Shown here one piece after another: positions 1-44,833 of a stretch of 44,833 nucleotides of DNA. The stretch spans positions 1 through 44,833 of the forward strand of contig JAFTPN010000016.1 in NCBI GenBank assembly GCA_017463245.1, read 5' to 3'. Position 1 is the stretch's first letter; the number at the start of each line of letters is the position of its first letter. Below the pieces are notes generated by a model. The model was not told the origin of the DNA, ran no database searches, and saw nothing but the letters and a program-made list of their open reading frames with translations. Made by a program: the position numbers and the translations under genes. This DNA is from Clostridia bacterium. GTDB lineage: Bacteria; Bacillota; Clostridia; Christensenellales; Aristaeellaceae.

Positions 1-22
1 AAGGTGTATGCTTTCCGCCAAA

Positions 23-215
23 GGCTTCCCCTTGAGGGGAAGCTGTCGCCTTAAGGCGACTGATGAGGTGGAACGCCGCTTCCCCCGCGTCGCGGCGCAT
101 CCGTCATGCGCCGTGACCCCTTCTCTCCTCCACCCCGCCCCACTCCCCCAAAAGGGGAGTCCAGAGGGTCGAAGACCCTTTGGTCAGGGGAGTCCAGAGG
201 GGGCAGAATGCCCCC
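23..215 (+). repeat. Composite intergenic palindromic repeat, copy 1
   Basis: Four palindromic modules lie in fixed order. Module A (23-75) has a hairpin around CTTCCCCTTGAGGGGAAG, then AGCTGTCGCC...GGCGACTGATGAGG. Module B (about 88-120) carries CCGCGTCGCGGCGCA and a TGCGCCGTGACCCC half. Module C (about 156-182) contains the palindrome GGGTCGAAGACCC. Module D (about 186-222) pairs CCAGAGGGGGC with GCCCCCTCTGG. The same modules in the same order, inverted, occupy 43015-43200, so this is a dispersed element and not a coding region. The open frame that spans it is only a by-product of the G+C-rich palindromes. I see no gene in positions 1-270. Confidence 0.75.
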
Positions 216-231
216 TCTGGTCGGCGTAGCC

Positions 232-264
232 GAAACAAGGGAAGCCTGAAACCGTAGGTTTCAG
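232..264 (-). terminator. Probable clpP terminator
   Basis: A perfect 8-bp stem CTGAAACC / GGTTTCAG with a 3-base loop (246-264) follows the clpP stop codon by 6 bases on the minus strand. It is followed by the pyrimidine-rich tract GCTTCCCTTGTTT. The T-run is interrupted, so termination efficiency is uncertain. Confidence 0.45.
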
Positions 265-270
265 CCCCCG

Positions 271-858
271 TCACTTCGCCCTAGGCTGATAGATCTCGTC
301 GATGATGCCGTAGTTCAGGGCTTCTTCGGCGTCCATGAAGTAGTCGCGCTCCACGTCGGCCTTGACCTTGTCGATGGGCTGGCCGGTCATTTCGGCCATC
401 ATCTTGGTCATTTTGGTTTTGGTTTTCAAAAGCCACTCGGCGCGGATGGCCACATCGGTGGCCTGGCCTTGGGCGCCGCCCAGGGGCTGGTGGATCATCA
501 CCTCGGCGTTGGGGAGCGCCAGGCGCTTGCCCTTTTCACCAGCCATGAGCAGGAACGCGCCCATGGAAGCCGCCATGCCCACGCACACGGTGCGCACCTG
601 GGGCTTGATGTACTGCATGGTGTCGTAGATCGCCATGCCCGCCGTCACCGAGCCGCCGGGGCTGTTGATATACAGGCTGATGTCCGCATCCGGGTCTTCC
701 ATTTCCAGGAAGAGCAGCTGCGCCACCACCAGGTTGGCCATGTTGTCCTCGATCTCGCCGGAGAGGAACACGATGCGATCCTTCAGCAGGCGGGAGTAGA
801 TGTCATAGGAGCGTTCACCACGGTTGGTCTGCTCCACGACCATGGGTACAAGCGTCAT
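271..858 (-). CDS. clpP: ATP-dependent Clp protease proteolytic subunit ClpP
   Basis: This is the serine peptidase subunit that forms the tetradecameric barrel of the cytoplasmic Clp protease. It degrades proteins fed to it by ClpX or ClpC-type unfoldases. The 195-residue length is normal for the family. The catalytic triad is visible: Ser98 in [10 protein letters not shown], His123 in MIHQPLGG and Asp172 in ERDYFMD. The ATG at 858 is preceded by AAGGAGG at good spacing. It lies downstream of tig, the common tig-clpP-clpX order, but no clpX follows here; repeats and the window edge come next, so clpX would have to lie elsewhere or beyond the repeat. A hairpin between tig and clpP suggests partly independent expression. 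Confidence 0.97.
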
Positions 859-944
859 TGCGTCATACCTCCTTCTTGCGCATGATGCACAGGCCGTCCT
901 TCTATTCTATGCAAGGCTTGCCCATGCTATGCTTGGAAAATCTG

Positions 945-995
945 AAACGCGAGAGGCAGCACAAACGGTCAAACCGCATGAGGCCACCTCTCGCG
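945..995 (-). terminator. Hairpin between tig and clpP, possible terminator or attenuator
   Basis: A 9-bp inverted repeat CGCGAGAGG / CCTCTCGCG (948-956 and 987-995) encloses a smaller CGGT...ACCG hairpin. On the minus strand it is followed by TTTCAGATTTT. It begins 28 bases after the tig stop and precedes clpP, so it could reduce read-through from tig into clpP. Confidence 0.45.
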
Positions 996-1022
996 CAAGC
1001 TTTGCTTATTCAGTTGAATGCC

Positions 1023-2408
1023 TTACTCGGCGGCTTCCTCAGCCTTGGGCTCGGCCTTCTTCTTCTTGGGGGCAGCCTTCTTCTTGGGAGCGGGCTTCTC
1101 CTCGGCGACCTCTTCCTTCTTCTCCACAGCCTTGCCCTCGGCCTTCAGCAGGTCAACGACCTTCTGCACGGCGGCGGAATCAGCCAGGTAGGAGCGCTGC
1201 TCGTCGGTCAGGCTCTTCTCGAAGGCCTCGACCTCCTGACCCATGCGCTTGGCCTGCTCCTCGATCTGCACCTTGATCTCATCCTCGGTGGGCTCGATGG
1301 CCTCAGCCTTGCGGATGGCTTCCAGGGTCAGCTCGATGCGGACGCGCTTTTCAGCCTCGCCATGATAAGCGCCTTCCAGCTGCTCCATGGTCTGGCCGGT
1401 GTACTTCAGGTAGTCTTCCATGCGCAGACCCTGGTAGGCCATACGCATTTCCATTTCGCGCATCATGTAGTGCAGCTGCTCGTGGATCATGGCGTGGGGC
1501 ACGTCGATGGTGGCATTCTCGACAGCCTTTTCCACCAGAGCATTCTCGAAGGTCACGTCGTTGTTCTTCTCGGCGCGCTCCTCCAGCTCCTTCACGATGC
1601 TGGCCTTGTACTCTTCGAAGGTGTCGAAGTCGCTCACGTCAGCGGCGAAATCGTCATCCAGCTCAGGCATCTCGGTCTTCTGGATGCTGTTCACCTTCAC
1701 ATGGAACACAGCAGCCTTGCCAGCCAGCTCCTCGGAGTGATACTGCTCGGGGAAGGTCACGTCCAGATCCTTCTCCTCGCCGATGGCCATGCCCACCATC
1801 TGCTCCTCGAAGCCGGGGATGAACTGGTGAGAGCCAATCTTGAGGGTCTGACCCTGGGCGGTGCCGCCCTGGAAAGCCACGCCGTCAACGCTGCCGGCAT
1901 AGTCCAGGTTCACGGTGTCGCCTTCTTCCACGGCGCGGTCTTCCACGTCGATGGTGCGGGCGGCCTTCTGGCGATCCTGCTCAATGCGGGCGTTGATGTC
2001 GTCCTCGGTCACGGTCTGCTTGGTGATCTCCACTTCCAGGCCCTTGTACTGGCCCAGCTCCACATCGGGACGGACGAACACTTCGCAAGTGAACTTCAGA
2101 TCCTGGCCAGCGCCGATCTCGTCCACATTCACTTCGGGACGATCCACGGGCTTCAGGTCGTACTCAGCGATGGCAGCATCATAGGCCTCGGGGAAGACCA
2201 GCTCCAGCGCGTCGTCGTAGAAAATGGCCTCGCCGTACATACGCTCGATCAGGCTGCGGGGCGCCTTGCCCTTGCGGAAGCCAGGAACGTTGATGCGGTT
2301 GCGGTTCTTCAGATAAGCCTTCTGCATGGCTTCGTCAAACTGCTCGGCAGGGATAACGAAGGTCAGCTTGGCCTTGTTGCTGGAAAGTTTCTCATAGGTG
2401 TGGCTCAT
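1023..2408 (-). CDS. tig: Trigger factor, ribosome-associated chaperone / peptidyl-prolyl isomerase
   Basis: Trigger factor binds ribosomal protein L23 at the exit tunnel and shields nascent chains. The N-terminal ribosome-binding signature is clear (VPGFRKGKAPR, around residues 42-52). A central FKBP-type isomerase domain follows, containing the stretch DTVNLDYAG, then the helical C-terminal chaperone arms. The tail (last 35 residues or so) is a low-complexity Lys/Ala/Glu stretch (KPAPKKKAAPKKKK), longer and more charged than usual. I chose the ATG at 2408, giving 461 residues, because it begins the conserved MSHTYEKLS sequence and has AGGAGG upstream. A longer frame to 2498 runs over the promoter and has no support. 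Confidence 0.96.
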   Translation of the reverse strand: MSHTYEKLSSNKAKLTFVIPAEQFDEAMQKAYLKNRNRINVPGFRKGKAPRSLIERMYGEAIFYDDALELVFPEAYDAAIAEYDLKPVDRPEVNVDEIGAGQDLKFTCEVFVRPDVELGQYKGLEVEITKQTVTEDDINARIEQDRQKAARTIDVEDRAVEEGDTVNLDYAGSVDGVAFQGGTAQGQTLKIGSHQFIPGFEEQMVGMAIGEEKDLDVTFPEQYHSEELAGKAAVFHVKVNSIQKTEMPELDDDFAADVSDFDTFEEYKASIVKELEERAEKNNDVTFENALVEKAVENATIDVPHAMIHEQLHYMMREMEMRMAYQGLRMEDYLKYTGQTMEQLEGAYHGEAEKRVRIELTLEAIRKAEAIEPTEDEIKVQIEEQAKRMGQEVEAFEKSLTDEQRSYLADSAAVQKVVDLLKAEGKAVEKKEEVAEEKPAPKKKAAPKKKKAEPKAEEAAE

Positions 2409-2469
2409 TGGATTGATTCCCTCCTGCGATCTCATGGGGCTGTGCGCGCTTGTGCGCACACCACGGGTT

Positions 2470-2498
2470 ATTGTAACACACTTTGCCGCGGGATGCAA
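2470..2498 (-). promoter_or_regulatory. Sigma-A-type promoter of tig
   Basis: On the minus strand TTGCAT (2498-2493), a 17-base spacer and TACAAT (2475-2470). An inverted repeat CCGCGGGA...TTCCCGCGG overlaps the -35 hexamer (about 2486-2509) and may be an operator or a hairpin ending the purC message. Confidence 0.65.
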
Positions 2499-2552
2499 TA
2501 TTCCCGCGGGGTGAATTCACCATATTTTCTTGAAAAAACCTTCCTTTGGGGC

Positions 2553-3275
2553 TTATTCGGCCTCGTCCATGCCCATCATGCGGTGCAGCAGCTCCTGATA
2601 GGCCTGCTCCACATTGCCCAGGTCGCGGCGGAAGCGGTCGATGTCCAGGGGCTCGTGGGTGCGGGAGTCCCAGAACCGCGCCGTGTCGGGCGAGATTTCG
2701 TCCGCCACCAGGATACGCCCCTCATAGCGGCCGAACTCCAGCTTGAAGTCGATCACCTCGATGTTGATCTCCTTCATATATTCGGTGAGGATGTCGTTCA
2801 CCTTCAGCGCGGTTTGGACAATCTGGCGGATCTCCTCTTCCGTGGCCAGCTTCAGCGCCTGGATATGGGTACCGTTGACCAGCGGATTGTCCAGGTAATC
2901 GTCCTTCAGGCAGAATTCCACCACCGTGGGTTCCATTTTTTCACCCACAGGGAAGCCGCAGCGCTTGGCCAGGCTGCCGGCGGCACGGTTGCGCACCTTC
3001 ACCGCCACGGGGATGATCTCCACCCTTTTCACCAGGCTGTGCCGGTTGTCCACCTGCTCCAGGTAGTGGTTTTCAATGCCGTTCTTCGTCAGCAGCTGAA
3101 AGAACTGGCGGCTCACCGCGTTGTTGACCTCGCCCTTGCCCAGGATGCGGCCGCGCTTCAAGCCATGGAAGGCCATGGCCTCGTCCTTGAAATACACGAT
3201 GGCCTTGCCGGGATCCTCCGTTGCGTAAACGCGCTTGCCCTTGCCCTCTGTCAGCAGCTTACCCATTTCCACCAT
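2553..3275 (-). CDS. purC: Phosphoribosylaminoimidazole-succinocarboxamide synthase (SAICAR synthetase)
   Basis: PurC joins CAIR and aspartate with ATP to make SAICAR in de novo purine synthesis. The 240-residue length is that of the monofunctional bacterial enzyme. Family landmarks are KGKRVY near the N-terminus (nucleotide-binding beta strands), VRNRAAGSL, and the C-terminal DFKLEFGR...LVADEISPDTARFWD stretch that contributes ATP and metal binding. The start at 3275 has GGAG at suitable distance. It stands alone, without other pur genes next to it, under its own promoter at 3310-3338. Confidence 0.96.
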   Translation of the reverse strand: MVEMGKLLTEGKGKRVYATEDPGKAIVYFKDEAMAFHGLKRGRILGKGEVNNAVSRQFFQLLTKNGIENHYLEQVDNRHSLVKRVEIIPVAVKVRNRAAGSLAKRCGFPVGEKMEPTVVEFCLKDDYLDNPLVNGTHIQALKLATEEEIRQIVQTALKVNDILTEYMKEINIEVIDFKLEFGRYEGRILVADEISPDTARFWDSRTHEPLDIDRFRRDLGNVEQAYQELLHRMMGMDEAE

Positions 3276-3309
3276 GCCGGTACGCTCCTATCAACAATAG
3301 ATAGATGAG

Positions 3310-3338
3310 ATTATAGCAGATTTCCCCCTGCGACTCAA
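3310..3338 (-). promoter_or_regulatory. Sigma-A-type promoter of purC
   Basis: On the minus strand TTGAGT (3338-3333), 17-base spacer, TATAAT (3315-3310). It lies between the thiN stop and the purC start. I saw no clear PurR box or purine riboswitch fold in the short leader. Confidence 0.7.
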
Positions 3339-3368
3339 TACCACTTTCGCGAAATAACGCAGATTTTG

Positions 3369-4010
3369 TTAGTTTGTCACGAAGGACATATCTTTGCTAT
3401 ACAGCACCATCAGCGCCCCATCCGCAAAGGAGAATTCTGCCCAGGGCGCCACGATCTCATTGCTCACGCCCAGGGGATAGCGGTTGGTCAGGGTGGCATC
3501 GTCCAGCTCCCATTCCGTGCCGTTCAGGGTCAGCCCCGTCACCTCCGGCGAGTAGCTGAGCAGCGAGAACTTGTACCCCTCCATCCTCGGCAGGGTATAC
3601 TTTCCCGGCAGCAGCACGGAAACCAGGTTCTGCCCATCGCACATCCAGGCGTCCTCGCCCCGCAGCGCGCAGTCGTACAGGCACTGCAGGTTGCTGATGG
3701 TGTGATCCAGCCGTCCGCCCAGGCATCCGGCGATGCGGAAGCTGGTATACCCGCGCCTGCGGCCTTCCTCCAGGCACACCACCATGTCGGTGTCGTCCTT
3801 GTGGACGGGCAGGGTGATGCACGCGCAGCCCTGCACATGATCGGCAGGCATGGAGTCAAAATCGCCGATCACCAGATCCGGCTTCAGGCCATGCTTCACC
3901 GCCGCATCATAGCCCCCGTCGGCGCAGATCAGCAGATCCCCCTTTTCCGGCTGCAAGTATGCCTGATGCTCCCCCGCATACAGCGGCGCGATAATGATAC
4001 ACTTTCCCAC
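3369..4010 (-). CDS. thiN: Thiamine pyrophosphokinase
   Basis: The enzyme transfers pyrophosphate from ATP to thiamine, giving the cofactor thiamine diphosphate. Its signature motifs are all present: ADGGYDAA near residue 30, GDFDSM near 49, HKDDTDM near 70 and GGRLDHT near 98. The 213-residue length is typical. Translation most likely starts at the GTG at 4010: AAGGGA lies six bases upstream and the next codons match the family's opening beta strand. The gene follows the rpsA terminator by only about 20 bases, so it either relies on read-through or has a promoter inside the terminator region. Confidence 0.92.
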   Translation of the reverse strand: MGKCIIIAPLYAGEHQAYLQPEKGDLLICADGGYDAAVKHGLKPDLVIGDFDSMPADHVQGCACITLPVHKDDTDMVVCLEEGRRRGYTSFRIAGCLGGRLDHTISNLQCLYDCALRGEDAWMCDGQNLVSVLLPGKYTLPRMEGYKFSLLSYSPEVTGLTLNGTEWELDDATLTNRYPLGVSNEIVAPWAEFSFADGALMVLYSKDMSFVTN

Positions 4011-4031
4011 AATGCGTCCCTTCCCTCATGG

Positions 4032-4066
4032 AAATAAAAAGGAGGCAAGCAATCAGCCTGCCTCCT
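4032..4066 (-). terminator. Rho-independent terminator after ispH-rpsA
   Basis: On the minus strand a 10-bp stem (arms 4041-4050 and 4056-4065, one G-T pair) is followed by TTTTTATTT. It lies 15 bases past the stop codon of the ispH-S1 gene. A strong classical terminator. Confidence 0.85.
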
Positions 4067-4080
4067 GATGTTTTGCTTGA

Positions 4081-6048
4081 TTAGGCTTCGGGAGCTTCCT
4101 CAGCGGCGACTTCCTCAACGGGAGCTTCGTCGGAGGCAACCAGCTCGAACTCCACCTCAGCGGGGATCTCTTCGAAGGCTTCCTCTTCCAGCACCTGACG
4201 GATGCTCAGGGAGATGCGCTTCTTCTCGGGATCCACAGACAGCACCTTCACGCGTACGATCTCACCGACCTTCACAGCGTCCTCCACCTTGGCGACGCGG
4301 TTCAGGGCGCACTGAGAAATGTGCACCAGGCCGTCCAGGCCGGGCTCCAGCTCCACAAAGGCGCCGAACTCGGTGATGCGCACAGCCTTGCCCTCAACGA
4401 TGGAGCCCTCGGGATACTTCTCGGTGGCGTTGTCCCAGGGACGGGGCTGCAGCTGCTTGTAGCCCAGCTGGATGCGCTCGCGCTCCTTGTCCAGGCTCAG
4501 GATCTTCACGTCAATCTCCTGGTTGGGCTTCACGACCTCGGAGGGATGCTTGATGCGGCCCCAGCTCAGGTCGGTGATGTGGATCAGGCCATCCACGCCG
4601 CCAACATCAACGAAGGCGCCGAAGTCGGTCAGGCGGCGAACGATGCCGTGGATCACGATGCCCTCTTCCAGGTTCTCCCAGGCAGCAGCCTTCTTGGCAG
4701 CGGACTCTTCGGCCATCACAGCCTTGCGGGAAGCAACGATGCGCTTCTTCTGCTTGTCCACTTCGATGATCTTCAGCTTCATGTCCTTGCCCACGAAGTC
4801 AGCGATCTTCTCAACATAGCGCTGAGACAGCTGGCTGGCGGGAACGAAAGCGCGCACGCCGTCAACGTCGGCGATCAGGCCGCCCTTCACGGCTTCCTTG
4901 CCCACAGCTTCAACATACTCGCCGGCCTCGTACTTGGCCATCAGAGCTTCCCAAGCCTTGCGGTTCACGATGTTACGCTGGCTCAGCAGGACGTTGCCCT
5001 CGCCGTCGTTCACCTTAACGACCTCAACCTCGATCTCGTCGCCCAGCTGGACGTCCTGCTGGGTCAGATCGCTGCGCTTGATCAGACCATCGGCCTTGTA
5101 GCCAATGTTGACGCACACTTCGTCCTCAGTCACCTGAACGACGGTGCCGGTCACGGTCTGGCCGGGGCGGATCTTCACCAGGGTAGCTTCGATTTCGGCC
5201 ATGAAGTCTTTGTTCTCAATGTCAGTCATGCGGGTTACAACCTCCTTAAGTGAGCCGTCGGGCGTGGACGCACCGGCGGTAATTCCAATTTTATCGGAAT
5301 AAATATTTGCAAAGGCAGGCGGGATCTCCGCCGCGCACTCTACCAAAATGGTTCGCGGGCATCTGCTTTTGCAGGCCGCATAGAGCTTTTGTGTGTTGGC
5401 GCTGTTCCGGCCGCCGATGACGATCATCGCGTCCATGCGCTGGGCCAGCTCCTTGGCCTCGCGCTGCCGGGTCTCCGTGGCTGAGCAGATGGTGCTGTGC
5501 GCCGAAAGCTCCTGCACCTTTTCTTTCAGCACTTCCACAATGGCCTCCCACCGCTCCGGGGGGAAGGTGGTCTGCGCCACGGCCAGCGCCTTGGGCAGAT
5601 CGGGCAGCTGAGAAGCCTCCTCCGGCGTGGCCACCACATAGACCTCGCCCTTGGACCACCCCGCCGTGCCCCGCACCTCGGGATGCTCCTTTTCGCCCAC
5701 CAGGATCACCGGACAGTCTGCCGCAGTACCCTCGGCCACAATGCGGTGCAGCTTGTCCACAAAGGGACAGGTCAGGTCAAGCACCTCGCAGCCCGCCTGA
5801 TGCAGGCTATCGATCACATCCGGCGAAACGCCATGGCTGCGGATCAGCACCTGTCTTCCGGCTGCTTCCTCAGCAGAAGCCACCGGCGGCACGTTGCGGC
5901 TGCGGAGCATCTCCACCACCTGGGGATTGTGGATCAATTCCCCCAGTGTGCAGGAGGGTTTACCTGCATCAGCCACGGCAGAGGCAGCCTCCACCGCCCG
6001 CCGAACACCCATGCAAAATCCTGCGTGAGCAGCCACTTCAATGGGCAT
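4081..6048 (-). CDS. ispH-rpsA: Fusion of HMBPP reductase IspH and ribosomal protein S1-like protein
   Basis: The N-terminal 275 residues or so are IspH, the [4Fe-4S] enzyme that reduces HMBPP to IPP and DMAPP in the MEP pathway. The cluster cysteines are visible at 12 (GFCMGVRRA), 94 (LTCPFV) and 188 (ICSATETRQ); active-site residues His40 (ELIHNP), His72 (SHGV) and EHPE (121-124) are kept. The remainder has four S1 RNA-binding domains, starting near GQTVTGTVVQV, GEYVEAVG, GIVIHGIV and GSIVEGKAV, then an acidic tail. Such fusions are known in Clostridia. I chose the ATG at 6048 because AAAGGA lies nine bases upstream. An internal ATG with AAGGAGG may also give free S1 protein (see next entry). 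It closes the hutP-cmk-plsC run. Confidence 0.95.
   Translation of the reverse strand: MPIEVAAHAGFCMGVRRAVEAASAVADAGKPSCTLGELIHNPQVVEMLRSRNVPPVASAEEAAGRQVLIRSHGVSPDVIDSLHQAGCEVLDLTCPFVDKLHRIVAEGTAADCPVILVGEKEHPEVRGTAGWSKGEVYVVATPEEASQLPDLPKALAVAQTTFPPERWEAIVEVLKEKVQELSAHSTICSATETRQREAKELAQRMDAMIVIGGRNSANTQKLYAACKSRCPRTILVECAAEIPPAFANIYSDKIGITAGASTPDGSLKEVVTRMTDIENKDFMAEIEATLVKIRPGQTVTGTVVQVTEDEVCVNIGYKADGLIKRSDLTQQDVQLGDEIEVEVVKVNDGEGNVLLSQRNIVNRKAWEALMAKYEAGEYVEAVGKEAVKGGLIADVDGVRAFVPASQLSQRYVEKIADFVGKDMKLKIIEVDKQKKRIVASRKAVMAEESAAKKAAAWENLEEGIVIHGIVRRLTDFGAFVDVGGVDGLIHITDLSWGRIKHPSEVVKPNQEIDVKILSLDKERERIQLGYKQLQPRPWDNATEKYPEGSIVEGKAVRITEFGAFVELEPGLDGLVHISQCALNRVAKVEDAVKVGEIVRVKVLSVDPEKKRISLSIRQVLEEEAFEEIPAEVEFELVASDEAPVEEVAAEEAPEA
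5227..5247 (-). promoter_or_regulatory. Internal Shine-Dalgarno and ATG inside ispH-rpsA
   Basis: AAGGAGG (5247-5241) precedes an in-frame ATG (5229-5227) by 11 bases, exactly where IspH homology ends (ITAGASTP...EVVTRM) and before the first S1 domain. Initiation here would give a separate S1 protein of 382 residues. The heptamer encodes Lys-Glu in the fusion, so it could be chance, but a full consensus at a domain boundary is suggestive. Confidence 0.55.
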
Positions 6049-6151
6049 AGGCAAACGTCCTTTCAAAATGCTCTGATTTTACTATGTTCTCCGCAAATCC
6101 TTCGATTCCTGCAAGGTTTGAAAAAAATGTCCAAAAACTTTGCACAGGGGC

Positions 6152-6784
6152 TTATTTTCCTTCCGCGGCCTTCAGCATTTCGGCATAAGTGGCCGTGATG
6201 CGCTGCAAAAGCTCGGCGCAGGTATCCTTGTTAATGCCCTTTTCCCGCAGGTCGTCCAGCGGGATCGCCTCACCCACATAGCAGTGGCTGCGGCGGAAGG
6301 GACGCACCTTCTGGGGGATCAGCATGGGGATCAGCGGCACACCGGCACGCAGGGCGATCATCGCCACGCCGGTCTCCAGTTCCTCCATCACGCCCTTGTG
6401 GTGGCGGGTGCCCTCCGGAAACACGCCCAGAATGTGACCCTCCCGCAGCACCTTCATGCAGGCGCGCATGGCCTCCATGTCGGTATTGTGGCGGTTCACC
6501 AGCACCACGTGCAGGTTATCCATGATCTTCTTCAGCTTGCCGCCAGCGCCGATCTCCTGCTTAGCCAGCAGGCTGATCTGCCGCTTTTTGATCGGCACCG
6601 CCATCACCACCGGGTCGATCCAGCACTGATGGTTGCCAATCACGATGAAGGGCTCCTCCCCCTGCAGCTTTTCGGCGCCATGATACTTCACCGGCAGCAC
6701 GGTGTGGAAGGCCGCATCGCCCAGGCCGCGCAGGAAGGCGTAGAGCCAGGATTTCTTCCGCTGGGGCTTCTGTGCTTCACTCAT
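6152..6784 (-). CDS. plsC: 1-acyl-sn-glycerol-3-phosphate acyltransferase (PlsC family)
   Basis: This membrane-associated acyltransferase makes phosphatidic acid from lysophosphatidic acid. The catalytic HX4D motif is read in NHQCWIDP (about residues 51-58), the glycerol-phosphate-binding motif in FPEGTRHHKG (about 123-132) and the later LIPMLIP block near 150. At 210 residues it is a short, normal member. The start ATG overlaps the cmk stop codon (ATGA), indicating translational coupling. The cmk-plsC-ispH/rpsA order is common in Firmicutes. Confidence 0.92.
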   Translation of the reverse strand: MSEAQKPQRKKSWLYAFLRGLGDAAFHTVLPVKYHGAEKLQGEEPFIVIGNHQCWIDPVVMAVPIKKRQISLLAKQEIGAGGKLKKIMDNLHVVLVNRHNTDMEAMRACMKVLREGHILGVFPEGTRHHKGVMEELETGVAMIALRAGVPLIPMLIPQKVRPFRRSHCYVGEAIPLDDLREKGINKDTCAELLQRITATYAEMLKAAEGK

Positions 6785-7449
6785 GCCGTTTTCTCCTTCA
6801 CGATGGCGAGAATGTACTCCACCACCTGCTCAAAATTCATTTCTGTGCTGTCCACGATCACCGCGTCCTCCGTGGGGCGCAGGGGATCCACCTCCCGGTT
6901 CATGTCCTGGTCGTCCCGCTTTTTCAGGTCGGCCAGCACCTGCTCGTAGGTGTCGGGTGCGCCCTTCTGCTGCATCTCCAGCCAGCGGCGGCGGGCACGT
7001 TCCTCGGCAGAGGCCGTCAAGTAAATCTTCACCGTGGCATTGGGCAGCACCCGCAGGCAAATGTCCCGGCCATCCACCAGCATAGGGGTCTGGGCAGCCA
7101 GCTTCTGCTGCAAGGCCACCATGCCCTGGCGCACGCCCAGATATTTGCTGATGGAGGAAGCCGCCATGCTCACCTCCGGCGTGCGGATCAGCCCGGTCAC
7201 GTCCTCGCCGTTCACAAAAGTATGCTGGCCGTCCGCCTCATGGGCAACGGAAATATCCAGCTCGCGGCTCAAGGCCACCGCAGCGTTTTCGTCCGACACA
7301 TCCACCCCGCGGCGCAGCGCCGTGAGGCCAATGGCACGGTACATGGCGCCCGTGTCCAGGTGCAAAATGCCCAGCCGCCTGGCGACTTCCGCCGCAATGC
7401 TGGACTTGCCGGCGCCCACAGGGCCGTCCATGGCAATATTCAAGGGCAT
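6781..7449 (-). CDS. cmk: Cytidylate kinase
   Basis: Cmk phosphorylates CMP and dCMP with ATP. The P-loop GPVGAGKSS is at residues 9-17, followed by the CMP-binding LDTGAMYRAIG (31-41). Later landmarks are the VDGRDI loop near 125 and the Arg-rich lid RARRRW. The 222-residue length fits the short bacterial type. AAGGAGG precedes the ATG at 7449. It lies between hutP and plsC with tight spacing and overlapping codons, so it is part of one transcription unit. Confidence 0.96.
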   Translation of the reverse strand: MPLNIAMDGPVGAGKSSIAAEVARRLGILHLDTGAMYRAIGLTALRRGVDVSDENAAVALSRELDISVAHEADGQHTFVNGEDVTGLIRTPEVSMAASSISKYLGVRQGMVALQQKLAAQTPMLVDGRDICLRVLPNATVKIYLTASAEERARRRWLEMQQKGAPDTYEQVLADLKKRDDQDMNREVDPLRPTEDAVIVDSTEMNFEQVVEYILAIVKEKTA

Positions 7450-7464
7450 ATTTCTGCCTCCTTA

Positions 7465-7896
7465 TTATCCTCTGTTTGCAATCGTGCGGTGACCCATGCC
7501 GATGCACACCTCATTGAGGTGCACCAGACCAATGGCGAAGAACACCGCCACCGCCACATGCTCGCCGCAGCGCGCCACGCCGATCTTTCCGCCCACGTTC
7601 AGCCCCAGAGCCTTGGTGCTGACCTGGCTCAGCGCCTCGCGGGCAGCACCAGCCACCACGCCCTCCTCGTGGGAGGTATCGCCGATGATGCTCTCACGCT
7701 TGGCAGCCACCACAGCGCGTTCCACCATCTTCATCACCGAGGTCACGAACTCCCCGCCGTAATCCACCGCCGCAGCCTGGATGCCGCTCCTGGCCAGCTC
7801 AGCCTTCATCTCGGCCTCGTCCTCGCGGGTAGCGGTCATGGCCAGCATCACAGCAGCGCGAGCCACGTCCCGGCTGTCGCCTGTCAATTTCAGCAT
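7465..7896 (-). CDS. HutP-family protein
   Basis: The C-terminal part (GKIGVARCGEHVAVAVFFAIG, then HLNEVCIGMGHRTI) resembles the core of HutP, the RNA-binding antiterminator that in Bacillus subtilis responds to L-histidine and Mg2+ and controls the hut operon. No hut gene is present; the gene heads the cmk-plsC-ispH/rpsA cluster, so a histidine role is not implied. I chose the ATG at 7896 (143 residues) because AAGGAG lies ten bases upstream; a GTG at 7923 has no such support. Whether the RNA-binding residues survive cannot be told without an alignment. Confidence 0.7.
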   Translation of the reverse strand: MLKLTGDSRDVARAAVMLAMTATREDEAEMKAELARSGIQAAAVDYGGEFVTSVMKMVERAVVAAKRESIIGDTSHEEGVVAGAAREALSQVSTKALGLNVGGKIGVARCGEHVAVAVFFAIGLVHLNEVCIGMGHRTIANRG

Positions 7897-7930
7897 AAAA
7901 AGTGTACTCCTTGCATTCAGCACTTATCCT

Positions 7931-7959
7931 ATTATACATGAGTTTGCCTGTTCCTGCAA
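7931..7959 (-). promoter_or_regulatory. Sigma-A-type promoter of the hutP-cmk operon
   Basis: On the minus strand TTGCAG (7959-7954), 17-base spacer, TATAAT (7936-7931), right after the spmB stop codon. It gives a leader of about 28 bases before hutP. Confidence 0.65.
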
Positions 7960-7962
7960 GCG

Positions 7963-8463
7963 CTAATGTATCACCGCCCCGCACACCGCCGCCCCCACCA
8001 CATACGACGCCAGCGACACCGCCAGCACCCAGGGCAGCTTGCGGATGTTCGTCGCTCCCAGGTACACCGTCATGGTATAGAAGATGGTCTCCGAGGCGCT
8101 CACCAGCACCGAGGCGATCCTCCCCGCCCGGCTGTCCACGCCGCATTGCGCAAATACCTGCTGCAATGCCGCCATGCTGCCCGAGCCGCTCAGCGGCCGC
8201 AAAAGCAGGATGGGCGTCACCTCTTCCGGCAGGTTCATCAGCCGCATCAGCGGTGCCAGCAGGCTGGTCAGCACCCGGTTCAGCCCGGAGGCGCCCATCA
8301 CCGCCAGCAGCATGGTCATGGCGCACAGGGCTGGCAGCAGCCGGAGCGCCGCATCCATGCCCTGCTTCCCTCCCTGAACGAACGCCCCATACACATCCAC
8401 GCCCTTCATCATGCCCCGCAAAACGATCAGCGCCACCACCACCAGCACCATGCCCTCACCCAC
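7963..8463 (-). CDS. spmB: Spore maturation protein B
   Basis: SpmB is a multi-pass membrane protein of the nucleoside-recognition (Gate) fold that works with SpmA in dehydration of the spore core. The 166-residue sequence has several hydrophobic helices and family blocks such as LLLRPLSGSGS and SASETIFYTMTVYLG. The GTG at 8463 is preferred because GGGGAGG lies about eight bases upstream; it overlaps the end of spmA by eight bases, so translation is coupled. A start at the ATG 8451 is possible. Presence of spmA and spmB supports a spore-forming host. Confidence 0.9.
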   Translation of the reverse strand: MGEGMVLVVVALIVLRGMMKGVDVYGAFVQGGKQGMDAALRLLPALCAMTMLLAVMGASGLNRVLTSLLAPLMRLMNLPEEVTPILLLRPLSGSGSMAALQQVFAQCGVDSRAGRIASVLVSASETIFYTMTVYLGATNIRKLPWVLAVSLASYVVGAAVCGAVIH

Positions 8464-9028
8464 GCTTCATGCCTCCCCGGTTGATCATCCCCATCAGCGC
8501 CAACCCGCACAGCGTTGCCGCACCGGAGACTGCCATCCCCGGCAGCCACACATCCGCCGGATTGGCCGCCCCCGCCGCGCTGCGCAGCGTCATCACCGTG
8601 GTGGGCAGCAGCTGCAGGCCAGCGTTGTTCAGCACCAGCAGCATGGCCAGCGCCCGCAGGCCAGCCTCGCCCTGCTTTTCCAGCAGCTGCGCCGCCCGGA
8701 TCCCCGCCGGGGTGGCCGCATTGCCCAAGCCCAGCACATTGGCAGCCATGTTCATGCCCATGGCCGCCCAGCAATCCCGATCCTTCAGCCCGCCAAACAG
8801 TGGAGCCAGCACCCGTGCCAGCAGCCTGCCCAGACGTTCCACATCGCCGGTTCGGGTCAAAATCTCCATCACCCCGCTCCACAGCACCATGGAGCCAGCC
8901 AGCGTCAGCACCAGCTCCACAGCGCCCTGCCCGCTTTGCAGCATTTGCCCTGCTGCAGCGGCGCTCTGGTCTGTCAGCATTGCTATTGTACAGCTTGTCA
9001 CAATCAGCCAGCACCACACTTTGTTCAC
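8456..9028 (-). CDS. spmA: Spore maturation protein A
   Basis: SpmA is the partner of SpmB, a polytopic membrane protein with the Gate fold needed for spore core dehydration and heat resistance. Visible family features are the LWSGVMEI segment, LFGGLKDRD, and the conserved MGMNMAANVLGLGNAATP stretch. Length 190 residues, normal. It starts at a GTG (9028) with GAGGTGA seven bases upstream. It is transcribed divergently from the AbrB-type regulator gene. Confidence 0.92.
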   Translation of the reverse strand: MNKVWCWLIVTSCTIAMLTDQSAAAAGQMLQSGQGAVELVLTLAGSMVLWSGVMEILTRTGDVERLGRLLARVLAPLFGGLKDRDCWAAMGMNMAANVLGLGNAATPAGIRAAQLLEKQGEAGLRALAMLLVLNNAGLQLLPTTVMTLRSAAGAANPADVWLPGMAVSGAATLCGLALMGMINRGGMKRG

Positions 9029-9050
9029 TTAATCTTCACCTCGGAATTTC

Positions 9051-9078
9051 GTTATAATTATAAAACAGCTCTTGACAA
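9051..9078 (-). promoter_or_regulatory. Possible promoter of spmA-spmB
   Basis: On the minus strand TTGTCA (9078-9073), 16-base spacer, TATAAC (9056-9051). Its -35 uses the same CTTGACAAG palindrome as the divergent abrB promoter. In Bacillus spm genes are under a mother-cell sigma factor, so this match may be accidental. Confidence 0.35.
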
Positions 9079-9100
9079 GTTCCGACAATCCTAATAAAAT
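9072..9100 (+). promoter_or_regulatory. Sigma-A promoter of the AbrB-type regulator
   Basis: Perfect TTGACA (9072-9077), 17-base spacer, TAAAAT (9095-9100). It leaves a leader of about 50 bases before the ATG at 9157. One of the best promoter matches in the window. Confidence 0.8.
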
Positions 9101-9156
9101 ATGAATTGAACTGAAAGCATTCCCATTATTGTTTACTCAAGGAGGACTTGATCTTC

Positions 9157-9405
9157 ATGAAATCCACAGGTGTTGTGCGCCAACTCGATACCCTGGGCCG
9201 TGTCGTGCTGCCCATCGAATTGAGAAGAACCATGGATATCGGTGTCAAGGATATGCTTGAGATCTTTGTCGATGGCGACGAGATCATCCTCAAAAAGTAT
9301 CATCCCAGCTGCGTCTTTTGCAGCGATGCCCGCGATGTTGTCCCCTACAAGGGCAAGCTCGTGTGCAAAAAGTGCCTTGATGAGCTGAAGGCCGCCAAGG
9401 ATTGA
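9157..9405 (+). CDS. abrB: AbrB/SpoVT-family transition-state regulator with C-terminal zinc ribbon
   Basis: The 82-residue protein starts with the swapped-hairpin DNA-binding domain (STGVVRQLDTLGRVVLPIE, then LRRTMDIG) shared by AbrB, Abh and SpoVT. These dimers or tetramers repress transition-phase and sporulation genes. The C-terminal half carries a CVFC...CKKC pair (about residues 53-75) that could hold zinc, as in clostridial AbrB. The ATG at 9157 is chosen because AAGGAGG is 11 bases upstream; the earlier in-frame TTG is only two bases from it. It has its own strong promoter and terminator, and faces spmA divergently, so spm regulation is possible but unproven. Confidence 0.9.
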   Translation: MKSTGVVRQLDTLGRVVLPIELRRTMDIGVKDMLEIFVDGDEIILKKYHPSCVFCSDARDVVPYKGKLVCKKCLDELKAAKD

Positions 9406-9435
9406 TCCCGTTATTCTCCTGACCCCCTTTCTTTC

Positions 9436-9470
9436 AAAAAAGGGACGGGCATTTGCTCGTCCCTTTTTTC
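9436..9470. terminator. Terminator after abrB
   Basis: A-run, stem AGGGACGGGC / GCTCGTCCCT with an ATTT loop, then six T residues. The A and T runs make it usable from either strand, but only abrB runs into it. Confidence 0.88.
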
Positions 9471-9527
9471 GTTCACCGTATCCTATTCACCCATCCCCGC
9501 GCCCATGCCTTTGTGCACAATTCAACC

Positions 9528-9556
9528 TTGTGTTTTCACGCTGTTCGCGCTATAAT
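9528..9556 (+). promoter_or_regulatory. Sigma-A-type promoter of the Nudix-thioesterase operon
   Basis: TTGTGT (9528-9533), 17-base spacer, TATAAT (9551-9556). Predicted start of transcription lies about 16 bases before the GTG start codon, a short leader. Confidence 0.65.
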
Positions 9557-9578
9557 ACTTCCCATCGAGGTGATATTT

Positions 9579-10106
9579 GTGAAGGACGAAATGCTTGACC
9601 TGTTCGATGCCAAGGGCAACCCCACCGGCATCACCATCCGCCGGGGCGAGGAAGCGCCCCAGGGCATGTACTGGCCTGTGGTGGATGTGTGGATCGTCAA
9701 CAGCCGGGGCGAGTTCCTCATCCAGCAGCGCGATCCTGCCAAGCCCAACTGGCCTTCCTACTGGTGCGAAAGCGCTGGCGGCGCGGTGGTTTCCGGCGAG
9801 GAACCCGATACCGCCGCCCTCCGCGAAACCCAGGAGGAGATCGGCTTCACCCCCGATTTCGAGCACGGCGGCAAGGTCTTTGAGTTTCTTGGTGCCAAGG
9901 GGCTGCACCACGTGTACCTCTTCTGCCAGGATGTTGACCTCTCCACCCTGAAGCTTCAGCCTGGCGAGGTCTGCGCCGTGCAGTACGCCACCCCCGCCGA
10001 TATCCGCCGCATGGTGCGGGAAGGCACCTTCGTCCCCATCGGCTATCTCACCCAGCTTTTGCAAACGCTCCCCATCCTTATTTCCATGTACAGAAAGGCT
10101 GATTGA
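9579..10106 (+). CDS. Nudix hydrolase, YfcD / IPP-isomerase-like subgroup
   Basis: The Nudix box is intact (GAVVSGEE...RETQEEIGF, about residues 69-91), so it should hydrolyse a nucleoside-diphosphate-linked or other phospho-anhydride substrate with Mg2+. The opening LDLFDAKGNPTG and the PNWPSYWCESAGG block resemble the YfcD group, which also resembles isopentenyl-diphosphate isomerase; real substrate unknown. The GTG at 9579 (175 residues) has GAGGTGA just upstream; the ATG at 9591 is the alternative. The longer frame to 9453 overlaps a terminator and promoter. The thioesterase gene follows after three bases. Confidence 0.85.
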   Translation: MKDEMLDLFDAKGNPTGITIRRGEEAPQGMYWPVVDVWIVNSRGEFLIQQRDPAKPNWPSYWCESAGGAVVSGEEPDTAALRETQEEIGFTPDFEHGGKVFEFLGAKGLHHVYLFCQDVDLSTLKLQPGEVCAVQYATPADIRRMVREGTFVPIGYLTQLLQTLPILISMYRKAD

Positions 10107-10109
10107 CTC

Positions 10110-10844
10110 ATGATGAAAACTTATCGCGAGGATGTGCGCATCCTCACCAAGGACTGCGACCTCACCGGGCAATGGAAGCCCAGCGCCATTCTGGAAGTGA
10201 TGCAGGAAATGGCCGGCATCCACGGCACGCTGATCGGCGTTGGCCGCAACGCGCTTCTGCAAAAGGGCGTTGTGTGGGTGCTGACCCGCGTGGAGGTGGT
10301 GATGGATCGCTATCCCAAGATCGGCGAGACCGTCTCCATCGAGACCTTCCCCATGCCCGTGCGCCGCTGGTTCTTCCCCCGTTATTTTATCTTCCGCAAC
10401 GAGCAGGGCGAGGAGATCGGCCGTGCAGGCAGCCTGTGGGTGCTGCTGGACGTGAACACCCGCAAGATGGCCAAGCCGGACATCTGCGCCGCTCTCATGC
10501 CCGATAACAGCGACCTCCTGGCGCCCCTTGGCCTGCCCGCCACCGTGGCCGAGGTCTCCGGCACGCTGGAAACCGGCACCCATATCCCCGTCTATACCGA
10601 CCTGGACATCAACGGCCACGTCAACAATACCAAATACATGGACTGGTGCTGCAATGCCCTGGGCATCGACACCATGAAGACCCATTGCCTCTCCCGCTTC
10701 GATGTCAACTATAACCTGGAGATCCTCCCCGGCCAGGAGATCCGCAGCGAGCTCCGCCGCCTGGCCAACGAGTTCTCCTTCTCCGGCTTCAACGCCGACA
10801 CCCGCCACTTCGACGTGGGGGGAACGCTAAAAGAACGCGAGTGA
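10110..10844 (+). CDS. Acyl-ACP thioesterase, FatA/FatB-like
   Basis: The 244-residue protein has the tandem hot-dog layout of bacterial acyl-ACP thioesterases, which release fatty acids from acyl carrier protein. The conserved DLDINGHVNNTKYMDW block (about residues 165-180) carries the catalytic Asn/His region, and the N-terminal half has WKPSAILEVMQEMAG and VWVLTRVEVVMDRYP. The start is three bases after the Nudix stop, with a second ATG next to it. The functional link with the Nudix enzyme is not obvious; both may serve lipid turnover. Confidence 0.88.
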   Translation: MMKTYREDVRILTKDCDLTGQWKPSAILEVMQEMAGIHGTLIGVGRNALLQKGVVWVLTRVEVVMDRYPKIGETVSIETFPMPVRRWFFPRYFIFRNEQGEEIGRAGSLWVLLDVNTRKMAKPDICAALMPDNSDLLAPLGLPATVAEVSGTLETGTHIPVYTDLDINGHVNNTKYMDWCCNALGIDTMKTHCLSRFDVNYNLEILPGQEIRSELRRLANEFSFSGFNADTRHFDVGGTLKERE

Positions 10845-10854
10845 AAGATGCGAG

Positions 10855-11030
10855 AGGCGGCTTTTTCTGAGAAAAAGCCCGACCTCACAATTCGGCATTG
10901 TCGTTCATGCAGCTAAAGCTGCCTGAACTCTGTGCCTCATTGGAAGGGTAGGCTGCTGCTTCTGCCACTGGCAGCGCAGCCTACCCTTCCTCGCGCTCTC
11001 CCGAAAAAGCGGCGACTTTCTCCTACAATA
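10855..11030. other. Structured intergenic segment without a gene
   Basis: Three nested inverted repeats lie between the thioesterase gene and the next terminator: GGCTTTTTCTGAGAAAAAGCC (10859-10879, a 9-bp stem), a small GCAGCTAAAGCTGC palindrome, and a long imperfect stem of about 18 bp whose arms begin GGAAGGGTAGGCTGC (about 10940-10990). The outer flanks also partly pair (GAAAG...GCGGCTTTTTC against GAAAAAGCGGCGACTTTC). No open frame of note. It may be a structured RNA, an element of the mobile-repeat type, or tandem terminators. Confidence 0.45.
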
Positions 11031-11043
11031 CGCATATAATTTG

Positions 11044-11083
11044 CAGCGCCCTTCCGGCACTTGGAAGGGCGCTGTTTTTGTTT
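11044..11083 (+). terminator. Terminator for the Nudix-thioesterase operon
   Basis: A perfect 12-bp stem (CAGCGCCCTTCC at 11044-11055, GGAAGGGCGCTG at 11063-11074) is followed by TTTTTGTTT. It abuts the stop codon of the convergent anti-sigma gene. The minus side lacks a good T-run. Confidence 0.85.
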
Positions 11084-12239
11084 ACTTCAAGGTGTAGGTG
11101 TATTCGTCGTAGATGATATTCTTGTTATTCCAGTTTTGCAGCCGGATGGTCACCTTGTCCTCGGGCATGTATTCAGCCGGAATGGTGCCATGGAAGAGCT
11201 GCGGTTCGCCGCCGCCCACAAACACGTCATAGCCATAGGCCATGTCCACTTTGCAGAGCGCCTTGCCCTCGTCGTCCACCAGCACATAATCCGGGCCGGT
11301 CATCCAGTAGGCATCGTTTTCCTGCTTGGACATATCCACCAGAATGCTCACCGCGGCCTCCTCTTCAGTGTAGGGTGTAAAGGCCACGTATTCAATGGCA
11401 CCACGGTAGCCCACAATGTCGTGAGCATCCTCATTCACGCTGCGGCGGGTCTCCTCGCTGACGTAGAAGGCCAGGTCGGCCATCACATTCACCACCTGCG
11501 AGGAATCGTGGGTGGGCATCCACCCGTTTTCCGCGCTGAACTCCCACGGCACAAACCCGATCGACACCATGTCCAGCCGCTCCGGGTAGCCATAGTCCTC
11601 GTCCACCTCATAGCCATATTGCAGGATCATCCGCAGTGTGCCGTCCTCCATGTGATCGTAGTAGGCATATTCCAAGCCCGTGAACTGATCCTTGCTCTGG
11701 TTGGAGAGTGTCTGCACGATCTGCTCGTTCATAAACAGACTCAGTACATAGTCGTACCCATGCGTCTGGGCGTATTCCTTCACCGAAAGCGTCTTGTCGT
11801 AGTCGGGATTGTTCATCACGCTCAGTGTGCCTTCGGCGGCAATGTCGTTCACATAGGGAACCACCAGCGTCTTGTCCTTCACAGCCTTGGCGGTTATGGC
11901 CAGATACAGTCTTTCCCCATCGCTCAGCGCTTCCTCAATGGTTACCCGCAGCATTTCGTCGGCCTGGCTTGCCTGGGGAGGCATTTCAGTCAGCAGCACG
12001 CCGTTCTCCGGCGTCATGCCCCGATCCTCCAGAAAGCTCACGATCCCCCATTGTCCCGCCGCCACGGCGGTTACCGTCAGCAGCATGATGGCCGCCGCCA
12101 GCACCAGACCCATACTGATCTTTTTCTTCACAGGCTTTTCCTCCTCGCATTCAAGCGACCTCAGCGTTTGACGAATGCCCTGCACAAAGGCTTCATCTGC
12201 CTTGCCGATGCTGTTTCTGAATTGCTCAGCCGTTTTCAT
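11082..12239 (-). CDS. Membrane protein, putative anti-sigma factor of the adjacent ECF sigma
   Basis: The 385-residue protein has a short charged cytoplasmic segment (about residues 1-41), one transmembrane helix (about 43-62, MGLVLAAAIMLLTVTAVAAG) and a long extracytoplasmic domain rich in Asp, Glu and Tyr. Its start codon overlaps the stop of the sigma gene (ATGA), and that pairing with the topology is why I call it an anti-sigma factor. It resembles the DUF4179-type partners of clostridial ECF sigma factors, though I cannot confirm the family. No zinc-binding HxxxCxxC anti-sigma motif is seen, so it would bind sigma by another fold. Confidence 0.65.
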   Translation of the reverse strand: MKTAEQFRNSIGKADEAFVQGIRQTLRSLECEEEKPVKKKISMGLVLAAAIMLLTVTAVAAGQWGIVSFLEDRGMTPENGVLLTEMPPQASQADEMLRVTIEEALSDGERLYLAITAKAVKDKTLVVPYVNDIAAEGTLSVMNNPDYDKTLSVKEYAQTHGYDYVLSLFMNEQIVQTLSNQSKDQFTGLEYAYYDHMEDGTLRMILQYGYEVDEDYGYPERLDMVSIGFVPWEFSAENGWMPTHDSSQVVNVMADLAFYVSEETRRSVNEDAHDIVGYRGAIEYVAFTPYTEEEAAVSILVDMSKQENDAYWMTGPDYVLVDDEGKALCKVDMAYGYDVFVGGGEPQLFHGTIPAEYMPEDKVTIRLQNWNNKNIIYDEYTYTLK

Positions 12240-12703
12240 TCCTCAAACGCCTCCTCGTCCAACAGTTGCTTCAGCGCCTTGCGCCCCCTGGCCAGGCGGG
12301 ATTTCACCGTTCCCTGGGGAATGCGCAGCATGGCCGCTGTTTCCGCAATGTCATAGCCCTCAACGTAGTGCAAAAGGATCGGTACCCGGTAGCGCTCTTC
12401 CAGTTGGAGCAGCGCTTCCTTCAGTTTGCCGTCCTCATCCCGGTGAACGGCCGGGATATCCTCCTCCGGCATCGTCCGCGCCATGCGCCGCTGCATCCGG
12501 TGGCATTCGTTCAGCAGAATGCGGATCACCCAGGTCTGCACATAGCGTTCATCCCGCAGGCGGTGCCGCTTTTCCCAGGCACGGCGCAGGGCTTCCTGCA
12601 CGGCGTCCTCCTGGTCTGCCCGCTGGCGCAATTGGGTGGCCGCCACGCGGTAAAGCGTGTCCGCCATGCCCACCACGGCGCGGGTAAAGGCCTCGTTCTC
12701 CAC
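12236..12703 (-). CDS. ECF-type RNA polymerase sigma factor
   Basis: This is a 155-residue sigma-70 family member with only regions 2 and 4. Region 2 includes ADQEDAVQEALRRAW and the YVQTWVIRILLNECH core-binding/-10 segment; region 4 has the helix-turn-helix YDIAETAAMLRIPQGTVKSRLARGRKAL. The GTG at 12703 is chosen since AAGGAG is eight bases upstream; a GTG at 12736 lacks this. It is cotranscribed with the overlapping membrane protein gene and preceded by an ECF-like promoter (12740-12768), so autoregulation is likely. Confidence 0.9.
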   Translation of the reverse strand: MENEAFTRAVVGMADTLYRVAATQLRQRADQEDAVQEALRRAWEKRHRLRDERYVQTWVIRILLNECHRMQRRMARTMPEEDIPAVHRDEDGKLKEALLQLEERYRVPILLHYVEGYDIAETAAMLRIPQGTVKSRLARGRKALKQLLDEEAFEE

Positions 12704-12739
12704 GTTGACAGCTCCTTTGCTCTTGACTGCAGTCACCTG

Positions 12740-12768
12740 TTAGACCCTCATGAATGCTTTCAGGTTCC
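12740..12768 (-). promoter_or_regulatory. ECF-type autoregulatory promoter
   Basis: On the minus strand GGAACC (12768-12763) then, after 16 bases, GGTCTAA (12746-12740). The spaced GGAAC / GTC elements are the general hallmark of ECF sigma promoters and differ from the sigma-A sites elsewhere in the window. It sits about 37 bases before the sigma gene's GTG. Confidence 0.6.
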
Positions 12769-12893
12769 CTTTCTGCAAAAATATTTTTTCTCCTGCCATC
12801 ATAAGCTCTCACCACCAGGCAATGGGCAGCGCCGCTACTTTTGTCGCAAAAGCACTACCTTTGCCGATGGCGGACTATCCCCGCCCTGCGCCG

Positions 12894-12901
12894 CATACAA
12901 T
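12894..12901 (+). promoter_or_regulatory. Possible sporulation sigma-E-type -10 before pdaB
   Basis: CATACAAT at 12894-12901 matches the sigma-E -10 pattern CATACAnT and lies 23 bases before the start of a gene that in Bacillus is sporulation-controlled. The -35 region is not convincing. Confidence 0.3.
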
Positions 12902-12924
12902 GTTGAAAGGATGGTGGCAGACCC

Positions 12925-13770
12925 ATGTCACAACCCACACCCCTCAAGCCCAAGCCCCGCCGCGCCCTCATCTGGCAGGAGGCGCCCCCGCCTCCCAGGC
13001 GGCGCATCCTCACCCCCTGGCTTCTGCGGCAAACAGCGCTGTGCTGCGCCCTGGCGCTTTTGACCGTCTGCTATGCAGGCCCCCTGCAGCAGGACGCCAC
13101 CACCGTGCTGGCCGTGAAGCGGGAGCTGCCCGTGTACTGCGTGGAGCGGGAGGACAGCGTGATCACCGTGTCCTTCGACGCCTCCTGGGGCGGCGACCAG
13201 ACCCTGCGCATCCTCGACCTGCTGGACGAATACAACGCCAAGGCCACCTTCTTCCTGGTGGGCATCTGGGTGGACAAATACCCGGAGCTGGTGAAGGAGA
13301 TCGCCGCTCGCGGCCACGAGATCGGCAACCACTCCGACTCCCACCCCGAGATGAGCAAGCTCTCCAAGGAGCAGATCATCCAGGAGCTGGACGGCTGCAG
13401 CGATAAGATCGAAGCTCTCACCGGCCAGCGCCCCACCTCCTTCCGCCCGCCCTATGGCGACTATGACAACGAGGTGGTCACCGTGTCCCGCAGCGAGGGC
13501 TATGAGGTGGTGCAATGGAGCATCGACTCCCTGGACTGGAAGAACAAGGGCGTGGACGACCTGATCCGCCGGGCCACCAACAACGTGCAAAAGGGCGATA
13601 TCATCCTCTTCCACAACGATTCCAAGTACATTCTTGACGCCCTGCCCACCATCCTGAAAACCTATCAGCAGCAGGGATTCACCATGATCCCCGCCCGAGA
13701 GATCCTCCTGGAAGGCGCAACCACCATCGACGTGCAGGGCAAGCAGCGCCCGGTGGCCAGCGCCGAATAA
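12925..13770 (+). CDS. pdaB: PdaB-like sporulation polysaccharide deacetylase
   Basis: A carbohydrate esterase 4 protein of 281 residues with a Pro/Arg-rich cytoplasmic N-terminus, one membrane segment (about residues 36-51) and an outward deacetylase domain. Motif 1 reads VSFDASWGG instead of the usual TFDDGP, the form seen in the PdaB sporulation subgroup; motif 2 is HEIGNHSDSHP and motif 3 RPPYGDYD. PdaB is needed to keep spores stable, with unclear enzymatic activity. The altered motif 1 keeps the first Asp. The gene is divergent from the ECF sigma gene and close to the SSB-like gene downstream (23 bases). Confidence 0.82.
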   Translation: MSQPTPLKPKPRRALIWQEAPPPPRRRILTPWLLRQTALCCALALLTVCYAGPLQQDATTVLAVKRELPVYCVEREDSVITVSFDASWGGDQTLRILDLLDEYNAKATFFLVGIWVDKYPELVKEIAARGHEIGNHSDSHPEMSKLSKEQIIQELDGCSDKIEALTGQRPTSFRPPYGDYDNEVVTVSRSEGYEVVQWSIDSLDWKNKGVDDLIRRATNNVQKGDIILFHNDSKYILDALPTILKTYQQQGFTMIPAREILLEGATTIDVQGKQRPVASAE

Positions 13771-13793
13771 CGACAAAAGGAAAGGTGATCCAC

Positions 13794-14492
13794 ATGGAAG
13801 AAACGGGAAACTCCTTGCATCTCAGCGGCATTCTCACCGAAGCCCCGGTCTACGGCCACGAGGTCTTTGGTGAAAAGTTCTACTACGCAACGCTCTCCGT
13901 GCCCCGGCTCTCCGGCGCGGAGGATCTTCTGCCCATCACCCTCAGCGAGCGGCTGATGGACGGCCAGCCCATGGAGATCGGCACCCCTCTGGCCATGGAA
14001 GGCCAGCTCCGCAGCTATAACAAGGTGGTGGAAGGCGCAGGCCGGCTGCTGATCACCGGCTTCGTGCAGCGCCTCCTCCCCACCGATACGGGCGAAAACC
14101 CCAATCAGGTCGCCCTCACCGGCGCGCTGTGCAAGCCGCCCAGCTATCGCACCACGCCCTTCGGCCGTGAGATCGCCGACCTGATGCTGGCGGTGAACCG
14201 CGCCTACGGCAAAAGCGACTACATCCCCTGCATCACCTGGGGACGCACCGCCCGCTTCGCCTCCCACCTGAAGGTGGGCGATAAAGTGCAGCTGCTGGGG
14301 CGCTTCCAGTCCCGCGCCTATCAAAAGCAGCTGGCCGACGGCAGCGTCATCAGCAAAATGGCCTACGAGGTCTCCGTGGGTCGCCTGAGCCTCGCCCACG
14401 ATGCACCCCAGACCGCCTATCTCTACCACGATGGCCGCCTGGAGGAACGTGTCACCCCGGAGGGCATGCATATTCTCACCAACCCGCAATGA
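13794..14492 (+). CDS. Tandem OB-fold, single-stranded DNA-binding-like protein
   Basis: The 232-residue protein has two related halves, each like an SSB/PriB OB fold: residues 1 to about 95 (LHLSGILTEAPVYGH...FYYATLSVPR) and about 100-205 (NQVALTGALCKPPSYRTTPFGREIADLMLAVNR...YIPCITWGRTA). The second half keeps the SSB pattern better. It lacks the acidic C-terminal tail typical of SSB. It is not next to rpsF/rpsR, so it is not the housekeeping ssb. The ATG at 13794 is chosen because GGAAAGG is eight bases upstream. Role unknown; single-stranded DNA binding in replication or competence is an inference. Confidence 0.7.
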   Translation: MEETGNSLHLSGILTEAPVYGHEVFGEKFYYATLSVPRLSGAEDLLPITLSERLMDGQPMEIGTPLAMEGQLRSYNKVVEGAGRLLITGFVQRLLPTDTGENPNQVALTGALCKPPSYRTTPFGREIADLMLAVNRAYGKSDYIPCITWGRTARFASHLKVGDKVQLLGRFQSRAYQKQLADGSVISKMAYEVSVGRLSLAHDAPQTAYLYHDGRLEERVTPEGMHILTNPQ

Positions 14493-14500
14493 CACCATAA

Positions 14501-14537
14501 AAGGCAACGGCGTTTTTCAGCCGTTGCCTTCTTTGCT
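14501..14537. terminator. Bidirectional terminator between convergent genes
   Basis: An 11-bp perfect stem AAGGCAACGGC / GCCGTTGCCTT (14501-14511 and 14520-14530) with CTTTGCTT on the plus side and TTTTATGG on the minus side. It serves both the SSB-like gene and the pilus operon. Confidence 0.8.
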
Positions 14538-15247
14538 TACCTTGCCGGAATCTCCATCACCTTGTCGCACCGCACGGTCACGCGGGTCTCGCCGCCCAGG
14601 GTGCAGGTCAGCAGCGTCAGCGGATAGTCCGTTCCCTGCAGCGCCTCGATCTGGTCAGGCTGCAGGATCTCCGTTTCCGCCACCTCATAGCAGAATACAT
14701 TCCCCGCCATGTCCACAAAGCGCACCGTTGCGCCCGGACGCAGCTTTTTCAGGTTGCCGAAGTGGGACACGTAGTTGTGGGCGATTATGATCAGGTCGCC
14801 CGTGTAGGCCGAGCCGCTGAAGCGGCAGGGCGCTTTTTTCAGCCGGGGATAGCTCCACTCGCTCATCACCGGCAGCACCAGCCCCAGTTCCGGGATCTCC
14901 ACCGTGCCGATGTACATTTCCCCGTCCATCTCCACCGTGGGCATTTCCATGTCCGGAAAGCGGATGTAGTCCGGCGCAACGGTGGCCAGCGGCAGCACCG
15001 CCTGGGTGGCCTGGGGTGCTTCCGTTGCTTCCGCCACGGCTTCCGCCGTCGCCTCGGGCGTGGCCGCAGGTACAGGCGTGGCGGTGCTGCGCTGCTCGGC
15101 ACGCTGCACCCGCAGCTGCTCCACCACCATGGCCGAGGTCTCCCCAGCCTGCATTTCCGTGCGCATGTTGTACACCGTCAGTCCCAGGGCTGCCAGCATC
15201 AGCACCAGTCCCAGCGCCATCAGCACCGTTCCCTTACGCTTCTTCAT
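14537..15247 (-). CDS. Second sortase of the pilus operon, class uncertain
   Basis: A 236-residue membrane-anchored transpeptidase. It has one N-terminal helix (about residues 8-27), a Thr/Pro/Ala/Glu-rich stalk (about 55-95) and a C-terminal sortase domain with His157 (AHNYVSHFG), Cys215 (TLLTCTLGG) and Arg222 as the likely catalytic triad. It is not class C: the second C-terminal membrane helix is missing. It may attach the finished pilus, or the IPQTG minor pilin, to the wall. The ATG at 15247 overlaps the end of the minor pilin gene by 14 bases, and a longer frame has no ribosome binding site. It ends the operon at a terminator. Confidence 0.85.
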   Translation of the reverse strand: MKKRKGTVLMALGLVLMLAALGLTVYNMRTEMQAGETSAMVVEQLRVQRAEQRSTATPVPAATPEATAEAVAEATEAPQATQAVLPLATVAPDYIRFPDMEMPTVEMDGEMYIGTVEIPELGLVLPVMSEWSYPRLKKAPCRFSGSAYTGDLIIIAHNYVSHFGNLKKLRPGATVRFVDMAGNVFCYEVAETEILQPDQIEALQGTDYPLTLLTCTLGGETRVTVRCDKVMEIPAR

Positions 15248-16121
15248 GCTCGATGCTCTCCCTCCGGCGCATTGCCCAGCCAATGATGAACAGCACCGCG
15301 CCCAGGATGTCCAGCACCGGCACCGGCCACCAGGTCAGCCCGGTTTGGGGAATATCCGGCGGCGGAGCAGGCTTTTTGATCAGCGTGTTGGTGATCACCA
15401 GCGCGCCCTCCTGCCAGGCGTATTCCACCTGGTAGCCCTCCGGCACCTGCTCCCTGGCCGTCCACTCATGGATGCTCTCCAGCCCGGTCACTATTTGACT
15501 CCAGTTGTTGGCGGCGTTCAGCTCCAGCTCCATGTGCTTTTCGCCGTTGCGCATAAGATCGACCTTGATGCTCTCCGGCCGCTGCTTGGTGTAGCCCTCG
15601 TCCTTCCACAGCTTCACCATGCGGATGTCGCACTTCACCGGCTCCCGCTCATGCTTCACATCGGCCTGAACGTCGCGGCTCCAGCCGCCATCTTCCTTGC
15701 CCGGCAGGGACATCACAAAGGGCGCAAAATCATACGTCCAGCCGCCCAACTCCGCCTTTTTGCCCACCACGAGGTACATGCCGTCCTCCAGGCCATCCAG
15801 CTTCGCCAGACCGCTTTCGTTGGTTGTCACGTTTGTCCCGCCGGAAGTCGCCTGGCCTGCCAGCAATTCAGCCAGTGCTGCCCAGTCCCCGGCGCTTTCC
15901 AGCTTATTCACATCGTAATCGCCCGCATCATAGCCCGGCAGCAGGGCAAAGCTTGCCCCGTTCACCAGCGCGGCCACGCGGTAAACGCTGAACTCCGCCC
16001 CCGCCAGGCCATTCCCTTCCACCATCAGGCTCAGGGTGATGCTCCCCTGCCCGGCACAGGCCACGCAGGGCAGGAGCAGTAGGCACAGCAGCACGCACAG
16101 CAGTCGTTTGCACCTGTCCAT
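15234..16121 (-). CDS. Minor pilin with Cna_B-like domain and IPQTG sorting signal
   Basis: A 295-residue secreted wall protein. It has a signal peptide (about residues 1-24, ending near CVACAG), an N-terminal pilin-like domain (AGAEFSVYRVA), a Cna_B-type domain starting near VKLWKDEGY, and the sorting signal IPQTG at about 257 followed by a hydrophobic helix and a short charged tail. IPQTG is a variant of LPXTG. By position between the two sortases it may be the pilus base subunit. The start is the GTG at 16124 or ATG at 16121; AAAGGAG fits either. Confidence 0.82.
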   Translation of the reverse strand: MDRCKRLLCVLLCLLLLPCVACAGQGSITLSLMVEGNGLAGAEFSVYRVAALVNGASFALLPGYDAGDYDVNKLESAGDWAALAELLAGQATSGGTNVTTNESGLAKLDGLEDGMYLVVGKKAELGGWTYDFAPFVMSLPGKEDGGWSRDVQADVKHEREPVKCDIRMVKLWKDEGYTKQRPESIKVDLMRNGEKHMELELNAANNWSQIVTGLESIHEWTAREQVPEGYQVEYAWQEGALVITNTLIKKPAPPPDIPQTGLTWWPVPVLDILGAVLFIIGWAMRRRESIEHEEA

Positions 16122-16127
16122 CACGGT

Positions 16128-16976
16128 TTACCGCTCCTTTCGTTTCTTGCTTTTCCTGGTATTCCTGCCGCTGGTGGAGATCATCAGCATAATGAGCAAC
16201 AATAGCAGTAGCGGCGCTGCCACCACCGGAGCCACCAGCAGCGGCTCGATCTGCACCGCATCGGCCACCACACGGATGACCTTCTCCTCCTCCGGCGTTT
16301 CAATGCGGTGCCCCCGCACCAGCAGCCGGTGGGAGTTGATGCCATAGGGCGTGCAGGTGACCAGCGTGCACAGATCCTGCCCTTCAATGATCTCCAATCC
16401 AGACAGGTCATATGGTTCAACGATCAGAATCTGATCCACCTGATAGGTCAGCGTCTGATCCAATATTTTCAATGCAAAGGTGTCGCCGATCACCACCTTG
16501 TCCAGGTTGGAGAACAGCGTAGCCGAGGGCAGTCCCCGGTGGCCGGAAAGCGCGCTGTGGGTGCTTTCGCCGCCCACAGGCAGGGACGAACCCTCAATGT
16601 GTCCCACGGCGACCTGCAGCACCGCCTCGGACGTGGTGTGGTAAACCGGGAGCGAAACGCCGATGGAGGGTATCTCAATATACCCCATGATGCCCAGCCC
16701 TGTGGCATCCAGCAGAGAATTATACAGCGCCAGCTGCTCCTCGTTCAGGTAATATCGGTTTGTGCGGTGGCGCAGCTCCTCGTTATAAGCGAAGGCGTCC
16801 TGCCACATCTGGTCGTACCGATCGTTATCAATGGTCGCCACCGTTTGCGTATAGCTGGCGATGGCGCGGGACTGGTGGAAGGAATTCCAATAGTCCGCGA
16901 AGGTGGGATAGACCATCAAGGCCACGCCCACAAGCAGAGCCAGCACCAGCAGCCAATTTGTCCAACGTTTCTTCAT
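16128..16976 (-). CDS. srtC: Class C sortase (pilin polymerase)
   Basis: Class C sortases join pilin subunits through Lys-Thr isopeptide bonds at the outer membrane face. The 282-residue protein has an N-terminal helix (about 8-24), the catalytic residues His146 (SGHRGLP), Cys208 (TLVTCTPYG) and Arg217 (SHRLLVRGHR), and a C-terminal helix (about 245-265) ending in a basic tail, which is the class C topology. I do not see the DPW/DPF lid motif that many class C enzymes carry. AAAGGAG lies five bases before the ATG. It follows the major pilin gene after a spacer holding two hairpins. Confidence 0.92.
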   Translation of the reverse strand: MKKRWTNWLLVLALLVGVALMVYPTFADYWNSFHQSRAIASYTQTVATIDNDRYDQMWQDAFAYNEELRHRTNRYYLNEEQLALYNSLLDATGLGIMGYIEIPSIGVSLPVYHTTSEAVLQVAVGHIEGSSLPVGGESTHSALSGHRGLPSATLFSNLDKVVIGDTFALKILDQTLTYQVDQILIVEPYDLSGLEIIEGQDLCTLVTCTPYGINSHRLLVRGHRIETPEEEKVIRVVADAVQIEPLLVAPVVAAPLLLLLLIMLMISTSGRNTRKSKKRKER

Positions 16977-16997
16977 GGGCGCTCCTTTCGCGTTTTA

Positions 16998-17044
16998 GGC
17001 TCCCTCCCCGAGGGAGCTGTCAGCGCTTGCGCTGACTGAGGGAG
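16998..17044 (+). repeat. Palindromic repeat with the same skeleton as module A
   Basis: Two hairpins, GCTCCCTCCCCGAGGGAGC then GTCAGCGCTTGCGCTGAC, joined by AGCTGTC and followed by TGAGGGAG. The frame AGCTGTC...GACTGA is the same as in module A copies at 23, 37852 and 43151, although the stem sequences differ. Confidence 0.6.
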
Positions 17045-17049
17045 TTTCC

Positions 17050-17085
17050 CCCGCCGGGAGGAAAGCGCACTCCCCTCCCGGCGGG
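17050..17085. promoter_or_regulatory. Strong hairpin between major pilin and sortase genes
   Basis: A perfect 12-bp G+C stem (CCCGCCGGGAGG at 17050-17061, CCTCCCGGCGGG at 17074-17085) lies in the pilin-sortase spacer. On the minus (coding) strand there is no T-run, so it is more likely an mRNA stabiliser or partial attenuator that keeps sortase levels below pilin levels. Confidence 0.45.
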
Positions 17086-17121
17086 CCTTTGTTCAGTTAA
17101 CCGATCACATCAATGAGCAGC

Positions 17122-18612
17122 TTAGTTTTCCTCGCCCACGCGGCGCTTGGTGACCAGCAGCACCACGGCCAGCAGAACCAGCACACCGCCCACCACGTAG
17201 AAGATGGTGGTGCCGATGCCGCCGGTGGAGGGGAGCTCAGTGCCGCTCTTGTTTTCAACCTTTGTTTCAACGGTGGAATAAGACAGGGTATCGCTTCCTT
17301 CTGCCTTTGTCGCACCAGTAATCGTAACAGTTACAGCGCCCGCCAGCTTATTGTAGCCAGCAGGAGCAGCCGTCTCGAACAGGTAGTAGGTATCCGCATC
17401 CAAGCCTTCAATGTCGAATGTACCAGTCAAATCCGTGGTGATTTCAGTTACATGACTTACAGTACAATCTTCTTTTGCGCACACTTCATACTTGTTTTCG
17501 CCCAAATCGTGGAACTTCATGACCTTTTCGCCAGCGGTATCGGTACACAGCTTGAACGTAGCGTTCGCCAACGGAACTTCCTGCGTTTTAGTCTGCAGCT
17601 CTTCACCTTCAACAGTTGTTGTAGTAGTGACATTGGTATACTTGACAACCTTCATATCCCAAGTATAGGTGATAGTTTCGTCCTTAGGAGTCCACGAAGG
17701 CTTGCTTTCGTCACCATACTTTAGAATGACTTCGTTCGGGTTGCCAGTAAGGCCAACCTGAGCTTTTTCGTTCAGAGTAGCAGAGTAAGTAACGACAATT
17801 TCCGTACCAGCCGCGAGGGTAGAAATATATTCATTTTTGAATTCAACCGCAAAAGTGTAAGCCTGTGCGTTTTCACCCTCACCACCTGTTACATTTTCAC
17901 TTACGGTATAATTACTTGCGTCAACAACCGTTTCGCCAATCTTTACAATAACATCCGAGTTAAAATTCAAGCCTTCGGACATCTTATCGTACAGAACGTA
18001 GTTTTCTGCACCTGCCTTCACCGTAATGGTCGCCTGATAGTTCACGGTCTGATTAACATCCGCATCATTGGTTTCGCCCCAACTGGAATCGGAATCTTCC
18101 TGCACTTCCTTAGTAATGGTAGGAACTTCGTTCTTTTCTTCCATCACAACATTAGGATTGGTGGTATCCAAAGAACAAAGAGCACCCAGAGTAGTATCAA
18201 GCAAATAGTAACCCAAATTCAAACTGGAAAGCGTCACGGTTTCGCTGCTCGCCGTGGCAGTAGCAGCCACCGTCTTACCGGACAACTGTGTCTTAGCCAA
18301 TGCAGCAAAGTCAGCAACATCCGCTCCATCAACCCAAGTCACATAACCCTGCGGATCAATTTTGACATAATCAGTCTGTGTAGCCAACCAATCTGCCCAC
18401 GCAGAGTTTGCTTTGTAAGAGTAAACGCCACTTTGAGCATCATAGCTTTCCAGATACAAAATCTGGTATGCATTATAGGTTTGTCCAGAAATGGCATCGT
18501 TGATGGTAATGGAACCGCCGGTCAAAGTCCCCTCCGCCACCGCCACATTCATCACGGCCAGCAGCATCATAGCCGCCAGCAGCAGGGCAACCAGTTTCTT
18601 CATCGTAGTCAT
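17122..18612 (-). CDS. Major (backbone) pilin, LPSTG-anchored
   Basis: A 496-residue secreted pilin. The signal peptide is about residues 1-27 (MTTMKKLVALLLAAMM onward, cut near VAVAEG). A first domain follows; a Lys-containing stretch NEVPTITKEV near 160 fits the pilin motif that donates the linking lysine. Next come a D2-type isopeptide domain, a C-terminal Cna_B/SpaA-like domain with the E-box YYLFETAAPAGY, LPSTG at about 460-464, a membrane helix and basic tail. SrtC should cut LPSTG and polymerise it. The ATG at 18612 has AAAGGA eight bases upstream. The coding sequence is visibly more A+T-rich than the flanking housekeeping genes. Confidence 0.88.
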   Translation of the reverse strand: MTTMKKLVALLLAAMMLLAVMNVAVAEGTLTGGSITINDAISGQTYNAYQILYLESYDAQSGVYSYKANSAWADWLATQTDYVKIDPQGYVTWVDGADVADFAALAKTQLSGKTVAATATASSETVTLSSLNLGYYLLDTTLGALCSLDTTNPNVVMEEKNEVPTITKEVQEDSDSSWGETNDADVNQTVNYQATITVKAGAENYVLYDKMSEGLNFNSDVIVKIGETVVDASNYTVSENVTGGEGENAQAYTFAVEFKNEYISTLAAGTEIVVTYSATLNEKAQVGLTGNPNEVILKYGDESKPSWTPKDETITYTWDMKVVKYTNVTTTTTVEGEELQTKTQEVPLANATFKLCTDTAGEKVMKFHDLGENKYEVCAKEDCTVSHVTEITTDLTGTFDIEGLDADTYYLFETAAPAGYNKLAGAVTVTITGATKAEGSDTLSYSTVETKVENKSGTELPSTGGIGTTIFYVVGGVLVLLAVVLLVTKRRVGEEN

Positions 18613-18667
18613 GGTTGTTTTCCTTTCTCTTTTGTCGTTTAGTTTCATTGCGTTTCAGGAAAGCCGA

Positions 18668-21600
18668 TTATTCCTCTGCCCTCCTTTTCCGCTTATTCCC
18701 TCTATACAGCAGCGTCAGCGCCACGCCAGCCAGCAAGGCTCCTCCGCCCGTATACCATTGTGTGCCTCCCCCGCCCGTCTCCGGGAGGGTGTAGGTGGCG
18801 CGAAGTTGGTTGACCAGATACAGGTCAGCCTTCCACCAGCCATTGATAGTAACCCACAGCCCATCTGCATTCAACTCCGTCAGTTCCGAGCCATAGGAAT
18901 ACTTCACATCATAACTGCTTAGTTTCGATGTTCCGCTGCCATCCTTCACAGCCACCTCTTTGATGTGGTATTTCCCCTGATCTGCAACATCATTCAGCGT
19001 GATTGTCCAGTTATTTCCGCTGTTCAATGTGTATGTATCAATCAGTGTGGCTATCTCTTCATCGTTTGCAGATTTCGTTACTCGATAAAGCTCAAAGTCG
19101 ATGCTATACCCCGTCGGTGCAGCCATCGTCTGTCCCTCCGGGTCAAGCCATGCCTTTGTTATTTTTATCGAATTCTCGATCCACATATTGTGAATGGTGA
19201 TTTGCTCACTACCGTTCACAACCGTTGACGTATACGATGTGACCCAGTCGCTGTTCGGCTCCTTCACATAGTATGTGTAGGTGTAGTTATCATCCTCCAG
19301 TAGCAGATTGGTGAAGGTCTTGCTTCCTCCGCTGGTGCTAAACGTACCAACCACGGTGTCCGTTCCATCCACCTTGAAGCCCTGCGCCCAGAAGCGATCC
19401 TGCTCCGTTGTACAGCCACTCCAGCTGGATTGGCCCTCAAAATTGCCTCTAACCGCCCAAGTCACCGTACCGCTGTTGTTAACAGTACCAACGTTTATTG
19501 TGTAATCGACCTTCTGGCCGTCCGGCACAGGAGCACCGCCGCTGATAGACTGGCTTCCGCCATCCCAACTATAGGTAATCGAGCCATATTCCACCGCAGC
19601 GTTGTTAGCATCGCCTTCAAAGCCCGGATACCAGTTGCCATTGAAGTTCCACGTAGGATACCACGTAACCACAGACCCTTTTGCGAACCTTTTCGTCACT
19701 TTGTTCTTGACATTTCCTTCATACGAGATAACAAAGTCAATATCTACGTATTCAGCAGGTTCACCAACATTGGTCTTCGGCGTCGCTACCTGGTGCAGCT
19801 CAAAGCTGACATCGCCAGAGCCTCGTCTGATCCACTCCTTTTTCACAGTCAACGAGCCTGTCACAGACTGCTTCGCCTTATTCACCACCGTCGCCGCTGC
19901 CGCTGTTCCCAGCGTCACATTCTGTGCAGCGCCAGCAGTAAAGGGTGTTTCGGTGGATCCACTCAGCAGCACAATGGTGTCACCATCCAGGTACGCCACC
20001 TCTTCCACCGTGTAGTTCCCCGGCAGCAGGTCGCGCAAGGTGATGCTCCCCTTGGTGAACTTCAACCAGTTTTCCGCATCCTGGGTGTGGATGTAATCCG
20101 CAGTCACGCCATACTTCGTGGGATCAATCGCCACTCCGTTTGCATCCTTCACCCTCAAGTACACCGTATACGGAGGATTCTCACCTTCCGCCAGGCCTTC
20201 CCATTGCTTGGTCACAGTCAGACTGGTGCGGGCGGTGTTGGTCACGGTGATGCTGCCAGTGTGGGCGGTTTCCGTCAGCGTAGCGCCTGTACTGTCGCTG
20301 ACTTTCCATTCCGAAGCTGTGTCGCTTGTCAGCTGCGTGACCGTCGTGCCGCCATCTGTGCTGTAGCCGACCTCGTTCACCGTGTAGCTTCCCAGCGGAA
20401 GCTTATCCAGCGTGACATTGCTTGTTCCGGTGATCATCAGGCAGCCATCAGCAGAGACAGCACTTGCATCCACATATTTCAGCAGCGCTTCTTTGCCCAG
20501 CACAGCACCATCCTTGCTTACCTGCAAGTACACGACTGTGTTGCTGTGTTCCGTCCAGGGTGTCTGGCCATCCGCTTCCATCCAGGTCTTGCCGATGGTC
20601 AGCCGCGTGGCCTTGTTGGTGATCGTAATGTCACCCTGCGCCACGCCATTGCCGGTGTAGCTCGTCACAAAGCCTTCAACAGCGGCTTCCTGCACCTGGT
20701 AGGTGTAGGTCTCACCGGTGGCACTCACTCTGGGCAGGTCAGAGAGGGTCATGCTCCACCCGTTGTCTGCATTCAGCGTGTAGCTTGTTTCAGCATCCGG
20801 ATACTGCGTCGCGTTCTCCCCTGCCACCTGCCACAGCGTAAAGCTCACGCTGCCCGGCAGGTTTTCGGTCATGGCAGTGCCATCGGCATTCTGCCATACC
20901 TTGGCAACCGTCACGCCGGTGACATTTTTCGTGTTGGTGATGATAATGGGCGCATCCGCCGTATTGCCTGCCGCGCCGTCGTTGTTATCGTAGGTCACGG
21001 TGTAGTTGGCTGCGTCGTCTGCATCCTCCTCCACATAGTAGAAGTAGTAGTATTTGGTACCGTCCACCGTGGCACTCTTCTCCAGCTTGGTGAAGGAGCC
21101 TGTGGTGGTCGTGCCATCCAGGGTGATATACTGCGCGTTGTCCGCATTGAAGTCGGTATCCGCAATCTTCTCGCCCAGCGTTTCCCCGCCGTTCTCGTCA
21201 GTTGCTGTCACCGCTTGCTCATATCTGCGCAGATACACCTTCACGCTGGTGGTATCGCCGTTCCACACCTTTTTCACATGGATCTGGGCGGAATCCTCCA
21301 TCAGCTTGTTGGCGATGACCGCAGTCTCATCGCCATAGGTGATATTCGTTTCAAAATCGCCTGTGGTGACCTCCTCCACGGAGTATTCGTACTCGACCTG
21401 CACCTCGCCATTTTTGATCACCTGACATGGCAGCTCAACAAAGTTCTTCGTCCACTCATTCTCAGCATTGATGATGAAAGTATCGTACTTGTCATACACA
21501 TACAGCGTGGGAGCATCCGTAGAACCCTTCACCTTGCGGTACAGCTGAATCTGCACATCCTGCCATTGCTCCTCAGGCAAAGCATTTCCTTCTGCGTCCT

Positions 21601-24600
21601 GCCAGGCCTTCGTCACGCTCAGGGCGGTCGTGGTGATCGAGCTTTGGTCATAGGTATTGTTCAGCGTGTAGTTGTACCCCGCATCGCTGCCACCGCCGCC
21701 CACGCTGCTTTCCCAGCCAGGAACAGCACCTTCCTCAATGAAGTACACATAGTGGACGGTATTGCCCTCGGCATCCTTGCCCAGCAAGTCCAGGTCATCC
21801 ACGCTGGCCGACCAGCTGTCACCCGTCAGCGTCAGCACACGGGAGAAGCTGCTGTCCTGCTGCTTGCCCTCCAGCGCGGCTATGGTGGCGGGGGTGTAGA
21901 TGATAGAGGTAGTTACCTCTTCTGTACTTTCGTTACCATCGGGTGGAGTTTTTGTATAGGAGATATAGTCCTCCTCAAGAAGATTGGAATAGTCATAAAT
22001 CAACACACTCGTATCGCTGTTTATTTCTCCCAACGTATAGTATACATAGCAACTTGAATCATTTTGGTATTGCCAATATACAATATCTCCAGCGTTGATT
22101 TTCAACTCCCACAGGTTCTTTCCATCATGTGGTTTTATGCTGATTTTTACCGAATAACCCTGCTTAACTTTTGTTTCTGTAAGATATTCTTCAACACTGT
22201 CTTTGCTCATAGTCGTATATATTTTTACTGTATACTCCGTTTCAGAACTACTATCTCCATCCCCTTCCGTCCCCTGCTCCTTCAATTTCTCCCATTGTTC
22301 TTCCGTCAGCGCATAGCGGTACAGGTACACGCTCACAGATTCCGGCTTCTCACCTTCACCGCTCCACGTCTTGGTGACGTTCACGCTGGTGGCCTGCTTT
22401 TCGTTGGTGATGGTCAGTTTCTCGCCACCCTTGGATAGCTCGTGATAACTGCTGTCATTCACGAAACCATCGGGACCGATATAGTTCGGATTCTCATTCC
22501 CGCTGGCAAAGTAGAAATAGATCTCCTCGGGATCATCCGGCAGCTTGTAGCCAAAGGGCGCCTTCGTCTCCACAATGTAGTACGCCGTATCATTCTGGAG
22601 TTTGTACTTCTCCTGCTCAATACGGAACTTACCATCCGTTGTGGTAAAGAGCGTATCCGTTGCAACGAACGCATTTGCGGTGTTATCCCATACATACAGC
22701 GTAAACTCCGCCCCATCCAGCAGGATGCTGGCGTTGTTTTCGTCCACCTTCTCAATGGACATGGCCACGTTCATGGTGACCACGCTGCTGGAGGCCGTCC
22801 ACACATCGTTGCTGCTGGTGCTGTGGCTGCCTTCTTGTGCATTGTTATACCACAGAACATTCTTGAAAATATCCTGCAAGGACAACTCAGTAGGAATACT
22901 CAGGCTATTACAGGAACAGTATTTTGCCACCAGGTTCTTGCGGTCGATTTCCACCTCATATGCATATTCCAACACATATGCTTCATTATCCGGCACCGTT
23001 AATGTTAATGTGTGCGTTGTATTCGCCCACTGCGGCTCATTGGTGTTGCTCACCTGCTCAGAATAGGACATTGACCACAGGCTCTTGGCAAGCTCCAGGC
23101 CTTTCACCAGACTGCCGTCCTCGTTGGTCAGCAACGCCCCATCAGCATCTCGTTGCGCTCTGTAAAGCTTCACAGAGCTTGAATTCAGCGTTGCTGTGAT
23201 AAGCATATGCACAGTTTTCCAACAATTTGTGCATTGATAAGAATATGCTGTGTTATGCGTCAACACATCCACCACGGTAATCGTATCACCGCTGGCATTC
23301 AGATCTGCCGCCAGCTTGTTGATATCCACCGTGTATTCCAGCACATGTTCCTTCACCTCGCCGGTGTCGGACTCGTCCGCGCGCTGGTAATCAATGTACT
23401 CGCCCGTTTTGCCAAACTCTGCCCCATCCTCAACAGTCAGGGCAGGCACCTGCAAGGTAACAGTCTGGCTCTGGTCGTCACCGCCATAGGCAGAACTGTT
23501 TTCATTGGGCTTTTTCACCGTCACGCCCACCGTGTTGGTGAATGTGCCGATGGCAATATTCTGAACCTCTTCTTCCGATACATAGCCGTTCACGATATCA
23601 TCCGGCAGCTTGTAGACGAAATGCAGCCGCATCGTGTTGCCTTTCGATGCCCATGTGCCGGTCGTCGTCGGTGCAAGCGTAACGGAAACAGTCCCATCAC
23701 TCACAGCAGACGGGGTTATCTGAACGTTGTTATGGTCTCTGCCAGCAGGCGTGCCACCGGAGTAGTCGAAATCGGCGTCGCCCCAAGTGCCCGCCTTTAG
23801 CTGCACCAGCTCCAGCGCAACGGTCTCATCACCCACGGTGATAGACGGCACCTTGTCCGTCACAACGATCTGCTCATAATCGTCGTCAACGTACACTTCG
23901 ACCACCCAGGTGATCGTGTTATTCGTCGCCGTTACGGTTTTGGAACTGTTTGACGTATTCCCGCCCTCGTCTTTCTTAACAACGCGCTCGCTCCACGTAT
24001 AGGTCGACCATGCCTCTTTTTCATCAACCTTGATTTTGTTGCTGCTCGAGGCGGAGGTCGAGCTTATCTTTTGGGCGTTGAACATAGAGTTGTAGTTAAG
24101 CGTAATGGTGTTGCCGCCTTCCGTGGGTTTCAACGGAACATCATTCACATTGATCGTCCATGCATAATACTGTCCATTTGCAGTAGAATCAAATGGCATC
24201 AAAACGTCGCTGCCTACTGCCTTCACATTAAACGAATAGGATGTATTCCACCAGCTGGCACTTGTCACAGCACTATACAGCGCATTCATCTGCTCCTGCG
24301 TAAACCAGCGAACAGCAATTTCCTGTCCGTTTTCCCACATGCTCGCATCGCTCAGCGTGTCCTCGATCACCTGCCCCGCCGGAATGCCGCCCTCCGGCAG
24401 TTCAATGGTGGACGTCCAGTCGATCTCGATCGCGCTGAGATCCGTGGTGGTCGCCACGCTGTTGGTTTTCGTCACCGAGCCGCCAGCCGGAACAGTAACC
24501 GTCTGGCTCCCGGTAATCGTATTGTCGTTATAAATGAAGGTATAGGTGTTTACTTCTGTACCAGCCACCATGGACACTTCCGGATCGGTCGCATAGGTGA

Positions 24601-27600
24601 TGGTATACTTGCTCGTGTTGGTTCCATTCTCATCCCCATCAAAGCGCAGGAAATAAACTTCACCCTGCTTCACCAGGGAAACATTCGCATTCGGACTGAT
24701 AGCGAGATTGTTATTCAGATAGGATTGCAATGCATTATTATCCAGCAAAACACCATCGGTCGCACTTGCTTCCAGTTCTGCAAGCTTCTCTTCCGTCAGC
24801 CCCATGGCCTCCAGGAAGGCCTTGTCGGCCACCATGCCGCCGGCAATGTCCTTGTTGTTCTCATTAACGGTGATCGTCCAGTTGATCTTGCCCGTATTGC
24901 TATCGAACCAGCCCGACTTGCTTACCGTGTTGTTGGTAACGCTCATGGTGTGGGTAGAGCTGCCGGTAACGGATTCGTTCTTGTCATCCTTGGCGGTAGC
25001 CGTAACGGTGTTGCTCACATCGTTCACAGACACATTCATATCCAGTTCGTTTATTGGGTATTCCACCGTGATGGTATACTCGCCCCTGGCTTCACTCCCA
25101 CTCAAGTCAACTGCTGGCAGATCAAGCGTAAAGCTTCCATTTTCGCCCACACTAAGTTTAGCATCTGTAATCGTTGTTTTAGAAAGTTCTGTCCAATTTG
25201 CATCCTGTTTTTTCAGCTCAACATTTGCTATTTTCGGATCGCCATTCAGCGTCAGCCCCTCAGGAATCGTGATCACATCCGAAATATTCACATCCGGGAA
25301 GCCCTTGGTGGTGGACACCGTAATGGTATAAGTCAGCTTGTTCGCCGAAAGAACAGCGCTGCCGGACTTATTCACCGACATGTCATAATTCTGGGTCACG
25401 CTGGGGTTTTCACCGTAAATCTTTTCAGGGGAAACCTCAATCGTTTCCTCCCCCACGGAAATGAAATAGTCGCCATCCTCTTGCCTGCTGTCGCTATTCA
25501 TGGTCGCGCTGAAGGCGATGGTACCTCCAATGTCCTCTGTGCCGGTCAGCTTCTCCGACTCATAATAGATCTGCATGGCATAGGTTCCGTCTGTGTTTTG
25601 CACAAAACGGTACATCATGCCATTGCCATTTGTATCGGGCTGCCAGTTCTTCTCATTGCTTTCCTTAACCAGCTGAGAAGCATCAATACCAGTCAACGGC
25701 AGAACCAGAGGGTTATCTCTCGTGTATCCCTTTGCCACCGAGGGCGAAATGGCATAATTCGCAGAAAACTGCAAATTAAACACATCCGCAGAACTGTCAT
25801 ACGTCACATCGGCAACGACCTTCGACAGCGTGAAGGGCGTGGGCGTTTCTGTTTCTTCCTCCCCCGTCTCGGCCAGAGCAGCGCATGCCTCGGTGTGGGT
25901 ATGCTCTTCCAGGGTGCAGATCAGGTTACCCTCCGCGTCATAGCAGCCGGTGTCGCTTTCGTCCAGAAGCATAATGCCGCCCTGCACGCTGCTGGTGGAG
26001 TGCGTATGCGCCGCCAGACCGCAAGCATGGCTGCAGTCCTCGGTGTGCGCGTGGTATTCCAGACCGCACACGATATTCCAGTTTTCGTCCAGACAGGTTT
26101 CATCGTGGATATGTTCTTCCATGCCACAGGAGTAGCTCACCGTGGCTTCCAGATCGCTCTGCGTGGCAGGCTGAAGCACAGAGTTGTCCAGCTGCACAGG
26201 GGCAGGTGTGGCCGTAGGCTCGGCGGAAGGCTCCACCGTCGGTTCCTCCGTCACTTCCACCGTGGCCGTAGGCTCAGCGGAAGGTTCCACCGTCGGTTCT
26301 TCCGTCACCTCCACCGTGGCCGTAGGCTCGGCAGAAGGCTCCGCAGTCGGTTCCTCCGTCACTTCCACCGTAGCGGTAGGCTCGGCAGAAGGCTCCACCG
26401 TCGGTTCCTCCGTCACCTCCACCGTGGCCGTGGGCTCAGCGGAAGGCTCCACCGTCGGTTCTTCCGTCACCTCCACCGTGGCCGTGGGCTCAGCGGAAGG
26501 CTCCACCGTCGGTTCCTCCGTCACTTCCACCGTGGCAGTAGGCTCAACAGAAGGCTCCACCGTCGGTTCCTCCGTCACCTCCACCGTGGCCGTGGGCTCA
26601 GCGGAAGGCTCCACCGTCGGTTCTTCCGTCACCTCCACCGTGGCCGTGGGCTCAGCGGAAGGCTCCACCGTCGGTTCTTCCGTCACCTCCACCGTGGCCA
26701 TAGGCTCAGCGGAAGGTTCCGCCGTCGGTTTCTCCGTCACTTCCACCGTGGCGGTAGGCTCGGCAGAAGGCTCCGCAGTCGGCTCACTCGTGGGTTCTTC
26801 AGTCGAATCAGGATAGCACTCGTCTGTGTGGGTATGTTCTACCTGCGTGCAGAGCAGCACCGTTTCATAGCAGTCGGTGCCATGGGCATGACCCTCCGTG
26901 GTCACCGTTTCCACCGTGACACACGCCTCCGTGTGCTGATGCTCCATCAGTTCCGCATAGCCGCAGATCGCCCAGCGCTTGTTCTGCTTGTCCGTCACAA
27001 AGCAGCTGCTTTCATGCTTGTGCAGCTCATCATGGTCGCATACGCGCACCTTTTCCACCGTATAGCAATCCGCGCCATGGGTGTGTACACCCGCGCCAGC
27101 CTCCTGGCCGCAGGCAAGCACCTCCGTCACCGCATAGCAGGATGCCTCGTGCTGATGCGCACCCGCGCCGGTTTCCACGCCGCAGGCAATGCTGGTGGCA
27201 TAGCAGTCCGCTCCATGGGCATGGCTGCCCTGGCCTTCTTCCATACCGCAGATAATGCTCTCGCTGGTGGTATAGCATTCATCGCCATGGGAATGACCAG
27301 CAGTTTCTTCCCTGGTGCAGCTCAGTTGGCTCCGGCTGGTGTAGCAGCTCTCCCCATGGGCGTGCCCGGAGGATTCCTCGCTGCCGCAATTCAGCTTCTG
27401 CGTATGGGTATAGCAAGCCTCACCATGGGCATGGCCGGCCGACTCCTGGGCGGAGCAGGTCAGCGCTCTGCTTGTGGTGTAGCAATTTCCATCATGTTCG
27501 TGGGTTTCGTCCGCACAGGTCAGGCTGGATCCTTCCGTATAACATCCGTCCCCGTGGGTATGGGCGCCCTCGCCCTCGGCTGTGCCGCAGCTCAGGGCAG

Positions 27601-28399
27601 TCTCGGTGATATAGCAGCTTTCGCCATGGCTGTGGGCGCCTTCGCCCTCGGTCTTGCCGCAGCTCAGCTCGCTGATGTTCTCATAGCAGCCTTCCCCATG
27701 GCTGTGGGCTTCCGCCTCAGCCTCCGTGCAGGTCAGGCTGCGCTGGGTCTGCTTGCATGCTTCTGTGTGCGCATGACCCGCATTCTCCTCCACCGTGCAG
27801 GTCAGCACAGTAGCATTGCATTCCTCGGTGTGAATGTGTCCCTCGTTTTCCTCCAGGCCGCAGGTCGGTTCCTCTGCGGTCACCTGGGTATAGCATTCAG
27901 CAATGTGCTGGTGACCCTCAGTTTCCTCCGTTTCGCAGACCAGCGTGCTGATCTCCTCATAGCAGCTGGCGCTGTGATTCCGCTTGATCTTCTCCTTCAG
28001 CGTGCAGATCAGGTTTCCTTCGGCATCCACGCACATCTCGTCATGCCGGTGGAAATACTCGGTGGACTGGCCGCAGCCCAGCTCATGCTCGTCGTTGTAG
28101 CATTCGCTGGTATGCTCATGGGGCTGGAAGGTGCACATCAGGCTGATGTGTTCAACCGTCGTTGCCTCCCGTTCCTCTTGGGTGCAGAGCAGGTTGGCGG
28201 TGTAGCACGCCTCCGTGTGCTGATGGGCTTCCACGCCGCATTGCGCATCACGCTCCATGGTGATGCCAGGCAGCATCAAAGCATAGGTCGTCGCCAACGC
28301 CACCACCACAGAAAGACCGGCCACGATCCTGTTTCGCACTTTTCGCTTTTTCGCCTGTCTGATATACTGTTCTGCCCGTCTGCGGGTTGCAGTTCTCAC
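18668..28399 (-). CDS. Giant LPETG-anchored adhesin with Cys/His repeat region and Cna_B stalk
   Basis: At about 3243 residues this is the largest gene of the window, probably the pilus tip or a free wall adhesin. In order: basic N-terminus and hydrophobic export segment with TYALMLPGITM (to about 50); about 20 Cys/His units (54-528); ten 18-residue Pro/Glu/Thr repeats (about 549-729); a second short Cys/His block (756-840); Ig-like adhesin segments (about 850-1870); a SpaA-like domain with E-box YYIVETKAPFGY (about 1880-1965); eight Cna_B domains opening with KxW (near 2003, 2257, 2374, 2497, 2599, 2727, 2851, 3081); LPETG at 3205, membrane helix and basic tail. Cna_B stalks commonly form internal isopeptide bonds. 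I prefer the GTG at 28399, which has AGGAGGT upstream; the ATG at 28441 has none. Confidence 0.9.
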   Translation of the reverse strand: MRTATRRRAEQYIRQAKKRKVRNRIVAGLSVVVALATTYALMLPGITMERDAQCGVEAHQHTEACYTANLLCTQEEREATTVEHISLMCTFQPHEHTSECYNDEHELGCGQSTEYFHRHDEMCVDAEGNLICTLKEKIKRNHSASCYEEISTLVCETEETEGHQHIAECYTQVTAEEPTCGLEENEGHIHTEECNATVLTCTVEENAGHAHTEACKQTQRSLTCTEAEAEAHSHGEGCYENISELSCGKTEGEGAHSHGESCYITETALSCGTAEGEGAHTHGDGCYTEGSSLTCADETHEHDGNCYTTSRALTCSAQESAGHAHGEACYTHTQKLNCGSEESSGHAHGESCYTSRSQLSCTREETAGHSHGDECYTTSESIICGMEEGQGSHAHGADCYATSIACGVETGAGAHQHEASCYAVTEVLACGQEAGAGVHTHGADCYTVEKVRVCDHDELHKHESSCFVTDKQNKRWAICGYAELMEHQHTEACVTVETVTTEGHAHGTDCYETVLLCTQVEHTHTDECYPDSTEEPTSEPTAEPSAEPTATVEVTEKPTAEPSAEPMATVEVTEEPTVEPSAEPTATVEVTEEPTVEPSAEPTATVEVTEEPTVEPSVEPTATVEVTEEPTVEPSAEPTATVEVTEEPTVEPSAEPTATVEVTEEPTVEPSAEPTATVEVTEEPTAEPSAEPTATVEVTEEPTVEPSAEPTATVEVTEEPTVEPSAEPTATPAPVQLDNSVLQPATQSDLEATVSYSCGMEEHIHDETCLDENWNIVCGLEYHAHTEDCSHACGLAAHTHSTSSVQGGIMLLDESDTGCYDAEGNLICTLEEHTHTEACAALAETGEEETETPTPFTLSKVVADVTYDSSADVFNLQFSANYAISPSVAKGYTRDNPLVLPLTGIDASQLVKESNEKNWQPDTNGNGMMYRFVQNTDGTYAMQIYYESEKLTGTEDIGGTIAFSATMNSDSRQEDGDYFISVGEETIEVSPEKIYGENPSVTQNYDMSVNKSGSAVLSANKLTYTITVSTTKGFPDVNISDVITIPEGLTLNGDPKIANVELKKQDANWTELSKTTITDAKLSVGENGSFTLDLPAVDLSGSEARGEYTITVEYPINELDMNVSVNDVSNTVTATAKDDKNESVTGSSTHTMSVTNNTVSKSGWFDSNTGKINWTITVNENNKDIAGGMVADKAFLEAMGLTEEKLAELEASATDGVLLDNNALQSYLNNNLAISPNANVSLVKQGEVYFLRFDGDENGTNTSKYTITYATDPEVSMVAGTEVNTYTFIYNDNTITGSQTVTVPAGGSVTKTNSVATTTDLSAIEIDWTSTIELPEGGIPAGQVIEDTLSDASMWENGQEIAVRWFTQEQMNALYSAVTSASWWNTSYSFNVKAVGSDVLMPFDSTANGQYYAWTINVNDVPLKPTEGGNTITLNYNSMFNAQKISSTSASSSNKIKVDEKEAWSTYTWSERVVKKDEGGNTSNSSKTVTATNNTITWVVEVYVDDDYEQIVVTDKVPSITVGDETVALELVQLKAGTWGDADFDYSGGTPAGRDHNNVQITPSAVSDGTVSVTLAPTTTGTWASKGNTMRLHFVYKLPDDIVNGYVSEEEVQNIAIGTFTNTVGVTVKKPNENSSAYGGDDQSQTVTLQVPALTVEDGAEFGKTGEYIDYQRADESDTGEVKEHVLEYTVDINKLAADLNASGDTITVVDVLTHNTAYSYQCTNCWKTVHMLITATLNSSSVKLYRAQRDADGALLTNEDGSLVKGLELAKSLWSMSYSEQVSNTNEPQWANTTHTLTLTVPDNEAYVLEYAYEVEIDRKNLVAKYCSCNSLSIPTELSLQDIFKNVLWYNNAQEGSHSTSSNDVWTASSSVVTMNVAMSIEKVDENNASILLDGAEFTLYVWDNTANAFVATDTLFTTTDGKFRIEQEKYKLQNDTAYYIVETKAPFGYKLPDDPEEIYFYFASGNENPNYIGPDGFVNDSSYHELSKGGEKLTITNEKQATSVNVTKTWSGEGEKPESVSVYLYRYALTEEQWEKLKEQGTEGDGDSSSETEYTVKIYTTMSKDSVEEYLTETKVKQGYSVKISIKPHDGKNLWELKINAGDIVYWQYQNDSSCYVYYTLGEINSDTSVLIYDYSNLLEEDYISYTKTPPDGNESTEEVTTSIIYTPATIAALEGKQQDSSFSRVLTLTGDSWSASVDDLDLLGKDAEGNTVHYVYFIEEGAVPGWESSVGGGGSDAGYNYTLNNTYDQSSITTTALSVTKAWQDAEGNALPEEQWQDVQIQLYRKVKGSTDAPTLYVYDKYDTFIINAENEWTKNFVELPCQVIKNGEVQVEYEYSVEEVTTGDFETNITYGDETAVIANKLMEDSAQIHVKKVWNGDTTSVKVYLRRYEQAVTATDENGGETLGEKIADTDFNADNAQYITLDGTTTTGSFTKLEKSATVDGTKYYYFYYVEEDADDAANYTVTYDNNDGAAGNTADAPIIITNTKNVTGVTVAKVWQNADGTAMTENLPGSVSFTLWQVAGENATQYPDAETSYTLNADNGWSMTLSDLPRVSATGETYTYQVQEAAVEGFVTSYTGNGVAQGDITITNKATRLTIGKTWMEADGQTPWTEHSNTVVYLQVSKDGAVLGKEALLKYVDASAVSADGCLMITGTSNVTLDKLPLGSYTVNEVGYSTDGGTTVTQLTSDTASEWKVSDSTGATLTETAHTGSITVTNTARTSLTVTKQWEGLAEGENPPYTVYLRVKDANGVAIDPTKYGVTADYIHTQDAENWLKFTKGSITLRDLLPGNYTVEEVAYLDGDTIVLLSGSTETPFTAGAAQNVTLGTAAAATVVNKAKQSVTGSLTVKKEWIRRGSGDVSFELHQVATPKTNVGEPAEYVDIDFVISYEGNVKNKVTKRFAKGSVVTWYPTWNFNGNWYPGFEGDANNAAVEYGSITYSWDGGSQSISGGAPVPDGQKVDYTINVGTVNNSGTVTWAVRGNFEGQSSWSGCTTEQDRFWAQGFKVDGTDTVVGTFSTSGGSKTFTNLLLEDDNYTYTYYVKEPNSDWVTSYTSTVVNGSEQITIHNMWIENSIKITKAWLDPEGQTMAAPTGYSIDFELYRVTKSANDEEIATLIDTYTLNSGNNWTITLNDVADQGKYHIKEVAVKDGSGTSKLSSYDVKYSYGSELTELNADGLWVTINGWWKADLYLVNQLRATYTLPETGGGGTQWYTGGGALLAGVALTLLYRGNKRKRRAEE
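25883..26133 (-). repeat. Second, degenerate Cys/His block of the giant adhesin
   Basis: Four units follow the Pro/Glu/Thr linker: HIHDETC, HAHTEDC, HTHSTSS (Cys lost) and HTHTEAC, with Cys before each His pair. The linker therefore interrupts, not ends, the Cys/His region. Confidence 0.7.
26214..26753 (-). repeat. Ten tandem 54-bp units encoding TATVEVTEEPTVEPSAEP
   Basis: Ten complete 18-codon units differ by a few bases each, then a partial unit runs to about 26798. They form a Pro/Glu/Thr/Val linker, likely extended and rigid. Near-identical units are prone to slippage or recombination, so copy number may vary between strains. It is in-frame coding sequence, not a CRISPR. Confidence 0.92.
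26816..28240 (-). repeat. About 20 tandem Cys/His units (C-x5..9-HxH-x3-C-Y)
   Basis: By eye I count 20 HxHxxxC motifs in 475 residues, most followed by Tyr, each preceded by a Cys 6 to 10 residues before the first His; one more unit (NHSASCY) has lost a His. Unit length is about 22-25 residues, with Glu, Gly, Thr and Ser between. Examples: CSAQESAGHAHGEACY and CGSEESSGHAHGESCY. The Cys-His-His-Cys spacing could bind Zn or another metal or form disulfides. I do not know an assigned function for this repeat. Confidence 0.85.
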
Positions 28400-28459
28400 A
28401 GCAATCAGCACCTCCTCTGTATTCCCAGCGCCGCAGCGCATTACAATTAGTAGAAATTC

Positions 28460-29044
28460 TTATTCGATCCAGCCGAAGCGCTCAAAGGGCCACACCCGCA
28501 AAAGCACCCGACCCACGATCTGCTCTTCGCTCACGCAGCCCACCGCCGTGTTGCGGCTGTCGGCCGAGGTGGCGCGGTGGTCACCCATCACAAACAGCCT
28601 GCCGTCCGGCACCTGGTAGGGCAATTCAATGTTCACTTCGCCAAAGGCCTTTTCTTCCAGGTAGGGCTCCTCGATCAGCTGATCATTCACATACACATTG
28701 CCGTCAGCATCCAGGTTCACCCATTCGCCAGGGAAAGCAATGACCCGCTTCACCAATATCTTGTTGTTGTAATACAGGCAGATCACGTCCCCGCGCTGAA
28801 ACTCGCTGCGCTTCAGCGTCACCACGATGTCTCCATCGTCCATGCAGGGCGTCATGGAGGAACCGTAGATCTGCAAAACGGGCATAAACAGCATGGCCAC
28901 CAAAATGGCCACCGCCGCTACGCAGACCAGCGTGAACACGGTGCTGCGCAGCACACGGCCATAGTTTCGGCGATACTTTTCCCGCTTCAATTCCTTTTCC
29001 AGCTGCTCCACCGAGGGCAGTACAACCGGCTTTCCCTTTTTCAT
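28460..29044 (-). CDS. lepB: Signal peptidase I of the pilus operon
   Basis: A 194-residue type I signal peptidase. It has a cytoplasmic charged N-terminus of about 30 residues, one membrane helix (about 34-56), then the catalytic Ser63 (GSSMTP) and Lys99 (VKRVIAFPGE), and the conserved GDHRATSADSR box near 155. It cleaves signal peptides of exported proteins. Its place inside the operon, with ATGA overlap to the coiled-coil gene and just before the giant adhesin, suggests a dedicated peptidase as in SipA of some Gram-positive pilus loci. A housekeeping role is also possible since no other copy is visible here. Confidence 0.93.
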   Translation of the reverse strand: MKKGKPVVLPSVEQLEKELKREKYRRNYGRVLRSTVFTLVCVAAVAILVAMLFMPVLQIYGSSMTPCMDDGDIVVTLKRSEFQRGDVICLYYNNKILVKRVIAFPGEWVNLDADGNVYVNDQLIEEPYLEEKAFGEVNIELPYQVPDGRLFVMGDHRATSADSRNTAVGCVSEEQIVGRVLLRVWPFERFGWIE

Positions 29045-29631
29045 ATTCCTTTGCTCCTCTTCCAGAAGGAACGGCGGCCCTTGTTTGTTACAGGCACCGT
29101 ATCCACATGCTGCTCAGCCTGCTGGCGGATCAGTTCCGCATCCGCATTGGCCTGGTGCAACATTCTGTCACACTCCTGCCGGGTGGAATCCAGCAGCTGG
29201 CTGGCTTGCTCCTCTGCCTCCTGCATCAGCCGCTCCGCCTTCATCCGCGCATCACGGACGATCTCCAGCGCCCGGTTTTCCAGGGCGGACGTCATGCGCT
29301 CCACGCACTCATCGGCATCGCTCACCATCTGTTCGGCATGGGTCTGTGCCTCGTCCACCAGCTTTTCAGCCTTGGCCTCCTGCTCCAGGCAGACGCGGTA
29401 GATGTTCTCTGTGTACAGATCCACCGCCCGCTGCGCCGCGCCGATCAGGTCGTTGATCTCCACCGCAGCGCTGGCCATGCTCCCCGCCTCACGGATCGTC
29501 ATTTCGCGGGTTTGCACGGCTTCTTCGGCTTGCGTCAGCCTCTCCTGCAGGGCAACATTCTCCTTGCCCTGGGCAATCAAAAGCTCCAGCAGCTCGCTGC
29601 GGTGAAGCTTGCGCAATTCTCTGTCCGTCAT
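29041..29631 (-). CDS. Coiled-coil protein heading the pilus operon
   Basis: A 196-residue soluble protein of unknown function. It opens with MTDRELRKLHRSELLELLI and is then almost all heptad-like helix rich in Glu, Ala, Gln and Arg (about residues 20-180), with a basic C-terminus (GRRSFWKRSKGI). It recalls DivIVA or ATPase-stalk-like coiled coils, without clear homology. The ATG at 29631 is chosen for AAAGGA and the start of the helix pattern; a longer frame crosses the promoter. It overlaps lepB by ATGA. It may organise pilus assembly at the membrane from inside, which is inference. Confidence 0.7.
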   Translation of the reverse strand: MTDRELRKLHRSELLELLIAQGKENVALQERLTQAEEAVQTREMTIREAGSMASAAVEINDLIGAAQRAVDLYTENIYRVCLEQEAKAEKLVDEAQTHAEQMVSDADECVERMTSALENRALEIVRDARMKAERLMQEAEEQASQLLDSTRQECDRMLHQANADAELIRQQAEQHVDTVPVTNKGRRSFWKRSKGI

Positions 29632-29722
29632 GGCCTTTTTCCTTTCGCGATGCCCTGCGCACCGCCATTCTGCGTACTTCAACAGCCTCCAAAAGGGTAG
29701 ATTATCCCCTTGGAGTATAACT

Positions 29723-29751
29723 ATTTTACAACAAATTTTGTCACTTTTCAA
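29723..29751 (-). promoter_or_regulatory. Promoter of the pilus operon
   Basis: On the minus strand TTGAAA (29751-29746), 17-base spacer, TAAAAT (29728-29723), in an unusually A+T-rich stretch (29700-29800). About 90 bases of leader precede the coiled-coil gene. The only good promoter I see for the 15-kb operon. Confidence 0.7.
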
Positions 29752-29802
29752 TATTTTTATTACTTTTTTATTAAGAAATACAAAATTTATACTCACTTTC
29801 CC

Positions 29803-29833
29803 AAAAATAAGCAGCCTGATCACTCAGACTGCT
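29803..29833 (-). terminator. Terminator of the polysaccharide deacetylase gene
   Basis: A 10-bp stem (29810-29819 with 29824-29833, one G-T pair) includes the last codons of the gene and is followed by TTATTTTTGG. The hairpin nearly repeats the one at 31239-31262. Confidence 0.8.
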
Positions 29834-31172
29834 CATTTAAATATTCTCCCGCGCCCGTATAAACTGTATTGGGCTGCAGCCGGATGCCGCAGCTGTCGAA
29901 CAGCTCCTCCACCGTCACGCAGAGGAAGCCGCGCTCCTCCAGCTTTTCCAGCGACATGGCCAGGTATTGGTAGCAGGTCGGCCGCAGGTCGTGCATCAGG
30001 ATCACCGCGCCATCCTGGGCGCCCACGCCCACGTTGCCAGCGATCATCCTGTGGGCGCTTTCGTTGAACTCCCGGTTCCCGTTTCCGTCGCCGGAGCTGG
30101 TCGTCCAATGGATCAGCGGCAGGCCGATCTCCGCGCGGATGAAGGGATCCGCATAGCCGCCCGGGGCGCGCATCATGGTGGGAATAGTGCCGGTCACCTC
30201 CACCATTTCATCGCAGAACTGCTGCCATTCCTCCGGAATGCGCGCCGCAATGCCCTTGCCCTCGGTGATGTGGTCATAGCTGTGGTAGGCCAGCGGGAAT
30301 CCCGCGTCGTGCTCATAGGCCATCACGTAGTGGCCTTGCTTCATCATTTTGCCCACCAGGAAGAAGGTGGCATCCGCCCCATAGGCACGCAGCGTATCCA
30401 CCACGTTGATGGAATACAGGTGCGCGGGTCCATCGTCAAAGGTCAGCGCCGCCAGCTTGTAGCAGCTGTTGTCCGTCTGATGCTGGGCTTCCGCCGTCAT
30501 GTGCTGGCGGATATCCGAATACAGGATGCGCACGTGCATCAGCGTGGTTCTGCCCGGATAGAGCGCATCCGCCTTGTAGTGCAGCCGCAGGGAGCCAGCC
30601 GTCAGCGTAAAGGGAACCGCCTCCAGCGCCTCCCTGCTGCACAGGGCATCCAGCGCCGCCCCGTCGCATTCCAGCTGCGGGAAATAGGTGCTCAGCTGCG
30701 TCCGAACAGCCTCGGCCATCACATCCCAGCCCGCGCTCTCCGGCGCAAACAGGTCACTCATGGTCACCTGCCCGCCCGTGGCCAGATCGTAGACCCTGGC
30801 GTCCAGCTCCACATGGATCTGCTCATACTCATGCTTCACCGCGCCGGTGGACAGAAAGCTCATCCAGCTCTGCCCGGTGCGGCTGACGCCCGCCCCCGCC
30901 CGCAGGTAGCTCTTGTCCTTCTTCACGGCACCTGTCGGCAAATGCTGTCGCCCGCGCTCCACCACCTGGTCGATCACCTGGCGCATCTCCGCATTGACCT
31001 GCTCATTGGCCGTCACAGGATAGGTGCGCTGGATGTACACATCCTTGCGCACATTCTCCCTGGGCTGAGTTTCCTGCGTAAACTTAAACAGCTCCGGCAA
31101 GGGCTGCTTTTCGGCCACCGCACAAGAGAACATCAGCAGCACCGCAAGAATCGCCGCCAGCAGCTTCTTCAT
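29820..31172 (-). CDS. Exported polysaccharide deacetylase with N-terminal PdaC-like domain
   Basis: A 450-residue exported protein. The signal sequence (MKKLLAAILAVLLMFSC) may end in a lipobox-like Cys or a normal cleavage after AVA. An N-terminal domain of about 200 residues (DVYIQRTYPVTANEQVN...VTMSDLFAP) resembles the DUF4163/DUF3298 part of PdaC. The C-terminal carbohydrate esterase 4 domain has TFDDGPA, the metal ligand block YHSYDH, RAPGGY and the VILMHD motif, so it should remove acetyl groups from peptidoglycan or another wall glycan. The ATG at 31172 has GAGGAG ten bases upstream. It has its own promoter and lies just upstream of the pilus operon; wall modification might aid pilus display. 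Confidence 0.87.
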   Translation of the reverse strand: MKKLLAAILAVLLMFSCAVAEKQPLPELFKFTQETQPRENVRKDVYIQRTYPVTANEQVNAEMRQVIDQVVERGRQHLPTGAVKKDKSYLRAGAGVSRTGQSWMSFLSTGAVKHEYEQIHVELDARVYDLATGGQVTMSDLFAPESAGWDVMAEAVRTQLSTYFPQLECDGAALDALCSREALEAVPFTLTAGSLRLHYKADALYPGRTTLMHVRILYSDIRQHMTAEAQHQTDNSCYKLAALTFDDGPAHLYSINVVDTLRAYGADATFFLVGKMMKQGHYVMAYEHDAGFPLAYHSYDHITEGKGIAARIPEEWQQFCDEMVEVTGTIPTMMRAPGGYADPFIRAEIGLPLIHWTTSSGDGNGNREFNESAHRMIAGNVGVGAQDGAVILMHDLRPTCYQYLAMSLEKLEERGFLCVTVEELFDSCGIRLQPNTVYTGAGEYLNEQSE

Positions 31173-31205
31173 CCAATAATCGCTCCTCATCCATATTCTT
31201 ACACG

Positions 31206-31234
31206 AGTATAGCACACCCGAAAAAACACGTCAA
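31206..31234 (-). promoter_or_regulatory. Sigma-A-type promoter of the deacetylase gene
   Basis: On the minus strand TTGACG (31234-31229), 17-base spacer, TATACT (31211-31206). The -35 hexamer overlaps the T-tract of the preceding hydrogenase-operon terminator. Confidence 0.75.
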
Positions 31235-31262
31235 GAAAAGCAGCCCGATCACTCAGGCTGCT
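31232..31262 (-). terminator. Terminator of the hydrogenase operon
   Basis: A 10-bp stem (31239-31248 with 31253-31262, one G-T pair, TCAC loop region) followed on the minus strand by TTTTCTT. It lies about 108 bases beyond the hndD stop, after a repeat element. Confidence 0.75.
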
Positions 31263-31284
31263 TCCTTGTGCCATGTTGGCTCCC

Positions 31285-31365
31285 CTAAGAAGGGTTTCGA
31301 AAGGGTCGAAGACCCTTCGCAGGGTGCAGGGGCAGCGCCCCTGCCGGAGTCCAGAGGCAGAGCCT
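31285..31365. repeat. Palindromic repeat, modules C and D
   Basis: Three palindromes in a row between hndD and its terminator: GGGTCGAAGACCC, CAGGGGCAGCGCCCCTG and CCAGAGGCAGAGCCTCTGG, with the linker GGAGTCCAGAG shared with copies at 156-222 and 43015-43075. Confidence 0.65.
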
Positions 31366-31369
31366 CTGG

Positions 31370-33118
31370 TTACTTGGAATACTTCGGACGAGCGGTGTAG
31401 GTGGTGTGGAGCAGCTCGTGAGCCTTGTGGCTGTTGGGCTTTTCCAGATACTCGTCGTAGAGCTTCTTGATGGAGGGGTTCTCGTGGCTCTTGCGCAGGG
31501 CCTTGCCAGCATCTTCACGATACAGGGCAGCGGCACGCAGAGCCTTGGGATCGCACTCCATGCGCTTGGCAGCGGAAACGATGGGCTGGCCGCCGCCGGT
31601 CACGCAGCCGCCAGGGCAGCCCATGACCTCGATGAAGTGATAGGTCTTCTCGCCAGCCTTGATGGCGTCCAGCAGCTTGGCAGCATTCGCGGTGCCATGA
31701 GCCACGGCCACGTTCAGGGTCACGTCGCCAACCTTCACAGAGGCTTCCTTCACGCCTTCCACGCCACGCACAGCATCGAAGTCCACCTTCTCCAGGGTCT
31801 CGCCGGTCACCAGCTCGTAAGCGGTGCGGAGCGCAGCCTCCATCACGCCGCCAGTAGCGCCAAAGATGACGCCAGCGCCGGTGGATTCGCCCAGCATATC
31901 GTCGAAGTCCTCGTCAGGCAGGTTCACAAAGTCGATGCCGGCTTCCTTGATCATCTTGGCCAGCTCGCGGGTGGTGATGACGCAATCCACGTCAGCCAGG
32001 CCGTTCACGCTCAGCTCAGGACGGGCAGCCTCGTACTTCTTGGCGGTGCAGGGCATCACAGACACAACGGCGATGTCCTTGGGATCAATGCCAGCCTTCT
32101 CGGCATAGTAGCTCTTGATCATGGCGCCTTCCATCTCGTGGGGAGACTTGCAGGAAGACAGGTTCGGGATGAACTCGGGATAGTAGTGCTCGCAGAACTT
32201 GATCCAGCCGGGAGAGCAGGAGGTGATCATGGGCAGCACGCCACCGTTGTTCAGGCGGCCGATCAGCTCGGTGCCTTCCTCCATGATGGTCAAGTCAGCA
32301 GCCCAGTCGGTATCGAACACCTTGTCGAAGCCCAGGCGGCGCAGGGCTGCGGCCATCTTGCCGGTGACCAGGGAGCCGATCTCCATGCCGAATTCCTCGC
32401 CCAGGGCGGCGCGGACGGCGGGAGCGGGCTGCACCACAACGTGCTTCTTGGGGTCAGCCAGCAGATCCCACACCTGCTGGGTGCCATCCTTCTCATACAG
32501 GGCGCCAACGGGGCAGGCCGCGATGCACTGGCCGCAGTTGATGCAGCTCATCTCCGCCAGCTTCATGTTCCAGGGAGACTCGATGGAGGTCATGAAGCCA
32601 CGGTTCACGGGGCCGATCACTCCCACAGCCTGGGTGTGATTGCAGGCAGCCACGCAGCGGCGGCACAGCACGCACTTGTTGTTGTCGCGCACGATGGAGG
32701 GAGACAGATCGTCGATCTCGTGCTTGGTCATCGCGCCGGCGAAGCGGTCGCCGTCTTCCACGCCCAGCTCGTTGCACAGGGTCTGCAGCTCGCACTTCTG
32801 GTTGCGGGGGCAGGTCAGGCAGCGCTTGTCGTGGTTGGACAGCAGCAGCTCCAGGTTGGTCTTGCGAGCCTTGCGGATCGCGGGGGTGTTGGTCTTCACG
32901 ACCATGTTGGGGGTCACGGGCAGCACGCAGGCAGCCTGCAGGGCGCGGGCGCCGGTGTCCACCACGCACAGACGGCAAGCGCCGATCTGGTTGATGTCCT
33001 TCAAATAGCACAGGGTGGGGATGTTGATGCCAGCCTTCTTCGCGGCTTCCAGAACCGTCGTGCCAGCGGGAACTTCAACACTCACGCCGTCAATCGTCAG
33101 TTGAATCAGCTGTTCCAT
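31370..33118 (-). CDS. hndD: [FeFe] hydrogenase catalytic subunit of an Hnd/Hyd-type NAD(P)-linked complex
   Basis: A 582-residue subunit that reduces protons or oxidises H2. Cluster sites in order: [2Fe-2S] Cys37/48/51/64; His96-Cys100/103/109 [4Fe-4S]; two [4Fe-4S] at Cys149/152/155/159 and Cys192/195/198/202. H-cluster motifs are L1 TSCSPGW, L2 MPCTAKKYEA and L3 EVMGCPGGCVTGGGQP, then a C-terminal small-subunit helix (NPSIKKLYDEYLEKPNSHKA). L1 has one Cys where many hydrogenases have TSCCP; I recall this form in HndD-type enzymes. With hndA, hndB and hndC it likely forms an electron-bifurcating complex using ferredoxin and NAD(P)H. AAAGGAGG precedes the ATG. Confidence 0.95.
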   Translation of the reverse strand: MEQLIQLTIDGVSVEVPAGTTVLEAAKKAGINIPTLCYLKDINQIGACRLCVVDTGARALQAACVLPVTPNMVVKTNTPAIRKARKTNLELLLSNHDKRCLTCPRNQKCELQTLCNELGVEDGDRFAGAMTKHEIDDLSPSIVRDNNKCVLCRRCVAACNHTQAVGVIGPVNRGFMTSIESPWNMKLAEMSCINCGQCIAACPVGALYEKDGTQQVWDLLADPKKHVVVQPAPAVRAALGEEFGMEIGSLVTGKMAAALRRLGFDKVFDTDWAADLTIMEEGTELIGRLNNGGVLPMITSCSPGWIKFCEHYYPEFIPNLSSCKSPHEMEGAMIKSYYAEKAGIDPKDIAVVSVMPCTAKKYEAARPELSVNGLADVDCVITTRELAKMIKEAGIDFVNLPDEDFDDMLGESTGAGVIFGATGGVMEAALRTAYELVTGETLEKVDFDAVRGVEGVKEASVKVGDVTLNVAVAHGTANAAKLLDAIKAGEKTYHFIEVMGCPGGCVTGGGQPIVSAAKRMECDPKALRAAALYREDAGKALRKSHENPSIKKLYDEYLEKPNSHKAHELLHTTYTARPKYSK

Positions 33119-33141
33119 TGTTTTGTCCTCCTTTGCACGAT

Positions 33142-34938
33142 TTAGTTCTTGATGATCGCGCCGAAGCGGCACTTCTCGATGCAAGCGCCGCACTTGAGGC
33201 ACTTGGTGGTGTCGATCACGTGCTGCTCACGCACAGTGCCGGAAATGGCGCCGGCGGGGCAGACCTTGGAGCACAGGGTGCAGCCGCGGCACTTGTCGGT
33301 GATGACATAGTTCAGCAGCTTCTGGCAGTGGTGGGCGGGGCAGCGCTTCTCCTTGATGTGCGCCTCGTACTCCTCGCGGAAGTACTTCAGGGTGGACAGC
33401 ACGGGGTTGGGAGCGGTCTGGCCCAGGCCGCACAGAGCGGTGGCCTTGATGTTCTCAGCCAGGGCTTCCAGCTTCTCGATGTCGCCTTCCTCGCCCTTGC
33501 CCTCGGTGATGCGCTCCAGGATCTCCAGCATGCGGCGGGTGCCGACGCGGCAGGGGGTGCACTTGCCGCAGCTCTCGTCCACGGTGAAGTCCAGGAAGAA
33601 GCGGGCGATGTCAACCATGCAGTTGTCTTCGTCCATAACGATCATGCCGCCGGAGCCCATCATGGAGCCGATGGAGGTCAGGGAGTCATAGTCGATGGCG
33701 ATGTCCAGGTGCTCGGCAGGGATGCAGCCGCCGGAGGGGCCGCCAGTCTGCACAGCCTTGAACTTCTTGCCGTTGGGGATGCCGCCGCCGATGTCGTAGA
33801 TCACGGTGCGCAGGGTGGTACCCATGGGGATCTCCACCAGGCCGGTGTTGTTGATCTTGCCGCCCAGGGCGAACACCTTGGTGCCGCTGTTGCCGGGGGT
33901 GCCGATGCTCTTGAACCAGTCAGCGCCCTTGTTGATGATCAGCGGAATGTTGGCATAGGTCTCCACGTTGTTGATGTTGGAGGGCTTGTCGAACAGGCCG
34001 CGCACAGCGGGGAACGGAGGCTTGGGGGTGGGCTCGCCGCGCATGCCCTCGATGGAGTGCATCAGAGCGGTTTCCTCGCCGCACACGAAGGCGCCAGCGC
34101 CCAGACGGATGTGCATGTCGAAGTCGAAGCCGCTGCCGAAGATGTTCTTGCCCAGCAGGCCGTATTCGCGAGCCTGGTCGATGGCGGTCTGCAGACGGCC
34201 AACGGCGATGGGATACTCAGCACGGACGTACACATAGCCTTCGGTAGCGCCGATGGCGTAGCCGCCGATGGCCATGGCCTCGATCACAGAGTGGGGATCG
34301 CCTTCCAGAATGGAACGATCCATGAACGCGCCGGGGTCGCCCTCGTCAGCGTTGCAGATGATGTACTTCTGGTCAGCCTTGCTGGCGGCGGCAAACTGCC
34401 ACTTCTTGCCAGTGGGGAAGCCAGCGCCGCCACGGCCGCGCAGGCCGGAATCCAGCACGACCTTGATGACCTCTTCGGGGGTCATTTCGGTCAGCACCTT
34501 GCCCAGAGCCTTGTAGCCGTCGAAGGCGATGTACTCGTCGATGTTCTCGGGGTCGATCACGCCGCAGTTACGCAGCGCCAGACGCTCCTGCTGCTTGTAG
34601 AAGCCCACTTCGTCCAGGGACTTCTGGATGGTGCTCTCCTTGGTGGCATGGTCAACATACACCAGGTGCTGCACCTTGCGGCCCTTCAGCAGATGCTCGG
34701 AGACGATCTCATCCACGTCTTCGACCTTCACGCGGCTGTAGAAGGTGCCTTCGGGGTACACGATAACCACGGGGCCGGCCTCACACAGGCCGAAGCAGCC
34801 GGTGCGGACGACCTGGACTTCCTTCTCCAGGCCCTTTTCCTTCAGCTGCTGTTCAAAACGCTCGATCAGCTGCGCGGAACCGGACGAAGAACAGCCCGTA
34901 CCGCCGCAGACCAGCACGTGTGCGCGATAAAGATTCAT
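33142..34938 (-). CDS. hndC: NuoF-like flavoprotein subunit of the hydrogenase complex
   Basis: The 598-residue diaphorase subunit binds FMN and NAD(P) and is the likely site of electron bifurcation. It has an N-terminal thioredoxin-like [2Fe-2S] region (CGGTGCSSSG...CFGLC), the NADH/FMN site GRGGAGFPTGKKW near residue 165, the [4Fe-4S] motif ESCGKCTPCRVGT near 460, and two ferredoxin-type clusters at the C-terminus (CRGCTLCSKVCP and CLKCGACIEKC). Length and domain order match HydB/HndC. GAGGAGG precedes the ATG. It lies 23 bases upstream of hndD. Confidence 0.95.
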   Translation of the reverse strand: MNLYRAHVLVCGGTGCSSSGSAQLIERFEQQLKEKGLEKEVQVVRTGCFGLCEAGPVVIVYPEGTFYSRVKVEDVDEIVSEHLLKGRKVQHLVYVDHATKESTIQKSLDEVGFYKQQERLALRNCGVIDPENIDEYIAFDGYKALGKVLTEMTPEEVIKVVLDSGLRGRGGAGFPTGKKWQFAAASKADQKYIICNADEGDPGAFMDRSILEGDPHSVIEAMAIGGYAIGATEGYVYVRAEYPIAVGRLQTAIDQAREYGLLGKNIFGSGFDFDMHIRLGAGAFVCGEETALMHSIEGMRGEPTPKPPFPAVRGLFDKPSNINNVETYANIPLIINKGADWFKSIGTPGNSGTKVFALGGKINNTGLVEIPMGTTLRTVIYDIGGGIPNGKKFKAVQTGGPSGGCIPAEHLDIAIDYDSLTSIGSMMGSGGMIVMDEDNCMVDIARFFLDFTVDESCGKCTPCRVGTRRMLEILERITEGKGEEGDIEKLEALAENIKATALCGLGQTAPNPVLSTLKYFREEYEAHIKEKRCPAHHCQKLLNYVITDKCRGCTLCSKVCPAGAISGTVREQHVIDTTKCLKCGACIEKCRFGAIIKN

Positions 34939-34966
34939 GGGTACTCCTCCTCATGTGTCGTAGAGA

Positions 34967-35335
34967 TTACTCAGCAGCGCCGATGGTGTACTCTTCCACA
35001 GGACGGCCGTTCACGATGTGCTCCGCCACGATGCGGGCAACCATCTCGGGCTTGACCTTCACGTAGGTCACCTTTTCCTGACCAGGCAGGATCACGTCAA
35101 CCATGGGCTCCAGGCGGCACATGCCGATGCAGCCGGTCTGGGACACGTTCACGTGCTCCAGGTTGCGCTTCTTGATCTCTTCAACAAACTGCAGCATCAC
35201 AGGGCGGGCGCCAGCGGCGATACCGCAGGTAGCCATGCCGACCACAACGCGGGCAGCGTCGTGATTATCCTTGCGCATGGCAATGTTCTCCAGCGTCTTG
35301 GCGCGGATAGCTTCCAGATCAGCCAGGGACTTCAT
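34967..35335 (-). CDS. hndB: Thioredoxin-like [2Fe-2S] subunit
   Basis: A 122-residue protein with the thioredoxin-like [2Fe-2S] ferredoxin fold. Cluster ligands are likely Cys in MATCGIAAGA (about residue 37, with one ligand less than usual visible there) and the pair in TGCIGMCRLEP. It matches HndB of NADP-reducing hydrogenase complexes, an electron-transfer subunit missing from three-subunit HydABC enzymes. The start ATG is three bases from the stop of the ATPase gene, with GGAGGT as ribosome binding site inside that gene. Confidence 0.85.
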   Translation of the reverse strand: MKSLADLEAIRAKTLENIAMRKDNHDAARVVVGMATCGIAAGARPVMLQFVEEIKKRNLEHVNVSQTGCIGMCRLEPMVDVILPGQEKVTYVKVKPEMVARIVAEHIVNGRPVEEYTIGAAE

Positions 35336-35338
35336 AGC

Positions 35339-35887
35339 TCAAACACCTCCAAAGATTGGGTTGATGGTTTCTTCCAGTGCTTCTTTCATCCAGGCGGTCA
35401 CGGCAGGCTCGTTCAGGGGAACGCCAGCCAGCACAGCCCGGACTTCCCGCGTGTCGAAGCTCCCCTCGCCCGTGGGCGACTTTCCTTCAAAGAGGAAGTC
35501 AGGCCTGTCGGGATTCACGAGGATCAGGCTCAGGATCGTTCCGGCCAGATCCCCCATGGGAAGGCTGTCGATGTTGCGGGTATCGTAGGTAACGGTGAGG
35601 GTGGTACCCTTGCCGACTTCGCTTTGGATGGTCAGGTCGCCGCCTGCGCGCTGGGCGTTTTCCATCATCATGGGAATGCCCAGACCCACCTTGCGGGTGG
35701 TGCGGGTGGTGGCAAAGGGGCTTGTCACTCGGGCAAGCAGCTCGGGCGTCATGCCGCAGCCATCGTCGATCATTTCAAAGGTCAGCCAGCCGTTTTCGTC
35801 CACCGTCATGCGGATGGTCACCAGGCTGGCGCCAGCCTTGATGCTGTTCTGTGCCAGATCCAGCAAATGCAGCGAAAGGTCGCGCAT
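35339..35887 (-). CDS. Histidine-kinase-type ATPase (HATPase_c) inside the hydrogenase operon
   Basis: A 182-residue protein that is mostly a GHKL ATP-binding domain: N box LDLAQNSIKAGA (Asn14), G1 box DDGCGM (41-46) and G2 box KVGLGIPMM (66-74). It has no dimerisation or phospho-acceptor His domain and no sensor domain, so it cannot be a normal sensor kinase. About 75 residues after the ATPase core have no fold I recognise. Its position between hndA and hndB, tightly spaced, indicates co-expression with the hydrogenase. It could be a protein kinase, anti-sigma-like switch or assembly ATPase. Confidence 0.85.
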   Translation of the reverse strand: MRDLSLHLLDLAQNSIKAGASLVTIRMTVDENGWLTFEMIDDGCGMTPELLARVTSPFATTRTTRKVGLGIPMMMENAQRAGGDLTIQSEVGKGTTLTVTYDTRNIDSLPMGDLAGTILSLILVNPDRPDFLFEGKSPTGEGSFDTREVRAVLAGVPLNEPAVTAWMKEALEETINPIFGGV

Positions 35888-35917
35888 CAGGGTTCACCTA
35901 CCTCAGCGTTTCAGCGA

Positions 35918-36388
35918 TCAGGCGCGGTACTTCTCCACGATGCCGGGGATATCCTCGGGCACCAAACGGCCGTACACTTCGTCGTTGATCATCATAACAG
36001 GGGCCAGGCCGCAAGCGCCCAGGCAGCGGGTGGCGTTCAGGGTGAACTTGCCATCGGCAGTGGTCTTGCCAACGGGCACGTCCAGCACCTCGCTCAGCTT
36101 GTCCAGCACCTTCTGGCTGCCCTTAACGTAGCAAGCGGTACCCAGACAAACGCCCACAACGTATTCGCCCTTGGGTTCCAGGGAGAACTGAGCATAGAAC
36201 GTGGCAACGCCATACACCTCAGACAGGGTGGTGCCCAGGCCATCAGCGATGATCTGCTGCACGTCCATGGGAACGTAGCCGAAAATGTTCTGAGCTTCCT
36301 GCAGCACGGGCATCAGCGCACCGGGGGTACCCTTGTGCTTGGCAATGACCTCGTCCAGCTGCACGTACTTTTCCTTCATTTCAGGCAT
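35918..36388 (-). CDS. hndA: NuoE-like [2Fe-2S] subunit of the hydrogenase complex
   Basis: A 156-residue thioredoxin-like subunit with the NuoE cluster motif Cys-x4-Cys (CLGTAC) and, 36 residues on, Cys-x3-Cys (CLGAC). An N-terminal helical bundle (LMPVLQEAQNIFGYVP) is typical. It passes electrons to or from the flavoprotein subunit. The ATG at 36388 is chosen as AGGAGG lies 11 bases upstream and it begins the conserved region; the longer frame covers the promoter. First gene of the hnd operon. Confidence 0.93.
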   Translation of the reverse strand: MPEMKEKYVQLDEVIAKHKGTPGALMPVLQEAQNIFGYVPMDVQQIIADGLGTTLSEVYGVATFYAQFSLEPKGEYVVGVCLGTACYVKGSQKVLDKLSEVLDVPVGKTTADGKFTLNATRCLGACGLAPVMMINDEVYGRLVPEDIPGIVEKYRA

Positions 36389-36456
36389 GGTACATGAAAC
36401 CTCCTTACAATGGTTGCAACTCCAATGCGCAGAGAGATTCCGCGCATATTGTAGAT

Positions 36457-36485
36457 ATTTTAACATAAATCGGCGCAAAAAGAAA
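36457..36485 (-). promoter_or_regulatory. Possible promoter of the hydrogenase operon
   Basis: On the minus strand TAAAAT (36462-36457) with a weak -35 TTTCTT (36485-36480) 17 bases away. A weak -35 would suit an activated promoter. Confidence 0.35.
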
Positions 36486-36511
36486 GCACCATTATCTGCA
36501 AAGATAAACGT

Positions 36512-36533
36512 TTTTTTCGTCATTTCGACAAAA
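36512..36533. promoter_or_regulatory. Palindrome upstream of the hydrogenase operon, possible operator
   Basis: TTTTTTCG (36512-36519) and CGACAAAA (36526-36533) form a 7-of-8 inverted repeat with a 6-base gap, about 27 bases upstream of the putative -35. It does not match the Rex consensus well. The surrounding 36400-36606 holds no gene. Confidence 0.3.
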
Positions 36534-36606
36534 CCGTAGTTTTGCACAGGAAACGGCCTTGCAAGCTGTGAAAAATCCAGATTTTAGTTATTCTTGTCTA
36601 ACCGTC

Positions 36607-37302
36607 TCAACGTGCATTTTTCAGCGTGTCGAACAGCCCGCCCAGGGAAAATCTTTCCACCGGGAAGTCAAACTCCGCCTCCATGATGTTCCCCAGCTGA
36701 TGGGCGTCGGAGGAATACAGCACCATGCGATCCTTCACGATGGAGGGATGGATGTCCATGTGCCGCGCCACCTCCACCACGGGGTAGGCCGGTTTCTCCG
36801 GCATCAGCCCCAGGTTTACCAAGAGGCCGTTGCTCCCCCGGTTGATGTGCGCCGGTATGGCCACGCCGCCCCGCTTGCGGATGATCTCGGTGCATTCCGT
36901 CAAGTCCAGGTCGGTGGCGCCGATGAGCATGCGCATCTCCTCGCCCATGATCTCGTCATCCGTGTTCATGATGTACTGGTTGCCGAAGAACTTGGGGCGG
37001 TTGGGCATCTTGGGCAGATGGGAGGAAAACACCTCCCCCGCCTCCAGCGCATCCTCCACCGTGGGGAAATACCCCAGCAGATGCACTTCCTCGCGGGTGG
37101 TGACCTCCATGCCCGGCAGCAAAATCAGGTGGTAGTAGTCCGCCGCTTCCTTTACATAAGGAAGATTCCGCGCCGTGTTGTGATCCGTCACCGCAATGGC
37201 GTCCAGCCCCTTGATGTGCGCCATGCCGCAGATGTTGGCGGGCGTCATGTCGTCATCCGCGCAGGGGGACAGGCAGGAGTGAATGTGCAGATCCACAAAC
37301 AT
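36607..37302 (-). CDS. PHP-domain phosphoesterase
   Basis: A 231-residue PHP (polymerase and histidinol phosphatase) domain protein. Metal ligands are visible in order: DLHIHS (4-9), DHN (41-43), the Glu in LLPGMEVT, HLLGYF, the His of IPAHIN and the C-terminal SDAHQ. It should hydrolyse a phosphoester using two or three metal ions; the substrate is unknown. It follows a DRTGG protein by four bases and is linked to the hydrogenase-like genes upstream, a neighbourhood I recall in other Clostridia. Confidence 0.88.
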   Translation of the reverse strand: MFVDLHIHSCLSPCADDDMTPANICGMAHIKGLDAIAVTDHNTARNLPYVKEAADYYHLILLPGMEVTTREEVHLLGYFPTVEDALEAGEVFSSHLPKMPNRPKFFGNQYIMNTDDEIMGEEMRMLIGATDLDLTECTEIIRKRGGVAIPAHINRGSNGLLVNLGLMPEKPAYPVVEVARHMDIHPSIVKDRMVLYSSDAHQLGNIMEAEFDFPVERFSLGGLFDTLKNAR

Positions 37303-37306
37303 GGGA

Positions 37307-37660
37307 TCATGCCCCCCTGGGAGAACCGGGCAGCCCCTTTTCCGCCATCAGCGCACACAGCTCATAGGCGGTCTTGTGGCTGGCCAGCACGGTGATGCCC
37401 TCTTCCTTCGCCTTCTCCAGCGAAGCCTCTTCCATTTCAATGCCTTCCGGCACGATCACCGCCGCCATCTCCATCAGCGAGGCCACGGCGATCACATTCA
37501 TGTGGGTCTGCACGGTGATCCACGCCATGCCTGCCTGGCCATGGGCCATCACCCAGCTGAGCAGATCGCAGGTATACCCGCAGGAGATCTCCGCGCTCTT
37601 GTCCGTGTCCGGCGTCAGATCCTGCGCACCGGTCAACTCGATCAGTTCCTGAATCGTCAT
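37307..37660 (-). CDS. DRTGG-domain protein
   Basis: A 117-residue protein resembling the DRTGG domain found next to HPr-kinase-like and CBS domains. Conserved-looking parts are the N-terminal MTIQELIELTG and AVIVPEGIEMEEASLEKAKEEGITVL. It may bind a nucleotide or other small ligand. It pairs with a second DRTGG protein at 39690. It has no Cys cluster beyond two lone cysteines (SCGYTC). Function unknown. Confidence 0.75.
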   Translation of the reverse strand: MTIQELIELTGAQDLTPDTDKSAEISCGYTCDLLSWVMAHGQAGMAWITVQTHMNVIAVASLMEMAAVIVPEGIEMEEASLEKAKEEGITVLASHKTAYELCALMAEKGLPGSPRGA

Positions 37661-37708
37661 TGGTAATCATCCTTTCCTTCCATTATGTTACAGGGCAGAG
37701 CATGCAGC

Positions 37709-37829
37709 GTTCCACCTCATCCGGCCTTCGGCCACCTTGTCCAGGTCGCAATCGTAGATTGCTCCCCGCTTTGGCTAAAAATATGCCACTGGCATATTTT
37801 CTTAACGCGTCGCGCCCTCAAGGGGAAGG
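37709..37829 (-). repeat. Module A copy interrupted by an insertion of about 76 bp
   Basis: The outer parts (GTTCCACCTCATCCGGCC... at 37709-37738 and CCCTCAAGGGGAAGG at 37815-37829) join to give the inverted copy seen at 43221-43268. Between them lies about 76 bp with the palindrome AAATATGCC-ACT-GGCATATTT (37779-37799) and a GCAATC...GATTGC palindrome. The region 37661-37927 holds only repeats. Confidence 0.65.
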
Positions 37830-37851
37830 TATATTGCATGGCCACGCACAA

Positions 37852-37902
37852 GGCTTCCCCTTGAGGGGAAGCTGTCGCCCTTGGGCGACTGATGAGGTGG
37901 AA
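37852..37902 (+). repeat. Module A copy
   Basis: GGCTTCCCCTTGAGGGGAAG then CTGTCGCCC/GGGCGACTGATGAGGTGGAA, nearly identical to 23-75 and the inverse of 43151-43200. It ends just 25 bases before the stop of the hydrogenase-like gene. Confidence 0.75.
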
Positions 37903-37927
37903 AGCTGCACCCAAGCCCTGCTTGCAT

Positions 37928-39232
37928 TTATTCTCTCGTCGTCTGCGCCAGGTTCACCATCTGCTGCGCCATGATTTTCAGCTGTTCCTTCAGCTTGTGG
38001 ATGCAGTCCATGTCGGTGGCGAAGCCCTGCACGATGTCCTCGGCAAAGGTGCGGCAGGTGGGGCTGCCGCAGGAGCCGCAGTCGTAGCCAGGGAGGCGCT
38101 TGAAGATGTCCTCGATCCGCTCCATCTTGCGCATGGCCTCCACAATGTCGTCGTCCAGCTTCATGGCGGAGTTGGGCATAATGTCCTTCTGGTTGTACAG
38201 GGGATACTTGGTCAGCATGCTCACGTCCACCTGATGCTCCGGGTGCAGGTCGCTGTCCCTGTCCACCAGGCGGCGGATCATGTTGCGCGCCACATAGTTG
38301 TTTTCAAAGTTCAGAGGGCCGCCCACGCAGCCGCCGGTGCAGGCGGAACCCTCAAAGAAGGTCAGGTCGTGGAGCTTGTTGTTCTCGATCTCCTCCAGCA
38401 CGCGGATCACGTTCTCAATGCCGTCCACCGCCATGGAGTTCTCCGGGCACACCGCATTGGCCTCGCCGCCGCTGTTGGCCCAGCCCACGCCCCAGGAGGT
38501 GGCCTGCACCAGGCTGTCGTCTGTATCGTGACCCTTGGTGTGGCTGGAAAGCAGGCCATAGATCTCCAGCACGCTGATGGCGCCGTCCACCGCGCTCTGC
38601 TCGTGACCGATGGGATTGCGGATGGCCGTCACCTTAGCCGGGCAGGGCGTGATGAAGAAGCAGCCGATCTCGCTCTCCGGCACGTCATGCTTGCGGGCGA
38701 ATTCACGCTTGGCAATCAGCGCCGCCACCTCCATGGGCTGACGGATGTCCACAATGTGGTCGATCAAGTCCGGGAAGCGCACCTGGATCAGGCGCACAAT
38801 GGCCGGGCAGGCGGCGGAGATCAGCGGTTTGGGCAGGTCGGGCTGGCGCAGCTTTTCGCGGATGGCGCGGGTCACCACATCGGCGCCGCGAGCCACCTCG
38901 AACACCTCGTCAAAGCCCATGTGCTTCAGCCCGGTCAATACCTGGGCAATGCTCCGCAGGTTCTTGAACTGGCCATACAGCGAGGGCGCAGGCAGCGCGA
39001 TCTTGTACTTGAACTGGCTGATGGAAGAAAGCGGATCGGTCACGGCGATCTTGGCGTGATACTCACACACCCGGATGCACTCGCCGCAGTCGATGCACCT
39101 TTCATCAATGATATGCGCCCTGCCGCCGCGGACGCGGATGGCCTCGGTGGGGCAGCGCTTGAGGCAATTGGTGCAGGCCTTGCATTTGTCCTTTTCCAGC
39201 CGCACCGAATGAAATCTACGTTTCTCTTCCAT
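37928..39232 (-). CDS. Hydrogenase-like Fe-S protein with altered H-cluster motifs (HydS-like)
   Basis: A 434-residue protein with two ferredoxin clusters (Cys17/20/23/27 and Cys46/49/52/56), then a domain related to the [FeFe] hydrogenase large subunit. The motifs are changed: L1 is SAACPA (139-144) in place of TSCCPxW, L2 is TPCPAK, and L3 is SACTGGCVGGP. The C-terminus has an extra Fe-S motif YDCGSCGSPTC. These changes, as in sensory HydS, predict slow or no turnover and a sensing role, but H-cluster binding is unproven. It follows an RsbW-like ATPase by 16 bases and a DRTGG protein, a signalling context. No PAS domain is present. Confidence 0.85.
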   Translation of the reverse strand: MEEKRRFHSVRLEKDKCKACTNCLKRCPTEAIRVRGGRAHIIDERCIDCGECIRVCEYHAKIAVTDPLSSISQFKYKIALPAPSLYGQFKNLRSIAQVLTGLKHMGFDEVFEVARGADVVTRAIREKLRQPDLPKPLISAACPAIVRLIQVRFPDLIDHIVDIRQPMEVAALIAKREFARKHDVPESEIGCFFITPCPAKVTAIRNPIGHEQSAVDGAISVLEIYGLLSSHTKGHDTDDSLVQATSWGVGWANSGGEANAVCPENSMAVDGIENVIRVLEEIENNKLHDLTFFEGSACTGGCVGGPLNFENNYVARNMIRRLVDRDSDLHPEHQVDVSMLTKYPLYNQKDIMPNSAMKLDDDIVEAMRKMERIEDIFKRLPGYDCGSCGSPTCRTFAEDIVQGFATDMDCIHKLKEQLKIMAQQMVNLAQTTRE

Positions 39233-39248
39233 TGGTATTGCTCCTGTA

Positions 39249-39677
39249 TCAGCCCTTCAGCGCGAAGGACATCATAATGGTGGTACCCACGCCCACCTGG
39301 CTTTGAATGTCAAAATCCGTGGCATTGCGCCTCATGTTGGGCAGACCCATGCCAGCGCCAAAGCCCAGGGTGCGGGCTTCCTCGTTGGCGGTGGAATAGC
39401 CCTCGGTCATGGCCTTGTCGATATCCGGGATGCCCGGGCCCACGTCCTGGGAGATCAGCGTCACCTTTTCAGGATCCACCTGCAGGGTCAGCGTGCCGCC
39501 CATGGAGTGGATCACCAGGTTCAATTCCACCTCATAGCTGGCCACGGAAACACGGCGCAGCACATTGGCGTCGATGCCCAGCTGCTTCAGCTTGCGCTTA
39601 ATGGTGGTGGACGCCTCACCAGCGGTGGCATAAGCGCCCGATTCCACAGGGAAAACCTGCTCCATCAAAATCGCCAT
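39249..39677 (-). CDS. RsbW-like ATP-binding protein (serine kinase / anti-sigma family)
   Basis: A 142-residue GHKL ATPase of the anti-sigma-factor type: N box SYEVELNLVIHS, G1 DVGPGIPD, G2 GFGAGMGLPNM. Proteins of this group phosphorylate an anti-anti-sigma partner on serine, or bind sigma. No STAS partner is in the window. AAGGAG precedes the ATG. Located between the DRTGG and hydrogenase-like genes. Confidence 0.88.
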   Translation of the reverse strand: MAILMEQVFPVESGAYATAGEASTTIKRKLKQLGIDANVLRRVSVASYEVELNLVIHSMGGTLTLQVDPEKVTLISQDVGPGIPDIDKAMTEGYSTANEEARTLGFGAGMGLPNMRRNATDFDIQSQVGVGTTIMMSFALKG

Positions 39678-39689
39678 GTCAGCGTCTCC

Positions 39690-40046
39690 TTACTTTGTTT
39701 TTTCTTTGGTGCCCGGCAAGCCGCGCATATACAGTTCGCCGCAGGCCGTGTAGGTGGTCATTTTGGTGGAAAGCACCGCAATGCCCGCCTCCTCGGCCAT
39801 TTCCAGGATCTCCTCACTGGGCTGCTTGCCCCGGGAGAACACGATGCAGGTAATGTCCAGCATCTCGGCGGTGCGCACCACGTGGGTGTTGATCAGCCCC
39901 GTGATCAGCACCGTCTTGTCCTTCACAAAGGCCAGCACGTCGCTCATCAGGTCGGAGCCGCAGGCGGTGTCCACCGGGTTGTCCAGCATGTCCTCACCGT
40001 AGAGCACCTTGCCTTCCACAATGTTCATCACGTCACGAATCGTCAA
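39690..40046 (-). CDS. DRTGG-domain protein
   Basis: A 118-residue protein with a DRTGG-type fold; it begins LTIRDVMNIVEGKVLYG and has DVLAFVKDKTVLITGL and IVFSRGKQPSEEILEMAEEAGIAVL. The TTG at 40046 is chosen as start because GAGGAGG lies seven bases upstream. It is related to the 37307 protein by layout. Likely a ligand-binding partner of the RsbW-like ATPase. Confidence 0.75.
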   Translation of the reverse strand: MTIRDVMNIVEGKVLYGEDMLDNPVDTACGSDLMSDVLAFVKDKTVLITGLINTHVVRTAEMLDITCIVFSRGKQPSEEILEMAEEAGIAVLSTKMTTYTACGELYMRGLPGTKEKTK

Positions 40047-40078
40047 GCGTATTCCTCCTCTATCTGCATCATGTGCAT

Positions 40079-40912
40079 TCATTCCATCAGCGCCTGGCGC
40101 AGGGCGCAGCTCTCGTCATAGAGCGCCATGGCCTGCAATTTCATGGCTGCTGAAAGCGCCGTGGCGCTCTCTGCCCCCTGCAGGGCGGCATGTTTTTCTT
40201 TCCAGCCTGCGGCCAGTTGCATTTCCATGTCCACCAGCTCCGGGTAGGGCTTGGTGAACCTGTCCCCCGCCGTCTCCTGCCACAGCCGGATGGACTCATC
40301 CAGCGCCGCCACCACGCTCTGTGCCTCGCTGAGGGTACGTTCGCCGCCGTCCAGCAGCGCCGCGTTGTCCCGCAGCACATTGGCCGCCTGGTGCATCAGC
40401 GTCAGGCCGGTCTCCACCACGTCCAATTGCCCCACCATGCCGGTGAGCCGCAGGGTGATCTCCGGGCAGACCCAGCTGTGCAGGTAGGTCTCCACGTCCT
40501 GATTCACGCTGAGCCTCTCCCGCACCGCCGCGGCGTCGTCCTTCTCGCCATAGCAGGCGATGTACACCCGCCACTTTTCGCCATCCTGGTTCACATACCC
40601 CGGCGCGCCCCGCTGGGCATAGGTGTCGCGTTTTTCCTGCGCCGCCTCCGCCGTGGAGTAGATCCCCGTCTGAATGGCGTACCAGCATTCCTGGGGCAGC
40701 GTCACCTCGCGGGTCTCCACGGTTTCGTCATAGGCGGAGGCCACCGGTGTGGGCGTGGGCTGGGGCACGTGCTGCGCCTCCAGCGTATCCGCGCCCCGCA
40801 GGCGGATCATCGCCCCCAGGCCGATCAATAGCAAAATCCCCAGCGCCAGCGCCTTGCGCAAAAGAGCCTGTCCCCTGGCGCGCCTGTACATTTTCTTTTC
40901 CACACGTCCCAT
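40079..40912 (-). CDS. Membrane protein with SPOR-like domain
   Basis: A 277-residue single-pass membrane protein: basic N-terminus, helix at about residues 20-38 (ALALGILLLIGLGAMI), a Pro/Thr linker, then a SPOR-like repeat (CWYAIQTGIYSTAEAAQEKRDTY...WRVYIACYGEKDDAAAVRERL). The C-terminal 120 residues are helical and unassigned. SPOR domains bind denuded septal peptidoglycan. The ATG at 40912 follows GGGGAAGAGC. It begins the operon containing the DRTGG and hydrogenase-like genes, which may be chance. Confidence 0.78.
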   Translation of the reverse strand: MGRVEKKMYRRARGQALLRKALALGILLLIGLGAMIRLRGADTLEAQHVPQPTPTPVASAYDETVETREVTLPQECWYAIQTGIYSTAEAAQEKRDTYAQRGAPGYVNQDGEKWRVYIACYGEKDDAAAVRERLSVNQDVETYLHSWVCPEITLRLTGMVGQLDVVETGLTLMHQAANVLRDNAALLDGGERTLSEAQSVVAALDESIRLWQETAGDRFTKPYPELVDMEMQLAAGWKEKHAALQGAESATALSAAMKLQAMALYDESCALRQALME

Positions 40913-40982
40913 GCTCTTCCCCTGCCTTTCAGGCAAGGGTATGCGTGTGTATGCGTGTTCATGCCATTCTCATCTACTGTAT

Positions 40983-41011
40983 ATTATAAGGCATACCCCG
41001 CCCCAAGGCAA
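40983..41011 (-). promoter_or_regulatory. Promoter of the SPOR-DRTGG-RsbW-HydS operon
   Basis: On the minus strand TTGCCT (41011-41006), 17-base spacer, TATAAT (40988-40983). Confidence 0.7.
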
Positions 41012-41045
41012 GCCCCATTTCCCCGCGCATTTATCCTTTGAAAGG

Positions 41046-41074
41046 TTGCACCCGATCCAAATTCAGCGTATAAT
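41046..41074 (+). promoter_or_regulatory. Promoter of the chromate-type transporter operon
   Basis: TTGCAC (41046-41051), 17-base spacer, TATAAT (41069-41074), 33 bases before the GTG start codon. Confidence 0.72.
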
Positions 41075-41107
41075 AGGCAGGAATCAACATTTGTCAGGAG
41101 GATGGTT

Positions 41108-41647
41108 GTGAAAGTACTGTTTGACCTGTTTCGCGCCTTTTTCACCATTGGCGCGCTGACCTTCGGCGGCGGCTATGCCATGCTGCCCATGTTGGAGCGG
41201 GAGATCGTCACCAAGCGCAATTGGGCCACCAGCGAGGAGCTGCTGAACTACTTTGCCATCGGCCAGTGTACCCCCGGCATCATTGCCGTGAACACCGCCA
41301 CCTTTGTGGGCTATAAGGTCAAGGGCGTCATCGGCGGCACCGTGGCCACCCTGGGCGTGGTGGCGCCCTCCATGGTGATCATCACCCTCATCGCCATGGT
41401 GCTGGAAAACTTTATGGACATCGTTTGGGTGCAGAACGCCTTTGCGGGCATCCGCGTAGCCGTGTGCGCGCTGATCACCGTCAGCGTGGTGAAGCTGTTC
41501 AAGTCCAACGTGAAGCAGCATTGGCACATCGCCCTGGCCATTATCGCCTTTGTGGTGGTGGCGCTGCTCAAGCTCTCCCCCGTGTATGTGGTGGTAGCCT
41601 GCGCGGTGCTGAGCTTCATTTTCGGAAAGAAGGTGCAAAAGGCATGA
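41108..41647 (+). CDS. Short-chain chromate-type (CHR) transporter, first half
   Basis: A 179-residue CHR-family membrane protein with the conserved opening FFTIGALTFGGGYAMLPMLE, then ATSEELLNYFAIGQCTPGIIAVNTATFVG. About six hydrophobic segments. Short CHR proteins work as pairs equal to the two halves of ChrA, and the next gene is the other half. Substrate could be chromate or another anion. The GTG at 41108 has AGGAGG six bases upstream; the ATG at 41102 is directly adjacent to it and less likely. Confidence 0.85.
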   Translation: MKVLFDLFRAFFTIGALTFGGGYAMLPMLEREIVTKRNWATSEELLNYFAIGQCTPGIIAVNTATFVGYKVKGVIGGTVATLGVVAPSMVIITLIAMVLENFMDIVWVQNAFAGIRVAVCALITVSVVKLFKSNVKQHWHIALAIIAFVVVALLKLSPVYVVVACAVLSFIFGKKVQKA

Positions 41648-42204
41648 GCGAACTGCTGACGATGTGCATTGAGTTCTTCAAAACCGGCCTGTTCGCCGTG
41701 GGCGGCGGCCTGGCCACCCTGCCCTTCCTGACCCAGATGCAGGAGAACTACAACTGGTTCACCGCCGAAGAGCTGGGCAACATGATCGCCGTGGGCGAGT
41801 CCACCCCCGGCCCCATCGGCGTGAATATGGCCACCTATGTGGGCTTCTCCTCCTTCGGCATCCTGGGCGGCATCTGCGCCACGCTGAGCCTCGTGCTGCC
41901 GTCCCTGATCGTGATCCTGGTCATCGCCAAGGCCATGAACGCCTATCAGAATAATCCCCTGGTGCAGAATATGTTCTCCTTCATGCGTCCCGCCGTGGCC
42001 GGCCTCATCGCCGCCGCCGGCTTCTCCGTGATGAAGATCGCCCTCTTCCGCCAGGCGGATACCTTCCTTGCCTCCATCAACTGGATCGCCCTGATCCTCT
42101 ACGCCATTCTGGTGGTGCTGATGTACTTAAAGCCCCTGAAAAAGCTGCACCCCATCGTGTTCATCGCCATCGGCGCTGTGGCCGGTATTCTGCTGAAGAT
42201 GTAA
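41644..42204 (+). CDS. Short-chain chromate-type (CHR) transporter, second half
   Basis: A 186-residue partner CHR protein with FKTGLFAVGGGLATLPFL and VGESTPGPIGVNMATYVG motifs. Its ATG overlaps the stop of the first half (ATGA), so the two are made together and should form a heterodimer of opposite topology. Confidence 0.87.
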   Translation: MSELLTMCIEFFKTGLFAVGGGLATLPFLTQMQENYNWFTAEELGNMIAVGESTPGPIGVNMATYVGFSSFGILGGICATLSLVLPSLIVILVIAKAMNAYQNNPLVQNMFSFMRPAVAGLIAAAGFSVMKIALFRQADTFLASINWIALILYAILVVLMYLKPLKKLHPIVFIAIGAVAGILLKM

Positions 42205-42225
42205 GCTCCGAAAGGAAGTGTTCCT

Positions 42226-43002
42226 GTGCGCTACCATATCGACACCATTCCCGTGTGGGATTCCCTCAAGCTGGAGGGCGAGTGCCTGCTCTGCGCCCTC
42301 CACCGCAAGACCGAGCTGGGCGAGGCCGAGCGCTACCTGGGCGCCTCCGTCATGGAGCCGGATACCCGCATCCAGGTCAACGATAAGGGCTTCTGCCCCC
42401 ATCACCACGCCATGCTCTTCAGCATGAGCAACCGCCTGGGCCACGCGCTGATGCTGGAATCCCACCTGGCCGAGACCCGCCGCCGCACCGAGAAGGCCTT
42501 CACCGCCCTGCAAAAGGCCGCCCACGCCTACTCCAGCGCCTCCATGCTGGAGCGCCTCAAGAAGGGTTCCGCCGCCAAGGCCGATATGGAGAAGATCGCC
42601 GAGGAACTCAGCACCATGGCCTCCAGCTGCATCATGTGCGACAGCATCACCGAGAACATGGATCGCTACCTGCACACCTTCTTCCATCTCTATCAGAACG
42701 ATACCGAGTTCCGCAATAAGTTCAATGCCTCCAAGGGCGTGTGCCTGCCCCATATGGCCACCCTGATCCAGTGGGCGCCCCAGGAGCTGCCCGCCAAGGA
42801 CGTGGCGGACTTCATCACCCGCCTCACCGATATGGAAACCGAAAACCTCAACCGCATGCAGGACGATATCTCCTGGTTCATCAAAAAGTTCGACTACCGC
42901 TACCTGGACGAACCCTGGTATAACAGCCAGGACGCCGTCGAGCGCACCGTCAACAAACTCCGCTCCTGGTGCGTAGGCCAGGAACCGAATCCGAAGGAGT
43001 GA
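42226..43002 (+). CDS. DUF6062-like Cys/His protein of unknown function
   Basis: A 258-residue soluble protein. Two Cys pairs each match a later Cys-x2-His: CLLC (about 21-24) with CPHH (57-60), and CIMC (about 135-138) with CLPH (about 172-175). This suggests two zinc or Fe-S sites. The rest is helical. It resembles the clostridial DUF6062 family as I recall it. GTG start at 42226 with AAAGGAAG upstream. Follows the transporters by 21 bases. Confidence 0.72.
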   Translation: MRYHIDTIPVWDSLKLEGECLLCALHRKTELGEAERYLGASVMEPDTRIQVNDKGFCPHHHAMLFSMSNRLGHALMLESHLAETRRRTEKAFTALQKAAHAYSSASMLERLKKGSAAKADMEKIAEELSTMASSCIMCDSITENMDRYLHTFFHLYQNDTEFRNKFNASKGVCLPHMATLIQWAPQELPAKDVADFITRLTDMETENLNRMQDDISWFIKKFDYRYLDEPWYNSQDAVERTVNKLRSWCVGQEPNPKE

Positions 43003-43014
43003 CGGACGAAGAGA

Positions 43015-43200
43015 GGGCGCTGCCCTCTCTTCACTCTCCCGCCAAAGGGTCTTCGACCCTCTGGACTCCCTTTCGGGGATAGCCAAGGCCGCGCACATAA
43101 GCGGGGGTCACGGCGCAAATACGGTTGCGCCGCGACGCGGGACAAGCAGCGTTCCACCTCATCAGTCGCTGCGGCGACAGCTTCCCCTCAAGGGGAAGCC
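43015..43200 (-). repeat. Composite palindromic repeat, inverted copy of 23-215
   Basis: Reading the minus strand: module A (43200-43151), module B with CCGCGTCGCGGCGCA (about 43140-43105), module C GGGTCGAAGACCC (about 43060-43048) and a D-like hairpin AGAGGGCAGCGCCCTCT (about 43034-43014). The same modules and order as at the window start. The whole stretch 43003-43420 is non-coding. Confidence 0.75.
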
Positions 43201-43220
43201 AAGGTGTGGCCACGCAAAAG

Positions 43221-43268
43221 CCTTCCCCTTGAGGGGAAGGTGGCCGTTAGGCCGGATGAGGTGGAACG
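43221..43268 (+). repeat. Module A variant copy
   Basis: CCTTCCCCTTGAGGGGAAGG then TGGCCGTTAGGCCGGATGAGGTGGAACG, back to back with the inverted copy at 43151-43200. Further on, 43303-43333 holds a separate small palindrome GGGCGATC-TGC-GATCGCCC, and 43344-43372 an ATTATTCATCATTCATTATT tract. Confidence 0.7.
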
Positions 43269-43375
43269 CTGCTTGATTTGCCCAGCTGCTTTCCTGCAAA
43301 AATGTAGGGGCGATCTGCGATCGCCCGCCACCGCACACTCACTTCATTATTCATCATTCATTATTCATTTTCGCA

Positions 43376-43416
43376 CCAAAAGAGAGCAGCCTGCCACCGC
43401 AAGCTGCTCTCTTTTC
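43376..43416. terminator. Bidirectional terminator before dCMP deaminase gene end
   Basis: AAAA, stem AGAGAGCAGC / GCTGCTCTCT (43381-43390, 43403-43412), TTTT. Serves the minus-strand comEB and any plus-strand transcript. Confidence 0.85.
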
Positions 43417-43420
43417 ATAT

Positions 43421-43876
43421 TCACTCTTCGGGCACATACTTCTCCAGCAAAATCCCCGCTTCATCAAAAATTTCCAGCGAGAACGAATCCGGATACCCCT
43501 CCTGGTACACCACCCGCTTGATGCCCGCGTTGATGATCATCTTCGCGCACACGCTGCAGGGCTGGTGCGTGCAGTACAGCGTCGCACCATCAATGGACAC
43601 GCCCAGCTTCGCCGCCTGAATGATGGCGTTCTGCTCCGCATGGATGGCGTAGCACAGTTCCGCCCGCGTGCCGGATTGAATGCCCAGCTTGCGGCGCATG
43701 CATTCCTTGCGCTCCCGGCAGGTTTTCAGGCCTGCGGGCGCACCGTTGTAGCCCGTGGTCATGATGCGCTTGTCCTTCACGATCACGCAGCCGATGCTCC
43801 TGCCTTCCACATAGCAGCTCGTCCAGCCTGCGATGACGTGCGCCATCTCCATAAACCGCTTATCCCATTTATCCAT
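43421..43876 (-). CDS. comEB: Deoxycytidylate deaminase, ComEB family
   Basis: A 151-residue zinc enzyme that deaminates dCMP to dUMP for thymidylate supply. The zinc and catalytic motif HAEQNAI (His-Ala-Glu) and the PCSVC pair are intact, with the nucleotide region GYNGAPAGLKTC. The ATG at 43876 begins the conserved DKWDKRFMEMA; an upstream in-frame TTG is less likely. It has a near-perfect promoter. Confidence 0.93.
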   Translation of the reverse strand: MDKWDKRFMEMAHVIAGWTSCYVEGRSIGCVIVKDKRIMTTGYNGAPAGLKTCRERKECMRRKLGIQSGTRAELCYAIHAEQNAIIQAAKLGVSIDGATLYCTHQPCSVCAKMIINAGIKRVVYQEGYPDSFSLEIFDEAGILLEKYVPEE

Positions 43877-43905
43877 GCCTATCGCCGCCTTCAACGTTTT
43901 TTCTC

Positions 43906-43934
43906 ATTATACATAGTCGCGGGCTGCTTGTCAA
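43906..43934 (-). promoter_or_regulatory. Consensus sigma-A promoter of comEB
   Basis: On the minus strand TTGACA (43934-43929), 17-base spacer, TATAAT (43911-43906): exact consensus in both boxes. Confidence 0.85.
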
Positions 43935-43981
43935 TTTCCGGTTTGCCGCCGCATACGCTTCTGCGAATGGAGGCGATGCGC

Positions 43982-44833
43982 ATGACCCTTGCCAAGCAAG
44001 CCCTGATCCTCACCCTGGGCAACGGATTGACCCGCGGCCTGGGGTTCATCCTGCGGCTTTTACTGGCGCGGTGGATGGGTGCCGAGGCGCTGGGCGTGAT
44101 GGAGATGGCCAACTCCGTGGGCATGCTGGCGCTCACCCCGGTCACCGCAGGCATTCCCGCCGCCATGAGCCGCCTCACCGCCAAGCAGGCCGCCATCGAC
44201 CGTCCCAACGTGCTGCGCGCCGGGCTGCGCCTGGTCACCCGCGCCGCCCTGTGGCTGATCCCCGCCCTGCTCCTGCTGGCGCCCTGCTTTGCCTGGCTGC
44301 TGGGGGACATGCGCACCCTGCCCGCCATTTTGCTCAATGCGCCGGACATTCTGCTTTTGGGGCTGTGCAGCGTGTATTGCGGCTATTGCTACGGGCTGGA
44401 AAACACCCTGCTTCCCGCCGCTGCCGAGTGTGCTGAGCAGGGCGTGCGCTTCCTGCTCACCATTGCGCTGGTGCTGAGCCTGCGCCACGCTGACACCAGC
44501 CTGTCCGCCGCCCTCCCCGGCATGGCCGAGGCCGTGGCCGCGCTGGTGGTGGTGATCATCTTCCGCCGCGCCATTCCCCTGCGCCGCCAGCTGACTGCCC
44601 CCAGCCAGGCGCTGCAAAAGCAGATCTTCCGCCTGGCTGCTCCCACCACGCTGTCCCGGCTGTTTCTCACCGGGATGCGCACGCTGGAGGCTGTGCTGCT
44701 GCCGGTGTGCCTGCGGCATTCCGGGCTGAGCGCCACCGCCGCCACCGCCCAGTTTGGCCTGATGACCGGCATGGCCATGCCCCTGATGCTCATCCCCGGT
44801 GTGGTCACCAGCGCCCTGTGCATGATCACCACC
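43982..44833 (+). CDS. spoVB: SpoVB/MurJ-like polysaccharide flippase, 3' part beyond the window
   Basis: An open frame of 284 codons without stop reaches the window edge. The product opens MTLAKQALILTLGNGLTRG and has LLLARWMGAEALGVMEMANSVG, then ALTPVTAGIPAAMSRLTAKQ, matching the SpoVB branch of the MOP flippases (multi-pass, usually about 500 residues), which move lipid-linked wall precursors in spore cortex synthesis. Five or more hydrophobic helices are present. GGAGG lies eight bases before the ATG. The role could also be another polysaccharide exporter. Confidence 0.82.
   Translation, partial: MTLAKQALILTLGNGLTRGLGFILRLLLARWMGAEALGVMEMANSVGMLALTPVTAGIPAAMSRLTAKQAAIDRPNVLRAGLRLVTRAALWLIPALLLLAPCFAWLLGDMRTLPAILLNAPDILLLGLCSVYCGYCYGLENTLLPAAAECAEQGVRFLLTIALVLSLRHADTSLSAALPGMAEAVAALVVVIIFRRAIPLRRQLTAPSQALQKQIFRLAAPTTLSRLFLTGMRTLEAVLLPVCLRHSGLSATAATAQFGLMTGMAMPLMLIPGVVTSALCMITT

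What the first reader, a model, noticed from the sequence alone, without database searches (positions are those of the whole stretch)
26816..28240. Giant adhesin with about 20 tandem Cys/His units
Seen: 20 HxHxxxC motifs, mostly followed by Tyr, each with a Cys 6-10 residues earlier, in 475 residues, at the exposed N-terminus of an LPETG-anchored protein. Known: CHHC spacing suits zinc or other soft metals, and paired Cys suits disulfides. Inference: an extracellular metal-binding or redox-sensitive array, for metal capture, adhesion to host zinc-rich proteins, or a zinc-locked stalk. I recall similar units in gut Clostridia proteins, but no assigned function.
Basis: partly seen in the sequence, partly recalled or inferred. 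Interest (0 to 1): 0.75.

Follow-up and report, generated by a model that had tools for sequence, protein, structure and literature searches.

The report
Metal-clasp repeats on a pilus tip
A surface protein of a gut-type Clostridia bacterium, probably the tip of a pilus, starts with a long row of about twenty small cysteine-and-histidine units that look like individual metal (probably zinc) clasps and match no described domain family that was searched.

Summary
The minus-strand gene 18668-28441 (3257 aa, LPETG anchor) carries 20 HxHxxxC motifs in residues 66-542, 19 of them with their own Cys 5-9 residues before the first His, plus three more after a PT-rich linker. No convincing Pfam, NCBIfam or PDB sequence match covers the unit. 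The strongest evidence is conservation: against relative L048, all 88 ligand codons keep their residue (44 Cys, 44 His) despite 23 synonymous changes, while other array residues are 204/399 identical. Ligands were fully kept in 10 of 12 aligned pairs, not in the two with L050. That points to CHHC metal sites rather than plain disulfides; VKOR was found in 0 of 40 genomes and DsbA not in this one. The gene sits in a pilus operon: signal peptidase, giant protein, backbone pilin, sortase, probable basal pilin, second sortase. Relatives occur in 38 of 200 sampled family genomes, this one included. The first four units are position-specific, suggesting an ordered domain rather than a loose sponge.

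The parts
18668..28441 (-). 3257-aa giant surface protein, probable pilus tip subunit
   Evidence: ORF; Pfam PT, four Cna_B stretches, SpaA, sub-threshold Gram_pos_anchor; LPXTG model over cut-off; pilus operon context
28253..28330 (-). hydrophobic export segment ending ...TTYALMLPGITM just before the array (limits by eye)
   Evidence: sequence; cleavage not tested
26816..28240 (-). Cys/His array, residues 68-542, 20 HxHxxxC motifs (19 with own first Cys)
   Evidence: conservation
28004..28075 (-). third motif: hydrophobic pair before HxH, then a DxEGNLIC-type link; like units recur in relatives
   Evidence: loose pattern found somewhere in 27 of 68 array proteins; N-end units 1-4 position-specific
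27962..28006 (-). degenerate unit: first His lost, both Cys kept; same state in L048
26208..26782 (-). PT-rich linker, 54-bp unit x 10.6 copies, 90% matches
   Evidence: Pfam PT
25883..26128 (-). three further HxHxxxC units after the linker (residues 772-853)
18683..18790 (-). LPETG sorting signal
28460..29044 (-). operon signal peptidase (S26); SMxP and KRV boxes seen in the sequence (box names recalled)
   Evidence: Pfam PF10502, 1.1e-33; sequence
17122..18648 (-). backbone pilin, LPSTG
   Evidence: Pfam GramPos_pilinBB, SpaA, Gram_pos_anchor
16128..16976 (-). sortase (TLVTC), probably pilus type
   Evidence: Pfam PF04203; class not tested
15234..16124 (-). probable basal pilin, Cna_B, IPQTG near the end
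14537..15283 (-). second sortase (TLLTC)
29041..29631 (-). small coiled-coil-like protein at the head of the operon (start chosen by eye)
   Evidence: no Pfam match; similar stretches upstream of the signal peptidase in L048, L049, L050, L052 and L104

Best explanation
The array is a row of mini-domains, each holding one metal ion, most likely Zn2+, with the quartet C1-x4-8-H-x-H-x3-C2, joined by short beta-hairpins (C2-Y...L-x-C1). It forms an ordered, metal-clasped head or stalk at the outer end of the tip subunit of a sortase-assembled pilus in an anaerobe, where metal does the job that disulfides do elsewhere, and presents a variable surface for adhesion. Shown here: the repeat, the equal conservation of all four ligand residues, position-specific N-terminal units, and the pilus operon. 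Inferred: metal binding itself, zinc as the metal, the hairpin fold, the tip position, adhesion.
For: Against L048 all 88 ligand codons (22 units) keep their residue, 23 of them with a synonymous change, while other array residues are 204/399 identical. Of 12 pairs aligned, ten kept all aligned ligand Cys and His (for example window/L049 28/28 and 28/28, other 137/333; L024/L029 26/26 and 26/26, other 147/349; L057/L058 14/14 and 14/14, other 63/118). Non-motif His after the array is kept at 9 of 21. Arrays begin with a C1 in 47 of 51 and end with a C2 in 46 of 51, so quartets close within a unit. C2-to-next-C1 spacing is odd in 399 of 457 cases, mostly 7 or 9, as for hairpins lengthened in pairs. 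N-end units 1-4 best match their own index in 38, 30, 32 and 25% of 351 array pairs, chance 9%, shuffled control 7-11%; window unit i best matches L048 unit i in 17 of 20. Cys per residue is 0.087 in arrays and 0.006 after them. No VKOR in 40 genomes, no DsbA in this genome. Operon; signal peptidase directly upstream in 13 of 21 related loci, a related sortase downstream in 9 of 21; same order in L104.
Against: No structure and no metal data. The two pairs with L050 kept only 28/34 Cys and 30/34 His, and 29/44 and 30/44; misalignment of unequal arrays is my guess and was not checked. One search counted only ungapped positions; two of its ten clean pairs are near-identical (L061/L062, L019/L020) and three share the same three proteins. 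Non-motif His inside the window/L048 span is also fairly well kept (7/10). The invariant ligand columns of A1 and A3 are no evidence: the rows were chosen for having them. Three array-bearing genomes have a DsbA-family protein over cut-off; other thiol oxidases were not searched. 24 of 51 arrays depart from perfect C1-C2 alternation. C-end units are hardly position-specific (9-18%, chance 9%). No Zur-type site near the operon: one 3-mismatch hit in the window, at 9049, chance mean 0.47.
Confidence: 0.6

Rival explanations
1. Disulfide-knotted stalk: each unit has a C1-C2 (or cross-hairpin C2-C1) disulfide and the His serve another purpose.
For: Surface protein; paired Cys in most units; C2 and next C1 may face each other across a hairpin (spacings); 3 of 40 genomes, all array-bearing, have a DsbA-family protein over cut-off; DsbA homologues are said to be found in many Firmicutes (PMC9974433, passage).
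Against: Does not explain why both His are kept as strictly as the Cys. VKOR 0 of 40; DsbA not in this genome. Firmicutes largely exclude Cys from exported proteins, though the passage says especially aerobic species (PMC9974433).
Confidence: 0.17
2. Metal sponge: a loose array that scavenges or buffers Zn or Cu at the surface, without a defined fold or adhesion role.
For: Many sites per molecule and a variable number of them (1 to 31 strict units, median 5, in 68 proteins, many of them cut by locus ends).
Against: Position-specific N-terminal units and unit-by-unit correspondence with L048 are not expected of interchangeable sponge units; pilus operon; no metal-uptake family among the 20 other window ORFs scanned; no Zur-type site.
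Confidence: 0.12
3. Metal-bridged interaction in trans: sites shared between facing arrays or with host zinc-rich proteins glue cells together, as in the G5 zinc zipper of Aap.
For: Probable outermost position; Zn-dependent dimerisation by G5 repeats of Aap (PMC3110253, start of abstract in the listings).
Against: Most arrays begin with C1 and end with C2, so each quartet can be completed within one chain.
Confidence: 0.07
4. Thiol chemistry: reactive Cys capture mucin or other host proteins by mixed disulfides, the His tuning the thiol.
For: Pilus tip proteins with covalent chemistry exist, such as the thioester of Cpa (PMC7900414, passages).
Against: Two strictly kept His and a second Cys are more than a reactive thiol needs.
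Confidence: 0.04

Closest known systems
Tip subunits of sortase-assembled pili, e.g. Cpa of group A Streptococcus and CnaA of Clostridium perfringens
   Same: Operon with a signal-peptidase homologue, pilins and sortase (PMC7900414 and PMC8088525, passages)
   Different: N-terminal Cys/His array instead of thioester or collagen-binding domains. The peptidase here shows SMxP and KRV boxes ([quoted passage not shown]
G5 repeats of Aap (zinc zipper)
   Same: Repeats of a Gram-positive surface protein with a zinc role (PMC3110253, listing abstract)
   Different: Dimerisation in trans there; here Cys/His quartets that can close within one chain. No G5 match in Pfam
Polyhistidine triad (Pht) proteins
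   Same: His-rich metal motifs on surface proteins (recalled, from no call)
   Different: HxxHxH without Cys (recalled); no such Pfam match here
CHHC and CCHC zinc fingers
   Same: Four Cys/His ligands in a small unit (recalled)
   Different: No significant Pfam or PDB sequence match; exported and in tandem arrays

Membership tests
Sortase-assembled pilus tip subunit | Gene beside a backbone pilin and sortase | tested here: met
   same order in L104; sortase downstream in 9 of 21 related loci
Sortase-assembled pilus tip subunit | LPXTG-type sorting signal | tested here: met
   TIGR01167 19.3 bits, cut-off 15.9; Pfam anchor below cut-off
Sortase-assembled pilus tip subunit | Joined to the backbone pilin at the fibre tip | not testable with these tools
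   needs immunogold or cross-link analysis
Zinc-binding module | Four Cys/His ligands per unit under purifying selection | tested here: met
   (10 of 12 pairs; the two with L050 not)
Zinc-binding module | Bound metal and ligand geometry | not testable with these tools
   structure prediction switched off
Known Pfam or NCBIfam domain | Convincing match within the array | tested here: not met
   window: none. 21 segments: only weak hits, best E 0.032 in Pfam and 0.088 in NCBIfam, each in 1-2 members
Disulfide-rich repeat | Cys conserved independently of other residues | tested here: not met
   both His equally conserved
Disulfide-rich repeat | Thiol oxidase in the host | tested here: inconclusive
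   VKOR 0 of 40; DsbA over cut-off 3 of 40, none in this genome; others not searched

The most novel reading that the evidence does not exclude
An undescribed extracellular repeat fold of Clostridia in which one metal per roughly 20-25 residues takes the place of disulfides and builds a length-adjustable rod with a conserved outer end at a pilus tip, so that host zinc withholding would soften or switch off adhesion.
Probability: 0.2. Interest if true: 0.8.

Novelty: new variant of a known kind. Interest (0 to 1): 0.58.

Why it matters
It would be an unmodelled domain of adhesins in gut-type anaerobes, present in 38 of 200 sampled genomes of the family (this one included) and scattered through the class (12 of 391, this one included). 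It would show how oxygen-free surface proteins can be stabilised without disulfides, and it gives a link between zinc and adhesion that can be tested on a short fragment.

Tried and rejected
Chance: rejected by shuffles. Known domain: nothing convincing; PDB sequences gave no hit with the array or with a relative's segment, and with the profile only TTC29 at E 0.65, judged chance. Inter-unit sites (C2 with the next C1 plus an HxH): not favoured, because most arrays begin with C1 and end with C2. Phage origin: no match in viral contigs to the six peptide patterns used; the one phage record hit carries a pilus operon. Plasmids: no match. Zur-type site: chance level. Papers (open-licence library only): unit strings or motif notations gave 0 papers, as did word combinations; the listings showed no title on such units, but they were capped at 15, 8 and 10 of 376, 120 and 17. 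In one search the CxxC class (24) was printed for 14 only; those looked mostly like hairpin intervals, not lost units. Dropped before counts: duplicate loci and the antisense frame of L065; duplicates; arrays under 7 units or without a clear N-terminus (27 of 68 kept); gapped positions. Thiol oxidases: 40 genomes, 24 array-bearing, picked by me from the 38 and 12 genomes with matches (both counts include this genome), plus 16 family genomes without a match. Alignment A2 fell out of register and was not used.

Full report
What is there. The window holds a minus-strand gene, 18668-28441, of 3257 aa. After a hydrophobic export-type segment, residues 66-542 carry 20 HxHxxxC motifs; shuffles give 0.34 on average and 4 at most. 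Nineteen have their own first Cys 5-9 residues before the first His, and Tyr follows the last Cys in 15 of 20. Three more motifs follow a PT-rich linker. Tandem Repeats Finder sees that linker as 10.6 copies of 54 bp with 90% matches, but in the array only 2.4 copies at 77%: the array units have diverged one by one yet kept their Cys and His.

Known domains. Pfam finds PT, four Cna_B stretches, SpaA and a sub-threshold anchor, and a sub-threshold bMG10; NCBIfam finds only the LPXTG anchor. In 21 four-unit segments from the window and relatives the best Pfam hit has E 0.032 and the best NCBIfam hit 0.088, each in one or two members; weak metallothionein (0.67) and PCYCGC (0.11) hits were also listed. 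PDB sequences gave nothing convincing.

Relatives. An HMM of window double units matches 38 of 200 sampled genomes of the family in 14 of 50 genera. A 21-row profile matches 12 of 391 in the class and 3 of 299 in the phylum. All three counts include this genome. A pattern scan of named genomes gave 21 loci from assemblies labelled Clostridiales, Clostridia, Eubacteriales, Oscillospiraceae, Lachnospiraceae, Dorea, Coprococcus and Neglectibacter; one title names goat colon. In most frames examined the first motif lies within about 120 residues of the frame start; L029, L041, L046 and L047 are exceptions.

Metal or disulfide. In the 51 arrays, 462 Cys have His at both -6 and -4 and 16 have only one; this is biased, because the arrays were found by the motif. 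HxH is followed by Cys in 462 of 470 cases. Over 68 arrays, 485 units keep all four ligands in regular spacing, 43 keep HxHxxxC without a first Cys in range (several of the 14 printed have a longer loop), 8 lack the last Cys in place, 3 the first His and 1 the second. Alignment columns of A3 are not evidence, since its rows were picked by a pattern that demands the ligands. The pair test is better. Against L048 all 88 ligand codons keep their residue, 23 with a synonymous change, and 204 of 399 other array residues are identical; over the longer span 68-853, linker included, other residues are 273/530. Of 12 pairs, ten keep every aligned ligand: window/L048, window/L049, L059/L063, L059/L066, L063/L066, L061/L062, L019/L020, L024/L029, L057/L058 and L025/L028. 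Two of these are near-identical proteins and three share the same three proteins. The two pairs with L050 do not (28/34 Cys and 30/34 His; 29/44 and 30/44), possibly from misalignment of unequal arrays, unchecked. Gapped positions were left out. Non-motif His after the array is kept at 9 of 21, within the span at 7 of 10. Equal constraint on His and Cys is what a CHHC metal site predicts. VKOR was found in 0 of 40 genomes (control: 3 of 14), DsbA over cut-off in 3 of 40 (control: 8 of 14), all three array-bearing, none in this genome. A review passage says Firmicutes largely exclude Cys, especially aerobic species, although many have DsbA homologues (PMC9974433).

Architecture. C2 to the next C1 is odd in 399 of 457 cases, mostly 7 or 9, and several links in relatives read like CYDEEGNLIC, as a hairpin with a turn would; the fold is inference. 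Arrays start with C1 in 47 of 51 and end with C2 in 46 of 51, and 27 of 51 alternate perfectly, so most quartets can close within their unit. In 27 arrays the first four units best match their own index in 38, 30, 32 and 25% of 351 pairs (chance 9%, shuffled 7-11%), units 5 and 6 in 15%, and the C-end in 9-18%. A loose pattern for the third window unit occurs somewhere in 27 of 68 array proteins; its rank was not checked. Window unit i best matches L048 unit i in 17 of 20. An ordered structure with a conserved outer end fits better than a sponge.

Context. The gene lies in a pilus-type operon: a small coiled-coil-like protein, signal peptidase, the giant protein, backbone pilin (LPSTG), sortase, probable basal pilin (IPQTG), second sortase. 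A related signal peptidase is directly upstream in 13 of 21 loci and a related sortase downstream in 9 of 21, several loci being cut short. MT835974, deposited as a phage clone from human faeces, shows the same order. In group A Streptococcus pili, assembly requires the signal peptidase homologue SipA/LepA in several types and Cpa sits at the tip (PMC7900414, passages); the C. perfringens locus has three pilins, a signal peptidase and a sortase (PMC8088525, passages). By analogy the giant protein is the tip subunit.

Verdict. Tandem CHHC metal clasps at the probable tip of a Clostridia pilus, most likely zinc and structural, with adhesion as the probable end use.

Noticed in passing
L104 (MT835974.1), 4346-14024: A record deposited as Bacteriophage sp. 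from human faeces carries a pilus operon with an array protein (open frame of 1724 codons, 6 motifs); probably a bacterial contig labelled as phage.
   Followed up: partly
window 26208-26782: PT-rich linker of near-identical 54-bp repeats beside the diverged array; possibly length-variable between strains.
   Followed up: no
window 31370-39232: Genes for a NADH-type iron hydrogenase complex and a second iron hydrogenase upstream of the pilus operon.
   Followed up: no
L041, L046, L047: Arrays of 2-4 motifs lying inside proteins rather than at the N-terminus; L041 has a pAdhesive_15 domain.
   Followed up: partly
L027: Array split over two open frames, 4 and 8 motifs; a broken gene or an assembly error.
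   Followed up: no
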